A stretch of DNA of 64,000 nucleotides, taken from positions 496,001 through 560,000 of the forward strand of contig JAMLIK010000003.1 in the NCBI GenBank assembly GCA_023954195.1, written 5' to 3'. The DNA is from Xanthobacteraceae bacterium. Its GTDB lineage: Bacteria; Pseudomonadota; Alphaproteobacteria; Rhizobiales; Xanthobacteraceae. A model generated the notes under the pieces. That model saw nothing but the letters and a program-made list of their open reading frames with translations. It made no database searches and was not told the DNA's origin. Position 1 is the first letter of the stretch. Each line of letters begins with the position of its first letter. The translations under genes and the position numbers were made by a program. Positions 1 to 64,000 of the stretch are shown piece by piece.

Positions 1-150
1 CCAGGGACTACTCAGCAGCGGCCGACAGCGCATGACCATCCTCGACCGCGAGCGCCTTGCCGCGATCGCGGACGGCCGGCCCTAGCGGCGACTCGGAAGC
101 GATGTGTCTTTCTTGATAGGCACGCGTCAACGCCGTGCTGCCCTCCGAAC

Positions 151-825
151 TCAGGATGGTGATTCTGCGCGGCCGCCGGTCCGCATCACGGCCGGCGCGG
201 TCAACGCGCGCGGGAAGCACGCCTCAATTCCCGCGAGTAAAATGTCGAGACTTTTCTCGAATTCGAGATCGGTGTTTCCCGTGGTATAGGCAGGCTTCAT
301 TCGCGATGTTTCGAACAGCACAAAGCCCGCGACGAAGCATGTCATGGCGCGATAGGCAATGATCGCCTGGTCGGTATTCAAGCCGGAAGTGGCAAATGCG
401 CCGGTCAAGGCCTCGCCGACCCTTTTGGCCGCGGCGGTGCGAAGGGTGCGTTGCGCCACCAGCCTGAAGCCATTCGGGTGTCGATTCCCAACGACCCGAT
501 AAGCTGTAATGAACTTCCGCGCCGCGGTCTTCCAGCTTTGGTTGGAGCGTTGATTCCTGGCCACCATATCGATGATTTCCTGCACCACCGCCTCGACCAC
601 GCCGTCAAGAAGATCGTCGCGGTTCTTGAAGTAGTGATAGAGCGACATGGCCTCGACACCGAGGGTCTGCCCCAACTGCCGCATGCTCAGCGAGTCGATG
701 CCGTTGGCGTCGATCATCTCCAGCGCGGCGCGCAGGATCACGTCGCGACTGAGCGGCTTTCGGGCTGGCCGCGTCGATGCCTTGCGGGCCGCGGATACAG
801 TCTTGCTTCGTGTGAGGGCAGGCAT
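151..825 (-). CDS. TetR/AcrR-family transcriptional regulator
   Basis: A 224-residue one-component repressor. The N-terminal helix-turn-helix lies at about residues 25-75, with the typical GIDSLSMRQLGQTLGV and MSLYHYFKNRDDLLD segments. The helical C-terminal half resembles the tetracycline-repressor-type ligand domain and is too divergent to name an effector. A basic, Ala/Arg-rich stretch of about 25 residues precedes the HTH. The gene is divergent from the ABC importer operon starting at 1023, and the 197-bp spacer holds a 13-bp dyad (972-984), so I infer that it represses that operon and possibly itself. No clear Shine-Dalgarno precedes the ATG. The fold is certain; the target is inferred. 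Confidence 0.85.
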   Translation of the reverse strand: MPALTRSKTVSAARKASTRPARKPLSRDVILRAALEMIDANGIDSLSMRQLGQTLGVEAMSLYHYFKNRDDLLDGVVEAVVQEIIDMVARNQRSNQSWKTAARKFITAYRVVGNRHPNGFRLVAQRTLRTAAAKRVGEALTGAFATSGLNTDQAIIAYRAMTCFVAGFVLFETSRMKPAYTTGNTDLEFEKSLDILLAGIEACFPRALTAPAVMRTGGRAESPS

Positions 826-952
826 TTGTTTTCAGGGATGGGCGCATCTATCCGATGCCCAATTGCTCCAATATGCCAGCCTGCGTCAAGCCTTCGCATC
901 GCCGGCATTTTCACGTCCGTCGGGAAATCTGCGCGGCCGAACGAGTCCGAGC

Positions 953-984
953 TTGACAGATCATTCGTCACCTTACACTGTAAG
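953..984 (+). promoter_or_regulatory. Putative promoter with overlapping TetR operator
   Basis: A TTGACA hexamer (953-958) is followed by TACACT (974-979), a spacing of 15. The perfect dyad CTTACA-C-TGTAAG (972-984) overlaps the putative -10. It sits between the divergent TetR gene and the ABC operon, where a repressor would block transcription. The spacing is short of the ideal 17, so the promoter is tentative; the dyad is seen directly. Confidence 0.4.
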
Positions 985-1022
985 ATGCAAGAAGATAAGA
1001 AAATGACTAGGGATCGAATGCC

Positions 1023-1907
1023 ATGCGTGAGGCCAAGGTCGTCTCGCACGGGGAAGAACTTGTCCGATCGACTTCCCCGGGAGACGAAGCAGCAAGCGAG
1101 CACGAGGCGGCGCCGGTCGAGGCCGCCCGCCGGAACGCATTGCTCGGCGCGGCGCGGAATGTCGGCTTTGGCTCTCTCGGTTTCGCGATTGTCTTCGCGG
1201 TATGGTACGCGACCTGGGCGGCGGGCCTGGTCAACCGCGATCTGGTGCCGCGCCCGGATCAGATCTTTGTCAGGCTGATCCATAATTTCGCCCAGGCGGG
1301 CCTTGCCTGGGACGTGCTCGCCAGCGTGCAGCGCGTGCTGACCGGAATGATTATCGGCATGGCCCTGGCTATTCCGGCGGGATTCGCCATCGCCTGGTAT
1401 CCGACCCTCGGTCGCATCTTTCAACCGGTCATCAATTCGTTTCGGGCGATTCCGCCGATCGCGCTCAGCCCGCTCGTGATCGTCTATCTTGGGATCGGCG
1501 AGGTCGCGCGCGCCAGCATTCTGGTCTATGCGGCCTTCTTTACGTCGCTCATCGTCATTTATGAAAGCGTGTCGGCGATCGAGGAGATCTATATCCGGGC
1601 CGCGCGCGTGGTCGGCGCAACGGAGACCGAGATCTTCCGAAAGATCGTCATACCCCTGCTCATTCCCAATCTGTTCGTTGCCTTGCGGCTGACGCTGGGG
1701 GTGTGCTGGGGAACGCTGGTGGCCGCGGAATTGCTGGCGGCGGAACGCGGGCTCGGCGCGGTGATTCAGAACGCCGGAAATTACTTCGTTATTCCCGATA
1801 TCTACGTCGGCCTTGTCTGCATCGGTGCAATTGCGCTCGCGATGGATGCGATCATCCGCAAAGGGATGTCCGTCGTCGTCAACTGGCAGGAGCGGGTTGA
1901 GCGATGA
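1023..1907 (+). CDS. ABC transporter permease, NitT/TauT (SsuC-like) family
   Basis: A 294-residue inner-membrane permease of the family that imports nitrate, taurine, sulfonates and related small anions. An N-terminal cytoplasmic tail of about 40 polar residues precedes six hydrophobic segments. The EAA-type cytoplasmic loop is visible as IRAARVVGATETEIFRKIVI (around residue 195), which contacts the ATPase. It is the first gene of the operon, 197 bp from the divergent TetR gene, and its stop overlaps the ATPase start by 4 bp (ATGA), implying translational coupling. The substrate cannot be read from the permease; the sugar-type enzymes downstream argue against simple sulfonate uptake. Confidence 0.88.
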   Translation: MREAKVVSHGEELVRSTSPGDEAASEHEAAPVEAARRNALLGAARNVGFGSLGFAIVFAVWYATWAAGLVNRDLVPRPDQIFVRLIHNFAQAGLAWDVLASVQRVLTGMIIGMALAIPAGFAIAWYPTLGRIFQPVINSFRAIPPIALSPLVIVYLGIGEVARASILVYAAFFTSLIVIYESVSAIEEIYIRAARVVGATETEIFRKIVIPLLIPNLFVALRLTLGVCWGTLVAAELLAAERGLGAVIQNAGNYFVIPDIYVGLVCIGAIALAMDAIIRKGMSVVVNWQERVER

Positions 1908-2680
1908 TGGCGGGAGTAAACACCGCACCGATCGAATTCAGGTCGGTCAGCAAATATTACGGCAGCGGTCCCAGTCGTCATGTGGTGTTCGACGGCCTCT
2001 CGCTGGCCATCGCCGAGAATGAATTCGTGGCGATCGTCGGAGGCAGCGGTTGCGGCAAGACGACGTTGCTCAATATGGCCGCCGGATTCACCCGGCCGAA
2101 CCGCGGCACCGTTCTGGTTCGCGGCGAGGAAATCCAGAGCGCGGGTCGCGATCGCGGGGTTGTTTTCCAGCAATATGCGGTATTCCCCTGGCTGACCGTC
2201 CGTCAAAACATCGAGTTTCCGCTGAATCTGAAGTGCTGCAGCCTCGATAAGGCGACCAAGGAGAAGATCGTCGAGCACTACCTGACGACGACGGGCCTCA
2301 AGCGTTTTGAACACGCGCTGCCCAAGGCACTGTCGGGCGGCATGAAACAGCGGGTCGCCATCGCGCGGGCCTATGCCGCCAATCCGGAAATCCTCCTGAT
2401 GGACGAGCCGTTTGCGGCGCTCGACGCCCAAAGTCGCGGACAGATGCAGGAAGTCTTGCAGAAGATCACCGCCGATGAGCGCAAGGCGGCGATCTTCATC
2501 ACGCACTCCGTCGAGGAGGCGATCTATCTCGCGGATCGCATCGTCGTGATGGCGCAACGGCCCGCGGTGTTCTCGGAAGTCATCACCGTGCCGTTTGGCA
2601 AGAACCGAACCGCGGAGATGCGGCTGGCGAATGAATTCATCGACCTCAGGCGGCACATCGAAAATCAACTCAAGCACTAG
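1904..2680 (+). CDS. ABC transporter ATP-binding protein, NitT/TauT family
   Basis: A 258-residue cytoplasmic ATPase that powers the importer with the 1023 permease. All signature motifs are present: Walker A GGSGCGKTT (about residues 46-54), signature LSGGMKQR, Walker B ILLMDEPF and the switch-loop histidine in ITHSVEEA. Length and motif order are normal for TauB/SsuB-type proteins. Two adjacent ATG codons (1904 and 1907) are possible starts; the first overlaps the permease stop by 4 bp. The binding-protein gene follows 40 bp later. It is confidently an importer ATPase; the substrate is unknown. Confidence 0.9.
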   Translation: MMAGVNTAPIEFRSVSKYYGSGPSRHVVFDGLSLAIAENEFVAIVGGSGCGKTTLLNMAAGFTRPNRGTVLVRGEEIQSAGRDRGVVFQQYAVFPWLTVRQNIEFPLNLKCCSLDKATKEKIVEHYLTTTGLKRFEHALPKALSGGMKQRVAIARAYAANPEILLMDEPFAALDAQSRGQMQEVLQKITADERKAAIFITHSVEEAIYLADRIVVMAQRPAVFSEVITVPFGKNRTAEMRLANEFIDLRRHIENQLKH

Positions 2681-2720
2681 GCACCGACGATCAGGTCTAA
2701 CGATGAGAGAGGATACGCCC

Positions 2721-3731
2721 ATGTTGCGCAAATTGTTACGGACCGTGACGGCAGTTACCGTGTTGTCGTTCGCGACCACCGCCGCGCTCGCCCAGTCCGC
2801 CACTGAGCCGCTCAGAGTCAGGATCGGTTATCTTCTGTCGGAGGTTGTTGCGCCGCCGCTTCTGGTGGCGCAGGACGAAGGGTTGTTCAAGGCCCAGAAC
2901 CTCGATGTCGAATTGATCAAGTTCGATAACGGCACGCAGATGACCCAGGCGTTGGTTGGCGGCAGCCTTGACGGCGCGCTGGCGGGCGCCGCCGTGGTAT
3001 CGAGCATCGCGGTGCGCGGCCTCGGCGTTCTGATTAATCCGACATATCTCGAATATGACACCAACCTGCTCTACGCGACCGGCGATTCGGGGATCAAAAC
3101 CGTCAAGGACCTCAAGGGCAAGCAAGTCGCGTTTCCTTTCGGCACCACCGCGCATGTGCTGGTGGTCGAAGCTCTCAAAAAGGGCGGGCTGAAGTTCAGC
3201 GACATCAAGGCCGTGAACACTGGTTATCAGGCGACCACGACGGCGCTGATCGCCGGCGCCGTGCCTGCCGCCGTGATTACGGCCGGCTTCGTCGAGGCGG
3301 CGACGAAGAAGGGCGCGGTTCGTGTCACCTCCTTGAGGGATTTCTATCCGCAGACGGCCGTGCTGGGCGGCCTCGTCATCTCCAATGCGTTCTTTGAAAA
3401 GCACAGGGCGGAATTGCCGCGTCTGGGCGCGGCGCTCATCAAGGCCCAGGTCATGCTGAACCAGGAACCGATCCGGAAGAAGAACTACGAGACGTATTTT
3501 TCCAAGATGGAAAGTTACGACGCCTACACCTTCAGCTTCGATCTCGGCAAGTACCCGACCGCCGACGAATGGCTCAAGTCGTTCAAGGAAGGCAAGGTCG
3601 CGCATTGGGCGTTGACGACCGCGCAGATTCTCAAGGACGCCGGGACAATCGACCGGATAGGCGAACCGTCGAAATTCCTCGCGCCTGATATCTTTGAGAA
3701 AGCCGCGCAGTTGGCCAAGGCCGGTAAATAA
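2721..3731 (+). CDS. ABC transporter substrate-binding protein, NitT/TauT family
   Basis: A 336-residue periplasmic binding protein. From the ATG at 2721 it has a classic Sec signal peptide (MLRKLLRTVTAVTVLSFATT, then AALAQ) with probable cleavage after ALA. A GAGAGGA ribosome-binding site lies 8 bases upstream, so this start is preferred over the in-frame ATG at 2703. The mature part matches the SsuA/NMT1-like fold, with an early LLSEVVAPPLLVAQDEGLF segment and KTVKDLKGKQVAFPFGTTAH. It supplies ligand specificity for the importer at 1023-2680. Its position directly before an epimerase and transketolase suggests a polyol, sugar-acid or similar ligand, which is inference only. Confidence 0.87.
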   Translation: MLRKLLRTVTAVTVLSFATTAALAQSATEPLRVRIGYLLSEVVAPPLLVAQDEGLFKAQNLDVELIKFDNGTQMTQALVGGSLDGALAGAAVVSSIAVRGLGVLINPTYLEYDTNLLYATGDSGIKTVKDLKGKQVAFPFGTTAHVLVVEALKKGGLKFSDIKAVNTGYQATTTALIAGAVPAAVITAGFVEAATKKGAVRVTSLRDFYPQTAVLGGLVISNAFFEKHRAELPRLGAALIKAQVMLNQEPIRKKNYETYFSKMESYDAYTFSFDLGKYPTADEWLKSFKEGKVAHWALTTAQILKDAGTIDRIGEPSKFLAPDIFEKAAQLAKAGK

Positions 3732-3767
3732 CAAGTCCGGCATACCGGCAATGAAAGGAAACATGCT

Positions 3768-4739
3768 GTGAGTGAGGCGAAAGAGCACTTCGTGGTCATC
3801 GGCGCGCGAGGCTTCATCGGATCCTGGATCTGCCGGTTGCTCATCGAGGAAGGCGTCCGCGTCACCGCCACGGACACCAGTCCGGATCCTCGCAGCATGA
3901 GTTCCGTCCTTGAGCCGCACCATCTCGAAAAGATGGCGTATCGCGTCAGCGACGCCCGGAGTCCGGAGCAGGTTCGCGACCTGATCGGCGCCGACGTCAC
4001 CCACATCATTTATCTCGCCGGCATTTTGCGGCCGGCGAGCGAAAACAATCCCCTGCTGTCGTCGCAGGTGAGTATCGGCGGCCTGATTAATGTGCTCGAT
4101 GCGACGGTCCGCAGGGGTAACGGCATCGGGGTGGTGTATTCGAGCACGGCCGCGGTCTATGGGCCAGCTTCGGACTATCCTGACGGTCTGATCGACGACA
4201 AATCGCGCCCGATGCCGCGCGATCACTACGGCCTTCATCGTTATGCAATGGAGCTGACCGCGGATGCCTACTACCGCCAACACGGGCTGGCGTCGCTGGG
4301 GTTGCGGCCGTGGGTGGTCTATGGCGCGGGTCGTTTCAACGGTCTGTCCGCGCAGCCCTCGCTCGCTATGCTCGCCGCGGCGGCCGGCGCGCCGTTCCAT
4401 ATGCAGTTCGGCGGCATGAACGTTTTCCAGCACGTGCGCGACGTTGCCCTGGCGTTCATTCGCGGCGCGCGCGCCAGGCTGCCGGCCGCGATGCAGGCCA
4501 ACATTCCGGGCGAGTCGGTGGTGATGGATGATCTTATCTCGATCATCGAACGATGCGCGCCGGAATCCCGTGGCGCCATCACCTGCGAGAGGAACGATCT
4601 CGGCTCGCCGCGCAAGCTGAATGATCCGAGATTGGAAAAGCTGATCGGTCCGCTGCCATCACCGACCGAGGATCGCGTTCGTGAAACGATCATCGAATAT
4701 CGGCGTCTGCTCGCGGATGGCCGGATCTCACCTCCCTGA
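3768..4739 (+). CDS. NAD-dependent epimerase/dehydratase (extended SDR)
   Basis: A 323-residue Rossmann-fold enzyme with the nucleotide-binding motif GARGFIGS near the N-terminus, the expected SSTAAVYG strand, and the active-site tyrosine in DHYGLHRYAME. The residue four after Tyr, normally Lys in YxxxK, is Arg here, which is unusual for a catalytically standard SDR. The GTG start (3768) has AAAGGAA 7 bases upstream; the ATG at 3763 opens only a two-codon frame. It lies between the importer genes and the split transketolase on the same strand, so it probably oxidises or epimerises the imported carbohydrate-like compound before the TPP step. Family is sure; substrate is not. Confidence 0.82.
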   Translation: MSEAKEHFVVIGARGFIGSWICRLLIEEGVRVTATDTSPDPRSMSSVLEPHHLEKMAYRVSDARSPEQVRDLIGADVTHIIYLAGILRPASENNPLLSSQVSIGGLINVLDATVRRGNGIGVVYSSTAAVYGPASDYPDGLIDDKSRPMPRDHYGLHRYAMELTADAYYRQHGLASLGLRPWVVYGAGRFNGLSAQPSLAMLAAAAGAPFHMQFGGMNVFQHVRDVALAFIRGARARLPAAMQANIPGESVVMDDLISIIERCAPESRGAITCERNDLGSPRKLNDPRLEKLIGPLPSPTEDRVRETIIEYRRLLADGRISPP

Positions 4740-4778
4740 TCTCGCTCGGTTTCCTAACACCTTCTCAGGAGAGAAGAC

Positions 4779-5720
4779 ATGTTGCTCCCGGCCGATGAGC
4801 CCGGCGTTGTTGCTCCCTTTGACGACGTGACGATCGAATTGTGCAAATCCAACCCCAACGTGATGATTATGACGGCGGACTTGCAGCCGTATGTCGATAT
4901 CTTTCGGGTGCCCAAGGAAAGACCGAGGCAGTTTCTCGACGTCGGCATGGCGGAACAGAACCTGCTTTCGATCGGAGCGGGCATTTCCAAGGCCGGCTTC
5001 ATCCCGATCGCCACCACCTTCGCCTGTTATGCCTCGCGCCGCGCCTTCGATCAAATGGTGATCTGCATGGGCACCGGCCCGAGAACCTGCGTGGTCATCG
5101 GCTTCACGCCCGGCATCACCAGCCCGGCGCGCATCCATCATCAGTCGACCGAAGACCTCGCCATGACCCGTGCGGTGCCGCATGCGACGGTGATCGATCC
5201 GGTCGATGCGACGGAATTCACGCAGGCGGTTCGCGCGTCCGTCACGCAGCCCGGCCTGGTCTATATGCGCGGCCTGCGCGGCACGGTGGCGCGTCTGCTC
5301 GATCCGGCGAAGTATGTTTTCGAAATCGGCAGGACCTATCGTCTCAAGGACGGCGGCGGGCCAGGAATCGTCGCGACCGGCGCCGGCACCGAGTGGGCGC
5401 TTGAGGCGTCGCGGCTGCTGGAGCGCGCGGGAATTGACCATGGCCTGTTGCACGTCCCGACGCTGAAGCCGGCCCGGCACGACGAAATCTGGCGGTTCTG
5501 CCAGGGGCGTGGCCGGGTGTTCACGCTCGAAAACCACAACATCGTTGGCGGGCTCGGCGGACTCGTCGCCGAGATCATGGCGGATCATGGCGGCGGGCCG
5601 CGGCTGACCCGCCTTGGCGTTCCCGATCATTGGGCCCCCGGCGGATCGCTTGCCTATATCCGGAAATCGCTCGGCCTCGATGCCGAAAGCCTCGCCCGGC
5701 AGATCAAGGAAGCAACATGA
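4779..5720 (+). CDS. Transketolase-like C-terminal subunit (Pyr + C domains)
   Basis: A 313-residue protein matching the second half of transketolase/DXS-type enzymes. The pyrimidine-binding domain begins with VMIMTADL and contains FLDVGMAEQNLLSIGAGISKAG, whose glutamate activates the TPP aminopyrimidine. A C-terminal domain (GIVATGAGTEWALEASRLL) follows. Together with the protein encoded at 5717 it should form an alpha2-beta2 TPP enzyme. The gene order is reversed relative to a single-chain transketolase: the C-half comes first and overlaps the N-half by 4 bp (ATGA). GGAG in CAGGAGAG about 8 bases upstream supports the start. Presumed part of the ABC/epimerase catabolic operon. Confidence 0.87.
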   Translation: MLLPADEPGVVAPFDDVTIELCKSNPNVMIMTADLQPYVDIFRVPKERPRQFLDVGMAEQNLLSIGAGISKAGFIPIATTFACYASRRAFDQMVICMGTGPRTCVVIGFTPGITSPARIHHQSTEDLAMTRAVPHATVIDPVDATEFTQAVRASVTQPGLVYMRGLRGTVARLLDPAKYVFEIGRTYRLKDGGGPGIVATGAGTEWALEASRLLERAGIDHGLLHVPTLKPARHDEIWRFCQGRGRVFTLENHNIVGGLGGLVAEIMADHGGGPRLTRLGVPDHWAPGGSLAYIRKSLGLDAESLARQIKEAT

Positions 5721-6577
5721 CCGTCTCCACCATGAAAGGCAAAAACCTCTCGATTCCCGAGCTTGAACATCTGGCGCTGAAAATGCGGCGCAACGTCATC
5801 GATATCTGCATGCAGCGCGGCGGGTATGCCGGACAGGGCGTCGCGCTGGCCGACCTCGGCGCATGTCTTTACTTCCACGAAATGCGGCCGGACGGCAGCG
5901 GATGGTATCACGACGTCTTCGTCAACTCGAACGGACATGACGCCATCATGTGTTACTCGGCGTTCGCGGAGCAGGGGCTCTATTCGATGGAGGAGCTTCG
6001 CACCTACAACGCCGACGGGACCGAGGTCGATATGAGCCCGTGTGAGGGCCGTCGCGGCTTTGTCATCACGATGGGATCGCTCGGGCAGGGACCTTCGCAA
6101 GCGGCTGGAATGGCTTATGGCGAGCGGGTGAAGGGGTCGGACAAGCGGGTCTACTGCCTGTTGTCCGACGGCGAGCTTCAGGAAGGCAATGTATGGGAAG
6201 CCGCGATGTTCGCCGGCCATCACCAACTCGACAACCTGGTGCTGCTGATCGATAACAACGATCTACAGGCCGGCGGCCACACCCGGAACATCCTGAACGT
6301 CGAACCGGTGCCCGACAAATTCGAGGCTTTCGGTTTCAAGGCGCGCCGCGTCAACGGCAACAATATTCCGGAAATTCTCGATGCGTTCGAGGAGGCTCGA
6401 AATACCAAGGGCAAGCCCTACGCGATGGTTTGCGACACCCGGCTGTTTCACGGCAATCCCTACATGCAAGCGCGGTTTCCCACCGCCCACTACATGCAAA
6501 CGGATATGGAGACCTGGAAAGCCGGTCTTGCCGAGCTTGAGGGATTCATCGCGAGAGCCGGCGGCGGCGCAAACTAA
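5717..6577 (+). CDS. Transketolase-like N-terminal subunit (TPP-binding)
   Basis: A 286-residue partner of the upstream subunit. The diphosphate-binding signature is intact: LSDGELQEGNVWEAAMFAG followed by LVLLIDNNDLQ, which binds Mg2+ and the TPP diphosphate. An upstream segment (GSLGQGPSQAAGMAYGERVK) is typical of transketolase N-halves. The ATG at 5717 overlaps the previous stop (ATGA); the reading frame extends further upstream only inside the other gene. It is the last gene of the operon. Split transketolases of this kind often act in sugar or sugar-phosphonate-like catabolism rather than the central pentose pathway, so I do not assign tkt. Confidence 0.87.
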   Translation: MTVSTMKGKNLSIPELEHLALKMRRNVIDICMQRGGYAGQGVALADLGACLYFHEMRPDGSGWYHDVFVNSNGHDAIMCYSAFAEQGLYSMEELRTYNADGTEVDMSPCEGRRGFVITMGSLGQGPSQAAGMAYGERVKGSDKRVYCLLSDGELQEGNVWEAAMFAGHHQLDNLVLLIDNNDLQAGGHTRNILNVEPVPDKFEAFGFKARRVNGNNIPEILDAFEEARNTKGKPYAMVCDTRLFHGNPYMQARFPTAHYMQTDMETWKAGLAELEGFIARAGGGAN

Positions 6578-6608
6578 GGTCCGCCGGGTGGCGCCGGTCT
6601 TGCCGAAC

Positions 6609-6830
6609 CTATCCGCCTGAACTGGCCTTGACGGCTTTCTGGCATGCCGGCGTCAGATCGTTGATGTGCTGCGAAAGACACTGGATCAGGCGCCCCCCTC
6701 CGGGCATCACGCCCGCGCAGAATTTCTTGTAGTCCGTCTTGCAGGCCGCCTTCTGCTCCGCCGTCTGCGCCAAGGCAGCGACCGGGACCAACTGCATCGC
6801 CATGAAAACCGCAACCCATGCAAATCGCAT
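6609..6830 (-). CDS. Small secreted four-cysteine protein (Cys-rich repeat)
   Basis: A 73-residue exported protein. A signal peptide of about 21 residues ends in VAALAQ. The mature part has four cysteines spaced C-x7-C-x12-C-x11-C with the GVMPGGGRLIQC core of the cysteine-rich repeat family (Pfam Cys_rich_FGFR type). A GGGAGG ribosome-binding site (complement of 6836-6841) decides the start. The same cysteine spacing and PGGG core recur in the protein at 11523, on the other side of the RND pump. It is divergent from the pump genes with only 59 bp between starts. A periplasmic disulfide-bonded or metal-linked role is possible; function unknown. Confidence 0.75.
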   Translation of the reverse strand: MRFAWVAVFMAMQLVPVAALAQTAEQKAACKTDYKKFCAGVMPGGGRLIQCLSQHINDLTPACQKAVKASSGG

Positions 6831-6889
6831 GACAACCTCCCGAAAACTTGTTAGATCTTGACCATAAAAAGGAGTGTTTTAAGGGGGAA

Positions 6890-8053
6890 ATGCTTTTGGC
6901 TTCGCGCGCCGTATTTTCCACAGCCTTGATTGCAGCGGCTACATTTCTTTCCGGGTGCAACGAGAAGAACAATTACGTTCCTCCGCCTCCCGAGAAAATA
7001 AGCGTCGCTCACCCATTGAAACAGACAGTAACGTCGTACCTCAACGCGACGGGCAATACCGCTACGGTGAATTCAACCTCGCTGATAGCCCGTGTATCGG
7101 GCTTCATCCAGCAGATCGACTTCAAGGATGGCGATCAGGTCCAGGCGGGCCAACGGCTTTTTCTGATCGAGCCGCAGCCATACCAGTTGGCGCTCGAACA
7201 GGCGAAAGCCGGGCAGATGTCCGCGCAGGCCGCCGCCAGCCAGTCCGGTGCCGAACTCAAGCGGCAGCAGTATCTGCTTTCCCAGAATATCATTTCGCCC
7301 GCGACCGCCGATCAGGCCGAGGCGGCGGCGGCCGTGGATGTCGCAAAGCAACAGCAATCCGGCGTGGATGTCAAACAGGCCGAACTCAACTTGAGCTACA
7401 CCGAAGTCAAGGCGCCGTTCGCGGGCATTGTCACGGCCCGCCAGGTTTCCCTCGGGCAGTTCGTCGGTAGCGGTGGCACCTCCCAGCTTGCCACGGTCGT
7501 CCAGTTGAATCCGATCTACGTCAACTTCAATGTCAGTGAACGTGCCGTCCAGCAGATCCGGGCGGAGATGGAAAAGCGCGGGCTGACGAACCAGGACCTG
7601 CGGAAGATCCCCGTCGAAATCGGCTTGCAGAGCGAGACAGGCTATCCGCACCGGGGAAGACTGGACTACGTGTCGCCGCAAGTCTCCGCTTCCACGGGCA
7701 CGCTGGCGGTGCGTGCCATCCTGGATAACAAGAACGACGCGCTGCTGCCCGGCTATTTTGTGCGCGTACGCGTGCCGCTCGGCGAACAGCCGGACATGCT
7801 GCTCGTTCCCGACCGGGCGATCGGCAGCGATCAGAGCGGAAACTATGTGCTTATAGCCGGAAAGGACGACGTCGTCGAACAGCGCGGCATCCAGATCGGC
7901 CAGCTTGTCGGCAACCTTCGCGTCGTCACCTCGGGGATCACTGCCGACGACCGGGTCATCGTATCAAGCCTGATGACGGCCGTTCCAGGCCGGAAGATCG
8001 ACCCGCAGATGAAGACCCTGGAGGCGGCGAAGGCAGGCGGCACAGCGCAATGA
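6890..8053 (+). CDS. RND efflux membrane fusion protein (periplasmic adaptor lipoprotein)
   Basis: A 387-residue adaptor of the AcrA/MexA family. The N-terminus from the ATG at 6890 is a lipoprotein signal (FSTALIAAATFLSGC) with a lipobox cysteine near residue 23. Barrel-sandwich/lipoyl halves flank an alpha-helical hairpin rich in Ala/Gln (about residues 100-180), with the conserved LNLSYTEVKAPFAGIVTARQ, followed by beta-barrel segments. A TTG at 6848 would also open the frame but breaks the lipoprotein signal. AAGGGGG lies very close to the ATG. The stop overlaps the permease start (ATGA). It links the inner-membrane pump to an outer-membrane channel that is not encoded here. Confidence 0.9.
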   Translation: MLLASRAVFSTALIAAATFLSGCNEKNNYVPPPPEKISVAHPLKQTVTSYLNATGNTATVNSTSLIARVSGFIQQIDFKDGDQVQAGQRLFLIEPQPYQLALEQAKAGQMSAQAAASQSGAELKRQQYLLSQNIISPATADQAEAAAAVDVAKQQQSGVDVKQAELNLSYTEVKAPFAGIVTARQVSLGQFVGSGGTSQLATVVQLNPIYVNFNVSERAVQQIRAEMEKRGLTNQDLRKIPVEIGLQSETGYPHRGRLDYVSPQVSASTGTLAVRAILDNKNDALLPGYFVRVRVPLGEQPDMLLVPDRAIGSDQSGNYVLIAGKDDVVEQRGIQIGQLVGNLRVVTSGITADDRVIVSSLMTAVPGRKIDPQMKTLEAAKAGGTAQ

Positions 8054-11000
8054 TCTCCAAATTTTTCATCGAGCGGCCTGTTCTGGCGAATGTCATCGCC
8101 ATCCTCACCCTCATCATCGGCGTCGTTTCGCTCTTTGCCTTGCCGGTGGCGCAATATCCGAACGTCGTTCCGCCGACCGTCTCGGTCACGACACGCTATC
8201 CCGGCGCGAGCGCGCGAACCGTGATCGACACTGTCGCGCTGCCGATCGAGCAGCAGGTCAACGGCGTCGAGGGCATGCTCTACATGCAGTCCTTCGCCGG
8301 ATCCGACGGCAGCTACAATCTGACGGTCACCTTCGCGATCGGAACGGACCTCGACAAGGCGCAGGTGCTGGTCCAGAACCGGGTCTCGGCCGCGATGGCT
8401 TCGCTGCCTCAGCCGGTCCAGGTTCAGGGCGTCAACGTCCAGAAGAAGTCGACCGCGATCCTCGAAATCGTGGCGCTGACCTCGCCCAGCGGCAAACATG
8501 ACAGCCTCTATCTCAGCAACTATGCGACCATCAGCCTGAAGGATGAAATCTCACGCCTGCCCGGCGTCGGCAGCGTCACTGTTTTCGGCGCGGGGCAGTA
8601 TTCGATGCGGGTCTGGCTCGACCCCGAGAAGATGGAGGCGCGCGGCCTGACGACGCAGGATGTCGTGCAGGCGCTGCAACAACAAAGCGAGCAGGTCACC
8701 GCCGGCCAGATCGGCGCGCCGCCCGCGCCGAAAGGCCAGTCGTTCCAGTATACCATCGAGGTCGCGAGCCGGCTTGACGATCCCGACCAGTTCGGGGCCG
8801 TCGTCGTCAAGACGGGATCGAGCGGCGACATGACGCGGGTGCGCGACATCGGCCGGGTGGAGCTGGGCGCGCAGACCTACGGTCAGTTCTTCGATCTCGA
8901 TGGCAAGCAGGCGGCCGGCATGGCGATCTTCCTGGCGCCCGGCGCCAACGCGCTCGACGTCGCCAAACGCGTCGATGCGCGGATGAAGGAGCTGGCGCGC
9001 AATTTTCCGCAGGACGTTGACTATTCCATTCCGTTCAACACCACGATTTTCGTCAGCCAGGCCGTGCATGAGGTCTACAAGACCCTGTTCGAGGCCGCCA
9101 TCCTGGTGCTGATCGTCATCATGGTCTTCTTGCAGGATTGGCGCGCAATGCTGGTCCCCGCGACCACGGTGCCGGTCACGATCATCGGCGCGTTCGCCGC
9201 GATGGCGGCGCTTGGCTTCTCGATCAACCTGTCGACGCTGTTCGCCATTGTGCTGGCGATCGGCATCGTCGTCGATGACGCCATCGTCGTCGTCGAAGGC
9301 GCCGCGCACAACATGGAGCGCGGCATGTCGGGCCACGACGCCGCCATCGCCGCCATGAACGCCCTGCTCGGGCCGATCATCGGCATCACGCTAGTGTTGC
9401 TCGCGGTGTTTCTGCCCGCCGCGTTCCTGCCCGGCCTGACCGGCCAGATGTATGCGCAATTCGCGCTGGTGATCGCCGCGACCGCGCTGATCAGCGCCAT
9501 CAACGCGGCAACGCTGAAGCCGACCCAGTGCGCGACATGGCTGCGGCGGCCGGTCCCGCCGGAAGACCGCAACGTCTTTTATCGCGGCTTCAACGCGGTC
9601 TACCAGAAGATGGAGAACGGCTACGCCCGGCTGATCGAGACCATGGTCCGCCGCCCGGCCGTTATGGGCGTGATCGCGCTGACAATCATCGCCGCCGCCG
9701 GCTACGGCATGTCACGCGTGGCCACGGGCTTCATCCCGATCGAAGACCAGGGTTATCTGCTCGCCGCGGTCCAACTGCCCGACGGGGCGTCGCTGGAGCG
9801 AACGCAGGACACGCTCCAGCAGGTTTCGAAAACCGCCCGGGCGACGCCGGGCGTGGACAAGGTCGTCACCATCGCCGGCCTTTCGGTTCTCGATAATAAC
9901 TCCACCCTGGCGAACGCCGGCGTCGCCTACATCATCCTCAAGGACTGGAGCGAGCGCGGCAAGGGCGAGGACCTGGCCTCCCTCTATGCCAAGATGAATG
10001 CCAGCCTGTCGGGCTTGGCGGACGGGGTCGCCGTGGTGCTGCCGCCTCCGCCGATCCAGGGCATCGGCAACGCTTCCGGCTTCAACATGCAAATCGAGCT
10101 GCGCGACGGCAGCTTCGACCTTCCAAAGCTTCAGAGCTCGGTCAACGCCGTCGTCGAGAAGGCCGGTACGCAGTCGGGGATCCAGCGCGTCCAGACTTCG
10201 TTTCGCGCCAACGTTCCGCAGTACAGGGTCGAGATCGATCGTGACAAGGTGCAGACCCTCGGTCTGACCACCGATCAGGTTTTCCAAACGCTCGCCGGCT
10301 ATCTCGGCTCCAGCTATGTCAGCCAGTTCAACAAGTTCGGGCGCGTGTTCCAGATCTATGTGCAGGGCGACGCCGCGTTCCGGCGCACGCCGCAGGATAT
10401 CGGCCGCCTGACCGTGCGCAACAAGAACGGCGACATGATCCCGCTCGGTACGGTGCTGACGCTGACGCCGAGCGTGGGTCCCTCCCTCATCAGCCTTTAT
10501 AATCTCTACCCGACGGCATCCATTGTCGGCATGCCGGCGCGCGGTTTTTCATCGGGTGACTCCATCAAGCTCATGGAGGAGGTCGCGACCCACGCATTGC
10601 CGCCCGGCACCGGATACGACTGGACGGCGCTTTCCTATCAGGAGAAGCTGGTTTCCAACCAAATCTATTTTGTTTTCGCGCTGGCGCTCCTGCTGGTCTA
10701 TCTGGTTCTCGCGGGGCAATATGAAAGCTGGCTGGCGCCCGTCTCGATCCTGCTCGCCACGCCGCTTTCGCTGGTCGGTCCCGTTCTGGTCCTCACCGGC
10801 ATTGGCATCGACAACAACCTCTATGTCCAGATCGGCTTGATCCTGCTGATCGCGCTCTCCGCAAAGAATGCGATCCTGATTGTCGAGGTGGCGCGGGAAT
10901 TGCGCGCCGCCGGCAAGCCGATCGCCGAGGCGGCGGTCGAGGCCGCGCGCGCCCGCTTCCGGCCGATCCTGATGACGTCGTTCGCCTTCATCCTCGGCGT

Positions 11001-11196
11001 CGCGCCGCTGGTGTTCGCCACCGGCGCCGGCGCCAGCGCGCGCAAGTCGATCGGCATCACCGTGTTCTCCGGCATGATCGCATCGACCTGCCTGGCGATC
11101 CTGTTCGTGCCGACGTTTTTTGTCATCCTCCAGCGGTTCGAGGAGCGACTCGCGGCGAGGAAGGAAAGGCGAGGATTGCCGGCAAAAACGGCATAA
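8050..11196 (+). CDS. RND multidrug efflux permease, HAE1 family (AcrB/MexB-like)
   Basis: A 1048-residue proton-driven exporter, full family length. It begins with the typical MISKFFIERPVLANVIAILT amphipathic/TM1 segment. TM4 carries the proton-relay aspartates in AIGIVVDDAIVVVEG and TM10 the lysine in ALSAKNAILIVEVAREL. Two large periplasmic loops lie between TM1-2 and TM7-8. It is coupled to the adaptor gene by a 4-bp overlap. No TolC/OprM-like gene and no obvious TetR or two-component regulator adjoin, so an unlinked channel must be used. Likely exports hydrophobic toxicants or drugs; specificity cannot be read. Confidence 0.93.
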   Translation: MISKFFIERPVLANVIAILTLIIGVVSLFALPVAQYPNVVPPTVSVTTRYPGASARTVIDTVALPIEQQVNGVEGMLYMQSFAGSDGSYNLTVTFAIGTDLDKAQVLVQNRVSAAMASLPQPVQVQGVNVQKKSTAILEIVALTSPSGKHDSLYLSNYATISLKDEISRLPGVGSVTVFGAGQYSMRVWLDPEKMEARGLTTQDVVQALQQQSEQVTAGQIGAPPAPKGQSFQYTIEVASRLDDPDQFGAVVVKTGSSGDMTRVRDIGRVELGAQTYGQFFDLDGKQAAGMAIFLAPGANALDVAKRVDARMKELARNFPQDVDYSIPFNTTIFVSQAVHEVYKTLFEAAILVLIVIMVFLQDWRAMLVPATTVPVTIIGAFAAMAALGFSINLSTLFAIVLAIGIVVDDAIVVVEGAAHNMERGMSGHDAAIAAMNALLGPIIGITLVLLAVFLPAAFLPGLTGQMYAQFALVIAATALISAINAATLKPTQCATWLRRPVPPEDRNVFYRGFNAVYQKMENGYARLIETMVRRPAVMGVIALTIIAAAGYGMSRVATGFIPIEDQGYLLAAVQLPDGASLERTQDTLQQVSKTARATPGVDKVVTIAGLSVLDNNSTLANAGVAYIILKDWSERGKGEDLASLYAKMNASLSGLADGVAVVLPPPPIQGIGNASGFNMQIELRDGSFDLPKLQSSVNAVVEKAGTQSGIQRVQTSFRANVPQYRVEIDRDKVQTLGLTTDQVFQTLAGYLGSSYVSQFNKFGRVFQIYVQGDAAFRRTPQDIGRLTVRNKNGDMIPLGTVLTLTPSVGPSLISLYNLYPTASIVGMPARGFSSGDSIKLMEEVATHALPPGTGYDWTALSYQEKLVSNQIYFVFALALLLVYLVLAGQYESWLAPVSILLATPLSLVGPVLVLTGIGIDNNLYVQIGLILLIALSAKNAILIVEVARELRAAGKPIAEAAVEAARARFRPILMTSFAFILGVAPLVFATGAGASARKSIGITVFSGMIASTCLAILFVPTFFVILQRFEERLAARKERRGLPAKTA

Positions 11197-11522
11197 GGGC
11201 TGATCTGGCCGGATTCGGCGCAACATGGGGCGCGGCTTCGCGATGCCGCACCCGACGTCGCGCCCTTGTCGGCTGCGCGCAGGACAGGGCCTCAAGGGTG
11301 TTGGACCGCGGCGGTGTCGCGAAGCGTATCTTGAGGCTTACGATTCCCGCCACTTATGACCAATGTTTCTTGACGAAGACGATGTGGAATAGCCGGCGGG
11401 GCCCTTCATCCAAAACGACAACCATGCCGGGACGAGTTGACATCGTTCGCTTGCCGCACAGCATCGACAGTGTAAAATCACGATTGTTTTTAATCAGAAC
11501 AAGACTTTTTGGAGGACTGAAA
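11197..11522. other. Intergenic stretch with no recognised gene
   Basis: The 326 bp between the RND permease and the small secreted protein show no convincing coding frame and no strong terminator hairpin. The last 60 bases are AT-richer and presumably hold the promoter of the 11523 gene. Confidence 0.5.
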
Positions 11523-11765
11523 ATGCACAAACCAAGGATTCTTGCCACGCTCATGTTGTCGGCCGGTCTTCTTTCCCTGACGGGAGCGAGTTCGTTTGCC
11601 GCGGGGATTTCGTTCCAATATTGCAAATCCGATATTCAAAGGCTGTGCAAAGGGATTGCGCCGGGTGGCGGCAAGATCAAGGATTGCCTGAAGAGTCACG
11701 AAAATGATCTGACTGTCGGCTGCGCGAAGGAACTGAAGGCGCTCAAGACCAAGATGGGGAAGTAA
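11523..11765 (+). CDS. Small secreted four-cysteine protein, paralogue of the 6609 gene
   Basis: An 80-residue exported protein. A signal peptide (MHKPRILATLMLSAGLLSLT and on to ASSFAAG) precedes a mature domain with cysteines spaced C-x7-C-x12-C-x11-C and the core GIAPGGGKIKDC, exactly the spacing of the protein encoded at 6609. A GGAGG site (11511-11515) lies 7 bases before the ATG and decides the start; a longer upstream frame has no such signal. It stands alone between the RND pump and the antiporter. The Cys-rich repeat family is known from secreted proteins, but no biochemical role is established; a periplasmic stress function is a guess. Confidence 0.75.
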   Translation: MHKPRILATLMLSAGLLSLTGASSFAAGISFQYCKSDIQRLCKGIAPGGGKIKDCLKSHENDLTVGCAKELKALKTKMGK

Positions 11766-11855
11766 GCCACGCAACCGCAACATGATTCGCGCCGTTCAGA
11801 GAAGCCCTGCCGGTGCGAATGGATGCGGTCGTTCGGAGAAAGTTCTTTAACGTTC

Positions 11856-11881
11856 CGGTCTGGTCCATTCGGACCAGACCG
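11856..11881 (+). other. Perfect 11-bp hairpin in the leader of the antiporter gene
   Basis: CGGTCTGGTCC (11856-11866) and GGACCAGACCG (11871-11881) are exact complements around the loop ATTC. The stem ends just 3 bases before the AGGGAAG ribosome-binding site (11885-11891) of the antiporter. There is no T-run, so it is a poor intrinsic terminator for the upstream gene; it could be an operator dyad or a leader structure that affects translation. Confidence 0.6.
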
Positions 11882-11898
11882 TATAGGGAAGTCGATCC

Positions 11899-13188
11899 GT
11901 GTCCGCATTTGACGTCGGCTCTCTCATTTTGCTGCTTGCGACTGCGGTCGCCATCATCAACGAGCGATATCTGCATCTGCCGAGCGTGATCGCCCAATTG
12001 CTCGGATCGCTGCTGTTGTCTCTCGCGATCCTCCTGGTCAGCCATCTGACCGACAACCTTCATTTCGCCGCGCTTTTCGAGAAGCGCCTGCATGGCGCGC
12101 ACCTGCCGGGGGTTTTCCTCGACGGCGTGCTGGCGCTTTTGCTTTTCGCGGCGAGTTTGCAGGCGGACCTGCGCGAACTGCGAAGCAACGCAGCTTCCGT
12201 CTTTTGTCTCGCCACGATAGGCGTCGTCCTTTCCACGGCGTTTTTCACGCTGTCGTTCTGGGGCATCCTGTCGATCTGCGGAATGGCGATCCCGATCGCA
12301 TGGTGCTTCCTTCTCGGCGCGATATTGGCGCCGACGGATGCCGTTGCGGTCCAGGGATTGCTCAAACACAGCCCGCTTCCCGGCAAATTGAAGACCGTCA
12401 TCGTCGGCGAAAGCCTATTCAACGACGGGACGGCGATCGTGCTGTTCCTGACCGCGCTCGCGGCGATAGGCGGCCAGCATGATATTCTTGGCCACGGCCG
12501 CGTCCTCTATGCGATGCTTGTCGAGGGCGGCGGAGGTATCGCGCTCGGTCTCGCGGCGGGTTTCCTCGCGTCGACAATCATCGCGATCACAAAGGATGAT
12601 GAAATCGCGGTGCTGGCGACGCTCGCATTCGCGCTCGGCACTTACCGGCTCGCGTCCGGGATCGGCCTGTCCGGCCCGCTGGCCGTCGTTTGTTGCGGCA
12701 TTGTGGTGTCCACGCGACTTGCGCGGGATGCCGGGGAACGCAGGCGGCTGGATCAGATCAGCACCTTCTGGTTCCTCGTCGACAATCTGCTCAATATCCT
12801 GCTGTTTATCTTGCTCGGCTTCGAGATATTCACGCTGAACGCCACGCCGATCGCGCTCGTCTCCGCCGCCGTCGCCATACCCTTGGTGCTGGCGTCGCGC
12901 TTCCTCAGCGTTGCCTTGCCGTTTGGAATTTTCCGGCTCGGCAAGGTGGGTGACCGGCGAACGCCGTACCTCCTGACCTGGCTCGGACTGCGCGGCGCGA
13001 TTTCAGTGGCCCTGGTTCAAAGCATACCGAACGGTCCGTATAACGACGCGCTGATCGCGGCCTCTTACGTCGTGGTCATTTTCACGGTCGTCGTTCAGGG
13101 GCTGTCCACCCCGAGGATCATTCGCGCCCTTTATCCTTCGGCCCACAATGCCGCTGGCGATGCATCAGGTGCTCGTGGAGAAGCCTGA
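11899..13188 (+). CDS. Na+/H+ antiporter, CPA1 (NhaP-like) family
   Basis: A 429-residue inner-membrane exchanger with about 12 hydrophobic segments. The CPA1 ion-binding signatures are visible: GAILAPTDAVAVQGLL and GESLFNDGTAIVLF, the latter carrying the essential ND pair. The LLTWLGLRGAISVALVQSIP segment near the C-terminus is also characteristic. The GTG start at 11899 has AGGGAAG 7 bases upstream. It has no long C-terminal TrkA/cNMP tail. Expected role is Na+ (or K+) extrusion and pH homeostasis. The gene is single, preceded by a strong hairpin and convergent with the aldehyde dehydrogenase gene 15 bp downstream. Confidence 0.9.
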   Translation: MSAFDVGSLILLLATAVAIINERYLHLPSVIAQLLGSLLLSLAILLVSHLTDNLHFAALFEKRLHGAHLPGVFLDGVLALLLFAASLQADLRELRSNAASVFCLATIGVVLSTAFFTLSFWGILSICGMAIPIAWCFLLGAILAPTDAVAVQGLLKHSPLPGKLKTVIVGESLFNDGTAIVLFLTALAAIGGQHDILGHGRVLYAMLVEGGGGIALGLAAGFLASTIIAITKDDEIAVLATLAFALGTYRLASGIGLSGPLAVVCCGIVVSTRLARDAGERRRLDQISTFWFLVDNLLNILLFILLGFEIFTLNATPIALVSAAVAIPLVLASRFLSVALPFGIFRLGKVGDRRTPYLLTWLGLRGAISVALVQSIPNGPYNDALIAASYVVVIFTVVVQGLSTPRIIRALYPSAHNAAGDASGARGEA

Positions 13189-13202
13189 GCGACCGCGCCG
13201 GT

Positions 13203-14645
13203 TCACGTCTTGAAGCGGATCATCGTTTGCAGGATCTTCATCGGGCGCTTGGCGTAAGGCGGCTGAAAGAACCACTGGATCGGCGAAATCGGACCCTGGT
13301 AGAAAATCGGACGCAGCTTGGAAAATGTATTGAATCCCTCGCGCGCATGATAGTGGCCCATGCCGCTGGCGCCGACGCCCCCGAACGGCAGGTCGTGCTG
13401 ACCGACATGCAGAAGGGTTTCGTTGACCGACACGCCGCCGGACATCACGCGCGAAATGTAGAAATCGCACAGACCGGCGTCATGGGTGAACGGATAAAGG
13501 GCGAGAGGCCGATCGTGCGCATTGACGTAGTCGGCGACCTCCTGACGATCCTCGTAGGTCTTGATCGGTAGAATGGGGCCGAAGATCTCGCGCTGCATCA
13601 GCAGCATGTCGTCCGTCGGGTTGAGGACGAGATGCGGCGGGAATTTGCGACGCCCAGCATCGCAGTTCTGCTTGTCCGCGAGATTGACCAGGATGGCTCC
13701 CTTGCGCTTTGCGTCGTCCAATGTCGCTTCCAGCCTGGCGAAGGCCCTGTCGTCGATAATGGAGGTGTAATCTGGACCGTTGACATCGGGAAACCGCGCG
13801 GCGAACAGTTGGCGGCAATGATCGACGAATGCGCTCTCGCGGTCTTTCGGCAGAAAGACGTAGTCCACATTCGTGCAGATTTGACCCGCGTTGAACATTT
13901 TCACCCAGAGGATGCGCTCGGCCGCCGTTGCTATGGGAAAATCCGGTCCGACGATCGCCGGCGACTTGCCGCCCAGTTCGAGCGTGACCGGCGTCAGGTT
14001 TCGTGCCGCGCTCGCCATCACCGACCGACCCGTCGCACCCGAACCGGTGAACAGCAGGTGATCGAAAGGCAGCGAGGAAAACGCGGGTCCGCGACCGCCG
14101 CCATCCTCGAAGAACGCCAGCTTTTCGACGGGAAGATAGCGGGGGGACACGCGTGCGAGAAGCCGGGCGAGGGCCGGGGAATTTTCCGACATCTTCACCA
14201 TCGCGCGGTTGCCGGCCGCGAAGATCGAGGCGAGTGGGCAGAAACTGAGGTTGAGCGGAAAGTTCCAGGGGACGATCACGCCGACGACGCCAAGCGGTTG
14301 GGGAACGACGCGATTGCGTGCCAGAGGATAGGTGAGGAAATCCACGCGTCTGCGCTGTGGCTTCATCCACTTCTTCAGATTCTTGATCGCATCCGCAATC
14401 GTTTCGAGAACGACGAAATACTCCGCAAACAGCGTTTCGAACTCGGACCGGTTGCCATAGTCCGTATTGATCGCCGCGACCAGATCGTCCTTGTTGTCCT
14501 TCAGGAGCTGGGCGAGCGCCTTCAGATGGGCGATGCGCTCATCATATGACGGTTCGGGCGCCGCGAGATAGGCCGCGCGCTGGGCGTCGAAGCAGGACTG
14601 GAATTCGGCGGGAATTGTCAGTGCGGGCATGGCGGGCGCATTCAT
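13203..14645 (-). CDS. Aldehyde dehydrogenase, coniferyl-aldehyde-dehydrogenase type
   Basis: A 480-residue NAD(P)+-dependent ALDH. It has the cofactor/entry segment VGVIVPWNFPLNLSF, the general-base glutamate in TLELGGKSPAIV, and the catalytic cysteine in NAGQICTNVDYVFL. The compact C-terminus with SGGVSVNETLLHVGQHDLPF is typical of the CalB/fatty-aldehyde group that oxidises aromatic or long-chain aldehydes. Its start overlaps the stop of the upstream TetR gene by 4 bp, so both are one transcript. The divergent alkylsulfatase suggests that here it may oxidise the fatty aldehyde formed after sulfate-ester hydrolysis and alcohol oxidation; that link is inference. Confidence 0.87.
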   Translation of the reverse strand: MNAPAMPALTIPAEFQSCFDAQRAAYLAAPEPSYDERIAHLKALAQLLKDNKDDLVAAINTDYGNRSEFETLFAEYFVVLETIADAIKNLKKWMKPQRRRVDFLTYPLARNRVVPQPLGVVGVIVPWNFPLNLSFCPLASIFAAGNRAMVKMSENSPALARLLARVSPRYLPVEKLAFFEDGGGRGPAFSSLPFDHLLFTGSGATGRSVMASAARNLTPVTLELGGKSPAIVGPDFPIATAAERILWVKMFNAGQICTNVDYVFLPKDRESAFVDHCRQLFAARFPDVNGPDYTSIIDDRAFARLEATLDDAKRKGAILVNLADKQNCDAGRRKFPPHLVLNPTDDMLLMQREIFGPILPIKTYEDRQEVADYVNAHDRPLALYPFTHDAGLCDFYISRVMSGGVSVNETLLHVGQHDLPFGGVGASGMGHYHAREGFNTFSKLRPIFYQGPISPIQWFFQPPYAKRPMKILQTMIRFKT

Positions 14646-15346
14646 GACGTGCTCCTCCTTATGGAAATGTTCTTCTCATCCAGGCGCAGATAACGGATCG
14701 CGGCCTTCCCAAGCTCGGCAGCCGTCCTCGGATCGTCGATTTCCAGCGGCCCTGGCCGATTAATCAAGATGTTGTTCAGGGTTCCGAAAACCATTTGCAT
14801 CGCGATCCGGACATCAAGCTGCCACTCATCATCGTCGCCGTTCGGGAAGAACGCCTCAAGAGACTGCACGGTCTCGCCGACGATCTGCCGCGCGAAATCC
14901 TGAAACGGACGCCATGCCTCGGGGCTCTCCAGTGTGCGGCGCAACTGCGCCCGCAACAGCCCCTGATTCCGCGCGAATGAGTGGGCGACCCAACCGATCA
15001 CCCCGACGATGATATCTTCCGGGCCTCTTGCCGAGGCGTTCAATTCGGCCATCTGGCGCTTGAAGTCCTCGCTATAGCCGTCGATCAGGCGTTGCATGAC
15101 CTCACCGACGAAGCGATCGCGATTTCCAAAACGGAAATAGAGCGAGCCGATGGAGGAACCGGCGGCGCCGGCAACATCGCTGATGTTGAAATCGTCGATA
15201 CCCCGTTCCTCGATCAGCCTGCGGCCGACGTCGAGCAGAGCCTCCATGCTGTCACGGCTCCGCGCCTGTTCCGGCTTGCGAATTTCACTTCGTTGGTGCT
15301 TCGGCCCTGCCGCCCGCTTCGCCATCGTTGTGTCGTCCAGGTTCAT
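14642..15346 (-). CDS. TetR-family regulator of the ALDH/alkylsulfatase divergon
   Basis: A 234-residue regulator. The HTH lies at about residues 35-80 (IEERGIDDFNISDVAGAAGSSIGSLYFRFGNRD). The C-terminal ligand domain is divergent. An in-frame start exists at 15448, but it would place the 22-bp palindrome (15416-15437) inside the coding region; the ATG at 15346 (or 15325) leaves the palindrome as an upstream operator, so I chose 15346. No strong ribosome site marks either. It is translationally coupled to the aldehyde dehydrogenase gene. Probably autoregulatory and controlling the divergent alkylsulfatase, perhaps responding to a long-chain alcohol or acyl compound (inference). Confidence 0.8.
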   Translation of the reverse strand: MNLDDTTMAKRAAGPKHQRSEIRKPEQARSRDSMEALLDVGRRLIEERGIDDFNISDVAGAAGSSIGSLYFRFGNRDRFVGEVMQRLIDGYSEDFKRQMAELNASARGPEDIIVGVIGWVAHSFARNQGLLRAQLRRTLESPEAWRPFQDFARQIVGETVQSLEAFFPNGDDDEWQLDVRIAMQMVFGTLNNILINRPGPLEIDDPRTAAELGKAAIRYLRLDEKNISIRRSTS

Positions 15347-15415
15347 CGCAGCGCGTCGCCAGCGTAGCGCACCGCGGCCAGAAATTTCGAGTGCAATCGG
15401 TTCTTGCTTTCTTAA

Positions 15416-15437
15416 AATTAGAATTCTATTTCTAATT
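15416..15437. promoter_or_regulatory. Palindromic operator candidate between TetR-ALDH and alkylsulfatase
   Basis: The arms AATTAGAA (15416-15423) and TTCTAATT (15430-15437) are exact complements around a 6-base spacer, in a short AT-rich stretch. It is about 70 bp upstream of the TetR start and 160 bp upstream of the sulfatase start, so one site could serve both promoters. Size and symmetry fit a TetR dimer. Confidence 0.6.
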
Positions 15438-15598
15438 ATACAAGACACGAACGAAAAAGAACGGGCGAAAGCCTCGGCCGGTCCGGCATACGAAACGGGG
15501 GAGGAGCCAATGACGCAACGCGCGCTTGCGTGTCGGGGAAATCGGCGGCCCTCGCGGCCTGCTCACGGAACATTCCAGTCAATAAAAGGACCAGAGCC

Positions 15599-17572
15599 AT
15601 GTCAGCTCGCATCGCCCTTCTCGCCGCCGTTGTCGCGACCACGACCTTGGCCGCCTGCAAGCAGGATCGCCCGGTCGCCACGGTCGTGCCCTCGGGCGAT
15701 GTGAATCCCGCCGTGCAGCGGGCTAACGCCGCCGTTGCCCAGGCGGCGGACTTGTCGGATCCGAAATCTTTTGAAGATGCCCGCCGCGGCCTGATTGCCG
15801 TGCCGAGCGGGCAAATAAAAAATGCCGACGGCAATGTCGTCTGGGATTTCGACGCCTTCTCCTTCGTCAAGGGCGAGGCCCCCCTCACCGTCAATCCGAG
15901 TCTCTGGCGCCAGGCATTGCTGAACAACCAGATCGGCCTGTTCAAGGTCAGCGATCGAATCTATCAGCTGCGCGGCTTCGACCTTGCCAACATGACGCTG
16001 GTCGAGGGCGCAACGGGCTGGATTGTCATCGACACTCTCACCTCCCGGGAGACCGCCGCCGCCGCCATCGCCTTCGCCCGTCAGCATCTCGGCAACAAGC
16101 TGATCTCGGCCATTATCTTCACCCATAGCCATGTCGATCATTTCGGCGGCGTGCTCGGGCTGGTGAGCGCGGAGGAAGCAAAGGCGCGCAACATCCCGGT
16201 CGTGGCGCCCGTCGGGTTCATGGAGGAAGCGACCAGCGAAAACCTGATGGTCGGCGCGGCCATGGTGCGCCGCTCCCTGTTCATGTACGGCGATCAACTC
16301 GCGCGTGACGCCAGGGGGCTGGTGGACAACGGCCTCGGCAAGGCCGTCGCCTATGGCAATGTCGGCATCCTGCCGCCGACGCTCATTATCGACAAGCCTC
16401 AGCAGGATGTCGTGATCGACGGCTTGCGTTTCTCGTTCCACAATGTTCCGGGCAGCGAGGCGCCCGCCGAATTTGTTTTCGAGATTCCGGAGCTCAAGGC
16501 GTTCTGCGGCGCCGAGATGATGAGCCATACCTTGCACAATCTCTATACTTTACGCGGCGCCAAGGTGCGCGACGCGCTCAAATGGTCGGACTATCTCGAT
16601 CAGTCGCTCGCCTGGACGGCCAAAAGCGAGGTGATCTTCACGCAGCATCACTGGCCGGTCTGGGGCAGGGACAACATCCGCGAGTCGATCACCAAGCAGC
16701 GCGACGCCTACAAATACATTCACGACCAGACGGTGCGCATGATCAACGCCGGTCTCACCGGACCGGAGATCGCCGACAAGCTCCAGATGCCCAGGAGTCT
16801 CCAGGACTACCTGAACGTCCGCGGCTACTACGGCACCGTTCGGCATAATGCCCGCGCCGTCTATCAATTTTACATGGGTTGGTTCGACGCGCATCCCTCC
16901 AATCTTGATGAACTGCCGCCCGTCGAAGCGGCCAAACACTATGTCGCCCTGGCGGGCGGCGTCGACAAGATGATTGCCGATGCGCAGAAAGCTTTCGATG
17001 CCGGCGACTTCCGCTGGTCGGCCACCGTTCTCAAGCATGCGGTCTATGCCGAGCCGAACAATATAGCCGCCAAGGAACTGCTTGCGAGGAGCTTCGAGCA
17101 AATGGGATACATGGCCGAGTCCGGTCCCTGGCGCAATTTCTATCTGACCGGCGCCTTCGAGCTGCGCAACGGCGCGCCGACCAAGGGCAAGTCGCTCGCC
17201 ATGCTGATGGAAATGCTGCAACAGACGCCGATCGAGCGATTCCTCGAACGGATGGCGGCATCGATCGATGGAAGCAAGGCGGCGGATTCAAATCTCCGCA
17301 TCAATCTGGTCTTCTCGGACCTCAACGAAAGCTACGTGCTGTGGATCGAGAACGGCGTGCTGCATTTCAAGAAGGCGCCCTCAGACCCGGAAGCCAATGC
17401 GACGCTTACGTTGACCAAGGCTTTCTTCCTGAAGATGATGACAGGTCAGGCGGGCGCCGGCGACCTCATCCTGTCCAGCGACGTCAGCACCAGCGGCAGC
17501 CGCATCGATCTTGGCCGTTTCCTGTTGATGATCGAGAAAGCGCCGGGGATCTTCCCGATCGTGACGCGATAA
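15599..17572 (+). CDS. Alkyl/aryl sulfatase lipoprotein, SdsA1/BDS1 family (metallo-beta-lactamase fold)
   Basis: A 657-residue zinc hydrolase expected to cleave primary alkyl sulfates such as dodecyl sulfate. Domains in order: lipoprotein signal with lipobox LAAC, metallo-beta-lactamase domain with THSHVDHFGG (residues about 175-184), acidic zinc-binding CGAEMMSHTLHNLY, a further histidine pair in TQHHWPVWG, an alkylsulfatase dimerisation helical domain, and a C-terminal SCP2-like lipid-binding domain (MLQQTPIERF onwards). AAAGGA 8 bases upstream supports the start. Known SdsA1 is secreted; the lipobox suggests this one is membrane-anchored. It is divergent from a TetR/aldehyde dehydrogenase pair, forming a plausible surfactant-utilisation unit. 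Confidence 0.88.
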   Translation: MSARIALLAAVVATTTLAACKQDRPVATVVPSGDVNPAVQRANAAVAQAADLSDPKSFEDARRGLIAVPSGQIKNADGNVVWDFDAFSFVKGEAPLTVNPSLWRQALLNNQIGLFKVSDRIYQLRGFDLANMTLVEGATGWIVIDTLTSRETAAAAIAFARQHLGNKLISAIIFTHSHVDHFGGVLGLVSAEEAKARNIPVVAPVGFMEEATSENLMVGAAMVRRSLFMYGDQLARDARGLVDNGLGKAVAYGNVGILPPTLIIDKPQQDVVIDGLRFSFHNVPGSEAPAEFVFEIPELKAFCGAEMMSHTLHNLYTLRGAKVRDALKWSDYLDQSLAWTAKSEVIFTQHHWPVWGRDNIRESITKQRDAYKYIHDQTVRMINAGLTGPEIADKLQMPRSLQDYLNVRGYYGTVRHNARAVYQFYMGWFDAHPSNLDELPPVEAAKHYVALAGGVDKMIADAQKAFDAGDFRWSATVLKHAVYAEPNNIAAKELLARSFEQMGYMAESGPWRNFYLTGAFELRNGAPTKGKSLAMLMEMLQQTPIERFLERMAASIDGSKAADSNLRINLVFSDLNESYVLWIENGVLHFKKAPSDPEANATLTLTKAFFLKMMTGQAGAGDLILSSDVSTSGSRIDLGRFLLMIEKAPGIFPIVTR

Positions 17573-18186
17573 ACGCAGATCCGCCGATGCAAATGGTTGT
17601 GTGAGGCGTCCCTCACGTCCACGGCCATCGGCGCTCCGCCGCGTGGGATCATCGACCGGCTGCGTTGCATCGTGAAGACAGGCGCGCGCCCTGGCGATCA
17701 ATGCAAACGATCTCGGTCTTGCATGGACGCCCCGCGGCGAAGCGGCGAGCGATCGTGCTCCCCGATCGACGAGGCCGCCAACGCATCGCCCCAACGCGTG
17801 ATGTCGATGAGCGGCAAGAGCGGTCATTGCCAATCGTCTCGATCGGATCGGTCGCGCCATCCAGCGACTTGAGCCCGACATCGACGCCGCCAACCGAGGC
17901 CGTTGTCGTCTTCACATGGGTCTGGCAAGCTTCGCGAGGGCTTCTCTCGCGATCTGTATGTACTATTTAATGCAAGATATTGATATAGAAATTGAAGGCA
18001 GGAGAATGATAATGGATCTGAAAAGTATCGCTTTTTCATAATTATAACGATCACAAGTCTACCTTATTCACATAAACGAACGAACGTTGATCGGCAATAT
18101 ATATAAATATATTGATATATAAAGCAGATGGTATTATATAGACATCAATCGTGCTCGCAGCGCATCTGTTCCCGGAGGACAAGCCT
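17573..18186. other. Long intergenic region; AT-rich right half
   Basis: No coding frame in these 614 bp resembles a known protein. A short GTGAGG-CGTC-CCTCAC hairpin (17601-17616) could help end sulfatase transcription. From about 17945 the base composition turns strongly AT-rich, unlike the surroundings, and includes the 20-bp dyad at 18095-18114; this is presumably the control region of the reductase gene at 18187. Confidence 0.5.
18095..18114. promoter_or_regulatory. AT-only palindrome upstream of the FadH-like gene
   Basis: CAATATAT (18095-18102) and ATATATTG (18107-18114) are perfect complements separated by ATAA. The site is about 70 bp before the start at 18187. It may be a regulator-binding dyad or simply part of an AT-rich promoter. 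Confidence 0.4.
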
Positions 18187-20178
18187 ATGGATGCCCGTTC
18201 GGTGCTTCTCGATCCAACTCTCGTCGGAACAGTCAGCCTCAAAAGCCGGATCGTCATGGGGTCGATGCACACCGGCCTCGAATGTCATCCGGAGCGGTTC
18301 GACGAACTGGGGCGCTTCTACGCCGAACGCGCAAGGGGCGGGGCCGGTCTGATTGTCACGGGCGGTTTCGCGCCGAATTTCGCCGGGCGAATGAAGAATG
18401 AGCCGGGCACCTTCGAGCGGCCGGAGCAGGTGGCCGATCATAAGAAGATCGTCGACCCCGTTCATGCCGCGGGTGGCCGCATCCTGTTACAGATTCTTCA
18501 CGCGGGGCGTTATGGTTATCATCCCGCGGTCGTTGCGCCATCGCCGATCAAGTCGCCGATCAATCGCGACGTACCGGCCGAGCTGACCTCCGATCAAATT
18601 CAACAAACGATCCGGGATTACGCGACGACCGCGAAGCTGGCGGTCGAGGCCGGATATGACGGCGTCGAGATCATGGGATCCGAGGGCTACCTCATCAGCG
18701 AATTCTTGGCGCCGCGCACCAATCACCGTAGCGACGAGTGGGGCGGATCCCTCGAAAATCGCGGGCGCTTCCCGATCTCGGTGGTCAAAGCCGTCCGTGC
18801 CGCCATCGGCGACGCGATTATTTCCTATCGAATATCGGCGCTTGAGCTCGTTGACGGCGGCTTGACGCAGGAGGAGACGCTCTGGCTCGCCAAGGAGGTC
18901 GAGAGAGCCGGCGCCGATTGCCTTTCGACGGGCATCGGCTGGCATGAGGCCGTCGTTCCGACTATTGCCGGTCCGGTTCCGCACACGGCTTTCATCGAGT
19001 CGACCCGCCGGCTCAAGGAGGTCGTCGGGATTCCGGTCACCGCGAGCAACCGGATCAACTTGCCCGAGGATGCAGCCAGGGTTATCGCCGATGGCTCGGC
19101 CGATCTGGTGTCGATGGCGCGACCGTTGCTGGCGGACGCCGCGTTCGTCAACAAGGTCGCCGCCGGGCGTCCCGATCTCGTCAATGTCTGCATCGCCTGC
19201 AATCAGGCGTGCCTTGACCACTACTTCACCGATCAGGTGATTACCTGCCTGGTGAACCCGCGCGCGGCGCGTGAGAACGATTTCACCGATGCGCCGGCGG
19301 CTGCGAAAAAGCGCGTCGCCGTGGTTGGCGCTGGCGTCGCCGGCATGGCGGCCGCGCTTGAAGCGGGCCGCCGCGGCCATCATGTCACGTTGTTCGAAGC
19401 GGCTCCGCGGATCGGTGGGCAATTCGCGTTGGCGGCGGTGATTCCCGGCAAGGAGGACTACGGCCTGTCGTTGAAAAGCTATGAAGCGCAACTGACCGAT
19501 GCCGGCGTCGAGGTCAAGACCGGCATCGCCGTGGACCCGGAAACGCTCAAGCGCGAGAACTTTGACGAAGTGATTGTCTCGACGGGCGTGACGCCGCGCC
19601 TGATCGATATTCCCGGCGGGGACGATCCCCGCGTTGTGTCCTATTCGAAGGTGCTCGACGGATCCGTCAACGTGGGCGATCGCGTGGTCATCATCGGCGG
19701 CGGCGGCATCGGGCACGACGTCGCGCTCTTCCTCGCCATGGAGACCAACGGTCGCCGGCAGACGCGCGAGGAATTTTTCGCGCGCTGGGGCATCGACGGC
19801 AAGCCGAAGACCCATGCCGCAAAGCGACAGATCACCATGGTCAAGCGCTCGCCCGGCGTCTTCGGGCGCACGCTCGGAAAAAGTACCGGCTGGATCCTTC
19901 GCCAGGAACTGAAGGATCTCAAGGTCAGGCAGATCGCGGAGGCGCGCTACCTGAAAATTAGCGGCGAAGGTCTTCACATCGCGTTACCGGACCGCACCGA
20001 AATCCTGCCGGCAGACACCATTGTCGTGTGCGCCGGTCAGGATTCGGATCGCGGCGTCGCCGACCGGATCGCGGCGAACGGCCAGACCGTACATGTAATC
20101 GGCGGGGCGCGGCTTGCCGGTGAACTCGACGCCAAGCGCGCGATTTACGAAGGCGCGATCCTCGGAAATCGCATCTGA
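18187..20178 (+). CDS. 2,4-dienoyl-CoA reductase-like flavoprotein (FadH / old yellow enzyme family)
   Basis: A 663-residue three-cofactor reductase. The N-terminal FMN TIM barrel (about 1-330) contains the long substrate-loop segment EFLAPRTNHRSDEWGGS. A 4Fe-4S motif follows, C335-x2-C338-x3-C342-x11-C354. The C-terminal FAD/NAD(P)H half starts with VAVVGAGVAGMAAALEAGRRG. GGAGGA (18174-18179) fixes the ATG at 18187. It transfers hydride from NAD(P)H to an alpha,beta-unsaturated acyl-CoA or enone. The gene after it encodes an acyl-CoA synthetase, now truncated, so the two may have acted on the same unsaturated acid. Preceded by an AT-rich control region. Exact substrate unknown. Confidence 0.88.
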   Translation: MDARSVLLDPTLVGTVSLKSRIVMGSMHTGLECHPERFDELGRFYAERARGGAGLIVTGGFAPNFAGRMKNEPGTFERPEQVADHKKIVDPVHAAGGRILLQILHAGRYGYHPAVVAPSPIKSPINRDVPAELTSDQIQQTIRDYATTAKLAVEAGYDGVEIMGSEGYLISEFLAPRTNHRSDEWGGSLENRGRFPISVVKAVRAAIGDAIISYRISALELVDGGLTQEETLWLAKEVERAGADCLSTGIGWHEAVVPTIAGPVPHTAFIESTRRLKEVVGIPVTASNRINLPEDAARVIADGSADLVSMARPLLADAAFVNKVAAGRPDLVNVCIACNQACLDHYFTDQVITCLVNPRAARENDFTDAPAAAKKRVAVVGAGVAGMAAALEAGRRGHHVTLFEAAPRIGGQFALAAVIPGKEDYGLSLKSYEAQLTDAGVEVKTGIAVDPETLKRENFDEVIVSTGVTPRLIDIPGGDDPRVVSYSKVLDGSVNVGDRVVIIGGGGIGHDVALFLAMETNGRRQTREEFFARWGIDGKPKTHAAKRQITMVKRSPGVFGRTLGKSTGWILRQELKDLKVRQIAEARYLKISGEGLHIALPDRTEILPADTIVVCAGQDSDRGVADRIAANGQTVHVIGGARLAGELDAKRAIYEGAILGNRI

Positions 20179-20234
20179 AGCGGTCGCAGGGCCGCAGCAA
20201 AATCGGGCCATATCCGGGACATGGGAACATATCG

Positions 20235-21134
20235 ATGCCGATAGATCTGAGCGCGGACTTCCTGAAGCGGCGGCCGGCCAATTTCCGGCCGATGACGCCG
20301 ATCCAGTTTCTGCGACGTGCCGCTGACGTATTTCCGGAGCGCACGGCCGTTGTTCACGGCGACATCACGTACACCTGGCGCGAGCATGAGCGCCGCTGCC
20401 GAAGGCTGGCGTCTGCCCTGAAAAGCAGCGGCGCCGGCGAAGGGGACGTTGTCGCGATCCTGTGCCCCAACACGCCCGCCATGCTGGAGGCTCACTTCGG
20501 CGTGCCGATGGCGGGCGCAATCCTCAACACGCTGAATACCCGGCTCGATGCCGCCGCCATCGCCTTCATCCTCGAACATTCCGAAGCCAAGGTCTTCATC
20601 GTCGATCGCCAGTGGAGCGATGTTGCACAGGAAGCGTTATCGAAACTGGCGGCGCGTCCTCTCGTCGTACACATCGACGATCCCTCCGCCGATGGTGGCG
20701 AACTGATCGGCGATCTCGACTACGAGGCGTTTCTGAAGCGGGGCCACCCGGACGACGACACGGCGTGGCCGACCGATGAATTCGATGCGATCACGCTCAA
20801 CTACACCTCCGGCACCACCGGAAATCCCAAGGGCGCGCTCTACCATCATCGCGGTTGTTACCTGAATACGTTGGGACAACTTGTGCATCATCATCTGAGC
20901 AGCGATTCCGTCTATCTCTGGACGCTGCCGATGTTTCACGTCAACGGTTGGTGTTTTTCGTGGGGCATCGCCGCCGTCGGCGGCACGCATGTTTGTCTGC
21001 GGAAGGTTTTACCGACCGAAATATTCGCTTCCATCGATGGCCGATCGCCTGGTTTGATGCTGGAAAAGGCGTTTCTCGGGCCAAATGAGAGGCGCGCATT
21101 GTTGCGTCCCGCCGGTTCTCATGCTCTTTCCTAG
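20235..21134 (+). pseudogene. Truncated acyl-CoA synthetase (AMP-binding protein), N-terminal half only
   Basis: A 299-codon frame. The first 260-270 residues match medium/long-chain acyl-CoA synthetases: start MPIDLSADFLKRRPANFRPM, P-loop-like A3 motif TLNYTSGTTGNPKGALYHHR, and LPMFHVNGW. Homology stops abruptly after the CLRKVLPTEIFASID segment (near 21045). The last 30 residues look random, and the whole C-terminal half of a normal 540-residue enzyme (A5, A8 and A10 motifs with the catalytic lysine) is missing before the MarR gene. I read it as a deletion remnant without ligase activity. It lies 56 bp after the FadH-like gene, on the same strand. Confidence 0.8.
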
Positions 21135-21171
21135 CCGAGGATTTCAACACCCACTTCGGAAGTGCGATCAG

Positions 21172-21741
21172 ATGGCTCCGGTGAAGCATTCGCGAAAGGC
21201 CGTGGCAGCGGAAGCCTCCGCTGGCGAGGCCACAGTGCCCGTTCAAGGAACCCAGGATCGCGTTGCCGATCACCTGAGCAATCGGATTTTCTTCCGGCTG
21301 TTTCAAGTCGCGAACACGCTTCAGAAGCAGGCCGTGAAGGAACTGGGCGTCACCACGGTGCAATGGGCGGTTCTCGGCGCTTTGTCGGACCCCAGGCCGA
21401 CTTACGGCATGTCGGTCGGAACGCTGGCGGATTTCCTCGTCGTCAGCCGTCAGAATCTGGATGGCGTTCTGAAGCGTCTTGAGCGTGACGGTCTTGTCGA
21501 GCGGGTGACCGATCCGGAGGATCGCCGCGCGCGGGTCGTGCGGCTCACGCCGGTCGGCTTCGCGTTCTGGAAGGAGTTGCGCGAACGCATTTTTCAATTT
21601 TACGATCAGGCGGTCAGCGGATTCAAATTCGACGATCGTGTCGCGCTCGCCCACTATCTCAACGCGCTCCAGGGGCAGTTGATGAATGTTCGTCTGGAGC
21701 CGCGGCGACGGGAGCGGAAGAAGAACGATCGGCGCCCCTGA
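21172..21741 (+). CDS. MarR-family transcriptional regulator
   Basis: A 189-residue winged-helix regulator. An N-terminal extension of about 30 residues precedes the MarR core: helix FFRLFQVANTLQKQAVKELG, recognition region SVGTLADFLVVSRQNLDGVLKRLERDGLVERV and the wing with TDPEDRRARVVRLTPVG. GGAAG about 10 bases upstream supports the ATG at 21172; the frame is open further left only through the truncated synthetase. MarR proteins next to CoA ligases often sense aromatic or acyl-CoA intermediates (BadR, HcaR types), so it may once have controlled the FadH/synthetase operon; this is inference. Confidence 0.87.
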   Translation: MAPVKHSRKAVAAEASAGEATVPVQGTQDRVADHLSNRIFFRLFQVANTLQKQAVKELGVTTVQWAVLGALSDPRPTYGMSVGTLADFLVVSRQNLDGVLKRLERDGLVERVTDPEDRRARVVRLTPVGFAFWKELRERIFQFYDQAVSGFKFDDRVALAHYLNALQGQLMNVRLEPRRRERKKNDRRP

Positions 21742-21766
21742 CGTTGTGCCAGAGGCGCCTTCATCG

Positions 21767-22129
21767 CTATTTCTTGACGAGTGGGCATTGGCTCTCGGAT
21801 AGCGGTCGGAAGGCTTCGTTGGCGGGGATCCGGGCCAGCAGCTTGTAATAGTCCTACGGCCCCTTCGATTCTTCCGGCTTCTTGACCTCGAACAGATACA
21901 TGTCATGAAGCACGCGACCGTCCTCACGAATGCTGTCGTTCCCGAATACGATATCTTGCACGGGTGTCTTCCTCGTCTGGGCGAGAACCGGGCCGGTCGA
22001 CTTGTCGCCCAGGGCCGCGACGGCCTTCAGATAGTGGAGGGTCGCGGAATAGGCTCCCGCGTGAATCTGGGATGGAACGCGGCCGGGCGTCTTTTCGGCG
22101 AACCGCTTGGCGAACTTGCGCGTGTTCAT
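21767..22129 (-). pseudogene. C-terminal fragment of a branched-chain-amino-acid-type ABC binding protein
   Basis: Reading the minus strand from 22129, about 120 codons match the C-terminal third of the intact binding protein at 22356: NTRKFAKRFAEKTPG, HAGAYSATLHYLKAV, GNDSIREDGRVLHDMYLFEV, and, after an internal TAG at 21854-21856, DYYKLLARIPANEAFRPLSE ending in CPLVKK. The TAG replaces what is probably a tryptophan codon. The N-terminal two thirds are absent; homology begins almost exactly at the ATG. It is a decayed paralogue pointing away from the intact gene, left by duplication or rearrangement. Confidence 0.85.
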
Positions 22130-22216
22130 GATTTCCTTCCGCGAGGGAGGGCATTTGATCGATGCGGATCGATCGACCGGGGGCAGATCGGGTGTGAAGG
22201 CAGGAAAACCGCGCCG

Positions 22217-22255
22217 ATGTTGATTTCAAGGACAAAGTGTCCTCCGCGAGATCAG
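22217..22255 (+). promoter_or_regulatory. Activator-binding sites (UAS) for the binding-protein gene
   Basis: ATGTTG-N7-GGACAA (22217-22235) matches site 2 upstream of the ligase operon (ATGTTG-N7-GGACAT) in both arms and spacing. A second, weaker copy, GTGTCC-N7-GATCAG (22237-22255), has one perfect half. Centres lie about 80 and 60 bp upstream of the -24 element, a normal range for NtrC-type enhancers. Confidence 0.6.
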
Positions 22256-22306
22256 CGACATGCCGGATGGCGATTGAATCAGCCCTGAATCAGTCGCGAA
22301 CGGCCT

Positions 22307-22321
22307 TGGCATCCAAGTTGC
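22307..22321 (+). promoter_or_regulatory. Sigma-54 (-24/-12) promoter for the binding-protein gene
   Basis: TGGCAT (22307-22312), five bases, then TTGC (22318-22321) place the invariant GG and GC 12 bases apart, close to the RpoN consensus TGGCACG-N4-TTGC. It lies 35 bp before the ATG at 22356 and just downstream of the dyad sites at 22217-22255. Confidence 0.75.
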
Positions 22322-22355
22322 TATGCAGCTTCCAGTGCTCATGAGGGAGGCGCAT

Positions 22356-23594
22356 ATGCCAAGAATTCTACGAGGAAATCTGCCGGGATATCTCACCACC
22401 GTGTTAACCGCCGCAGCCATGTTGGCGGCGGCGCCTGCTCACGCTCAAATATCTGATGATGTTGTGAAAATCGGCGTTCTCGCCGACATGTCCGGGCCCT
22501 ATGCCGATATTCAGGGGCCCGGCGACGTGGTCGCGACCAAAATGGCGGTTGAGGATTTCGGCGGCAAGGTCAACGGCAAGCCGATCGAGGTGGTTTCCGC
22601 GGATGTCCAGTTGAAGGCCGACGTCGGCGCGGCAATCGCCCGTCGATGGTACGATACCGAAAAAGTGGATGCCATTTTCGGCCTCGGCACCTCGGCCGTC
22701 GCGCTTGCCGTCCAGGCGATCGCCCAGGAGAAGAACAAGGTTTCGATCGCCACCTCGGTCGGATCCACGGCGTTGACGGGGAAGGCGTGTTCACCCAACG
22801 GGATTCACTGGGTCTACGACACTTACGCGCTGGCCAAGGGGACCGCGACCGCGATGATGAAGCAGGGCGGCGCGGACAGCTGGTTCTTTTTGACCGCCGA
22901 CTATGCTTTCGGTCATTCGTTGGAGCAGGATACGGCCGACATCGTCAAGAGGAACGGGGGCAAGGTGATCGGCAGCGTCCGGGCGCCGGTCAATAGCCCC
23001 GACTATTCATCTTTCATACTCCAGGCGCAGGCGTCGAAGGCTCAAGTTATCGGGCTCGCGGTCGCGGGCGCTGACGTCATCAACTCGATCAAGACGGCGG
23101 CGGATTTCGGTCTTGTCGCCGGAGGTCAAAAGCTGGCCGGTCTTCTGGTGCTGATTACGGATATTCACGCTCTCGGTCTGAAGACGGCCCAGGGGCTGAT
23201 GTTCACCGAAGCCTATTACTGGGATCAGAACGACGAAACGCGCGCCTTCGCCAAGCGGTTCGCCGAGCGCCATGGCGGACGGCCGCCGACGATGTTTCAG
23301 GCCGGGATCTACAGCGCCGTCGCGCATTATCTGAAGGCGATCCAGGCGGCTGGTTCCGACGAGGCCAGGACTGTCATCGCGACGATGAAGAAGATCCCCG
23401 TCAACGACTTCATGACCAAGAACGGCAGCATCCGCGAAGACGGGCGAATGATGCGGGACATGTACCTGCTTCAGGCCAAAAAACCTTCGGAATCGAAGGG
23501 AGAATGGGATCTGATGAATGTCGTTGCGACCATCCCCGCCGCGGATGCGTTCCGGCCTCTCTCCGAAAGCGAGTGTCCATTGATTAAGAAGTAG
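22356..23594 (+). CDS. ABC transporter substrate-binding protein, branched-chain amino acid (LivJ-like) family
   Basis: A 412-residue periplasmic binding protein. A signal peptide precedes APAHAQ, then the mature start DVVKIGVLADMSGPYADIQG is typical of the Peripla_BP_6 family, whose members also bind aromatic, alicyclic and other carboxylic acids. GAGGGAGG 6 bases upstream fixes the ATG at 22356. No permease or ATPase gene is nearby, so it must dock with an unlinked Liv-type importer. A sigma-54 promoter and enhancer-like dyads precede it, shared with the catabolic operon at 25505, which suggests it captures the substrate of that pathway. It ends convergent with the activator gene. Confidence 0.88.
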   Translation: MPRILRGNLPGYLTTVLTAAAMLAAAPAHAQISDDVVKIGVLADMSGPYADIQGPGDVVATKMAVEDFGGKVNGKPIEVVSADVQLKADVGAAIARRWYDTEKVDAIFGLGTSAVALAVQAIAQEKNKVSIATSVGSTALTGKACSPNGIHWVYDTYALAKGTATAMMKQGGADSWFFLTADYAFGHSLEQDTADIVKRNGGKVIGSVRAPVNSPDYSSFILQAQASKAQVIGLAVAGADVINSIKTAADFGLVAGGQKLAGLLVLITDIHALGLKTAQGLMFTEAYYWDQNDETRAFAKRFAERHGGRPPTMFQAGIYSAVAHYLKAIQAAGSDEARTVIATMKKIPVNDFMTKNGSIREDGRMMRDMYLLQAKKPSESKGEWDLMNVVATIPAADAFRPLSESECPLIKK

Positions 23595-23604
23595 CGGCGG
23601 ACGG

Positions 23605-23639
23605 CCGCGGCGGGAGATCGAGGATGTCTTCCGCCGCGG
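23605..23639. terminator. Bidirectional terminator hairpin
   Basis: CCGCGGCGG (23605-23613) and CCGCCGCGG (23631-23639) are perfect complements in the 45-bp gap between the convergent binding-protein and activator genes. There is no long T-run, so termination efficiency is uncertain. Confidence 0.5.
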
Positions 23640-25289
23640 TCAGGTCTGTTCGGTATCCTCGATCGCGGCCAGCTTCTTGTAAAGGAACGAGCGCGAGATG
23701 CCGAGGCGTGCGGCGGCTTTCTTCTTGTTGCCGCCGCAGGCCGCGATGGCTTCCTTGATCTGTTCATTCTGAACGTCGGAGATGACTTTCTTCAGGTCCC
23801 GCGAGTTATGCGCCGGCGCCGTGACCGCCAGTCCGAGGGGCTTTTCGGGTCGCCTCGGCGTTTCCGACAAATCCTGAACGCCGATCGTGATCCCGTCCGA
23901 GAACACGAACGCGCGTTCGATTTCGTGTTGCAATTGCCGGATGTTGCCGGGCCACGCGCGCTCGGCGAGATCGGTCAGGGCATCGCCGCTGATCCGGGGT
24001 GTCGGTCGGGCGTGCCGGTAGGCGATCTCTTGAAGGAACTTGTCGACCAGCAGCGGGATATCGTCGATCCGCTCGCGCAGCGGTGGGACTTCGATGACAA
24101 TCGGGGAGAGGCGATAGAATAGGTCGAGACGGAATCCACCGCTTTCCACCATCGACTGCAAGTCCTTGTTGGTGGCCGAGACCAGGCGAAAATCGACCGG
24201 GCGCGAACGGTCGCCGCCGATCCGTTCGATGATCTTGTCCTGCACCACGCGCAACAGCTTCGCCTGAACGTCGAGCGGCATGTCGCCGATCTCGTCAAGA
24301 AAAATCGTGCCCCCCTCGGCCTGCTCGAATTTACCTTTGCGCCCTTTCTTGTCGGCGCCGGTGAAGGCGCCGGGCTCATAGCCGAACAGTTCCGATTCCA
24401 CGAGGTTGTGCGGAAGCGCGGCGGCATTGACATTAATCATCGGCCGGTCGCGGCGTGGACTGAGCTGATGCAATGCATGAGCGACGAGTTCCTTGCCGGT
24501 GCCGCTTTCGCCGCGGATCAGAACCGGAATCTCAAGCGACGCGACCTTGACGATCTGCGCGCGTAGCCGCTGGACGGCGGGGCTCTGTCCGATGATTTGT
24601 TCGAGTCCGTAGTCGCGGGCGCGGAGCGTCGCTGTTTCGCGCTTGTAGAATTCGAGTTCGCCTTCAAGCGCCTTGATGCGCCGGCTCAGGGATTCAAGCT
24701 GTTGAGGCCCCTTGAACATGACGCGTCCGATGGCCCCGAGCACGCGCCCATTGCGCCTGATCGGCACCCTTGAGACGACGCGTTCGGAGCCCTGCATGCG
24801 TTGAATTGCGCCGACCTCGGCTTTCCCGGTCGCGACAACCTTATGAAGCCGCGTATTCTCGATGACTTGCTCGACCGGCTGGCCATTTCCCTCGCCAAGC
24901 TTGAGGCCGAAAAACGCTTCGTGAATCGGCGAGATATAGACAAGACGCGCCTCGTCATCGACGATTGTCATGGCATCGAAGGGGTCCGTCAGCAGATACT
25001 GGATGATGTCCCATGCGAAGCTGACGCTTCCGATGAAGTGCAGCAAGGCGTCGCCCGGCGCGCGGCTGATGACCAGCAGTTCTCCTGATTCCGCTTCCGC
25101 GAGCAGGATCGCGTAAGCGCGACGATCCAGATTGAGCGTCGTCAGGCGCGCCTCCCGCAGGTCGCCCATCCACATGCGATCGGCGGCGAGCGCCATGATC
25201 CGGGGATCGGAGCCGAGGCCGGTCGAAAAAACGGCTTGTCCCTCCCGGTTGAGGAACGCCACGCCGGCAATCTGTATGTCGTTCGGCAT
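23640..25289 (-). CDS. Sigma-54-dependent activator (PAS - AAA+ - Fis-type HTH)
   Basis: A 549-residue enhancer-binding protein. A PAS-like sensor domain (about residues 104-194, PFDAMTIVDDEARLVYISPI) follows a poorly conserved N-terminal segment. A coiled linker leads to the AAA+ domain with Walker A GESGTGKE (about 260-267), the sigma-54 contact loop GAFTGA (about 307-312), and Walker B GGTIFLDEIGD. The C-terminal Fis-type HTH (NKKKAAARLGISRSFLYKKL) binds DNA. An in-frame start at 25322 would run through the perfect dyad at 25296-25314, so I prefer the ATG at 25289. It lies between two sigma-54 promoters that share its probable binding motif. The signal it senses is unknown. Confidence 0.9.
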   Translation of the reverse strand: MPNDIQIAGVAFLNREGQAVFSTGLGSDPRIMALAADRMWMGDLREARLTTLNLDRRAYAILLAEAESGELLVISRAPGDALLHFIGSVSFAWDIIQYLLTDPFDAMTIVDDEARLVYISPIHEAFFGLKLGEGNGQPVEQVIENTRLHKVVATGKAEVGAIQRMQGSERVVSRVPIRRNGRVLGAIGRVMFKGPQQLESLSRRIKALEGELEFYKRETATLRARDYGLEQIIGQSPAVQRLRAQIVKVASLEIPVLIRGESGTGKELVAHALHQLSPRRDRPMINVNAAALPHNLVESELFGYEPGAFTGADKKGRKGKFEQAEGGTIFLDEIGDMPLDVQAKLLRVVQDKIIERIGGDRSRPVDFRLVSATNKDLQSMVESGGFRLDLFYRLSPIVIEVPPLRERIDDIPLLVDKFLQEIAYRHARPTPRISGDALTDLAERAWPGNIRQLQHEIERAFVFSDGITIGVQDLSETPRRPEKPLGLAVTAPAHNSRDLKKVISDVQNEQIKEAIAACGGNKKKAAARLGISRSFLYKKLAAIEDTEQT

Positions 25290-25295
25290 ATTCTT

Positions 25296-25347
25296 GTGTC
25301 CACGTCGAGGACACTTCAACATGGTCGTATGTTGGATGCAAGGACAT
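25296..25347. promoter_or_regulatory. Two enhancer dyads (UAS) upstream of the CoA-ligase operon
   Basis: Site 1 is the perfect dyad GTGTCC-N7-GGACAC (25296-25314). Site 2 is ATGTTG-N7-GGACAT (25329-25347). Centres are 33 bp apart, about three helical turns, and lie roughly 136 and 103 bp upstream of the -24 element at 25440. Site 1 also abuts the activator start, which suggests autoregulation. The same arms recur at 22217-22235. Confidence 0.7.
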
Positions 25348-25439
25348 CAATTCACACGGAAACACACAAGAGGCCGAGCATTCGCTCTAATGCGCTGTGA
25401 AACCTCGCAATTTGCGTCGCTGACATCAACGGCGACAGC

Positions 25440-25454
25440 TGGCACGCAAGTTGC
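25440..25454 (+). promoter_or_regulatory. Sigma-54 (-24/-12) promoter of the alicyclic-acid-type operon
   Basis: TGGCACG (25440-25446), CAAG, TTGC (25451-25454) match the RpoN consensus exactly, with GG and GC 12 bases apart. Transcription should start near 25466, about 40 bp before the ligase ATG at 25505. Confidence 0.85.
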
Positions 25455-25504
25455 GTATCTCGGCCCAGGCATCGCGGCGCGATGCGATACCCGATGAGAT
25501 CGAC

Positions 25505-27118
25505 ATGCGACCATTCCTTACGCTTCACTCCCCGGCGAACGCGCGGCGCTACTACCAGCAGGGACTCTGGAAGGACGAAACGCTCTACGGCCTCTTGAGC
25601 AGGCATGCCGATGAGCGCCCCGGCGACATCGCGCTTCAGGATGGGCGCCGCTCGGTGACATGGGCGGATTTGCGCGGCTGGGCGGACGGTGTCGCCGGCA
25701 ACCTGCGCGAGTTCGGCTTGAGCGGGGGAGACCGGGTTTCGATCTGGATGTCCAATCGCATTGAAGCGATCGTGATGTTCCTCGCCTGCGCACGGGAAGG
25801 CATTGCCTGCAATCCCTCGCTTCACAAGACTTTCACCTGCGCGGAAATCGTCGAATTGCTGTCGTCGTTGTCGGCCCGCGCGTTGCTGACCGAGGCGGGC
25901 TGGGGCGCGGACCGCGCGCGCGTCGATCTCGATGCGATGCTGGTGAAGCTGCCGCATCTCAAGATGGTATACGCGCCGGAAACCCTACCTGGCCCAACGA
26001 TCAACGCGGCGCCGCCATGCGCCGATCCTGACAAGGTGGTGTATTTGGCATTTACGTCGGGAACCACCGGTTCGCCGAAATGCGTCATGCATTCGGATAA
26101 CACGCTGCTCGCAAACGCTCGCGATCTGGTGGCCGACTGGCGGCACGGACCGCAAACCGTGCTGCTGTCGCTGTCGCCGCTGTCGCATCACATCGCCTGG
26201 GTCGGGATTGCGCAATGGCTGGTGACTGGCGGACGCTTCGTCACTGACGATCCACCGGCCGGCATGAGCCGGATCGATTGGATTCAGGCGACGAAGGCGA
26301 CTTACGTTCTCGGTGTTCCGACGCACGCAATGGACGTTCTCGCCGAGCAGCAGCGGACGGGGCAGCGGCTTGGCGATGTGTCGGTCTTTTACATGGCCGG
26401 ATCGCCGATCCCGCCGGTCACCGCCGCCGCCTTTCTGGAACAGGGAATCAAGCCGCAGAATATTTACGGCATGACGGAGAATTCGTCGCATCAATACACC
26501 CATCCGGACGACTCCGCCGATGTCATCGTCCAGACCTGCGGTCGTGGCGGGCCCGCCTATGAGGTGCGGTTGTTCGACCCGGCGGACTCCGACAAGGAGG
26601 TGAAGCCCGGCGAGGTCGGGCAGATTGCCGGCCGTGGCGCCGCGTTGATGCTGGGTTACTTCGATAACCAGAGCGCGACCGAATCCAGCTTCAACAAGGA
26701 CGGCTGGTTTCTGTCCGGCGATCTCGGCGTGGTGGACGAAGCGGGCAATCTTCGCATTGAGGGCCGCCTCAAGGATCTGATTATCCGTGGCGGCCATAAC
26801 ATCTATCCCTCCCATATCGAAGCGGCGGCGGTGCGTCACAAGGATGCCGGGCGGGTCGCCGCGTTCCCGGTGCCTGATGATCGTCTGGGCGAACGGGTCT
26901 GTATCGCCGTGTCCGGAACGATCGAGCCGGACGAGTTGCTGCGGCACCTGCGCGAGCAGGGAATTTCGAAATACGACATGCCGGAATATTTTGTCAGGGT
27001 GGACGAATTTCCGCTCACGGCGAGCGGAAAGATTCTCAAGCGCGAATTGACGCTGTGGGTGCGTCGTGGAGAATTGGCGCCGCTGCCCATTCGCGGGCCG
27101 ATCGCGGCTGCGAGCTAG
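25505..27118 (+). CDS. Acyl-CoA ligase, cyclohexanecarboxylate-CoA-ligase-like (AMP-forming)
   Basis: A 537-residue ATP-dependent CoA ligase. It begins MRPFLTLHSPANARRYYQQG, which resembles AliA-type cyclohexanecarboxylate ligases. Adenylation motifs are present: LAFTSGTTGSPKCVMHSD (A3), IYGMTENSSHQYTHP (A5), GWFLSGDLGVVDEAGN (A7) and RLKDLIIRGGHNIYP (A8). The A10 lysine lies in FPLTASGKILKREL. First gene of a roughly 10.8-kb operon, 50 bp after a sigma-54 promoter. It should activate the imported acid as its CoA thioester, the entry step for all later CoA-dependent reactions. The acid may be alicyclic or aromatic; exact substrate unproven. Confidence 0.88.
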   Translation: MRPFLTLHSPANARRYYQQGLWKDETLYGLLSRHADERPGDIALQDGRRSVTWADLRGWADGVAGNLREFGLSGGDRVSIWMSNRIEAIVMFLACAREGIACNPSLHKTFTCAEIVELLSSLSARALLTEAGWGADRARVDLDAMLVKLPHLKMVYAPETLPGPTINAAPPCADPDKVVYLAFTSGTTGSPKCVMHSDNTLLANARDLVADWRHGPQTVLLSLSPLSHHIAWVGIAQWLVTGGRFVTDDPPAGMSRIDWIQATKATYVLGVPTHAMDVLAEQQRTGQRLGDVSVFYMAGSPIPPVTAAAFLEQGIKPQNIYGMTENSSHQYTHPDDSADVIVQTCGRGGPAYEVRLFDPADSDKEVKPGEVGQIAGRGAALMLGYFDNQSATESSFNKDGWFLSGDLGVVDEAGNLRIEGRLKDLIIRGGHNIYPSHIEAAAVRHKDAGRVAAFPVPDDRLGERVCIAVSGTIEPDELLRHLREQGISKYDMPEYFVRVDEFPLTASGKILKRELTLWVRRGELAPLPIRGPIAAAS

Positions 27119-27129
27119 TGGCGGCGCAA

Positions 27130-28257
27130 ATGGCACGGTTGCCTCTGAAAGATATCCTCGTGCTGGATTTCAGCACTTTGCTGCCGGGTCCGTTCGCAAC
27201 CTTGATGCTGGCGGAGGCGGGCGCCACGGTAATCAAGGTCGAGCGGGCCGGAAGCGGCGACGAAATGCGCGGCTATGAGCCTAGGCTCGGCGCTGACAGC
27301 ACCAACTTCCACCTCTTGAACGTCGGCAAGGACAGCATCGTCGTCGATTTGAAAGCCAAGGATGCGTTTGAGCGGATGAAGCCGTTGGTGGCGCGCGCCG
27401 ATGTGGTCGTCGAGCAGTTTCGCCCCGGCGTCATGGACCGCGTTGGCTTCGGCTATGAAGCCCTGCGCGCCATCAATCCGAAGCTGATCTATTGCGCGAT
27501 CACCGGCTGGGGGCAGAGCGGCCCGAAATCGGCGGTCGCGGCGCACGATCTCAACTACATGGCGGACGCCGGCCTGCTGGGCCTCAGCCGCGGCGGCGAC
27601 GGCGCGCCGGTGGTGCCGCCGGTGCTGGTCGCCGATCTCGCGGGCGGCGCGTATCCGGCGGTGGTCAACATCCTTCTCGCCCTTCTGCATCGCGACCGCA
27701 CCGGCGAGGGCGCTTATCTCGATATCGCGATGGGCGAGAATCTTCTGCCGCTGGCCTATTGGGGACTCGGAAACGGATTTGTCGCCGGGCAATGGCCGCG
27801 TGGTGGCGACGCGCTGGTGACCGGCGGCAGTCCGCGTTACCAGATCTATCGCACGTCGGACGGCCGCTACCTCGCCGCCGCCCCGATCGAGGATCGCTTC
27901 TGGCACAATTTCTGCGAACTGATCGGGCTCGCGCCGGCGTTGCGCGATCCGAAAGCCGATCCCGGCGAGGCGACGCGCGCCGTCGCCGACATTGTCGCGG
28001 GACGCTCCGCCGAGGCATGGATGAACACCTTCAACGGACACGATGTCTGTTGCTCGATCGTCGCCAGCTTGCAGGAGGCCGTCGCCGATCCGCATTTCGC
28101 CGCGCGCGGCGTATTCTCGCGCAGGATCGAAGTCGAGGGAATCTCGGTCCCCGCGCTGCCGACCGCGATAGCGGCGTGCTTCCGCAGCAACGTCGCGCCG
28201 GCCGCGCCGCGTCTCGGCGCGCAAACCGATGCCTGGCTGAAAAAGGAGGCGATTTGA
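27130..28257 (+). CDS. CoA-transferase, family III (CaiB/BaiF-like), first copy
   Basis: A 375-residue enzyme of the formyl-CoA transferase / BaiF family. The opening LPLKDILVLDFSTLLPGPFA and ATVIKVERAGSGDEMRGY are typical; the catalytic aspartate that forms the mixed anhydride is expected in PPVLVADLAGGAYPAVVN. It may move CoA from a product or succinyl-CoA to the incoming acid, bypassing ATP use by the ligase. A GTG at 27118 overlapping the ligase stop is an alternative start; the ATG at 27130 gives the usual N-terminal length. Its stop overlaps the next start by one base (TGATG). Confidence 0.85.
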   Translation: MARLPLKDILVLDFSTLLPGPFATLMLAEAGATVIKVERAGSGDEMRGYEPRLGADSTNFHLLNVGKDSIVVDLKAKDAFERMKPLVARADVVVEQFRPGVMDRVGFGYEALRAINPKLIYCAITGWGQSGPKSAVAAHDLNYMADAGLLGLSRGGDGAPVVPPVLVADLAGGAYPAVVNILLALLHRDRTGEGAYLDIAMGENLLPLAYWGLGNGFVAGQWPRGGDALVTGGSPRYQIYRTSDGRYLAAAPIEDRFWHNFCELIGLAPALRDPKADPGEATRAVADIVAGRSAEAWMNTFNGHDVCCSIVASLQEAVADPHFAARGVFSRRIEVEGISVPALPTAIAACFRSNVAPAAPRLGAQTDAWLKKEAI

Positions 28258-29252
28258 TGCGTGCATATCACGTCGTCGAATTCGGGCCGCCGTCCGCCCT
28301 CCAGTTGAAAGAAGTCGACGATCTCATGCCGGGCGAAGGCCAGATCGTGGTCGATGTCGCGGCGGCCGGGATCAATTTTCCCGATACGCTGGTCGTGTCG
28401 GGTCGCTATCAGATTTTGCCGCCTCGTCCGTTCGTGCCCGGCAAGGAGTTGGCGGGCGTCGTGCGCGCGGTGGGCGCGGGTGTGACCGGCTTCGCGCCGG
28501 GCGACCGGGTGCTGGCCCAGCTCGAACACGGGGCGTTCGCGGAGCAGGCCGTGGTGAATGCCGCCGACGCATTTCATTTGCCGGACGGATTGGGATTCGC
28601 CGACGCGACCGCGCTGGGTCTGGTCTACCAGACGGCGTATTTCGCGCTGCTTGACCGCGCGAATTTGCGCCCCGGCGAGACGGTGCTGGTCGGCGGCGCG
28701 GCCGGCGGCGTCGGCGTCGCGTCGGTGCAACTGGCGAAGGCGTTCGGCGCGCGCGTGCTGGCCGCCGTCCGCAAGCCGGATCAGGTCGAATTCGTTCGCG
28801 CGCAGGGGGCCGATGCGGTGATCGACGTCGGCGGGGCCAATCTGCGCGACGATTTGCGCGCGCAGGTGCTGGCGGCGACGGATGGCCGTGGCGTCGACGT
28901 CATCGTCGATCCGGTCGGCGGAGCGTTCTTCACCGCGGGCTTGCGCGCGCTGGCGTGGTGCGGGCGGCTGGTCGTCGTCGGCTTTGCCGGCGGCGACATT
29001 CCCTCCGTCAAGGCCAACTATTTGCTGGTGAAGAATATCAGCGTCAGCGGCCTGCAATGGAGCGACTATCGCGAGCGGGTGCCGGAGCGGATGGCCGAGG
29101 CGCAGGCGGATATCTTCCGGCTGTGGCGCGCCGGTGCGGTGCGTTCTCCCGTCACCCAGACATTCGCTTTGGAAGAACTGCCAACGGCGCTCGAACTGAT
29201 CGAAAAGGGACGCATCCGCGGCAAGGCCGCGCTTATCGTCAAGGATGCTTGA
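28257..29252 (+). CDS. Quinone-oxidoreductase-like zinc-free MDR (NADPH-dependent reductase)
   Basis: A 331-residue medium-chain dehydrogenase/reductase. GroES-like N-domain (AAAGINFPDTLVVSGRYQ, FVPGKELAGVVRAVGAG) and NADPH-binding Rossmann domain with GGAAGGVGVASVQLAKAFGA. The cysteine and histidine ligands of zinc alcohol dehydrogenases are absent, which places it with QOR/enoyl-reductase-like members. AAAGGAGG lies just upstream, inside the end of the previous gene. In this operon it may reduce an enone or enoyl-CoA intermediate, a step not needed in the classical cyclohexanecarboxylate route. Substrate unknown. Confidence 0.85.
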   Translation: MRAYHVVEFGPPSALQLKEVDDLMPGEGQIVVDVAAAGINFPDTLVVSGRYQILPPRPFVPGKELAGVVRAVGAGVTGFAPGDRVLAQLEHGAFAEQAVVNAADAFHLPDGLGFADATALGLVYQTAYFALLDRANLRPGETVLVGGAAGGVGVASVQLAKAFGARVLAAVRKPDQVEFVRAQGADAVIDVGGANLRDDLRAQVLAATDGRGVDVIVDPVGGAFFTAGLRALAWCGRLVVVGFAGGDIPSVKANYLLVKNISVSGLQWSDYRERVPERMAEAQADIFRLWRAGAVRSPVTQTFALEELPTALELIEKGRIRGKAALIVKDA

Positions 29253-29255
29253 TAG

Positions 29256-30533
29256 ATGGATTCGCAATCCCAAAAACTTCCTTTGAATACGGCGCCGCCG
29301 TGCGATGCCTTGCCATTGAGAATGCCTGGCGCCGGGTTTCAATTGCTGGCCGGCGTTCGCGTGGTCGATCTCACGACGTCGGTGGCGGGGCCATCCGGCA
29401 CCATGCTTTTGGCCGACATGGGCGCCGAGGTCGTGAAGATCGAGCGGCCGTCCGGCGGAGACGATGCGCGCTCATGGGGGCCGCCATTTCTCGCCGGCGA
29501 ATCGCTGTGGTTCGCGGCGGTCAACCGCAGCAAGAAAAGCGTCGCGCTGGATTTTTCCGACGCGGCGGGGCTGAAGCTGCTTTACGACCTGATCCGGCAG
29601 GCCGACATGATTTTCGTCAATCTGCCGCCGCGCGTCGCGCGCAAGCTAAAGGTGGACGCGGATACGTTGCGGGAGGTGCGTTCGGATCTGATCTACGTAT
29701 CGATCACCGGTTTCGGCCTGACCGGCGAGCGCGCCGACTGGACCTGCTACGACCTGATCGCCGAGGGCTATTCCGGAATCATGGACCTGACCGGTGCCGC
29801 GGGCGGCGACCCGCAAAAGGTCGGAGCGCCCGCCGCTGACATGCTCGCCGGGCAGGATGCCGCCTTTGCCGCCGTCGCCGCGTTGCATGATCGCCGTGCG
29901 ACCGGCAAGGGCCATGTGATCGATGTCGCGCTGGTCGATTCCATGACGCGCCTGTTGTCGTGCCGCCTCATGTCGTATCTCGGCTCGGGCGAACTGCCGA
30001 CGCGTTCCGGCGGCACCGACAGCGTGATCGCGATCTATCAGGCGTTCGAAACCGCCGACGATCCGATCGTGCTGGCGCTCGGCAATGACAACCTGTGGCG
30101 GCGTTTCTGGGCGGCGGTCGGCGATCCGGACTATGCCCGAACGCCCGGCCTGCAAAGCAATGCCGAACGTCGTCAGTGTCGCGCCGGCATTGTTGACCGG
30201 ATCGCGACGCTATTGCGCGGCAAGCCACGAAGTCATTGGCTTGGCCTGCTGCGCGAGGCGCGAATCCCGGTGGGGCCGATCAACGATCTCCGGCAGGTAG
30301 CGGCCGACGACGCCATGCGGGCGCGGGGAATGTTCTATCGGCTCGCATCCTCTGACGGGCGCGTCGTGCCGCAGGTCAATTGCGGCATCGTCATTGACGG
30401 CGAACCCGGCATCGCGCGAGGCGCGCCGCCCAGGCTCGGCGAACACACTGAAAGCGTGTTCGCCGACTGGCTCGGCATCGATCATGGCAACCGCGGCGAC
30501 GTTATCGCTCAGGATTCACACGAGAGGACATGA
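29256..30533 (+). CDS. CoA-transferase, family III (CaiB/BaiF-like), second copy
   Basis: A 425-residue paralogue of the enzyme at 27130, with a 30-residue N-terminal extension before [20 protein letters not shown]. The catalytic aspartate is expected in [18 protein letters not shown]. It also has the [17 protein letters not shown] core. Sequences of the two copies are clearly different, so they may have separate substrates or form a heteromer, as in some bile-acid and benzylsuccinate systems. It sits 3 bp after the MDR gene and ends 1 bp before the next start. Role in the pathway is inferred only from the operon. Confidence 0.85.
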
Positions 30534-30534
30534 C

Positions 30535-31314
30535 ATGAGCTTCAATACGATCATCTACGAGGAGGATGGTCCGATCGGCACCATCACCCTGAACCGGCCC
30601 GATGACGGCAACATGTTCACGGTGGAGATGTGTCATGAAATTCGCGATTGCATCAACGCGATCCGGCGCGAAACGCGCACGCGGGTGATTGTGATAACCG
30701 GCGCGGGCGAAAAATTCTTCTGCATCGGCGGCCGTAAGGAGGGCATGGAGAAGACCACGCTCTATGCCGGCGTTCTCCCGACCCTCGAAATGTACGAATC
30801 GATCGATCGCCTGCAAAAGCCGGTGATCGCCAGCGTCAACGGCTACGCGGTCGGCGGCGGCCAGGTGCTGCACGTTGTCTGCGATCTGACGATCGCCAAG
30901 GAAAGCGCGGTGTTTCGCCAGGTCGGCCCGATGATGGGTTCGTTCGATGCCGGTTACGGCACTTGGTATCTTGAGGACCTGATCGGCAAGAAGCGCGCCA
31001 AGGAGATGTGGTATCGCAATCCAAAGATTTCGTCGCATGAAGCGCTGGAGATGGGCCTCATCAACAAGGTTGTTCCTGACGACAAGTTGAAGGAGGAGAC
31101 GCGCAAGTTTGCGCTTGAGATCGCGGATCGCGGCCCGTTCGCGCTGGCTTCGATCAAGGCCGCGTTCAACGCGCGCCACGGCGGCGTATCCGGCCTCGCG
31201 CGAGTGGCGCACGATCTGTTGCTGCGACCCTATCTCGACACCGACGAAAGCCACGAATTGTCCGCGTCCTTCGCCGCCAAGCGCCGGCCGGATAGCGCGA
31301 AGTTCGGGAGGTAG
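30535..31314 (+). CDS. BadI/MenB-like crotonase: probable 2-ketocycloalkanecarboxyl-CoA hydrolase
   Basis: A 259-residue crotonase. The oxyanion segment [19 protein letters not shown] and the aspartate-bearing [21 protein letters not shown] resemble MenB and BadI rather than enoyl-CoA hydratases. The [19 protein letters not shown] tail is also BadI/MenB-like. BadI opens 2-ketocyclohexanecarboxyl-CoA by reverse Dieckmann cleavage to pimelyl-CoA, and a ring-opening role fits the ligase, dehydrogenase, hydratase and SDR beside it. GAGAGGA 6 bases upstream fixes the ATG. MenB (naphthoate synthase) is the alternative, unlikely because no other menaquinone genes are here. Confidence 0.78.
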
Positions 31315-31318
31315 CGCC

Positions 31319-32086
31319 ATGGTGGTCGAACTTTCCAAAGTCGACGACCATGCGTTGCTGCGACTCAATCGGCCCGAGGCGTTGAACGCGTTGTCGTTCG
31401 CGATCCTGCGCGACATCGGCGCGGCGCTGGACGAGGTCGCGGCCTGGAAGGTGCGCGCCCTCGTCGTCACCGGCGCCGGAGAAAGGGCGTTCTGCGCCGG
31501 CGCCGACATCAAGGAACTACGCGGCCGTCCGATGATCGAATGCAAACGCGGCGCCGAGTTCGGGCAAGCGGTGTTCGCCAAGCTGGAGCGGCTGCCGTTC
31601 CCGTCGGTCGCGGCGATCAACGGCTTTGCGTTCGGCGGCGGCCTTGAGCTGGCGCTGGCCTGCACCTTCCGCGTGGCGACACCGAACGCAAAGCTCGGGC
31701 TGCCGGAAATCAAGCTCGGCCTCATTCCCGGATATGGCGGAACGCAGCGCCTGCCGCGTGTGGTCGGCGAAGCGAGAGCGCTCGATATGATTCTTCTCGG
31801 GCGAACCGTCGGCGTCGAGGAAGCGGAGCGCATCGGCCTCGTTCACCGCATCGTCACGGGAAGCGCGGTGGATGGTGCCGTGGCACTGGTGCGTGAGTTC
31901 TCGTCCTACAGTCTGCTTGCGGTTGGCTTCGCTCGCGATGCCGTGACGCGGGCGTTGGATGTTCCAATCCATGAGGGCCTGAAGATCGAGGCCGATCTCT
32001 CGACGCTGGCGTTCGGCACGTCGGATGCCGCCGAGGGCATGGCGGCGTTTTCCGAGAAACGGAAGGCGATTTTCACCGATGCGTAA
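31319..32086 (+). CDS. Enoyl-CoA hydratase (BadK-like)
   Basis: A 255-residue crotonase with both catalytic glutamates of a true hydratase: one in [16 protein letters not shown] and one in [21 protein letters not shown]. The oxyanion region [16 protein letters not shown] is standard. GGGAGG (31306-31311), overlapping the end of the previous gene, fixes the ATG at 31319. In the inferred route it would hydrate the cycloalkene-carboxyl-CoA produced by the acyl-CoA dehydrogenase, giving the 2-hydroxy compound used by the SDR. Its 3' end overlaps the SDR start by 8 bp. Confidence 0.87.
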
Positions 32087-32786
32087 AGGACAGGTCATCG
32101 TCACCGGCGGAAGCCGGGGTATCGGCGACGCCATCGTGCGGGAGCTTGACCGGCGCGGCTTCGATGTCGTTGCGTTGTCGCGTAGTGGGCAAGCCTCGAC
32201 TGGTCTCGGCATGGTCTGCGACATGACCGACGAGCGCTCGATCGCCGAGGCGATCGCCAATGTCGGTGCGCGAGGGCCGATCATCGGTCTCGTTAACAAC
32301 GCCGGCGCACACGAGGCGAAGCCGAGCGCCGAACTTTCGCTGGCGGAATTCGAGGCGGCGATGCGTTTGAATGCGTCGGCGGTTCTGGTGACCAGCCGGG
32401 AGGCTTATCCCTATCTTCGCCAGTCGGGAGACGGCTTGATCGTCAATATCGGTTCGTTCTTCGATCGGTTGGCGGTGGCCGGAAATCTGTCTTACTGCGC
32501 GTCCAAGGCCGCGGTCGCCGCCATCACGCGCTGTCTTGCATCCGAGTGGGCACGGGACGGCATCCGCGTGCTCGACGTGGCGCCGGGTTATATCGAAACC
32601 GACCTCAATCGCGACTTTCTGGCCAGCGAGAAATCCAGAAGCTGGCTCAAGCGCCGTGTTCCCGTCGGCCGCGCGGGCCGGACCGAAGAAGTCGCGCGTC
32701 TGGTCGGCGCGTTGTTCTCCGAGAACATCGCCTTCCTCACGGGCGAGACGATCTACATCGACGGCGGGCAAGGGACCAACCTCTGA
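32079..32786 (+). CDS. Short-chain dehydrogenase (BadH-like, 3-hydroxyacyl/2-hydroxycycloalkane-CoA type)
   Basis: A 235-residue classical SDR. Cofactor motif TGGSRGIGDAIV, structural NNAG, catalytic serine in VNIGSFF and catalytic SYCASK (Tyr-x3-Lys) are intact, with a FabG-like C-terminus ending FLTGETIYIDGGQG. It should oxidise the hydroxyacyl-CoA to the beta-keto thioester that the BadI-like enzyme then cleaves. It overlaps the hydratase gene by 8 bp and the dehydrogenase gene by 1 bp (TGATG). FabG-type function in fatty-acid synthesis is a less likely alternative given the operon. Confidence 0.86.
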   Translation: MRKGQVIVTGGSRGIGDAIVRELDRRGFDVVALSRSGQASTGLGMVCDMTDERSIAEAIANVGARGPIIGLVNNAGAHEAKPSAELSLAEFEAAMRLNASAVLVTSREAYPYLRQSGDGLIVNIGSFFDRLAVAGNLSYCASKAAVAAITRCLASEWARDGIRVLDVAPGYIETDLNRDFLASEKSRSWLKRRVPVGRAGRTEEVARLVGALFSENIAFLTGETIYIDGGQGTNL

Positions 32787-33952
32787 TGAAGATATTCGAC
32801 GCACTTGAACAGGAGCGAGGCTGGAGCGAGGACGAGCGGCTTCTGCTCGATCAGGTCGATCGATTGGCAACCGAGCTGATCGCCCCCAATGCGGCCAGGA
32901 TCGACGAAGCCGCTGCATTTCCTTGGGAGAATGTCGAGGCGATCAATCGTCTCGGCCTCAACGCGATCTTCGTTCCGGAAGCCTATGGCGGCGCGCCGAT
33001 GTCGTTCCGGCTGTATCTCGCCGTGGTTCGCCGCATCGCCGAGGCATGCGCGTCCACCGGCATCATCTACGCCACCAACTTCCATGCGATGAAGCCGCTG
33101 ATCGAGTTCGGCTCCGAGGAGCAGAAGGCGCGGCTGCTGCCGCGCATCGCGAAGGGCGGGCTGGCGGCGCTGGCGATCACCGAGGAAAGCGCGGGTTCGG
33201 ACGCGACCGGGATGAAGACACGGTTTCAACCGGACGGCGACGAGATCGTGATCGACGGCGCGAAGATCTTCATCACCAACGGCGATGTCGCCGATCGCCT
33301 TCTTTTGTTTGGCAAGCATTCCAAGATAGCCGATCCTCGTCAGGCGATTTCCGTGCTTGTCGTTGAGAAGGGAACCCCTGGGCTTGAGGTGCTCGGCCTT
33401 GAAAAGAAGATGGGTCATCGCGGCTCATCGACGGCTGCGCTGCAATTCGACGGTTGCCGCGTGCCGGCGGCGAATTTGATCGGACGGCCGGGCGACGGCC
33501 TGTCGATCCTGCTCGCGTCGCTCAACCGCTCGCGCCCGAGCATCGCCGCGCACGCCATCGGCATCGCGACGGCGGCGTTCAAGGACATGACGGCCTACAT
33601 GAACGAGCGCAAGCAATCCGGTCGGCGCATCATCGATTTCCAGGCCAACCAGTTCATGCTGGCGGATCTCGCCACCGATCTGGCGATGGCCGAACTCTGG
33701 CTCGATCACCTTGCCGGCCGGATCGACGCCGGCGCGCGGGATTTCGGCATCGAGGCGTCGATGGCCAAGATGCGTGCATCCGACGTCGCCAACCGCATCG
33801 TCACCGAGGCGGTGCAGATGCACGGCGGCTACGGATATTGCAACGATTTTCGTGTGGAGCGGCTAATGCGCGACGCCAAGATCACCCAGATCTGGGAAGG
33901 AACGAACCAGGTCCATCGTCAACTCATCGGACGGAGTTTCGCAGCCAAATGA
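32786..33952 (+). CDS. Acyl-CoA dehydrogenase (AliB-like)
   Basis: A 388-residue FAD enzyme. Family motifs are clear: ALAITEESAGSDATGMKTRF (FAD/substrate site), KIFITNGDVADRLLLF, and the C-terminal signature MHGGYGYCNDFRVERLMRD with AKITQIWEGTNQVHRQLIGR. The catalytic base of this subgroup is usually the glutamate in IWEGT. It would introduce the first double bond next to the CoA ester, as AliB does in cyclohexanecarboxylate degradation, passing electrons to ETF. The start overlaps the SDR stop by 1 bp and its end overlaps the next gene by 4 bp. Confidence 0.88.
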   Translation: MKIFDALEQERGWSEDERLLLDQVDRLATELIAPNAARIDEAAAFPWENVEAINRLGLNAIFVPEAYGGAPMSFRLYLAVVRRIAEACASTGIIYATNFHAMKPLIEFGSEEQKARLLPRIAKGGLAALAITEESAGSDATGMKTRFQPDGDEIVIDGAKIFITNGDVADRLLLFGKHSKIADPRQAISVLVVEKGTPGLEVLGLEKKMGHRGSSTAALQFDGCRVPAANLIGRPGDGLSILLASLNRSRPSIAAHAIGIATAAFKDMTAYMNERKQSGRRIIDFQANQFMLADLATDLAMAELWLDHLAGRIDAGARDFGIEASMAKMRASDVANRIVTEAVQMHGGYGYCNDFRVERLMRDAKITQIWEGTNQVHRQLIGRSFAAK

Positions 33953-34830
33953 CAAGAGCGATCAAAACTGTCGGCGTCTGCGGCGCGGGCGGCACGATGG
34001 GCGCGGGCATCGCGTTAGTGGCTGCACGCGCCGGGTTCAAGACCATCTCCTTCGATATGTCGGAAGGCGCGTTGGACAAAGCCGCGAAGCAATCGGCCGA
34101 TTTTCTCGACAAGTCGGTCTCGCGCGGGAAATTGAGCGGCGATGGACGTAACGCGATCGTCGCGGCGATGTCGCGCACGACCAGCATCGACGGGCTTCGC
34201 GATTGCGACCTGGTGATCGAAGCGGTGTTCGAGGACCTTTCGATCAAGCGCGATTTGCTCGGCCGCCTCGATGACGCGTGCGCCGAGGACGCGATCTTCG
34301 CATCCAATACCTCGACGCTGTCGATCACCGAGATCGCATCCGGCTCCAAGCACCCGGAGCGTGTGGTGGGGATGCACTTTTGCCTGCCGGCGCAACTGAT
34401 GAAGCTGATCGAGATGTCGCCGGGAATTTTGACCTCGGAGGCGACGTTCAGGACGGCGTGGCAATGGACCGAGGCCTGCGGCCAGATGCCGGTGAAGACA
34501 CAAGACAAACCGGGCTTCATCCTTAACGCGCTGCTGGTGCCGTTCAACAACGATGCTATCCGTGCCGTCGAGGCCGGCGTCGCCACGCCCGCCGATATCG
34601 ATCGCGCTATCAAGGCCGGTCTTGGCTACAAGATGGGGCCGCTGGAACTGCTCGACCTGATCGGCCTCGATACGCAGGTGCGCCTCTGCGAGGCGTTCTA
34701 TCCGATCACGCTCGACCCGCGCGCGGCGACGCCGCCGCTGTTGCGGCGGATGGTCGCCGCCGGCCTGCTGGGACGAAAATCCGGGCGCGGCTTTTTTGAC
34801 TACCAGGGCAATGCGATGTTCGGAGCGTAA
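33949..34830 (+). CDS. 3-hydroxyacyl-CoA dehydrogenase (PaaH/HbdA-like)
   Basis: A 293-residue two-domain NAD+ enzyme. The N-domain has VGVCGAGGTMGAGIALVAARAG; the active-site segment reads GMHFCLPAQLMKLIE, where the HFFNP motif of typical enzymes has Leu in place of Asn. The helical C-domain (KPGFILNALLVPFNNDAIRA, DRAIKAGLGYKMGPLELLDLIG) is normal. It overlaps the dehydrogenase by 4 bp. It probably oxidises the linear hydroxyacyl-CoA after ring opening, in a beta-oxidation round. The missing asparagine could shift specificity. A partner C-domain protein follows immediately. Confidence 0.85.
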   Translation: MTRAIKTVGVCGAGGTMGAGIALVAARAGFKTISFDMSEGALDKAAKQSADFLDKSVSRGKLSGDGRNAIVAAMSRTTSIDGLRDCDLVIEAVFEDLSIKRDLLGRLDDACAEDAIFASNTSTLSITEIASGSKHPERVVGMHFCLPAQLMKLIEMSPGILTSEATFRTAWQWTEACGQMPVKTQDKPGFILNALLVPFNNDAIRAVEAGVATPADIDRAIKAGLGYKMGPLELLDLIGLDTQVRLCEAFYPITLDPRAATPPLLRRMVAAGLLGRKSGRGFFDYQGNAMFGA

Positions 34831-34835
34831 GCATC

Positions 34836-35486
34836 ATGAAATATGCATTCGAGACAGCCGGAGAGAGCCGCTCGTTTCCGAACGGGGACGCTTTCCTGAA
34901 CGGTGCGGTCGGTCGCGATCAGGCCGATGTCGTGATTTACAGCGGCCCGCGGCTCGCGCCGGATCCGCGCAAGACGGTGATTCTGATTGAACTCGGCGAG
35001 GAATGTCTCGGCGATCACATCGACGATGATAACCCCGCGCATGCGAATGTCTTGGGGTTCGCCCGCTACCGCAACGGTGACGATCCTCCCTCGCGGCTGA
35101 TCGAGTTGGTTCGGCATCCGAAAGCAAGCGAGGCTGCGATTGCCGCGGCGCGTGACCTCTTTGCGGCGGCGGGGCTTGAGGTCTCGCTGTGCAACGATCA
35201 GGTCGGACGCATCATCAATCGGCTGGTGGTTCCAAAGTACAATGCGGCGCTGCGCTTTCTCGATGAAGGATTGGCGACCCAGGCCGATATGGACCTGACC
35301 TGCAAGTTGGGTCTCGGTTATCCGGACGGCCCGATCGAGCGCGTCGTTCGTGGTGGCCTTGCGCCTTACTATCAGGTCAGCAAGGGCCTGTTCGAAGCGT
35401 TCGGAACGTCGGCTTTCGCGCCGCCGCGTCGCGCGCGGATCGCATTCAAGCAGGCGACCACCGGCACCGCGCCGGCCGAACGGTGA
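34836..35486 (+). CDS. Stand-alone 3-hydroxyacyl-CoA dehydrogenase C-terminal-domain protein
   Basis: A 216-residue protein. Residues about 120-205 match the helical dimerisation/substrate domain of 3-hydroxyacyl-CoA dehydrogenases (VGRIINRLVVPKYNAALRFL, DLTCKLGLGYPDGPIERVVR). The first 110 residues lack a GxGxxG dinucleotide motif and look like a degenerate Rossmann-type half. It begins 5 bp after the complete dehydrogenase, so the two may form a heteromer, analogous to the second half of duplicated PaaH-like enzymes. Not an obvious pseudogene: the frame is intact and the spacing operon-like. Catalytic activity alone is unlikely. Confidence 0.7.
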   Translation: MKYAFETAGESRSFPNGDAFLNGAVGRDQADVVIYSGPRLAPDPRKTVILIELGEECLGDHIDDDNPAHANVLGFARYRNGDDPPSRLIELVRHPKASEAAIAAARDLFAAAGLEVSLCNDQVGRIINRLVVPKYNAALRFLDEGLATQADMDLTCKLGLGYPDGPIERVVRGGLAPYYQVSKGLFEAFGTSAFAPPRRARIAFKQATTGTAPAER

Positions 35487-35520
35487 CATCAATTTCATAC
35501 AACAACATTCGGAGCGACGC

Positions 35521-36327
35521 ATGAACTACAGCGATTTCCAGCATCTGAAATTCGACCTGAGGCCCGACGGCGTTCTTCTTGTGACACTGAATCGTCCCGA
35601 GGTCATGAATGCGACCAACGCTCGGCTGCATTGGGAGCTGACAAAAATCTGGGATGTGATGAACCATGATCCTAAGGTGCGGGTCATCGTGGTTACGGGC
35701 GCGGGCGATCGCGCATTCTCGGCGGGCGGCGATCTGTCTTGGATATCCGAAACCGCCGGTCATCCGGATCGGGTCGCGGAAAATCTCAAGGAAGCTGGCG
35801 ATATCGTCTTTAATATGCTCGCATGCGAGAAGCCGATAATTTCAGCGATAAATGGCGTGGCAGTAGGAGCGGGCCTTGCCGTCGCTTTGATGGCGGATAT
35901 CAGCATCATGGCGGAGGAGGCCAAGATCACCGATGGCCACGTCCGGATCGGCGTATCGGCGGGTGACCACGCCGTGATATCGTGGCCGCTTCTGTGCGGG
36001 ATGGCGAAGGCGAAGTATTATCTGATGACTGCCGAGTTCGTCGACGGCAAGGAAGCGGAGCGGATCGGTCTTGTGAGCCTGTGCGTGCCGCGTGCACAGT
36101 TGCTCGACAGGGCGATGACCGTCGCGAGCAAGCTGGCGAATGGAAGTCAGCATGCGATCCGCTATACCAAAAGATCGTTGAATAATTGGATGAGGAGTTC
36201 GCAATCGGCATTTGATGCGTCGCTGGCTCTCGAAATGCTGTGCTTCATGGGCGACGATATCAAGGAGGGACTGGCCGCGGTGAAGGAGAAGCGCGAGCCG
36301 CGCTTTCCGTCAGCAAGGGATCATTAG
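35521..36327 (+). CDS. Crotonase-family protein lacking both hydratase glutamates
   Basis: A 268-residue enoyl-CoA hydratase/isomerase superfamily member. The CoA-binding oxyanion loop [16 protein letters not shown] is normal. Where true hydratases have two catalytic Glu residues, this one reads [16 protein letters not shown] (Ala) and [19 protein letters not shown] (His), with a nearby Asp. So it is probably not a hydratase; a hydrolase, isomerase or lyase role is possible. GGAG (35511-35514) marks the ATG. Last gene of the sigma-54 operon; its TAG stop lies exactly at the left end of the IS element. Confidence 0.8.
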
Positions 36328-37161
36328 GCTCCAGACTCAATCGGTCCACCAAGTTATGATGGCGGCGATATTGATGGCCGCTTCGAAGTTGCGCGCCAGC
36401 TTGTCGTAGCGGGTTGCGATGCGGCGCCAATCCTTGAGCCTGCAAAACATGCGCTCGATGCGGTTGCGCAGCTTATAGGCTTCGGTGTCGAAGGGATGTG
36501 TTCGCTTTCGCGTGGGGTTGTTCGGGATGACCGGGATTGTCCCGCGGCCGAGCAGAAAGAGCCGAAAGCCGTCGCTGTCATAGGCGGTATCGGCGGCGCA
36601 TAAGCGTGCCGCTGGCAAGCCGGAGAGAAGGGGCAGAACGACGCGAAGATCGCCGCGTTGTCCGGGTGTTATCTCGATGGCGAGCGGTCGGCCCTGGCCG
36701 ACGACGACGGCGTGGATTTTGGTCGTACGCCCACCGCGCGAGCGCCCGATCGCCTGTTCCTCCGCCCCCCTTTTCCGCCCGCTGCCGAGCGATGCGCCTT
36801 TGCTGTCGTGCTGTCGATCATGTGCACGTCATTGGCGCTGGCTGTTGCCAAGGCGCGAAACAGCTTCTGCCACAGGCCGCGCGCCGACCATCGATGAAAT
36901 CGATTGTAGATCGTCGTCGGCGGACCATAGCATGAGGGGCAATCCTGCCAGCGACAACCGGCCCTCAGCACATGCACGATCCCGCTGATCACGCGGCGAT
37001 CATCAACCCGGCGCGCTCCGGGGCGGTTCTTCGGAAGCAACGGGTCGATCGCTGCCCATTGCGCATCGCTTAGCCAAAACTCGTTCGCCATCGTCAAGCT
37101 CCGTGCAGAGCTTGAATCTGATTTGCTCCATAACCTCAATACTCTGATCGGGTTTGGAGCC
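36327..37161 (-). mobile_element. IS5-family insertion sequence (IS427-like), 835 bp, intact ends
   Basis: The imperfect terminal inverted repeats start GGCTCCAGACTCAATC at the left (36327) and read GGCTCCAAACCCGATC as the complement of the right end (37161). Both flanks carry TA (36325-36326 and 37162-37163), the 2-bp target duplication expected for the group. The element carries one transposase split over two frames. It inserted at the TA of the preceding gene's stop codon; the codon reads TAG with or without the element. Confidence 0.88.
36337..37091 (-). CDS. IS5-family DDE transposase in two frames (probable -1 frameshift)
   Basis: The first frame starts MANEFWLSDAQWAAIDPLLP at 37091 and contains the first catalytic Asp in VHMIDSTTAKAH; it ends out of frame at 36669. 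The second frame (to 36337) contains AADTAYDSDGF with the second Asp and RNRIERMFCRLKDWRR with the Glu. The switch coincides with an A4G6 run (complement of 36765-36774); a -1 slip joins the frames into about 250 residues. This is the layout of IS427-type elements that make transposase by programmed frameshifting, though a simple inactivating indel cannot be excluded. Confidence 0.8.
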
Positions 37162-37163
37162 TA

Positions 37164-37262
37164 GAGCATGATCCCGAAAAGTGGACACCGGCTTTCGGAA
37201 ACGATCATGCTCAAATAAGAAGATAAGCGACGAGCATGATTCAACGCGGTTGAAACATGCTC
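37164..37262. repeat. Bradyrhizobiaceae-type intergenic repeat with two hairpins
   Basis: The first hairpin has perfect 10-bp arms GAGCATGATC (37164-37173) and GATCATGCTC (37203-37212). The second pairs GAGCATGATTCAA (from 37232) with TTGAAACATGCTC (to 37262), with one mismatch. The overall pattern resembles the REP-like element widespread between genes in Bradyrhizobium, Rhodopseudomonas and Nitrobacter genomes. It directly follows the IS element and so marks the original end of the catabolic operon. Confidence 0.75.
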
Positions 37263-37296
37263 TAGTTGGCAGGCCGTTGAGGAAGCCGGTGCGTCT

Positions 37297-37319
37297 GTCG
37301 CGGCCTGCTAGGCCGCGAC
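37297..37319. terminator. GC-rich hairpin between convergent transcription units
   Basis: GTCGCGGCC (37297-37305) and GGCCGCGAC (37311-37319) form a perfect 9-bp stem with a 5-base loop. It lies between the rightward operon/IS and the leftward TPP-enzyme gene ending at 37443. No T-run follows on either strand, so factor-independent termination is only a possibility. Confidence 0.4.
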
Positions 37320-37442
37320 GACATCACTGACAGATGCTACCTTGTATCCACGGCGAAATAGCAGTGAATACGAGGAGGCTCACCCTGACCGGCGCTGTTC
37401 CGTCCTTCGAGATGCCCTCGAATGTCACGTTCCGTATTTGCT

Positions 37443-39101
37443 TCAGTCTATTGGGATGAAGTCCGGATCAAGCCGTAACTCGACAAGGCGCGGACCTGCG
37501 CCCTTGGCAAGCAGCGCCAGGGCCGCGTCGAGTTCGGCGGGATCGGTCACGCAGCATGCCTCAAGACCCGCCGCCTTTGCTATTGATGTAAAATCGGGCG
37601 GATTTGTCAGCGACATCTCTGGCGACATTTGCTTGCTGGTAAACTGGATGTACTCCGCGCCAAAACTGCCGTCATTGCAGAGAATGATCGCGACATTCAG
37701 CTTTTCACGCGCGATCGTTCCCAGTTCGGTCAAGCCGCCCATCGTAAAGCCGCCGTCGCCCGCGACCAGAACCGTCAGCTTGTCCGGCGCGGCGCGTGCG
37801 GCGCCGATCGCTTCGCCCAGTCCAAAACCGATCGCGGCAAAATTCAGGGTCATGACGAAATGCCGCGGGTCGATGACAGGGAGGTTGCGCCATGCTGCGA
37901 TGATGAATCGTCCGGCGTCGGTGACAAGTACGCGATCGGCAGGCAGAACCTGATTGATCCGGCGCAATGCCGGCACATAGTCGATGGTCCCCGGCGCCGT
38001 CTGTTTGAATGGCAGAGGCTGGGCCCAGGTTTCCGTTTCTTCACGCAAGGCTTTGGCCAGGTCCTGATCGGCGTTGCGCGACGGGGGTATCTCAGCCTCA
38101 TCCAGTTCGTCGATGATCCTCTTGGCCATGAGCGCGGGATCCGCGATCAGCAATATGTCATGTTCGGTGCGGCGCTCGTTTTCCTGAGCGTCTCCCATGA
38201 TCTGAATCACGCGCTTGCCTGTCAGCAACCTGCCGTCATGACCGTGGCCGCCGCCAAGCGTGTAGCTGGTCAGGCTGGCGCAGAAGGCAATGATGCAATC
38301 GGACTTGGCGATTGCATCGAGTGCAGCCGGACGGCTGAGCGTGCCAAGCACGCCGAGATTGAACTGCTCGCCGCTAAACAGGCCGGACGCCTTGAGAGTG
38401 GTGGCCACCGGTGCCTCGATGCGCTTCGCCAGCGCCAGGATGGCGTCGCGCGCCTCCGGCGCGATGGCGCCGCGACCCGCGACGATGAACGGCCTTTTGG
38501 CGGATGCGATCATGCCGAGCGCTCGGTCGAGATCTTCTCCTTCGACAACGGCGTTGCCAACGGAAGGTATCGGCAAGACCACCGGGCTCGCTTCGGTTTC
38601 ACGCCATTGCAGGTCGGCACGCATGTTGAATACGATCGGCCTGCGCTCCAGCGCGGCCCGGCGAAAAGCCCGCGCGAGATCTATCGAAGCGGTTTCCGGC
38701 GCGCGCATCTCGATGAAGCCTGCACCCGTCGCCTTGACCATTTCGCGTTGATCAATTCGCTGTAGGTGATGGAGGTCGCCTGGTGCCGTGTCCCCGCACA
38801 AAAGCAGCATCGGAATGCCGCCCTTGACACCCTCCACAAGCGCGCTGACCGCATTGGTCAGCGCAGGACCATGGGTAATTGAGGCAACGCCGGTGCGGCC
38901 GGAAACCTGTGCATACCCCAAGGCAGCAAGAACCGCGCTTGCTTCGTGCGCGCAGCCGGTATACTGGCCCGAGCCTCCGCGTACCCAGGCATCGACCATG
39001 AAAAGATTTCCGTCGCCGATCAGACCAAACAATTGATCTACGCCATGTTCCGCGAGGGATTGGGCCAGAAGCTCGAAAACTCGTTTTATGTCAGCTCTCA
39101 C
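37443..39101 (-). CDS. Thiamine-pyrophosphate-binding protein (acetolactate-synthase-like)
   Basis: A 552-residue three-domain TPP enzyme. The N-terminal Pyr domain has the activating glutamate in GCAHEASAVLAALGYAQVSG. The central domain spans about 190-320, and the C-terminal PP domain carries VLVAGDGGFTMGGLTELGTI followed by LNVAIILCNDGSFG (the GDG-N Mg2+/TPP motif). Family relatives include acetolactate synthase large subunits, benzoylformate decarboxylase and oxalyl-CoA decarboxylase; I cannot choose between them. No small subunit or BCAA gene is nearby, which argues against housekeeping IlvB. It stands alone, with no strong ribosome site seen. Confidence 0.82.
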   Translation of the reverse strand: MRADIKRVFELLAQSLAEHGVDQLFGLIGDGNLFMVDAWVRGGSGQYTGCAHEASAVLAALGYAQVSGRTGVASITHGPALTNAVSALVEGVKGGIPMLLLCGDTAPGDLHHLQRIDQREMVKATGAGFIEMRAPETASIDLARAFRRAALERRPIVFNMRADLQWRETEASPVVLPIPSVGNAVVEGEDLDRALGMIASAKRPFIVAGRGAIAPEARDAILALAKRIEAPVATTLKASGLFSGEQFNLGVLGTLSRPAALDAIAKSDCIIAFCASLTSYTLGGGHGHDGRLLTGKRVIQIMGDAQENERRTEHDILLIADPALMAKRIIDELDEAEIPPSRNADQDLAKALREETETWAQPLPFKQTAPGTIDYVPALRRINQVLPADRVLVTDAGRFIIAAWRNLPVIDPRHFVMTLNFAAIGFGLGEAIGAARAAPDKLTVLVAGDGGFTMGGLTELGTIAREKLNVAIILCNDGSFGAEYIQFTSKQMSPEMSLTNPPDFTSIAKAAGLEACCVTDPAELDAALALLAKGAGPRLVELRLDPDFIPID

Positions 39102-39726
39102 AGGTGATCTGTTAGCTGCATCGCCAACAGGCTACGGAAGTGGCTCCGCTTCTTTTAACAACTTTTCTCGATTCTTGGATGGACTGCGGATGGTTCAAAA
39201 GCGATGCAGGGTTTTCCACGGCGGCGCTGGCACTTGCACTGAGCCGATCGAAGCGGTGGGAAACTTGGGAGCGCGCCAGGAACTCATCCTACACGGCCGG
39301 ATTCAACTGCGCCAGGCATACCAGATACTTCTATCTTGCATGCCGCTTACCCAGCCCGATTGGCGACGGTCGCGGGGCATGATCCAAGGCCGATAGACGC
39401 CTTCGTCGCGCACGATAACCATGTCCGCTATCGCGAGAGCATCGACAAGCGCACTCAGGCCAATGTCGACTTCGGGAGAGGCGAGACGGCGGCGTGCTGG
39501 CCGGCGTCTGCGCGACGGTGAGCGAAGCAATCGCCGGCATCATGGCCAACACACGTCGCGCCAGACCGATGACCGTGGATTACGCCATGTCCAACAGCTT
39601 CGGCTTCGAGGAAAGCGGAATGACATGCTTCGTCGTCAAGCGCGCATATGAGGCACGGTTCAACTGCTCCCGGTCGACCTCATCGACGAGTTTGGCGTTT
39701 TCCTTCCCGATGAGATCGCTGCTCTC
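39102..39726. other. Gene-poor stretch containing a decayed gene end
   Basis: The 625 bp between the TPP enzyme and the polysaccharide export gene have no intact gene. The only recognisable piece is the ketoacyl-synthase remnant listed separately; the rest gives short frames on both strands without family resemblance. Confidence 0.5.
39494..39661 (+). pseudogene. Remnant of a beta-ketoacyl-ACP synthase (FabF-like) C-terminus
   Basis: The plus-strand frame contains TVDYAMSNSFGF followed by CFVVKRAYEA, which resembles the last 25 residues of KAS II enzymes (where SNSFGFGGTN is conserved) apart from the changed glycine-rich motif. No active-site cysteine or histidine region is found upstream. 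Boundaries are approximate. It is probably a relic of a lost fatty-acid or polyketide-type gene. Confidence 0.4.
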
Positions 39727-40977
39727 TCACCTCACGCTCGATGTCGTATTGACGACTGTCGTGCCGAGAGCGCCACTTGCAAGCCCTTTTACGGTGTAGG
39801 CGTTAACGGCGGCCATCAGCGGGTCGTTGACCGTGGCGGTGATCAAGCGCAGATAAGACAGGAGTTTACTGCTTTCGACCGTCGTTGAATTTGACGTGAA
39901 GATCACGTCCTTGTTTTTCATCTCGAACTTGGTGGCGAGGAAGTAGCCGGCCGGATCACGGAGGTTGAGATGGTAGATCACAGGCACGACCGAGCCGCCA
40001 AACCGTGAGGAGTCGATTCCAAGCTGTTCCGCAACCTCGCGTCGCTCACCGCGATAGAGATAAACCGATGCGGCGTCAGCCTGATTGTCGTTCAGGCCGC
40101 CGATTTTGGCTAGCGCCTCGGCAATGGAGAGGCGCCAGGCGCCGAACGCGAATTGCCCCTGCTGCCCCGAGGCGCCAAAGGCGACGAAGGTCTGCGGTTG
40201 GGTAAAGACATAGATCGTGTCCTGCGGCCGAACGAAGATATTGTTCGAAGGCTCGCTAAGGAGCGATCCGAAGGGCGCGGTCGCCTCGCGTCCACCGCGT
40301 TCGAGCATCACGAATGTATCGAAGCCCGGATTGCGGGGGCCGCCGGCGCGCGAGATCGCATCAAGCAGGCGTTCGCCTGCGGCATTCGCCGGGAAACGGG
40401 ATGGCGTGCCGACTTCGCCAAGCACGCTGATGGAGGAGGCTTTCTGATCGACGAGGGCCACGACCGCTTGTGGCTCAAGCGCGCGATTTTTGAGTGCGTT
40501 GACGATCGCGGTCTGCACCTGCGCCGATGTTCGCCCCTGTGCCCGGATGCTGCCTGCATAGGGAACGGTGATGTTGCCCTGGCTATCGACAGGCTGGTTT
40601 GGCAGCGTCACATAATTGCCGGGGCGAACGCCAGCATCGACCGGAATAAATAGGCCGCCAGCCGCGGCCTCAAAAATTGTCACGCTGACGGTGTCGCCAA
40701 TGCCAAAGCGGATTTCCGCAGGCCCGCGCCGGTCGACGAACACCCGACCGATGCGTACCGAATTGCGGTCCAGAATGTTTTCAACCTCAGGCGTGACCTT
40801 GACCATAGCATATGGCAAGGATGGCGGATTGGCTGGATCCATCCGCGCCAAGGCGTTCGAAGGCCCCGAAGTTGGGAGTGACGAGCATCCGCCATGGGCG
40901 AGAAGCGCCGAGAGCACGGCCGCGTGGGCAAGAAACCGGAGGGGGCGTGGCAGGCGTAGCGACCGCGCGGCGGACAT
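39727..40977 (-). CDS. Polysaccharide export outer-membrane lipoprotein (Wza-like)
   Basis: A 416-residue export protein. The N-terminal signal ends in a lipobox-like ALLAHGGC (cysteine near residue 30). The Poly_export domain follows (IGDTVSVTIFEAAAGGLFIP, NYVTLPNQPVDSQGNITVPY), then two SLBB-type segments (ISVLGEVGTPSRFPANAAGE and IYVFTQPQTFVAFG). It forms the outer-membrane channel for exopolysaccharide. Longer in-frame starts exist (TTG at 41046), but the ATG at 40977 gives a proper signal peptide. It is the last gene of the minus-strand wzy-wzc-wza-type series, with its own possible promoter in the 41047-41236 gap. Confidence 0.87.
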   Translation of the reverse strand: MSAARSLRLPRPLRFLAHAAVLSALLAHGGCSSLPTSGPSNALARMDPANPPSLPYAMVKVTPEVENILDRNSVRIGRVFVDRRGPAEIRFGIGDTVSVTIFEAAAGGLFIPVDAGVRPGNYVTLPNQPVDSQGNITVPYAGSIRAQGRTSAQVQTAIVNALKNRALEPQAVVALVDQKASSISVLGEVGTPSRFPANAAGERLLDAISRAGGPRNPGFDTFVMLERGGREATAPFGSLLSEPSNNIFVRPQDTIYVFTQPQTFVAFGASGQQGQFAFGAWRLSIAEALAKIGGLNDNQADAASVYLYRGERREVAEQLGIDSSRFGGSVVPVIYHLNLRDPAGYFLATKFEMKNKDVIFTSNSTTVESSKLLSYLRLITATVNDPLMAAVNAYTVKGLASGALGTTVVNTTSSVR

Positions 40978-41081
40978 GGCCAAGCCCGCCTTTCGCTTGT
41001 CGCTAAAGCCTGATCGTTTAGCCACGAGGTGGAACTCCGGGGTCAACTAGACGCTACTCCCGGAAAATTATTGGCTTATGC

Positions 41082-41096
41082 TTAAGGGGAAGTTAA
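41082..41096. promoter_or_regulatory. CtrA-like box upstream of the export gene
   Basis: TTAA (41082-41085), seven bases, TTAA (41093-41096) fits the CtrA consensus TTAA-N7-TTAA. It lies in the 190-bp gap upstream of the Wza-like gene on the minus strand. Confidence 0.45.
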
Positions 41097-41104
41097 TGCA
41101 GAAC

Positions 41105-41118
41105 ACATCACGTGATGT
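41105..41118. promoter_or_regulatory. 14-bp perfect palindrome upstream of the export gene
   Basis: ACATCACGTGATGT is self-complementary and lies 9 bp beyond the CtrA-like box, in the leader/promoter region of the Wza-like gene. Likely a regulator-binding site; the protein is unknown. Confidence 0.45.
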
Positions 41119-41236
41119 TGTATGAAGTTGCACCCTTAAGTTGTACAGGCGCGATTTGATGAGCGCCGTCGCGTTCGCGGGCCGAGGTTGATGGTGAGGC
41201 GACGGGCACATCGGCGCCTGCAAACGGCGCCAGAGG

Positions 41237-43504
41237 TCAGCTTTGATAATACACCTGGGACGTTATGCCCTTGTAGGATTCGATATGCTGAATTGCTACC
41301 GGATCTGCCTTGTTGAGGATAACGCAGGCGATACGATCGCGAATAGCTTCGGCTTCAGAGAGCGCGTCCAGAACGGGAGTTCGTTTTGTCGCCCCCCATT
41401 CGATGACGAAGACAAATTGGTCCACGAAACGTTCGATGAGTTTCATGTCGACGACCGACATGATGGGGGCGATCTCGATGATGATGTGGTCGTAGGACTT
41501 CCGCGCAACGGCCAGCAACTGAGCCATCATCTCGGATCCCAGCAATTCGGCGGAATTCGGAATCCTGCTTGGAGCGACGCATGGCAGGACATTGAGGCCT
41601 GATCGCTGTCGCTGCGAACTCAGCCACGAAAGCCGGGTTGGATTCTCCAAAGCCTCAAGCAATCCTTGGCGCGCGTTAGGCGCCAAAGCAGCGCTAAGCT
41701 TGCGGACGTGGAAGTCGCTGTCGATGACGAGAATGCGTGCACCGGATGCCGAGGTCATCAGCGCGGCCAGATTGGCCGCGACCGTAGTCTTTCCTTCATT
41801 GGGCAGCGCGGAGACGACGCCGATGACCTTGGAACCATGCACGGCTCGATTGGAATCGATCTCGGTCTTGGTCTTGCGCAGTGCTTCGGTGAATCGCGAG
41901 TAGGGTTCGTCGAGAACGAGGTCCTCGATCGAATCCGGTATGCTTGCCCGTGGCAGCACCACGCATTTATATCCGGTCACCTGCTCAACGGCTTTCGGCG
42001 TCCGGAACACGTCGGCGACCCATTCCCGCCCCACCGCCGTTCCCGCGCCAAGCAGCAGGCCAAGCATCATGCCGCCCGCGAGGACGGCCCAGCCCTTCCT
42101 GGATTTCTTGGAAAGAGCCGGAACGGCGCGCGTGATGACGCGCGCGCTCTGGACCGGGATGGCCTCGGTCCCGACCGTGTTGATCTCCTTGAATTTTTGC
42201 AACGTGCCGTCATAAACCTTGTGCAAGGCTTCCGCCGAGCTTTCAAGTTCGCGCAATTCGCTTCCAAGCTGCGTACCGCTGGACATGTTGGCGAGGGTGG
42301 CCGCGATCTCGGTCTCGCGTGCCTTGGCGACCTGATATTCGTTGGCATAAGAATCGGCGATGCGCTGTTCCTCCGCCCGGATCGCCGCCTGAACGTCGTT
42401 GGCCTGCCGCCGATATTTCTGGGTGATCGGGTGGTTGGGTCCGACATGCGACTCGATGTCGTTCGCCCGTGTCATGAGATTGCGATACTGGGCGCGGAGG
42501 CGGGTCAACTCGTTGTTGGTCAAGCTGAACAATTCACCCGGCGAAGTCACCCCACCCTTGGCGTGGTTGTTCAGTGCGTCAGTGCCCATCGTCGTCGTGA
42601 TGTCTTCGCCGGTCTTTTGCCGAATGCGATCGAGACGGCTCTTGGCTTCGGCCGTCGCGATCTGGGCGTTGGCGAGTTGAGTTTCGAGGTTGGCGCGCTG
42701 TTCCGGGCCTGCGCTGTTGGTGTTCAACTTGTTGGCGACCTTGAAGTCCTGTAGCGCGAGATCAGCCTTCTCGACCTGCTTCTTGAGTTCGACCAGACGA
42801 TCCTGTAGCCACTGGCTCGCGACCTTGGTGGAGTTCAGCTTGGCGTCCATCGTCGTCTTGACGTAGCTGTCGGCGATCGCATTCGCGATCTCCGCCGCCT
42901 TGTTACGATCTTGCGATTCGAACGAAACGTTGATGACGTTGGCGATATCCTCGCGCGTGGCCGTCAGGCGCTTTGAAATCGAGTCGATCGCCGCTCGTTC
43001 GAGCACGGCTTCAGGATTCTCCGCGGGCGCCACGCGTAGACCCACCAGCTTGGCGATGCCGCGCTTGAGGTCGCCGAAAATATCGAAAAGCCGCGCGCCG
43101 CCCATCCTGGGTCGGCCGACGAAGTCGCTGTCATGGGTTAGATCCAGAGAACGGACCACAGGCAGGATCACGCTGTCCGACGTCACGACGTATTGTTGAC
43201 TGCCGATTTCCGACTCGTCGAACGTCGGCTGATCGACGATCTTGTTGTTCTGCAGGTACCGGCTCATGCTGCGATCGACCAGCACGCGTGCCGAACTTTT
43301 GTAGGGATTGGGCGCAGTAATCAAATAAGTTGCGCCGAGCACGAGCCCGATCAGAAATCCATACCACGGCAGGCGCCAGTTTCGGCGCAGGGTTTCGACA
43401 ACATCGATGACGCCGATCGAAGGGCGCTTGCCTGAGCGCAACGCATGATTCACATCGGAATCAGAGTCGGACTCAAGAAGCGGCTCGTTGGTTCTGGCAT
43501 CCAT
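41237..43504 (-). CDS. Wzz/GumC-type polysaccharide co-polymerase with BY-kinase-like domain
   Basis: A 755-residue inner-membrane protein. TM1 at about residues 47-65, a long periplasmic coiled-coil/Wzz region (about 70-450), GNVR-like segment, TM2 at about 480-500, then a cytoplasmic P-loop domain. Walker A is SALPNEGKTT (about 565-574). Walker A' reads ILVIDSDFH, lacking the usual Arg/Pro, and Walker B reads IIIEIAP where VDxPP is normal. The C-terminus ends in SYKGITSQVYYQS, a short tyrosine cluster. It controls chain length and export of exopolysaccharide with the Wza-like protein. The altered motifs raise doubt about tyrosine-kinase activity. Confidence 0.88.
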   Translation of the reverse strand: MDARTNEPLLESDSDSDVNHALRSGKRPSIGVIDVVETLRRNWRLPWYGFLIGLVLGATYLITAPNPYKSSARVLVDRSMSRYLQNNKIVDQPTFDESEIGSQQYVVTSDSVILPVVRSLDLTHDSDFVGRPRMGGARLFDIFGDLKRGIAKLVGLRVAPAENPEAVLERAAIDSISKRLTATREDIANVINVSFESQDRNKAAEIANAIADSYVKTTMDAKLNSTKVASQWLQDRLVELKKQVEKADLALQDFKVANKLNTNSAGPEQRANLETQLANAQIATAEAKSRLDRIRQKTGEDITTTMGTDALNNHAKGGVTSPGELFSLTNNELTRLRAQYRNLMTRANDIESHVGPNHPITQKYRRQANDVQAAIRAEEQRIADSYANEYQVAKARETEIAATLANMSSGTQLGSELRELESSAEALHKVYDGTLQKFKEINTVGTEAIPVQSARVITRAVPALSKKSRKGWAVLAGGMMLGLLLGAGTAVGREWVADVFRTPKAVEQVTGYKCVVLPRASIPDSIEDLVLDEPYSRFTEALRKTKTEIDSNRAVHGSKVIGVVSALPNEGKTTVAANLAALMTSASGARILVIDSDFHVRKLSAALAPNARQGLLEALENPTRLSWLSSQRQRSGLNVLPCVAPSRIPNSAELLGSEMMAQLLAVARKSYDHIIIEIAPIMSVVDMKLIERFVDQFVFVIEWGATKRTPVLDALSEAEAIRDRIACVILNKADPVAIQHIESYKGITSQVYYQS

Positions 43505-43660
43505 CGGATTGCATCCACTCGGGCGCTGGTCGGTCGATGAGAGGGATCGCGACCGATCGCGATCACAAAACCCCTCTCGGCAGATCTTGTGCGCGCGTCA
43601 CTATCAAAAATGCAGGATAACCTTGTTTTCCTTACAAATCCGCTTCCAACGAAACCTACG

Positions 43661-43676
43661 GTTAACGCGCGTTAAC
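43661..43676. promoter_or_regulatory. 16-bp palindrome GTTAACGC/GCGTTAAC upstream of the co-polymerase
   Basis: A perfect 16-bp dyad immediately beyond the polymerase stop codon and about 157 bp upstream of the Wzz-type gene start. It contains TTAA-N6-TTAA, one base short of the CtrA spacing, beside a correctly spaced copy at 43727. Confidence 0.4.
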
Positions 43677-45206
43677 TCATCGCGCGGGATTGTGTCGGCC
43701 TGGATGCTGCGTGAACCGGTCGAGAATTAACCTATTGTTAACCGTCGCAGGACTTTCGGCGGTTTCGAGCGGAGAGTGCGTGGCGGCGAAGGTCGCGCCC
43801 TGCGCCGCGCGCCATTGCGCTCTGGCGATGGCGTCGCTGCGCGCGCGGTGCGAGGGATCGGCGAGTGCTGGTTTCGGTGCCCCAAGACGTGGTTTCGGCC
43901 GCCGACGAACCGCGCGCGCGGCAACCGGCAGCCGGTAGCGGGCGATCTCCGCGGCCAGGATCAGGAACACGATCCACAGCATCTCGAAGCCGCGCATCCA
44001 GATGCTTTCGAGCCCATTGGTAATAATGACCTGAAGCGCCAGAGTCAGTATAATCCAAGCGCGAACGGGGGCGCGTTCGGCGATCCGTCCGATTGCGTGA
44101 AGACTGGTGAGGATGAAGCCCAGAAACAGAACGTAACCGACGTAGCCCAGCTCGACCTTGATGTCCAAATAGCCGTTGTGGCCATTCGGCATGTCCTTTA
44201 CCCAGCCCGGTGCGTTAACGATGCTGGGCGCATCGGGACCGGCCAGCCAGAACGATTGATAACCCCAGCCCAACAGCGGCCGGTGGCTGATCTCGGATTC
44301 CACGAATTCCCAGATCGTCGCACGCCCCGTAAAGGTCGGATCGCCATACAAAATGTTGGAGATGCGGTAGACGCTGAAGCCGGTCAGGGTGGTGAAGATC
44401 AGCCAGCCGATCGGGATAGCCAGCAAAATGAGCGCGAGCGAAATACGCGTCATCTTGCGTAGCAGCAGTGTCGCAACCGCCAGCATCGGCGTGAGAAACA
44501 TCAATCCCAGCGCGGTCTTGGAGTTGCTCAGGATCAGCAGCACGAACGCTGCGATTGCGATGAGAATGCCGAATACGCGGCGCCGGCCGGGATGAAGCGC
44601 TTCATGAAACGCCAGAAGCACCGCGATGGCTTCGCATTCGCCGAGATAGTTCTTGCCGGAGAAATATCCAGGGTAGCCCCAGGTCGCGAATTTGGTGTCA
44701 ATCGGTGGCCGACCCAGCACAAAAAATGCGTTCAAGACCGTCGCGATGGCGAAGCAAAGGAACAGGCCGCGCATGAGGTCGGCTTTTCGCGATGCAAGCA
44801 GCGCCGGTATGACGATGGAGACGACGATCATCGTCTGTTGCAGAAAGCGAACGAATGAGGCTTGAGGATTGAACGCCCACAGCACGCTCGCGCCCGCCAG
44901 CGCAAGATAGCCGAACAGCCAAAGGATGTGGGGTGGAAAGTTCAGGCGCGAGAAATTCCTAAGCGCGAGAACGAGAGCAACGGCGGCGAGAATGGGCCAG
45001 AAGATTTTGCTCTCCGGCCGAGGCTCCAACAGGCAGACGCTGTCGGTGGGATCGCAGGAGACGATGATGAGCGGGAAGATCACGGTTGCGTAAAGGCACG
45101 CCATAAATGGAATGGAGGCGAACCCGCCGATCGCTTGCGCAAACGATCGCGTCCCCTCCGGTCCGGGACCTGTCATCCGAAGAGATGGCGCGGCGGCTCT
45201 CGGCAT
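43677..45206 (-). CDS. O-antigen polymerase/ligase-like membrane protein (Wzy type)
   Basis: A 509-residue protein with about 11-12 hydrophobic segments and a large periplasmic loop near residues 300-350 carrying RPLLGWGYQSFWLAG, the RxxLxGxG-like feature of the Wzy_C family. The last 75 residues are Ala/Arg/Pro-rich and likely an unstructured tail. It would polymerise lipid-linked repeat units for the exopolysaccharide made here. First gene of the minus-strand wzy-wzc-wza series and divergent from the acyltransferase at 45397. An alternative start is the ATG at 45176; neither has a clear ribosome site. Confidence 0.83.
   Translation of the reverse strand: MPRAAAPSLRMTGPGPEGTRSFAQAIGGFASIPFMACLYATVIFPLIIVSCDPTDSVCLLEPRPESKIFWPILAAVALVLALRNFSRLNFPPHILWLFGYLALAGASVLWAFNPQASFVRFLQQTMIVVSIVIPALLASRKADLMRGLFLCFAIATVLNAFFVLGRPPIDTKFATWGYPGYFSGKNYLGECEAIAVLLAFHEALHPGRRRVFGILIAIAAFVLLILSNSKTALGLMFLTPMLAVATLLLRKMTRISLALILLAIPIGWLIFTTLTGFSVYRISNILYGDPTFTGRATIWEFVESEISHRPLLGWGYQSFWLAGPDAPSIVNAPGWVKDMPNGHNGYLDIKVELGYVGYVLFLGFILTSLHAIGRIAERAPVRAWIILTLALQVIITNGLESIWMRGFEMLWIVFLILAAEIARYRLPVAARAVRRRPKPRLGAPKPALADPSHRARSDAIARAQWRAAQGATFAATHSPLETAESPATVNNRLILDRFTQHPGRHNPAR
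43727..43742. promoter_or_regulatory. CtrA-like box (TTAA-N7-TTAAC)
   Basis: TTAA (43727-43730), CCTATTG, TTAAC (43738-43742) matches the CtrA consensus exactly. It lies inside the 3' end of the polymerase gene, about 220 bp upstream of the Wzz-type gene on the minus strand. Confidence 0.45.
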
Positions 45207-45396
45207 GCGACGCTCGACAAGGGACTTTCAGAGTCCGTGGTAGCACTCGGATGGTTAATGCTTGATGTGCGGGATGAGCCACTTAACCCTAATGCCAGAC
45301 TTCCGGATTCAAGGCGCCGTCCTGCTCGACATTGCAGGCCCAGTGGCGCAAATTCCTCTGCGCGCAGCCATTTCAAAAGTGTTAACAGGCCGGCCG

Positions 45397-46638
45397 ATGT
45401 TTGTTCAATCGTTCGTCGGTTTGTCGCCGAATTCCGCGCCGAGGGGGACGTCGGACACCCCGCTTTCGGCGGAAGCGACGCCTCGTCTCGATCTGAGCCG
45501 TCATATACCGGTGCTCGATGGCGTGCGCGGGCTCGCAATTCTTATGGTTCTCCTGCTGCATTTTTTGGCTGATATGGAGCCAACCAACGCCGTGGAGCGG
45601 GCCATCGTCAGCGTCACCAACTATGGATCCTACGGAGTAGAGCTGTTCTTTGTGCTGTCCGGCTTCCTGATCACTGGCATTCTTTACGACGCCCGAAACA
45701 AGCCGAACTACTTTCGCGATTTCTATATGCGGCGGATACTACGGATTTTCCCGCTGTATTTCGGCGTGCTGGCACTGGTGTTCTTCGTCGCACCGCTGAT
45801 TCCGATACTGCGTGGATCGTCGCTCGATTACCTGCTGGACCGCCAAGCGTGGGCCTGGCTTTATGCCGTGAATATCTACATCGGGATCCAGGGCGATTGG
45901 TCGTTCTCCTATCTCGAACATCTTTGGTCGCTTTGCATCGAGGAGCACTTCTATCTGGTCTGGCCGATCGCCGTGTTCATGCTGGTGCGTTGGCCGCGCG
46001 CGCTGATCGGTGTGTGTCTTGCGGTTTCATTCGGCGCTATGCTGGCGCGGCTGACAGGATCGCTGATGGGATTGAGCTGGTGGACCATTTATGTGTTGAC
46101 GCCATTCCGTCTCGACGGGCTGGCGCTCGGCGCTTTTATCGCTGTCGTCGCGCGGCAGCCCGGCGGGCTCGATCGGCTGGCGCGCGTGTTGCCGATGGCG
46201 GCGGGAGTTGCCTTTGTGCTATTGATCGCCACTTTCGGATGGACGCGGCTGGTGTCGCGCGATACGATGGATCTGGTCTTGCCGGTGCGTGCCGCCGTCA
46301 TTGAGGTGCTGTTAGCTTGCCTCCTGGTCGCAGCGCTTATCGCATCCGCGCAATCGCCGCTTTCTCTGTTTTTCCGCAGCCGCTGGCTCGTCTTTCTCGG
46401 CACCTACAGCTACGGCCTGTACGTCTATCACCATTTCATTTCGTATTATCTGACCATCAATCGTACCGAGCGCGAATTGACGGCGTGGCTGGGTTCCCAT
46501 GGTGTTGCCATCGCCTTGCAGGCGACGCTCGGTATTGCTGTCTCGATCATGATCGCTTATGCGAGCTATGAATTGTTCGAAAAGCGTTTTCTACGGCTGA
46601 AGCGCTTTTACGGCACTCCCGAAATGCCGAAGCGTTGA
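45397..46638 (+). CDS. Membrane acyltransferase 3 family (OafA/ExoZ-like)
   Basis: A 413-residue integral membrane O-acyltransferase with about 10 hydrophobic segments. The family start IPVLDGVRGLAILMVLLLHF carries the conserved Arg and His, followed by GVELFFVLSGFLITGIL and the FYMRRILRIFPLYF motif. It probably adds acetyl or succinyl groups to the polysaccharide repeat unit. The ATG at 45397 leaves a 30-residue polar lead before TM1; the frame runs further left without start signals. Divergent from the polymerase gene (190 bp) and convergent with the glycosyltransferase gene ending at 46647. Confidence 0.88.
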   Translation: MFVQSFVGLSPNSAPRGTSDTPLSAEATPRLDLSRHIPVLDGVRGLAILMVLLLHFLADMEPTNAVERAIVSVTNYGSYGVELFFVLSGFLITGILYDARNKPNYFRDFYMRRILRIFPLYFGVLALVFFVAPLIPILRGSSLDYLLDRQAWAWLYAVNIYIGIQGDWSFSYLEHLWSLCIEEHFYLVWPIAVFMLVRWPRALIGVCLAVSFGAMLARLTGSLMGLSWWTIYVLTPFRLDGLALGAFIAVVARQPGGLDRLARVLPMAAGVAFVLLIATFGWTRLVSRDTMDLVLPVRAAVIEVLLACLLVAALIASAQSPLSLFFRSRWLVFLGTYSYGLYVYHHFISYYLTINRTERELTAWLGSHGVAIALQATLGIAVSIMIAYASYELFEKRFLRLKRFYGTPEMPKR

Positions 46639-46646
46639 GCGGCGCT

Positions 46647-47888
46647 TTAGGCGTTTCTGTCCAGAATCTCGCGATAAAAGCTTTCCAGCGTCTTGGCGGC
46701 AGCGCTCCAGGCATAGCGCGCTTCCGACAGCTGTCGCGCGGATTGCCCGATGTTTGATGCATATTCCGGCTCGGCCAGCAGTTTGAGCACGGCGTCTGCG
46801 AAGCGATCCGGTTGATCCTCGATCAGAATATCGCGGCCGGGAACAGCCTCGATGCCTTCGGCGCCGAGCGTGGTTGAGACCATCGCCTTGCTCATTGCCA
46901 TGGCCTCGACAATCTTCAGGCGCGTGCCGCCGCCGAGCCGCAGAGGCACGATTACGGCTGCGGCTTCCGCGATGTGAGGCCGCAGATCCGGAACGAAGCC
47001 AGTGAACTCGATCCGTGGTCCGGCCAGCGCCAGCAAATGCTGCGGCGGCGAGCCGCCAATGATCTTGCAGCGGGCATCCGGATTGGCCTCCGCGATGCGT
47101 GGCCAGATTTCACGGATGAAGTAGGCGGCGCCATCGATGTTGGGCATATAGGACATCAGCCCGAAGAACACGACGGTGCGGCCATCCGGCTTAGGATCGG
47201 TCGGGCGCGGCTTGTAGAAATCCACATCGGCCGCGTTGGGGATGACAATGGTGCGAGCTCCAGGAACGTCTTTTAGCAGGCGCTGTTGATCGGCGGCGCT
47301 GCAAAGACTGATGCCATCGGCGCGACCATAAGTGTCCAGCTCTTCCCGCCGCAGCTTGCGCCAGTTCACTTCGGCGTAGATCCGCCGCAGCGGGCTTCCG
47401 CCGGCGCGAGTGTATTGTCGCGCCAGATCGTAGTCGATGTTATGGGAACCCACCACCAGTATCGGGATTTTCGCGCCGCGTGGTGCTTGCCGTAGATCGC
47501 AGTGGCCGAGGAAGGTAAATTCGAGATTGACGATATCAAAGCGTTGGCTGCGCAACAGCCTGTCCAACGCCTGCTGCATCTCGGGCACCGCCACCCGCAA
47601 TCGCTCGAAACTTCTCGTCGAAACGATCGAGCGAAGTTGAAGCAGACGCTTGGCAAGCCCGTCACGGCCGTAAGGATTCCTGATGAGAATGACCTCGCGA
47701 CAGTAGGCTTGCATCGCGGTCCGGCATTCGTCGATGTCGAACTCGTTGTCCACCAGCATCGCGGCGGTGATGTCGTGACGTTGCGCGAGCTGGGTCATCA
47801 GTCCGTGCAGGCGCGCCTGTGCACCGAAGCGCGGCGGGCTCGCCGGCATCTGCGCGACATAAAGGATGTTCAGGCGTTCCGGGTTCAT
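46647..47888 (-). CDS. Glycosyltransferase, GT4-type (GT-B fold)
   Basis: A 413-residue cytoplasmic GT-B enzyme. The N-domain begins LNILYVAQMPASPPRFGAQA; the C-domain has VVFFGLMSYMPNIDGAAYFI, IIGGSPPQHLLALAGPRIEF, and the donor-binding PLRLGGGTRLKIVEAMAMSK with the expected E-x7-E-like glutamates. This resembles the exosortase-/EPS-associated TIGR03087-like group and other GT4 enzymes that add a sugar to the lipid-linked unit. Transcribed alone on the minus strand, divergent from the asparagine-synthase gene with 154 bp between. Sugar specificity unknown. Confidence 0.87.
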   Translation of the reverse strand: MNPERLNILYVAQMPASPPRFGAQARLHGLMTQLAQRHDITAAMLVDNEFDIDECRTAMQAYCREVILIRNPYGRDGLAKRLLQLRSIVSTRSFERLRVAVPEMQQALDRLLRSQRFDIVNLEFTFLGHCDLRQAPRGAKIPILVVGSHNIDYDLARQYTRAGGSPLRRIYAEVNWRKLRREELDTYGRADGISLCSAADQQRLLKDVPGARTIVIPNAADVDFYKPRPTDPKPDGRTVVFFGLMSYMPNIDGAAYFIREIWPRIAEANPDARCKIIGGSPPQHLLALAGPRIEFTGFVPDLRPHIAEAAAVIVPLRLGGGTRLKIVEAMAMSKAMVSTTLGAEGIEAVPGRDILIEDQPDRFADAVLKLLAEPEYASNIGQSARQLSEARYAWSAAAKTLESFYREILDRNA

Positions 47889-48042
47889 GCTGCGTTATAA
47901 GCGCGGCGTCCTGTTTTGCCTGCGTAAATTCCACGACAGTTTGGATTAACGTTAAGCGTGGTAGTGTCTCGGCAAATCGCCCGTATCCCGTGACGCGCTA
48001 ACCAATTCATGGGATAGGGAGACGTTCCAAGAGACTGTTTAG

Positions 48043-49983
48043 ATGTGCGGCATTGCCGGGATTATCGGGCGACTGGACGAGACCAACCGCGCGGCGCTGC
48101 GGCGAATGAACGACGCCATGGTTCATCGCGGTCCCGATGCCGCGGGTGTGTGGATGTCGACGCCTGACGATCGCGGTTGGGGCGCGCTGCTGGCGCATCG
48201 CCGGCTGGCAATTCTCGATCTGTCGTCAGCCGGTGCTCAGCCGATGCTCGATCCCGTCACCGGGCATGTCATCGCTTTCAATGGCGAAATCTACAACTAC
48301 GTCGATCTCCGACGTCGTCTCGAGTCCGAAGGCCAGCATTTTCAGTCCAGCGGCGATACGGCCGTGATGCTGCGTGCGCTCGGTCTGTACGGACCGGAGG
48401 CGGTGAAATGGCTCCGCGGCATGTTTGCTTTCGCTTGCTGGGATCAAGCGCGGCGCCGGTTGCTGCTGGCGCGGGATCAACTGGGCATCAAGCCGCTCTA
48501 TGTGGTGCAATCATCCGATCCAAACGGCAACTGGTCCCTCGCGTTCGCTTCGGAGCTGCGCGCGCTGCTCGCATCCGGGTTGCTCGGTACGCCGCGTCTC
48601 GATCCGCAGGCAGTCGCGAGCAGCGTGTGGAACGGCTTTGTGATCGGACCCAACACCGCAGTCAAAGGTGTCGAGCTGCTTTGGCCCGGCCAGCTTCTTG
48701 AATTTGATGGAGTTGGCCGGGAAGTTCGTCGGGAAGACTTTTGGCGCATCAGCGATCATGCGCCCGATGCGACGATGACGGAGGACGACCTTGCCGCGAT
48801 CCTGGAGGAGGAACTGCGGCTTCATCTCGCCAGCGACGTGCCGTTGGCGGTGTTTCTTTCCGGCGGCGTGGACTCTTCGGCGATGGCCAATTTGGCGCAG
48901 CGCGCCGCCGCGACGCCGGTCCATACATTCACGCTCACTTTCGAGGAGCAGGAACTGAACGAAGGCCCGATCGCGCGCCGGATTGCGTCGGCGATAGGCA
49001 CCGAGCACAACGAGGTGCTGCTGACCGAAGGGCATTTTGTCTCGAATCTCGAAGCGGCGCTGGATAGTCTGGATCAGCCGACCTTCGACGGTCTGAACGC
49101 TTATTTCATGTCGCGCGCGATCCGCGACGCCGGCTTTACCGTCGCCATTTCCGGCACTGGCGGCGACGAATTGTTCGGCGGCTATCCGACCTTCCGCGAT
49201 CTGCCGGTGTTGCTCCGCTGGTCCAGACGCGCCGGCTTTGTGCCGCGCGATTTGCAGGTTGCCGCCGCGAAACTCGCGACCTGGCCGCTCCGGCGATCCA
49301 ACCAGGCCGTTCCGCCGCAAACCCGCTGGGCCAAGCTTCCCGAGATGGTTCGTCGCGGCAACGATCTGCTGTCGCTCTATCAAATGGCCAGCGCGCTATT
49401 TCTGCCGGAATGGCAGCGTGAATTGCTGGCGCCCGGCTTTGCCGACGTGCTGACGGACGGCTTGCCGCCAGCGATGCGCCGGCGGCTTCATGCCGAAACC
49501 AAAGGCCGCACGCCGCTCTCGGCGATCAGCGTCATGGAGCAGCGGCTATTTCTCGGCGAACGGCTGTTGCGCGACAACGATGTCGCGAGCATGGCGGCGT
49601 CGCTGGAGCAGCGTGTGCCGCTGGTGGATCACGTCCTGTTCGAGAGTGTCGATCGCTTATCCGATCAGGCGCGCTACGCGCCGCTTGGCCGCAAGGACAT
49701 TCTCAGGAGAATCGGCCTTCGTGGTCTCGATCCGGCGCTGTTCGATCGCCCCAAGAGCGGATTTGTGTTGCCGTTCGATCGATGGATCAGGCAGGGCTTG
49801 CGGAAGGTCATGGACCAGACGCTTTGCGATCCACAAGCGATTGCGCCGTGCGGTCTCGATCCCATCGCCGTCGGCAAATTATGGCGCACGTTTATTGACG
49901 GCGGTTCCGGTTTCTATTGGTCGCGGATCTGGTCCGTCTACGTGTTCATCCGCTGGTGCCACCGTAACCGCGTGTATTGCTGA
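48043..49983 (+). CDS. asnB: Asparagine synthase (glutamine-hydrolysing) family protein
   Basis: A 646-residue class II glutamine amidotransferase. It starts MCGIAGIIG, so Cys2 is the glutaminase nucleophile after Met removal. The N-domain (1-210) includes HRRLAILDLSSAGAQPM and IAFNGEIYNYVDLRRRLE. The synthetase domain has the PPi-loop FLSGGVDSSAM (about 271-281) and SGTGGDELFGGYPTF. In exopolysaccharide loci such homologues often amidate sugar acids (WbpS-like) rather than make asparagine, so the gene name is generic. Faces away from the GT4 gene. No clear ribosome site; GGGAGACG is 15-22 bases upstream. Confidence 0.85.
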   Translation: MCGIAGIIGRLDETNRAALRRMNDAMVHRGPDAAGVWMSTPDDRGWGALLAHRRLAILDLSSAGAQPMLDPVTGHVIAFNGEIYNYVDLRRRLESEGQHFQSSGDTAVMLRALGLYGPEAVKWLRGMFAFACWDQARRRLLLARDQLGIKPLYVVQSSDPNGNWSLAFASELRALLASGLLGTPRLDPQAVASSVWNGFVIGPNTAVKGVELLWPGQLLEFDGVGREVRREDFWRISDHAPDATMTEDDLAAILEEELRLHLASDVPLAVFLSGGVDSSAMANLAQRAAATPVHTFTLTFEEQELNEGPIARRIASAIGTEHNEVLLTEGHFVSNLEAALDSLDQPTFDGLNAYFMSRAIRDAGFTVAISGTGGDELFGGYPTFRDLPVLLRWSRRAGFVPRDLQVAAAKLATWPLRRSNQAVPPQTRWAKLPEMVRRGNDLLSLYQMASALFLPEWQRELLAPGFADVLTDGLPPAMRRRLHAETKGRTPLSAISVMEQRLFLGERLLRDNDVASMAASLEQRVPLVDHVLFESVDRLSDQARYAPLGRKDILRRIGLRGLDPALFDRPKSGFVLPFDRWIRQGLRKVMDQTLCDPQAIAPCGLDPIAVGKLWRTFIDGGSGFYWSRIWSVYVFIRWCHRNRVYC

Positions 49984-50247
49984 ACGCGACTTTTGCAAAA
50001 AAATTTGAATTTTCCGTCTTCCGCCGATGCCGCCGTATCGAGGCCGAATGCCGGCGGGTACGCTCAAGGATCCAGTCGGCCGCGTGTCCATCGCCCAAAG
50101 GATTGCGTACCGTCACCATCGCCCAATTAGTCGTTTCGTAAATGTGGGCAATGCCGCGACAACGGGCGCGAGCTTGACTGCTTCGGGGCGCGTGCCCATG
50201 AAGACTAAGAATGCTGCGCTTTGTTGAGATTGGATTCGCTGCGGACA

Positions 50248-52050
50248 TCATTCCTGATCTTGCTGGATTGGCGGTCGCCCCAGTCTTCGAGCCAGCACCT
50301 CAAGTCCGGCGACGAAGCTAAATTCGCTATTGAGGGTAAGATAGCGCTTCCAAAGCTTACGCGGCTCCATCATCAGCCGCCAGAACCACTCCATCCCCGC
50401 CATTTGAACCCAGTATGGAGCACGTCTAACGAATCCAGCGAGAACGTCGAAACTTCCACCGACACCGACAATGACTGGCACCTGCAGCCGCTCACGATGA
50501 TGTTCAACCCAGGTTTCCTTGAACGGCGTTGGCATGCCCACGAACAGCATGTGCGCGTTGCTGACGCGAATTTCCTCAATAATTCCTGGATGTTCGGGCG
50601 GTCCGAAATATCCGTCGCGAAATCCGGCAATCACGATGCCGGGATGTTGGACCAGGCATTGCTGCACCAATGTGGAAACAACCTCACTCTTTGCGCCGAG
50701 AAAGTAGACCCGCAGGCGGTGTTTAGCTGCTGCATCGAGTAGCCGCGACATCAGATCAATTCCGGCGACCCGTTCCGGTATATGCTGACCGGAAGCGCGC
50801 AATGCCCAGACTACAGACATACCATCCGCAACGATCAGATCGCCGGCGCGGCACGCCGATGCCAACTCGGGGTCTCGACGCATCATGCATAGATGCGACG
50901 AATTCGCGGTAATCACCGTGTTCGATAATCGCGGCGACTGACACAATGCGAGGCAATGTTCGACCGCCGCTTCGATAGTCACGGTGTCGAACTTTAAGCC
51001 CATGAGTTCTGCGCGTTGACGACTTTTGGCTGACGCTACCTCCTGGTGAATGGCTGGGTGGTTTTTCTGCCAGACATATGATCGTTCAGCGTTAACGCGA
51101 GCGGTAGCCGCCCGCTTTCCCATTCGTAGACAGGCGTGCTGATAAGAGCGCAGGAATCGTCTAAATTCGGGATCGTCGTAACGCGGGAGCCCCTTGATCC
51201 AGCTGCGAAGGTAACCCCAAAGCATCGCCATACTTCCGATCAACGCGGGATGTGCAGTCAGACGGAAGCCTGCGACGGCAAGGTAGTAGAGAGGTGAGGT
51301 TCCCATGAAATACTGACCGAATCCGGCACGAAGACGCCCGGTCAAAATGCCGTTTTGGCTGGCGCCTTGTGGGCGCAGATGAACGAAGCGGATCGGCTCC
51401 AGATCAACGCTCTCCGCGATCCAGCCGAGCATGCGCGCGCGGTGACAATCGATGCCGTCCCACATCACTTGACGCACGAATCCGCCAATCTCGTTGAAGC
51501 AGGCGGTGCGGTAGAATTTGGTCATGCCGACCGACATTTCGTCGCCGCAGACCTCCGGCACTAGCCTGCCGCTACGCGGGTGAATGAACCACGGCTTGCC
51601 TGACGTGGTGCCGAGGCGTGGATTGGCTTCCATTCGCTCGATCAGCACTTCGAAATAACGGATCGGCAGATCGAGATCCATATCGAGCTTGCATACATAG
51701 TCGAAGTCGTCGAGCTGTACCTGCTCAAGACCCGCATAAAACGCTTCGATGACCCCCGGACCGACTTTACGAACGCCGCGATCTTCCCGTCGGATCACGC
51801 GCAGATAAGGCAATCGCTTTGCATAATCTTCCAAAATCGCCAGGGTTTCGTCGGTCGATCCATCATCGACCACGATCCAGAGCGCCGGCGGCACCGATTG
51901 CAATGCCACGCTGTCGAGTGTCCGGCGGAGATATCGCGCCTCGTCTCGACAAGGTGAGATTAAAAGATAACGTCGCGAACAATTTACATTGATCGATTGT
52001 GGGGCGCCCTCAGATTTCCGGGAAAGATCGCGATTGGGTTCATGTTTCAT
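50248..52050 (-). CDS. Fusion glycosyltransferase: GT2 domain + WecG/TagA (GT26) domain
   Basis: A 600-residue protein joining two enzymes. Residues about 25-330 are a GT2 (GT-A) domain with YLLISPCRDEARYLRRTLDS, VDDGSTDET and the metal-binding CKLDMDLDL. Residues about 350-560 are a GT26 WecG/TagA/CpsF domain with NTVITANSSHLCMMRRDPEL, DLIVADGMSVVWALRASGQ and LFVGMPTPFKETWVEHHRE. Each part has normal length, and the joint (about 330-345) lacks any remnant start. It could add two consecutive sugars to undecaprenyl-linked intermediates. Stands alone on the minus strand between rightward genes. Confidence 0.87.
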   Translation of the reverse strand: MKHEPNRDLSRKSEGAPQSINVNCSRRYLLISPCRDEARYLRRTLDSVALQSVPPALWIVVDDGSTDETLAILEDYAKRLPYLRVIRREDRGVRKVGPGVIEAFYAGLEQVQLDDFDYVCKLDMDLDLPIRYFEVLIERMEANPRLGTTSGKPWFIHPRSGRLVPEVCGDEMSVGMTKFYRTACFNEIGGFVRQVMWDGIDCHRARMLGWIAESVDLEPIRFVHLRPQGASQNGILTGRLRAGFGQYFMGTSPLYYLAVAGFRLTAHPALIGSMAMLWGYLRSWIKGLPRYDDPEFRRFLRSYQHACLRMGKRAATARVNAERSYVWQKNHPAIHQEVASAKSRQRAELMGLKFDTVTIEAAVEHCLALCQSPRLSNTVITANSSHLCMMRRDPELASACRAGDLIVADGMSVVWALRASGQHIPERVAGIDLMSRLLDAAAKHRLRVYFLGAKSEVVSTLVQQCLVQHPGIVIAGFRDGYFGPPEHPGIIEEIRVSNAHMLFVGMPTPFKETWVEHHRERLQVPVIVGVGGSFDVLAGFVRRAPYWVQMAGMEWFWRLMMEPRKLWKRYLTLNSEFSFVAGLEVLARRLGRPPIQQDQE

Positions 52051-52294
52051 CGAAGGACATCACTTCCCTTATCATGCGCCACTTTGCTTGATCTGTCCTT
52101 ATTCGAGACAGGGCGACCGGTTGTTTGAACGCGGTGAGATATATTGAGCAGATGTCGTGCCGCACTGGCGCCATCATTGTTGAGGTGCGTTGCAATTGCT
52201 CGTTAGCGTTAATTTGAGCCGGCCGGGCCGATGAGAGGCCGAGCGTGATAGCAATAGGTGCGCGCGGCGGAAAAGACGTTGGAGACCCAGTCAG

Positions 52295-54199
52295 GTGAAA
52301 GCAACGACAATATTTTGTCGGTTGACTCCGTCAAATTTCGCAACCGTGTTGCTGATCGCAGCCAGTATTGTGCTGGGCTCGACTGTCCAGGGGCGTGCGC
52401 TCGAAGACAGCAGAACCCTTCGATTTCTACCAACTGATCGGTCTACCGCATGGAAACCTGGCATGATGGCCGTTGGCGGCATTCCCGTTCGCTCGAAGGT
52501 GTGTGCGACGGTCAGTCCGATTGGCGGCAGATCGAATGACACAGCAAGGATTCAGGCTGCGATCAATGTTTGCCCTCTCGGAGAGGTCGTTCAGCTCACC
52601 GCCGGGACGTTTTTGATCGACGGGGGCAATTATATCGTCATTAATAAGGGTATTACGCTGCGCGGCGCCGGCCCGGACCGTACGATCCTGGCGAAAACGG
52701 ACGGCGCCAAGCCGTTTCAATCCAACGTCGGCTCCAAACCCTCACCGCTGATTCTCGTCGGGCCATCGCTGTTCTCATCGACGGACAATGTCACCGATGT
52801 GCACCGTTCAACCGATCTCACAGCCGATGCTGTGAAGGGAGCATACACCGTCAAGATCAGCGACACCGCGGGCTTCAAGCCTGGGCAGATCGTGCTGCTT
52901 GACGAGGCCTCGGGCGCCAGATGGATTTCCGATCCGCAACGGCGGGGAGAGGTGTGGGCCGCGCCGGACTGGCGTGTCGTATGGCGGAAGCACAAGCCTA
53001 CGGTTCAGTACGTCGACGATTTCGCGCCGGATGCGTTTCCGACAACGCCGCGGTCTGCCGGATCCTGGTTTTCCCGCCAGGACCGGCCAACCTCCGAAAT
53101 CAAGCAGATCGCTTCGATTGCCGGCGATACGATTACCTTCACAACACCGATCCACATCAGCTATCGGCTAAGCCACGCCGCGCAGCTGTCGGTGTATTCG
53201 CGGCCGCACGTCATGAATGCCGGCGTCGAGGACATGAAGTTGACGGGCGGCGATGCTGGCAATCTTCGTTTCAATTGGGCCGCGCAATCGTGGGCCAAGA
53301 ATATCGACAACACCGTATGGCACGACGAAGGTTTTTCGATCCACGCCTCGTTTCGCGTCGAGCTTCGTGAATTCTACGTGCACGATGCGGCCTGGGCGCA
53401 GCCGGGCGGGGGAGGTTATGCCATCAGCCTGTCGGCCGGATCATCCGAGGTGCTTATCGAGAACGGCATCGCGGTCCGGGCCAACAAACTCATCGTCGCG
53501 CGCTCCGCGGGCGCAGGCTCTGTCGTTGCCTATAACTACATGGACATGAGCTATATCAATACGCAGGGCTCATGGGTTGAGGTCGGATTGAACGCCAGTC
53601 ACATGGTCGGACCGCATCACGTCCTGTTTGAAGGCAACTATAGTCATAATGCCGATAGCGACAATACTCACGGCAATAGTATCTATCTCACGTTCTTTCG
53701 CAATTATTTGTCAGGAACCCGCGCGCCATTCGAGAATCAGGCAGGTGGACTAATCGATGACGCGGCCCAATCCGGTAATGGACCGCGACGCGCGGCAGGG
53801 TTAATGGCATTCTCTTATTGGATGACGTTTGCCGGGAACGTGCTTGGCTCGCCCGGCAAGATGGATGGCTGGATTTACGAAACCACATTTGCGAGCGGCA
53901 AGCCGGGAATTTGGATGCTCGGCTGGGATGCCGTTAGTCCATATCCAATCGACGCGAAGGTCGCGGCGACCGCAATCCGACACGGCAATTTCGATTACCT
54001 TACCAACACGGTGAAATGGGATCCTTCTATCACCGGACATACGCTACCCGATTCGCTCTATCTGCCCGCGAAGCCGGCGTTCTTTTACGCTGGACATGGA
54101 TACACCTGGCCTTGGGTAGATGCGGCGGGAGCGACGAAGCTTCATGTGTTGCCCGCGAAAGCACGTTACGACGCCGGCACCCCGTTCAAACAACCTTGA
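52295..54199 (+). CDS. Secreted right-handed beta-helix protein (pectate-lyase-like fold)
   Basis: A 634-residue exported protein. The GTG start has GGAGA 9 bases upstream; the signal peptide (TVLLIAASIVLGSTVQGRA) is followed by segments typical of Pectate_lyase_3/beta-helix proteins: NDTARIQAAINVCPLGEVVQ, GTFLIDGGNYIVINKGITLR with GAGPDRTIL, and repeated short strands such as VLFEGNYSHNADSDNTHGNS. No polysaccharide-lyase catalytic triad can be picked out. In this locus it could trim or bind exopolysaccharide in the periplasm or outside, like AlgG/ExoK-type accessory proteins. Function inferred only from fold and context. Confidence 0.78.
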   Translation: MKATTIFCRLTPSNFATVLLIAASIVLGSTVQGRALEDSRTLRFLPTDRSTAWKPGMMAVGGIPVRSKVCATVSPIGGRSNDTARIQAAINVCPLGEVVQLTAGTFLIDGGNYIVINKGITLRGAGPDRTILAKTDGAKPFQSNVGSKPSPLILVGPSLFSSTDNVTDVHRSTDLTADAVKGAYTVKISDTAGFKPGQIVLLDEASGARWISDPQRRGEVWAAPDWRVVWRKHKPTVQYVDDFAPDAFPTTPRSAGSWFSRQDRPTSEIKQIASIAGDTITFTTPIHISYRLSHAAQLSVYSRPHVMNAGVEDMKLTGGDAGNLRFNWAAQSWAKNIDNTVWHDEGFSIHASFRVELREFYVHDAAWAQPGGGGYAISLSAGSSEVLIENGIAVRANKLIVARSAGAGSVVAYNYMDMSYINTQGSWVEVGLNASHMVGPHHVLFEGNYSHNADSDNTHGNSIYLTFFRNYLSGTRAPFENQAGGLIDDAAQSGNGPRRAAGLMAFSYWMTFAGNVLGSPGKMDGWIYETTFASGKPGIWMLGWDAVSPYPIDAKVAATAIRHGNFDYLTNTVKWDPSITGHTLPDSLYLPAKPAFFYAGHGYTWPWVDAAGATKLHVLPAKARYDAGTPFKQP

Positions 54200-54644
54200 A
54201 TAAGACGAAAGCGACGCCGCTCGCGCGCTTTCGATGATATCGCAATCGCTGAAAGCAATGAATTCGATGGCAGATTGGAAATCATCATCGTTGAGATTGA
54301 CCAACGCGGGGACGAATTATCATTTGATGATTTTTCTGATAGCACGATGCTTTAGCAGCAACACGATCGAAGAAGGCGTTTACCAATCAGCAGGCATCGA
54401 TGGAGAGACGGGGAAATCACGACGGGGTCGTTAATCCTAACGATACAAATTCATACAACCGGGGCAAATCTGTTGTTATATGGATGCCAGATCGACAATG
54501 TCGCGCTTGCGTTGATGCGCCGCGAAGGTCGTTAGAATAGCGCTTATCGGCGACCGATTAACCACGGCTTTATCGAGAGAGTGAATTACCGATCCGACTT
54601 CGTGTAAAGTTGTCAAAATTTCCGGTGTCGAACAACAACGGTGT
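54200..54644. other. AT-richer intergenic region before the nucleotide-sugar genes
   Basis: 445 bp with no convincing gene. Composition is AT-richer than the flanks, and the last 100 bases presumably hold the promoter of the epimerase operon. I could not resolve a clear -35/-10 pair or hairpin. Confidence 0.45.
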
Positions 54645-55733
54645 ATGAACATGCGTGTTTTGCTGACAGGACATCTCGGCTACATTGGTTCGGTGATGAC
54701 ACCCATGCTGTTGCAGGCCGGGCATGAGGTGATCGGCTACGACAGCGACCTCTATGAGCGTTGTACATTTCCGCAGGGCGGAACGATCAGCGAGGTGCCG
54801 ACGATCCTGAAAGACACCCGCGATGCCGAGATCGCCGATCTCGAAGGCGTCGACGCTGTCATCCATCTCGCTGCGCTCTCCAACGATCCCCTTGGCAATC
54901 TGAAGCCGGGTCTGACCGATGCGATCAATCATCGCGCCAGCGTGCGTCTTGCCGAGCTTGCCAAGAAGGCAGGTGTCAAGCGATTCCTGTTCGCATCGTC
55001 CTGCAGCAATTACGGCAAGTCCGGCGAAGGCATGATCGATGAGACCGGAGCGCTGAATCCGGTGACAGCCTATGGCGATTCGAAGGTGGCGTCCGAGCGC
55101 GGCATCGCGCCCCTCGGCGACGAAAAATTTTGCCCGGTCTATCTACGCCCGGCGACGGCTTATGGCCTATCGCCCCGGCTGCGCTTCGACGTGGTGCTGA
55201 ACAATCTCGTGGCGTGGGCGATCACAACCAAGAAAATCCACATGAAGTCGGATGGCACCCCATGGCGTCCCATCGTCCACATCGAAGACATCTCACGCGC
55301 CTTCGTCGCCGCGCTTGAAGCGCCTGTTGATGCGGTGTTCAACGAAGCTTTCAACGTCGGACAGACCGCGCACAACTACCAGATCCGCGATCTCGCGAAG
55401 ATTGTGGCTGAAGTCGTTCCCGGCTGCGAGGTTGATTTTGCCGACGGCGCGGGTCCGGACACGCGCTCATACCGCGTCAGCTTCGAGAAGATCAAGCAGC
55501 GATTGCCGAACTTCAAGCCGAAGTGGGATGCAAAGGCCGGCGCCGAGCAGCTCTACAACGCGTACCGCGCCTCTGGCGTCACTCTGGAGGATTTCGAGGG
55601 GCCGCGATACCAAAGGATCGGTCACATCAACAAGCTGCTCGCGAACGGAATTCTAGCAACCGACCTGCGACATCGGACGGCTGGGAGCCGGACTTCGGCC
55701 ACGGTCGGTGTCGCGCCCCAACTGGCAAGCTGA
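54645..55733 (+). CDS. NAD-dependent nucleotide-sugar epimerase/dehydratase (extended SDR)
   Basis: A 362-residue enzyme with cofactor motif TGHLGYIGS, the serine-containing [14 protein letters not shown] segment and catalytic AYGDSK (Tyr-x3-Lys intact). [18 protein letters not shown] and [21 protein letters not shown] are typical of UDP/CDP-sugar epimerases and reductases. About 40 residues at the C-terminus are extra. It is the first gene of the right-hand sugar-modification group and probably acts on a CDP- or dTDP-sugar made with the enzymes at 57084-59905. ATG codons at 54645 and 54651 are both possible. Not a CDP-glucose 4,6-dehydratase by sequence start. Confidence 0.84.
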
Positions 55734-55772
55734 AATCAGACCGTCGGGCCCAATGGTCAAGGAGAGGCCCAG

Positions 55773-57071
55773 ATGTCCGAAGATAACCCCATCCTTGATG
55801 ACATCGGATCGGAAATCTATGCACTTGCCGCAAAGATCTTTCCGATTTGTCGAAGCATCACCGGTGACGGTGTCCGTCAGACGCTGCGCGAACTCGGCGC
55901 GCATATTGATCTCGATATTCACGAGGTCGCCACGGGAACGCAGGTGCTCGATTGGACTGTTCCACGCGAGTGGAACATCCGCGATGCCTGGATCAAGAAC
56001 GCGCGTGGCGACAAGGTGGTCGACTTTAAGCAGTCTAACCTGCATGTGATGAGCTACAGCGTTCCGGTGCATCAAAGCCTAACGCTTGCGCAACTTAAGA
56101 AGCACATACATACGCTACCCGATCAACCCGACCTCATTCCGTACCGGACGTCCTACTACGTTGAAAACTGGGCGTTCTGCATGCCCCATCGCAAATTCGA
56201 GGCGCTCTGCGATGAGACATATGAAATCTGCATCGATTCCAGTCTTACGAACGGCCACCTCACCTATGGTGAATATTTTCACAAGGGCGAGACGGAGGCC
56301 GAGTTTCTGCTATCCGCTCACATCTGCCACCCATCGCTGGCGAACGACAATTGCTCTGGCGTTGCGCTGCTGACCCATCTGGCGAAGCGGATGTTGGGCC
56401 GGAAAACCCGATACAGCTATCGTTTCGTGTTCGCGCCCGGCACCATCGGCGCCATCACCTGGCTCGCTCGGAACGAGGCGCGCACGCATCAAATCAAGCA
56501 TGGACTGGTCGTATCGATGGTCGGCGACAACGGCGGACCGACATTTAAAATGAGCCGGCGCGGCGACACCGAGATCGATCGCGCTATGGTTCAGTCGCTG
56601 GCGCATTCCGGATTGTCGCCGACGATCGAGGAATTTTCGCCGTATGGCTATGACGAGCGGCAATACTGTTCTCCTGGCTTCAACTTGCCCGTCGCGATGC
56701 TCTCACGCAGCAAGTTCGGCGCGGTCCCCGAGTACCATACCTCGGCCGATAATCTGGACTTCATTCAGGCTGGCGCACTCGCGGAGTCCTATCGGCTGAT
56801 CGGCGATACGATCGATACGATCGAAGGAAACGGCACATTCCTGAACACGCACCCGAGAGGTGAGCCGCAGCTCGGCCGACGCGGATTGTATCGCGCGATC
56901 GGCGGCGACAAAGATGCAGTCGTCGCGAATATGGCGATGCTATGGATCCTCAACCAGTCCGACGGGACAAATTCGTTGCTCGACATCGCGGAGCGGGCGA
57001 ACCTGCCATTTTCGATAATCAGGCGCACAGCACAGCGGTTAAGCGATCACGGACTGCTAAAGCCTGTCTGA
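55773..57071 (+). CDS. DUF4910 protein: M28-aminopeptidase-like domain with winged-helix tail
   Basis: A 432-residue cytoplasmic protein of a family common in polysaccharide loci. The core has the metal-site-like segment FLLSAHICHPSLANDNCSGVALL, FAPGTIGAITWLARNE, and a late histidine in GAVPEYHTSADNLDFI, consistent with a zinc aminopeptidase-like fold. Residues about 380-432 (LLDIAERANLPFSIIRRTAQ) look like a winged helix. Not a secreted peptidase: no signal peptide. It sits 39 bp after the epimerase and may act in sugar-amide or amino-sugar processing. No substrate is established for the family. Confidence 0.78.
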   Translation: MSEDNPILDDIGSEIYALAAKIFPICRSITGDGVRQTLRELGAHIDLDIHEVATGTQVLDWTVPREWNIRDAWIKNARGDKVVDFKQSNLHVMSYSVPVHQSLTLAQLKKHIHTLPDQPDLIPYRTSYYVENWAFCMPHRKFEALCDETYEICIDSSLTNGHLTYGEYFHKGETEAEFLLSAHICHPSLANDNCSGVALLTHLAKRMLGRKTRYSYRFVFAPGTIGAITWLARNEARTHQIKHGLVVSMVGDNGGPTFKMSRRGDTEIDRAMVQSLAHSGLSPTIEEFSPYGYDERQYCSPGFNLPVAMLSRSKFGAVPEYHTSADNLDFIQAGALAESYRLIGDTIDTIEGNGTFLNTHPRGEPQLGRRGLYRAIGGDKDAVVANMAMLWILNQSDGTNSLLDIAERANLPFSIIRRTAQRLSDHGLLKPV

Positions 57072-57083
57072 GGATGCTGGCCA

Positions 57084-57614
57084 TCAAACCCTGAAATCGG
57101 ACCAATTCAGATCCCTGTCGGAAATCTCGGAGACGGGCAGCGGCCACTTGAGATTGAAGGCCGGATCGTCGTAGCGGATGCCGTCGGCCGCGCCCGGCAC
57201 GTGAAACTCCGAGATCAGATAATTGACCCGTGTTTCGTCGTATAGCGCCTGGAAGCCGTGTGCAAAGCCCGCGGGAATGTAGAGCTGCAAACCGTTGGCG
57301 CCAGACAATTCGAAGCCGCGCGCTTGCTTGAATGTCAGAGAGTTCGGTCGGACGTCGATGATTACATCCCAGATCGCTCCGCTGAGACAGCGCACCAGCT
57401 TCACTTCGGCGTGAGGATCGCGCTGAAAGTGCATGCCGCGAACTGTCCCTTTCCTGGACGAACTGGACACACTGTGTTGCGGAAATGCGGTCGTGAGCCC
57501 GTGCTCGCGAAACTCATTTTCGCAGAACGTTCGCACGAAATATCCGCGACTATCCTCGTGTCGCTCCGGGTGAATCAGCCATGCACCGTCGAGCCCTGTT
57601 GTTTCGAAACGCAT
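57084..57614 (-). CDS. rfbC: dTDP-4-dehydrorhamnose 3,5-epimerase-like protein (RmlC family)
   Basis: A 176-residue cupin. Conserved pieces: GAWLIHPERHEDSRGYFVRTF, SSRKGTVRGMHFQRDPHAEVKLVRC, IWDVIIDVRPNS and IPAGFAHGFQAL with the catalytic histidine in RGMHFQ and a downstream aspartate. Length is typical. The only gene on the minus strand in this part, convergent with the DUF4910 gene (12 bp gap). Since a glucose-1-phosphate cytidylyltransferase rather than RmlA is present, its real substrate may be a CDP-4-keto-6-deoxy sugar (RfbC/TylM-type epimerase). Confidence 0.85.
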   Translation of the reverse strand: MRFETTGLDGAWLIHPERHEDSRGYFVRTFCENEFREHGLTTAFPQHSVSSSSRKGTVRGMHFQRDPHAEVKLVRCLSGAIWDVIIDVRPNSLTFKQARGFELSGANGLQLYIPAGFAHGFQALYDETRVNYLISEFHVPGAADGIRYDDPAFNLKWPLPVSEISDRDLNWSDFRV

Positions 57615-57809
57615 GATTTGAGGTGTCCCGATTGTCCCGAAATTGGCCGGCTATCGCGACCGCGAACGTTGACTTAAGTCGCGGTAGATACAAGCAATTT
57701 TACCATAATACAGAACAACGCTTTAAATCAAACGGGCTTATGCAATAAATGATGCCGACGATGCGACATTCGTTCAAGCAGCCCATTCATCATTGCGAAG
57801 TGCAAACCC

Positions 57810-59111
57810 ATGAACGCACATTCATTCTCACAATTGATCGCGTCGAAAACTTCGCATGGTCGCTGCCGGCTCTGCGACAACGTCCTCAATACCAGTTTCG
57901 TTAACCTCGGAATGTCGCCGCTGTGCGAAAGCTTCCTTACGGCCGAGCAAATCGATGCGATGGAACCGTTCTATCCGTTGCACGCGCTGGTTTGCGATAG
58001 CTGCTTTTTGGTGCAGCTGAAGGAATACGTCCAGCCCGAACATATTTTTACCGAGTATGCCTACTTCTCGTCCTACTCGACCTCGTGGGTCGAGCACGCG
58101 CGGCGCTACTGCGAGATGATCAAATCGCGCCTCTCGCTCGGCGCGGCGAGCCGAGTCTATGAGATCGCGAGTAACGACGGCTACCTGTTGCAGCATTTCC
58201 TGCCGCTTGGCGTGCCGGTCACCGGCATCGAGCCGGCGGCCAATGTCGCCGAGGTCGCGCGCAAGAAGAACATCCCGACGCTGGTGGAATTCTTCGGTCT
58301 CGCCTTGGCGCAAAAGCTTGTCGCCGACGGCAAGACTGCCGATCTCATCATCGGCAACAACGTGCTGGCGCAGGTGCCGGACCTCAACGACTTCACTGCC
58401 GGCATGGCCCATCTCCTGGCGCCGCAAGGCGTGATCACTCTGGAATTCCCGCATCTCCTGAAGCTGATGGATGAGAATCAGTTCGACACCATCTATCACG
58501 AGCATTTCTCGTATTTTTCGATGGTCACCATCGACCGCATGGCCAAACGCCACGGACTTAAGGTATTCGACGTCGAAGAGATCGAAACCCATGGCGGTTC
58601 GTTGCGGGTATATCTTTGTCGCGATGACGCCGCGCATGCCGTCTCATCCAAAGTGACGGCGCTGTTGGCCCGTGAGCGGGAGATCGGCTTCGAGGACATC
58701 GCCAGCTATGCCCGTTTCGCCGCCGGCGTTCACGACACCAAACGCAAATTGCTGTCGTTTTTGATCGAATGCAAGCAGAAGGGCGCCCGCATTTGCGGCT
58801 ACGGCGCGCCGGGCAAGGGCAACACGCTTCTGAACTACTGCGGCATCGGCACTGATTTTCTCGATTTCACCGTCGATCGCAATCCGTATAAGCACGGCCG
58901 TTACACACCTGGCATGCACATACCAATCTATCCGGTTGAAGTTATAAACGAAATCAAGCCGGATTACCTCTTTATCCTACCGTGGAATCTGAAGAATGAG
59001 ATCATAGCCCAGATGCGCCATGTCGGCGATTGGGGCTGCAAGTTCATCGTACCGATTCCGACGGTTCACGTCATCGATCCCAGGCACTTAGCGAAAGAGT
59101 CGTTGAAATGA
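57810..59111 (+). CDS. SAM-dependent sugar C-methyltransferase (TylCIII/NovU-like)
   Basis: A 433-residue protein with three parts: an N-terminal zinc-binding region (CRLCDN and VCDSCFLVQLKEY), a Rossmann methyltransferase core with VYEIASNDGYLLQHF (motif I variant) and IIGNNVLAQVPDL, and a C-terminal domain with GARICGYGAPGKGNTLLNY that binds the nucleotide sugar. Enzymes of this architecture C-methylate 4-keto-deoxyhexoses at C3. It overlaps the cytidylyltransferase start by 4 bp, so a branched, CDP-linked sugar is a likely product (inference). Upstream 195 bp hold its promoter region. Confidence 0.87.
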   Translation: MNAHSFSQLIASKTSHGRCRLCDNVLNTSFVNLGMSPLCESFLTAEQIDAMEPFYPLHALVCDSCFLVQLKEYVQPEHIFTEYAYFSSYSTSWVEHARRYCEMIKSRLSLGAASRVYEIASNDGYLLQHFLPLGVPVTGIEPAANVAEVARKKNIPTLVEFFGLALAQKLVADGKTADLIIGNNVLAQVPDLNDFTAGMAHLLAPQGVITLEFPHLLKLMDENQFDTIYHEHFSYFSMVTIDRMAKRHGLKVFDVEEIETHGGSLRVYLCRDDAAHAVSSKVTALLAREREIGFEDIASYARFAAGVHDTKRKLLSFLIECKQKGARICGYGAPGKGNTLLNYCGIGTDFLDFTVDRNPYKHGRYTPGMHIPIYPVEVINEIKPDYLFILPWNLKNEIIAQMRHVGDWGCKFIVPIPTVHVIDPRHLAKESLK

Positions 59112-59905
59112 AGGTCGTTCTTTTCTGCGGCGGGCTTGGCACTCGCATTCGCGAATATTCGGAGAGCATTCCGAAGCCGATGGTGCCGGTCGGCCATCAG
59201 CCGATCATGTGCCATCTCATGCAATATTACAGCCAGTATGGGCACGACGACTTCATTTTGTGCCTCGGCTACAAGGCCAATATCATCAAGGATTACTTCT
59301 TGAACTACCGGCAGACCGCGAACAGCGACTGCGTCATTTCGGAGTTCGGCAAGAAGGTCGAGATTCTCGGCGACAAGCCGCCGGACTGGCGCGTGTCGCT
59401 GGTGGATACCGGAACCTGGCGCAACATCGGCGAAAGACTGATGGCGGTCAGACATCTGGTCCAGGACGAGGAGATCTTCCTCGCCAACTACAGCGACGGC
59501 CTGACTGATGCGCCGCTTCCGGAGATGATCGAGAAGTTCAAGGCCAGCGGCAAGATCGCTTGCTTCATCGCCATCCATCCGCCGATCAGCTTCCATCTCA
59601 CCGAGTTCGACGAGGACGGCTCGGTGCAGCGGATTCGTTCGAGCCAGGAATCCGATATCTGGATCAACGGCGGCTTTTTCATCTTCCGCAAGGAGATCTT
59701 CGACTTTATCAAGGACGGTGAAGAACTCGTGCTCGAGCCGTTTAACCGCCTGATCGAAGGCGGCCACTTGATGGCCTATAAATATGAAGGTTTCTGGCGC
59801 GCGATGGATACGTTGCGCGATCGCCAGGTTCTCGAAAGCATGGTTGAGCATGGCGATATGCCCTGGCGAATTCAGCAGACGTTGCCAGGTATAAGGGCAG
59901 CGTGA
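59108..59905 (+). CDS. rfbF: Glucose-1-phosphate cytidylyltransferase
   Basis: A 265-residue nucleotidyltransferase that makes CDP-glucose from CTP and glucose-1-phosphate. The RfbF signature is clear: MKVVLFCGGLGTRIREYSES, IPKPMVPVG, DFILCLGYKANIIKDYFLNY and the sugar-binding YEGFWRAMDTLRD. The start overlaps the methyltransferase stop (ATGA) and the stop overlaps the deacetylase gene by 1 bp. The usual partners RfbG (4,6-dehydratase) and RfbH are not in the window, so they are unlinked, beyond the right edge, or replaced. Confidence 0.9.
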   Translation: MKVVLFCGGLGTRIREYSESIPKPMVPVGHQPIMCHLMQYYSQYGHDDFILCLGYKANIIKDYFLNYRQTANSDCVISEFGKKVEILGDKPPDWRVSLVDTGTWRNIGERLMAVRHLVQDEEIFLANYSDGLTDAPLPEMIEKFKASGKIACFIAIHPPISFHLTEFDEDGSVQRIRSSQESDIWINGGFFIFRKEIFDFIKDGEELVLEPFNRLIEGGHLMAYKYEGFWRAMDTLRDRQVLESMVEHGDMPWRIQQTLPGIRAA

Positions 59906-60558
59906 TGAAAGGTTTGCAGCTTGCCAAACCGAATGAACGCTTAACGGTTCTTTGTCTGGGCGCGCATTCGGACGATATCGAGATCGGCGCTGGAGCTACG
60001 TTACTGAGCTTGATCGACCGGGGAGTGCAGCTCGACGTGCATTGGTTCGTGTTGAGCGGCGGCGGCGTGCGAGACGAGGAGGCGAAAAAATCGGCGGCGG
60101 ACTTTCTTGCGAATGCCGAAAGGGCGCACGTGGAGGTCAAATCGTTTCGCGACGGCTTTTTCCCCGAACAGGGCGAAGCGATTAAGCAGTGGTTCGAGGA
60201 ATTGAAGCAGCGGATCGATCCCGATCTGATCCTGACGCATCGACGTGACGATGCGCACCAGGATCATCGGAAAGTGTGTCATCTGACTTGGAATACGTTC
60301 CGGAATCATCAGATCCTGGAATATGAAATTCCAAAGTGGGACGGCGATATGGGACAACCGAACGTCTACGTTCCGGTTTCCGCAAACGTGATGAAGCGCA
60401 AGATCGATCTTTTGATTTCGCACTTCGGTAGTCAGCGCTCGAAAAGGTGGTTCGATGATGAGACCTTTCGGGGATTGGCGCGAATTCGGGGCATGGAATG
60501 CTGTGCGCCGGAGCGTTACGCCGAAGCGTTTTTCGGGCGCAAGCTTGCGTTGATCTGA
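59905..60558 (+). CDS. PIG-L/LmbE-family deacetylase
   Basis: A 217-residue zinc hydrolase. Metal motifs AHSDDIEIG and THRRDDAHQDHRKVC carry the HxDD and H-x2-H ligands of the family, which removes N-acetyl groups from GlcNAc-type sugars. The ATG at 59905 overlaps the previous stop (TGATG); a GTG at 59902 is an alternative. It is in the same operon as the cytidylyltransferase and C-methyltransferase and may de-N-acetylate a nucleotide or lipid-linked sugar. Substrate not determinable here. Confidence 0.86.
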   Translation: MKGLQLAKPNERLTVLCLGAHSDDIEIGAGATLLSLIDRGVQLDVHWFVLSGGGVRDEEAKKSAADFLANAERAHVEVKSFRDGFFPEQGEAIKQWFEELKQRIDPDLILTHRRDDAHQDHRKVCHLTWNTFRNHQILEYEIPKWDGDMGQPNVYVPVSANVMKRKIDLLISHFGSQRSKRWFDDETFRGLARIRGMECCAPERYAEAFFGRKLALI

Positions 60559-60625
60559 CCCCGAAACGCGGGATAGCGCTCGGTAGGTCTCTGATGCGGA
60601 ATGGGTTACTGGAACGAGCATCGCG

Positions 60626-61747
60626 ATGTGCAGCAAGCATTCTCCGCGGATTCACGCCGACGAGTGGGTCCAGGTCAGATCAAAGGAGGAAATCCTCGCG
60701 ACGCTGGATTCCAACGGGCGGCTCGACGAGCTGCCGTTCATGCCGGAGATGCTGAAATACTGCGGCGCCAGGGTGAAGGTCGGCAAGCGCGCGCACAAGA
60801 CTTGCGATCCGGCGCTCGGCATCGGCGGCCGCAAGATGGCAAACACGGTGCATCTGTCGAATATCCGCTGCAACGGCGCCGCGCATGACGGCTGCGAAGC
60901 GGGTTGTCTGATTTTCTGGAAAGAGGCGTGGTTGAAGCCGATCAATGCCGATTCGGCGAAGGCCGGTGCTGTCGATCCTCCGCCGGCGTCTTCAGCCAAT
61001 GCCGGCTGCACGGAAGACGTGCTGTATTCCAGCATCCGCGTGCCGATGAAGCCCGGCGACACCGATCAGCTCTACGTCTGCCAGAATACGCAGATCAAAT
61101 TTGCCACGCAGCCGCTGCCGTGGTGGGATATCAGGCAGTACGTCGAGGACTACACCTCCGGCAATGTGCCGCTGAGCAGGCTTTTGGTTGGCCTCCTGTA
61201 TTCAATGTATCGCACGGTTGCCGAAGCCGGCATTGGTCTTGGTTCCGCCATGCGCTGGACTTACGATCAGTTCCAGCGTGTGATCGGCGGCGTGCCGTAT
61301 CCGATTCGCCCCTACGGCGTACCCAAAGGTTCGCCGGTGCCGCGCGCGACGCTGAACCTGGAAGTTGGCGAGAGGGTGCGCGTCAAGTCGTACAACGAAA
61401 TCCTCAAGACGCTGGATTCAACCTATCGGAACCGCGGGCTTTACTTCGATGCGGAAATGGTGCCGTTCACCGAGCGCGAGTACGAAGTCGAGCGCCGGCA
61501 GAAGCAGATCATCGATGAAGCCTCATGCAAGATGATCAAGTTCAAGACCGACGCGATCATTCTGAAGGACGCTGTTTGTGAAGCACGTTACGCGATCTGC
61601 CGCCGGTTCTGCCCGCGCGCGATCTATCCTTATTGGCGCGAGATCTGGCTAGAGCGCGTGGCGAAGGGGGCCGGGACGACCGCGGTCGAGGAGGGCTGCG
61701 CGGACAGGATTGAAGGATCACGGCGTGTCTTCGAAGCCCGACGATAA
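60626..61747 (+). CDS. Unrecognised protein with two related segments and many cysteines
   Basis: A 373-residue protein I cannot name. Two related stretches occur: EWVQVRSKEEILATLDSNGR followed by LDELPFMPEMLKYCG (about residues 13-47), and ERVRVKSYNEILKTLDSTYR followed by RGLYFDAEMVPF (about 253-287). Each looks like a small SH3-like beta unit. About a dozen cysteines are spread as HKTCDP, IRCNGAAHDGCEAGC, and ICRRFCP, suggesting a metal or Fe-S site. No signal peptide or membrane helix. It lies 67 bp after the PIG-L gene and overlaps the flippase gene, so a role in making or exporting the polysaccharide unit is likely. Confidence 0.7.
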   Translation: MCSKHSPRIHADEWVQVRSKEEILATLDSNGRLDELPFMPEMLKYCGARVKVGKRAHKTCDPALGIGGRKMANTVHLSNIRCNGAAHDGCEAGCLIFWKEAWLKPINADSAKAGAVDPPPASSANAGCTEDVLYSSIRVPMKPGDTDQLYVCQNTQIKFATQPLPWWDIRQYVEDYTSGNVPLSRLLVGLLYSMYRTVAEAGIGLGSAMRWTYDQFQRVIGGVPYPIRPYGVPKGSPVPRATLNLEVGERVRVKSYNEILKTLDSTYRNRGLYFDAEMVPFTEREYEVERRQKQIIDEASCKMIKFKTDAIILKDAVCEARYAICRRFCPRAIYPYWREIWLERVAKGAGTTAVEEGCADRIEGSRRVFEARR

Positions 61748-63242
61748 ATACTTTACGGAAAATAAAGCCTATGCCGGCCTTGGCCGGGCGTCGCTGCATA
61801 GCGGTGTGATATTCATCGCCGCGCGCGGCGCGAACATTTTCGTGCAACTGGCTTCGACGATCCTGCTGGCGCGCGTGCTCAGTCCACATGATTTCGGTCT
61901 GGTGGCGATGGTGATCGCTCTGGTCGGCTTCGCGCCGATGCTGATCGATCTCGGCAGCAGCGAAGCGGCGACGCAGAAGACCCACATTAGTCAGGCCGAT
62001 ATCAGCGCCTTGTTCTGGCTTAATATTTCTATCGCGACCATTCTCACGATTTTGCTCATCGGCGGGAGCGGCGCGGTGGCCGTGTTCTTCGGTGAGCCGT
62101 CTTTGACCGGCATCGCGCTGGCTTTGTCTTCGACATTCCTGCTCACAGCGCTCTCGACTCAGCACTATGCGCTCATGCGCCGGGCGATGCAGTTCCGTCA
62201 TATTGCGATAATCGACATCTCCGCAAACCTGATCGGCAGCGCCGTCAGTGTCGCTATGGCGTTGACCGGCTGGGGCTATTGGGCGTTGGTCGCAAAGCTG
62301 GTTGTCACGGCGGCGCTTGTGGTCGTCCTTGCATGGATAAGCTGTCGCTGGGTCCCCGGGCGTCCGCGCTTTTCATCCAATGTCAAGGAATTGGTCGGCT
62401 TCGGTCTGGGGGTGACCGGATTCACCATGACGGACTATCTGGCGAAGTCGGCGGATCGCATCGCGATCGGCTATTTTCTCGGTGCAGGTCCCCTGGGCTA
62501 TTTTCAGAATGCATTCACGATCTACAGCAATGTGCTCAGCATCCTCACTGAACCCGGCCACAATATCGCCGCGTCGAGCTTGAGCAAGTTGCGCAATAAC
62601 ATCGACGAGTTGAAGCGCTCATGGAAGATGGCGCTCTCGCTGCTGAGCTTCTTCTCTACGCCGGCCTTTGCGGTGCTCGCGGTCATCGGGCAAGATTTTG
62701 TCGTGCTGCTACTCGGGCAAAAATGGGCGCCTGCCGGCCCTTTGCTATGCATTTTCGCGCTCCGCGGCATCGCGCAGAGTGCCGAACGCACGCTGGGATG
62801 GATGCATGTCGCCGCCGGCCGCGCGGATCGCTTGATGCGTTGGGGGGTGATAAGCGCCCTTGTCCAACTCCTTGCATTGGCGGCTGGCCTGCCGTTTGGG
62901 GTCGCCGGGGTAGCGATCGCGTATGCGGTCGCGATGTTCGGTCTGTCCGTGCCGGCATTGGTCTATTCGGGCCGTCCGTTCGGCATTGGCGCCAGGGACG
63001 TCCTGCAAGCCGTCGGGCCGCAGACGATTGCGGGATTGACGGGCGTCGCCGCGACGTTCATCGTGCAAGTCGAGTTGTTAGGCGACGTGGCGCAGTTCAC
63101 GCGCATGATTGCGTCCGGCGCCGTCTGTCTTGCGGCTTACCTCGCGGTCGCGGTCGGTATCTTCAGGGTCACCGGTCCGCTGCAGCTTGCTTTTTCCTTG
63201 TTGCGTGATGTCCGCGCCATTCGTTCGCCCGCTAGCACGTGA
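61725..63242 (+). CDS. Lipopolysaccharide/EPS flippase (Wzx type, MOP superfamily)
   Basis: A 505-residue membrane protein with about 12-14 hydrophobic segments, family features LASTILLARVLSPHDFGLVAMV and KSADRIAIGYFLGAGPLGYF. It should flip undecaprenyl-linked repeat units across the inner membrane for the Wzy polymerase at 43677. The GTG at 61725 has AAGGA 7 bases upstream and overlaps the unknown gene by 23 bp; a TTG at 61710 is another option. Last clear gene of the sugar-modification operon. Confidence 0.85.
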   Translation: MSSKPDDKYFTENKAYAGLGRASLHSGVIFIAARGANIFVQLASTILLARVLSPHDFGLVAMVIALVGFAPMLIDLGSSEAATQKTHISQADISALFWLNISIATILTILLIGGSGAVAVFFGEPSLTGIALALSSTFLLTALSTQHYALMRRAMQFRHIAIIDISANLIGSAVSVAMALTGWGYWALVAKLVVTAALVVVLAWISCRWVPGRPRFSSNVKELVGFGLGVTGFTMTDYLAKSADRIAIGYFLGAGPLGYFQNAFTIYSNVLSILTEPGHNIAASSLSKLRNNIDELKRSWKMALSLLSFFSTPAFAVLAVIGQDFVVLLLGQKWAPAGPLLCIFALRGIAQSAERTLGWMHVAAGRADRLMRWGVISALVQLLALAAGLPFGVAGVAIAYAVAMFGLSVPALVYSGRPFGIGARDVLQAVGPQTIAGLTGVAATFIVQVELLGDVAQFTRMIASGAVCLAAYLAVAVGIFRVTGPLQLAFSLLRDVRAIRSPAST

Positions 63243-63263
63243 TCCGAGAAAGTGGGTGCACCG

Positions 63264-63725
63264 ATGAAACGTCTTGAACGATTTCTCGTCGATTTCGACA
63301 GCGGCTCATCCGGCGCGGTATCCCGCGTCGTGCTCGGCCTGTGTATTCCGCCGGCCTTCCGCGCGCTGTCCGGCGATCCGGTTGCGGTCTGGATCGATCT
63401 GGTGCTGTTTCTCACGCTGCTGGTCGGCTTGCGAGTTGTGCCGGCCGTCTTGCGAAAGTTGCTGCCGTTTTCGACAGAGGCGAAGCAAATTTGGTTCGAT
63501 CGACGCCAGATCGCCAAGCTGCACGACAGCTATCAATGGCAAAAGTTGTTTTGGATCGGTCTCGGCCTGGTCCCGTATGCTGTCGTCAACGGCGGCTTCG
63601 GGCCCGGCGAACGGGTTTTGACCGCATTCTGCTTGATCGGAGGCGGCATCGGATTGGCGCTCTGGCGCCGGGTCAATACAGCGTCGCCGGCGCCGCAACT
63701 CAAGGCGGAAGTTCTCGCCAAATAG
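63264..63725 (+). CDS. Small membrane protein of unknown function
   Basis: A 153-residue protein with an N-terminal amphipathic stretch (MKRLERFLVDFDSG) and about four hydrophobic segments (DLVLFLTLLVGLRVVPAVLR, FWIGLGLVPYAVVN and VLTAFCLIGGGIGLALW among them). No family recognised. It follows the flippase by 21 bp, so it may belong to the polysaccharide operon or be unrelated. The ATG at 63264 has no strong ribosome site; a GTG at 63252 is in frame. The spacer before it contains a GATCCGAGAAAGTGG stretch resembling part of the local intergenic repeat. Confidence 0.6.
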   Translation: MKRLERFLVDFDSGSSGAVSRVVLGLCIPPAFRALSGDPVAVWIDLVLFLTLLVGLRVVPAVLRKLLPFSTEAKQIWFDRRQIAKLHDSYQWQKLFWIGLGLVPYAVVNGGFGPGERVLTAFCLIGGGIGLALWRRVNTASPAPQLKAEVLAK

Positions 63726-63732
63726 GCTTTCG

Positions 63733-64000
63733 CTAAAAGCGGAGCGGTTTCGAGGGAAGCTCGCGGCATTCCGAATAGACTGAACGGTCCTGCAAATCCG
63801 ACCGTTCCAGACACTGCGCGGTGTCGGTGACCGTTCCGGCGACGCTGAAGTCATAGGCCTGATTTTTGAACATCAAGACATAGCGTCCGGGCGGCAGCGT
63901 GAAGTCCGGATCCGCTGCGCGGATGGCGACCATTTCCTGGTTCCCCGGAACTGGAGCAATGCGCAGGTCGATCGCCCCACCGCGAACCGCCCACGTATCC
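63733..64000 (-). CDS. Hypothetical protein, C-terminal part (runs off the window)
   Basis: An open frame enters from the right edge and ends at 63733, giving 88 codons. The visible part includes DTWAVRGGAIDLRIAPVPG, DPDFTLPPGRYVLMFKNQ and TDTAQCLERSDLQDRSVYSE. It has the look of a beta-rich exported domain with two cysteines, but no family can be named and the N-terminus is missing. Convergent with the small membrane protein gene; only 7 bp separate the stops. The internal ATG at 63933 is not taken as the start because the frame stays open and protein-like upstream. Confidence 0.6.
   Translation of the reverse strand, partial: DTWAVRGGAIDLRIAPVPGNQEMVAIRAADPDFTLPPGRYVLMFKNQAYDFSVAGTVTDTAQCLERSDLQDRSVYSECRELPSKPLRF

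Follow-up and report, generated by a model that had tools for sequence, protein, structure and literature searches.

A 215-bp intergenic region (positions 25290–25504 of the window, by which we mean the whole 64-kb stretch of DNA analysed) lies between a leftward gene for a σ54 activator and a rightward catabolic operon, the first ten genes of which, g1–g10, lie −8 to 11 bp apart. The region contains a −24/−12 element and two dyads, and a second element of the same kind, with a dyad of its own, stands before a gene for a periplasmic binding protein on the other side of the activator gene (Table 1).

Table 1. Features of the locus (positions in the window; N, any nucleotide)
Feature	Position	Strand	Remarks
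TGT-N11-ACA dyad of the putative second promoter	22217..22235	.	centre 94 bp from the −12 element
Second −24/−12-like element, TGGCATCCAAGTTGC	22307..22321	+	exact TGGCAY-N5-TTGCT; ends 34 bp before the probable gene start
Periplasmic binding protein, ABC-importer type	22356..23594	+	PF13458; ORF opens at 22323
σ54 activator	23640..25289	−	possibly PAS-like N-terminal domain, PAS, AAA+ with GAFTGA, Fis-type HTH
Distal dyad, perfect GTGTCC-N7-GGACAC (TGT-N11-ACA)	25296..25314	.	centre 148 bp from the −12 element (149 on another scale)
Proximal dyad, imperfect ATGTTG-N7-GGACAT (TGT-N11-ACA)	25329..25347	.	centre 115 bp from the −12 element
−24/−12 (σ54) promoter element TGGCACG-N4-TTGC	25440..25454	+	exact match; predicted transcription start about 25466
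g1, acyl-CoA ligase	25505..27118	+	PF00501; conserved in operon
g2, family III CoA-transferase	27130..28257	+	PF02515
g3, zinc-type/quinone oxidoreductase-like reductase	28257..29252	+	PF00107, PF08240
g4, family III CoA-transferase	29256..30533	+	PF02515; heads the operon in several other lineages
g5, BadI/MenB-like crotonase, candidate ring hydrolase	30535..31314	+	from sequence relatives
g6, enoyl-CoA hydratase	31319..32086	+	
g7, short-chain dehydrogenase	32079..32786	+	
g8, acyl-CoA dehydrogenase	32786..33952	+	
g9, 3-hydroxyacyl-CoA dehydrogenase	33949..34830	+	
g10, C-terminal 3HCDH domain only	34836..35486	+	kept beside g9
g11, enoyl-CoA hydratase	35521..36327	+	34-bp gap before; outside the conserved operon

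An earlier, sequence-only reading of this DNA had proposed an operon of eleven genes. Eleven closely spaced genes do stand in a row, but ten of them are conserved and g11 is local: when the neighbourhoods of 14 loci with the operon in other genomes were compared, all ten genes g1–g10 were present in 10 (counting two genes that lie in pieces in L029); of the remaining four, a contig end truncates three (L038, L041 and L042) and the fourth (L037) shows g1 and g5 only; and none of the 14 has a counterpart of g11 in the operon. The g11 gene adjoins an IS4/5-type transposase gene, and a terminator scan of 34800–37000 returned none (1.9 expected in shuffles). The operon family occurs in Bradyrhizobium, Afipia, Cupriavidus and many other alpha- and betaproteobacteria; Bradyrhizobium mercantei (L046) and Cupriavidus necator (L084) are examples in which the activator is adjacent. 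Gene order varies by lineage, the promoter facing g1, g4 or g5, and g5 is 73–98% identical to 13 aligned relatives.

The σ54 promoter element and the two dyads that had been read in the intergenic region are indeed there: the promoter pattern is matched exactly, with the invariant GG and GC; the dyads are centred at about −128 and −161 relative to 25466, a spacing of 33 bp; and the proximal dyad is imperfect, with two mismatched arm positions. The distal dyad aligns with the closest relative, L007. A cognate AAA+ activator with GAFTGA and an HTH and one match to rpoN in the 4.18-Mb genome are further features expected of a σ54-dependent operon.

Taken one by one, these motifs occur at about chance frequency. 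TGGCACG-N4-TTGC and GTGTCC-N7-GGACAC each have one match without mismatch in the whole window, i.e. the promoter element and the distal dyad themselves; with up to two mismatches the promoter pattern has 25 window matches (28.5 expected by chance), and with up to three the dyad pattern has 17 (23.4 expected). Genome-wide, the exact −24/−12 pattern shows no enrichment (4 places vs. 5 for a backwards control), and neither TGTCC-N7-GGACA (3 vs. 2) nor TGGCAY-N5-TTGCT (3 vs. 2) is clearly enriched. A perfect 6+6 inverted repeat with a 3–15 bp loop is present in 52% of 5000 dinucleotide shuffles of the 215-bp region, so one dyad alone is no proof; and because single-motif counts lie near chance in both window and genome, the window by itself is suggestive only. 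In the same shuffles an 11/11 promoter match has P = 0.0002, at least two TGT-N11-ACA sites have P = 0.002, and a pair of such sites 28–36 bp apart occurs in 0 of 5000. The case rests on the combination of motifs and on their conservation, not on single motifs.

Conservation was assessed in two sets of loci. Among 296 genomes of the family, the present one included, homologues of the activator (E ≤ 1e-150) were found at 18 places in 16 genomes, and 17 of the 18 loci have an upstream −24/−12 element with a score of 10 or more out of 11.5; the exception, L023, seen in one genome, is a second activator copy at the operon's far end, with no promoter. The other set comprises named loci, the best 80 of 280 confirmed stretches found via an alignment of the BadI-like gene, and has the activator divergently adjacent in 27. 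Between −200 and +30 relative to the first gene, a promoter with a score of 10 or more out of 11.5 is present in 26 of these 27, the remaining locus, L070, scoring 9.5. Where no activator is adjacent and the upstream sequence is long enough, 7 of 45 loci have such a promoter; L048, L054 and L105 are among the seven and were left out of the comparison as their activator lies elsewhere in the locus. Eight further loci of the 80, near a contig end and with no adjacent activator, were also left out. The promoter thus accompanies 26/27 loci with an adjacent activator vs. 4/42 with none in the locus (Fisher P = 9.6e-14, a value that overstates the case because the loci are related and because the scores were already known when the threshold and the position limits were chosen). 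The scan of related genomes for the dyads that the sequence-only reading had called for bears out their conservation: TGT-N11-ACA occurs within 350 bp in 27/27 loci with an adjacent activator vs. 4/42 without, and at least two such sites in 16/27 vs. 1/42, counts that are not independent because the loci are interrelated and the two sets overlap.

Some loci depart from this pattern. L074, L080, L096 and L100 have a −24/−12-like match at the first gene though no activator lies in the fetched stretch; L093, L115 and L121 have matches of at least 10, but 246–378 bp before the first gene and outside the limit used; and the near-edge locus L069 likewise has a match, of 10.5. No common replacement regulator was seen in the upstream regions of seven loci without an adjacent activator.

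The spacing within the dyads bears on the question of whose sites they are. NifA sites have the form TGT-N10-ACA, and the sites described here resemble NifA upstream activator sequences in placing TGT/ACA half-sites upstream of −24/−12 promoters. Given this likeness and the other σ54 activators of the genome (6 places in all), the sites might belong to another σ54 activator, such as NifA or NtrC, in which case the operon would answer to nitrogen or oxygen. The half-sites are, however, separated by N11 and not by N10: in the activator-adjacent loci N11 is found in 27/27, N10 in 2/27 and N12 in 1/27, and on this ground a NifA-type upstream activator sequence was rejected. Moreover, the sites keep company with the cognate activator gene and are present in only 4/42 loci that lack it. 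We regard control by NifA or NtrC as highly improbable. N13 (12/27) and N15 (6/27) are also raised in the activator-adjacent loci, which we read as a probable outward extension of the same palindromes.

The distances between dyads and promoter carry further information. After removal of 12 duplicates and L023, 35 non-redundant loci were analysed for dyads no more than 230 bp from the promoter. By the stricter criterion used here L070, L110 and L122 have no dyad; the other 32 of the 35 loci hold 53 dyads, with at least two in 18 loci and a pair 28–36 bp apart in 15 of the 35. The dyads lie 51 to 213 bp from the −12 element, at distances with a period of 10.5–10.75 bp, the helical repeat of DNA (R = 0.588 and 0.567, vs. 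0.057 at 9.5 bp and 0.10 at 12 bp); the spacings between dyads within a locus fall at 30–34 (15 cases), 50–55 (6) and 82–85 bp (3). The periodicity persists when related loci are collapsed to events by clustering the activators by identity and merging equal distances: clustering at 65% identity leaves 21 events (R = 0.52, P = 0.0026, peak at 10.60 bp), at 60% 18 events (P = 0.018) and at 70% 21 events (P = 0.0021). Such a phase would fit the needs of a looping activator and is hard to explain otherwise. That the whole arrangement is a chance match, produced by fortuitous repeats in a GC-rich genome, has in its favour the single-motif counts and the shuffled inverted repeats given above; set against the promoter's presence in nearly every activator locus of both sets and the periodicity, it is scarcely credible. 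The natural series of phased dyad–promoter distances also provides an evolutionary data set on DNA looping at σ54 promoters.

The divergent gene had been described as encoding a PAS/AAA+ protein with GAFTGA. Its AAA+ part stands: the protein has Sigma54_activat, AAA lid and Fis-type HTH domains (Pfam) and contains GAFTGA, which is GSFTGA in some homologues and GTFTGA in one. The PAS assignment is weak in the protein itself (PAS_9, E = 0.068, under its cut-off) and gains support from the alignment, 20 of 24 members of which match PF00989 (PAS) at E ≤ 0.1, and from a model of residues 1–195 (mean pLDDT 86), which is PAS-like at about 106–190. In a fold search about 100 columns of this sensor-region model aligned with the cytoplasmic PAS domain of CitA; its whole-stretch matches to two-domain PAS proteins have a high rmsd, mostly 14–19 Å, so that the first domain of the N-terminus is no more than likely to be PAS-like. 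Among PAS-containing activators, the fold search also matched the sensor region to DhaR (N) and TyrR (N), although weakly (TM-score by query no higher than 0.43 among the 50 matches listed), and the protein differs from both in its NCBIfam scores, which are far below cut-off (DhaR, 212.6 of 551; TyrR, 240.3 of 576).

In the sections of PMC6449761 on XylR/DmpR-type regulators, paired palindromes of 16–20 nt have centres 29–42 nt apart and usually lie 100–200 nt upstream of −12/−24, on one side of the helix; the palindromes of XylR and DmpR are three helical turns apart, and the regulators are usually divergent from their targets. The layout described here, with paired palindromes about three turns (33 bp) apart and 100–200 nt upstream, is like that of XylR, DmpR, HbpR and AphR as given in those sections. 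Unlike XylR and DmpR, the present system has a PAS-like sensor, a TGT-N11-ACA dyad, and a CoA-dependent operon and a binding-protein gene as targets. The sensor domain of XylR and DmpR is V4R, which is absent from the Pfam matches of the window protein and among the 25 of 36 alignment families listed; with PAS in its place, membership of the activator in the XylR/DmpR family was rejected.

The second −24/−12-like element had gone unmentioned in the sequence-only reading. Since the predicted start lies near 22333, the binding-protein gene would begin at ATG 22356, after GAGGGAGG, and not at 22323. Twelve sources were tried for this gene, and it was found in 11 (L036, in which it was not found, was dropped). 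Of these 11, 10 have an element scoring 9.5–11 of 11.5 before the gene and 8 have a TGT-N11-ACA dyad, which is absent in L046, L099 and L113. The last of these has neither element nor dyad at the gene and no activator in the fetched locus. From this pattern the binding-protein gene probably belongs to the activator's regulon. A wider regulon was rejected on the remaining places in the genome that have these exact patterns, a limited test with exact patterns rather than a genome-wide matrix scan: the other two places with TGTCC-N7-GGACA have no TGGCA-N6-TTGC in their 3-kb loci, and no TGT-N11-ACA lies in the 260 bp or so upstream of the other two with TGGCAY-N5-TTGCT.

The position of the dyads with respect to the activator gene suggests another use for them. 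The activator ORF opens at 25322, and its start is probably 25289, which gives 549 aa; relatives align from this position, yet this is not independent proof, because their starts were picked nearest to it. With a start at 25289 the distal dyad lies just upstream of the start, and as both dyads overlap the activator's own leader, the activator may regulate itself. It could be argued that the dyads serve this autoregulation only and that the −24/−12 element is activated from elsewhere. Three observations speak against such a restriction: the distances from dyad to promoter keep helical phase; a dyad of this kind also stands at the binding-protein promoter, which has no divergent activator gene; and L048 (Bradyrhizobium japonicum in8p8), which has no activator at the promoter, keeps both the promoter (10.5) and the distal dyad, 147 bp from it. 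The sole activator of L048, encoded at the far end of the operon, belongs to the second type: it is 76% identical to the second copy in L025 and 62% to the first. We therefore consider autoregulation as the only role very unlikely.

From motifs, domains, co-occurrence, spacing and phase, all of which are read in the sequence, we infer binding, σ54 dependence and the direction of regulation: 25290–25504 is very probably a σ54 control region in which the divergent activator, acting on two dyads, drives the ten-gene operon from the element at 25440–25454. RpoN control through the divergent activator and two dyads, as the sequence-only reading had proposed, is thereby strongly supported (by co-occurrence, conserved spacing, helical phase and the one rpoN match). 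In the proposed sequence of events, the PAS/AAA+ activator would bind both TGT-N11-ACA dyads, which share one side of the helix and are separated by about three turns; when its signal arrives it would contact σ54 RNA polymerase held at the promoter element; and its GAFTGA loop and ATP hydrolysis would then open the promoter near 25466, so that the CoA-dependent operon is transcribed. The same activator would very likely also drive the binding-protein gene from the 22307–22321 element. This provides a testable assignment of regulator, sites and promoter for an operon family of Bradyrhizobium, Afipia, Cupriavidus and others.

The control module is real and conserved, and its mechanism is textbook; the pathway, the inducer and the series of phased sites are new leads. 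An alicyclic-type degradation route had been proposed, which is plausible from the g5 crotonase, the ligase, two CoA-transferases and the β-oxidation enzymes, but the model cut-offs for the bad-ali (cyclohexanecarboxylate) genes are missed. Models for AliA, AliB-type and BadI proteins match g1, g8 and g5, respectively, with scores far below the equivalog cut-offs for cyclohexanecarboxylate-CoA ligase (g1, 233.5 of 792.3) and cyclohexanecarboxyl-CoA dehydrogenase (g8, 142.8 of 575.35) and far below the cut-off for BadI (g5, 218.6 of 467.6), MenB models scoring about as high as BadI on g5. The closest sequence relatives of g5 are MenB and BadI, which places it among MenB/BadI-type crotonases. 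Because of these scores the operon was not filed as bad-ali, though it may work like bad-ali, and we infer hydrolytic ring opening by g5.

As described in parts of PMC9795900, Gram-negative bad-ali clusters carry the MarR-type repressor BadR, mostly with a CAAN4TTG operator, and bad-ali is used aerobically too. The functions of CoA ligase, acyl-CoA dehydrogenase, hydratase, dehydrogenase and BadI hydrolase are shared with bad-ali of R. palustris and Aromatoleum sp. CIB, and a divergent regulator with that of R. palustris, as far as those parts describe them. The control differs, a MarR repressor, BadR, on CAAN4TTG there (PMC9795900) and very probably a σ54 activator here, in agreement with the sequence-only reading, to which no such arrangement was known for the cyclohexanecarboxylate genes of R. 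palustris. CAAN4TTG does not occur in 25290–25504, and BadR-type control of this region was rejected. The operon might nonetheless be a diverged bad-ali cluster that has swapped BadR for a σ54 activator: the matches of g1, g8 and g5 to the three models and the aerobic use of bad-ali would suit this origin. We consider it unlikely, given ligase, dehydrogenase and BadI scores far below cut-off, a MenB score about equal to that of BadI, and the fact that the bad-ali genes named in those parts of PMC9795900 include no counterpart of g3, of g10 or of the two CoA-transferases.

For the pathway itself we lean towards an alicyclic carboxylic acid as the substrate, the ring of which the BadI/MenB-like hydrolase would open; the inducer would, with similar likelihood, be the pathway substrate or its CoA thioester. 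Linking the periplasmic binding protein to the operon narrows the search for the substrate. A broader reading, offered tentatively and held with less than even confidence, is that of a widespread new ring-acid pathway of alpha- and betaproteobacteria with its own uptake protein, under a new family of PAS-sensing σ54 activators that would read a CoA-pathway intermediate and act through TGT-N11-ACA dyads kept in helical phase; the enzymes would remain the same, whereas gain, loss or replacement would affect the control module as a whole.

No paper among those listed in searches of the open-licence PMC literature was recognised as describing the operon or the activator. A survey of σ54 regulons mentions β-oxidation enzymes, chiefly in Bacillota, and neither Bradyrhizobium nor Cupriavidus occurs in its main text (PMC12316311). 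For Cupriavidus gilardii CR3, nine candidate badI genes are named in PMC4547698.

The end of the operon may have been rearranged in the window, since an IS4/5-type transposase ORF lies beyond g11, the local eleventh gene, whereas in L025/L045, L048 and L049, loci compared from other genomes, the tenth gene (g10) is followed by a second activator gene in place of this arrangement. In L048 (Bradyrhizobium japonicum in8p8), this 3′-end paralogue is the sole activator present at the locus. The operons of L074, L080, L096 and L100 carry a match resembling the −24/−12 σ54 promoter element and have no activator in the fetched stretch; it is possible that the activator has diverged or is located elsewhere.

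Homologues of two genes upstream of the cluster in the window, encoding an FMN oxidoreductase (86%) and an AMP-binding protein (85%), follow g10 in L046 (Bradyrhizobium mercantei), and both genes may therefore share the metabolic neighbourhood of the operon. The AMP-binding gene of the window, whose ORF overlaps that of a MarR-family protein, is probably truncated.

Features flanking the operon in the window and in relatives
Feature	Location	Strand	Remark
Alkyl-sulfatase-like metallo-hydrolase	window 15530-17572	+	close to cluster
FMN oxidoreductase with pyridine-nucleotide-disulphide domain	window 18151-20178	+	
AMP-binding protein	window 20235-21134	+	Pfam match limited to first 242 of 384 positions
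MarR-family ORF	window 21085-21741		
IS4/5-type transposase ORF	window 36669-37139	−	downstream of g11, opposite direction
Second activator paralogue	L025:18085-19683		operon 3′ end, CoA-transferase alongside
Second activator paralogue	L048:15428-17086		operon 3′ end, CoA-transferase alongside

The L029 genome holds two copies of the operon, the other being L033; in the L029 copy, g2 and g6 (L029:16133-17238 and 12246-13008) appear to be fragmented, either by breaks in the reading frame or by errors in the assembly.

The TGT-N11-ACA dyad of the periplasmic binding-protein gene is followed, ~20 bp past its start, by another site that is half-degenerate (GTGTCC...ATCA; window 22237-22254), and several relatives carry a similar sequence.
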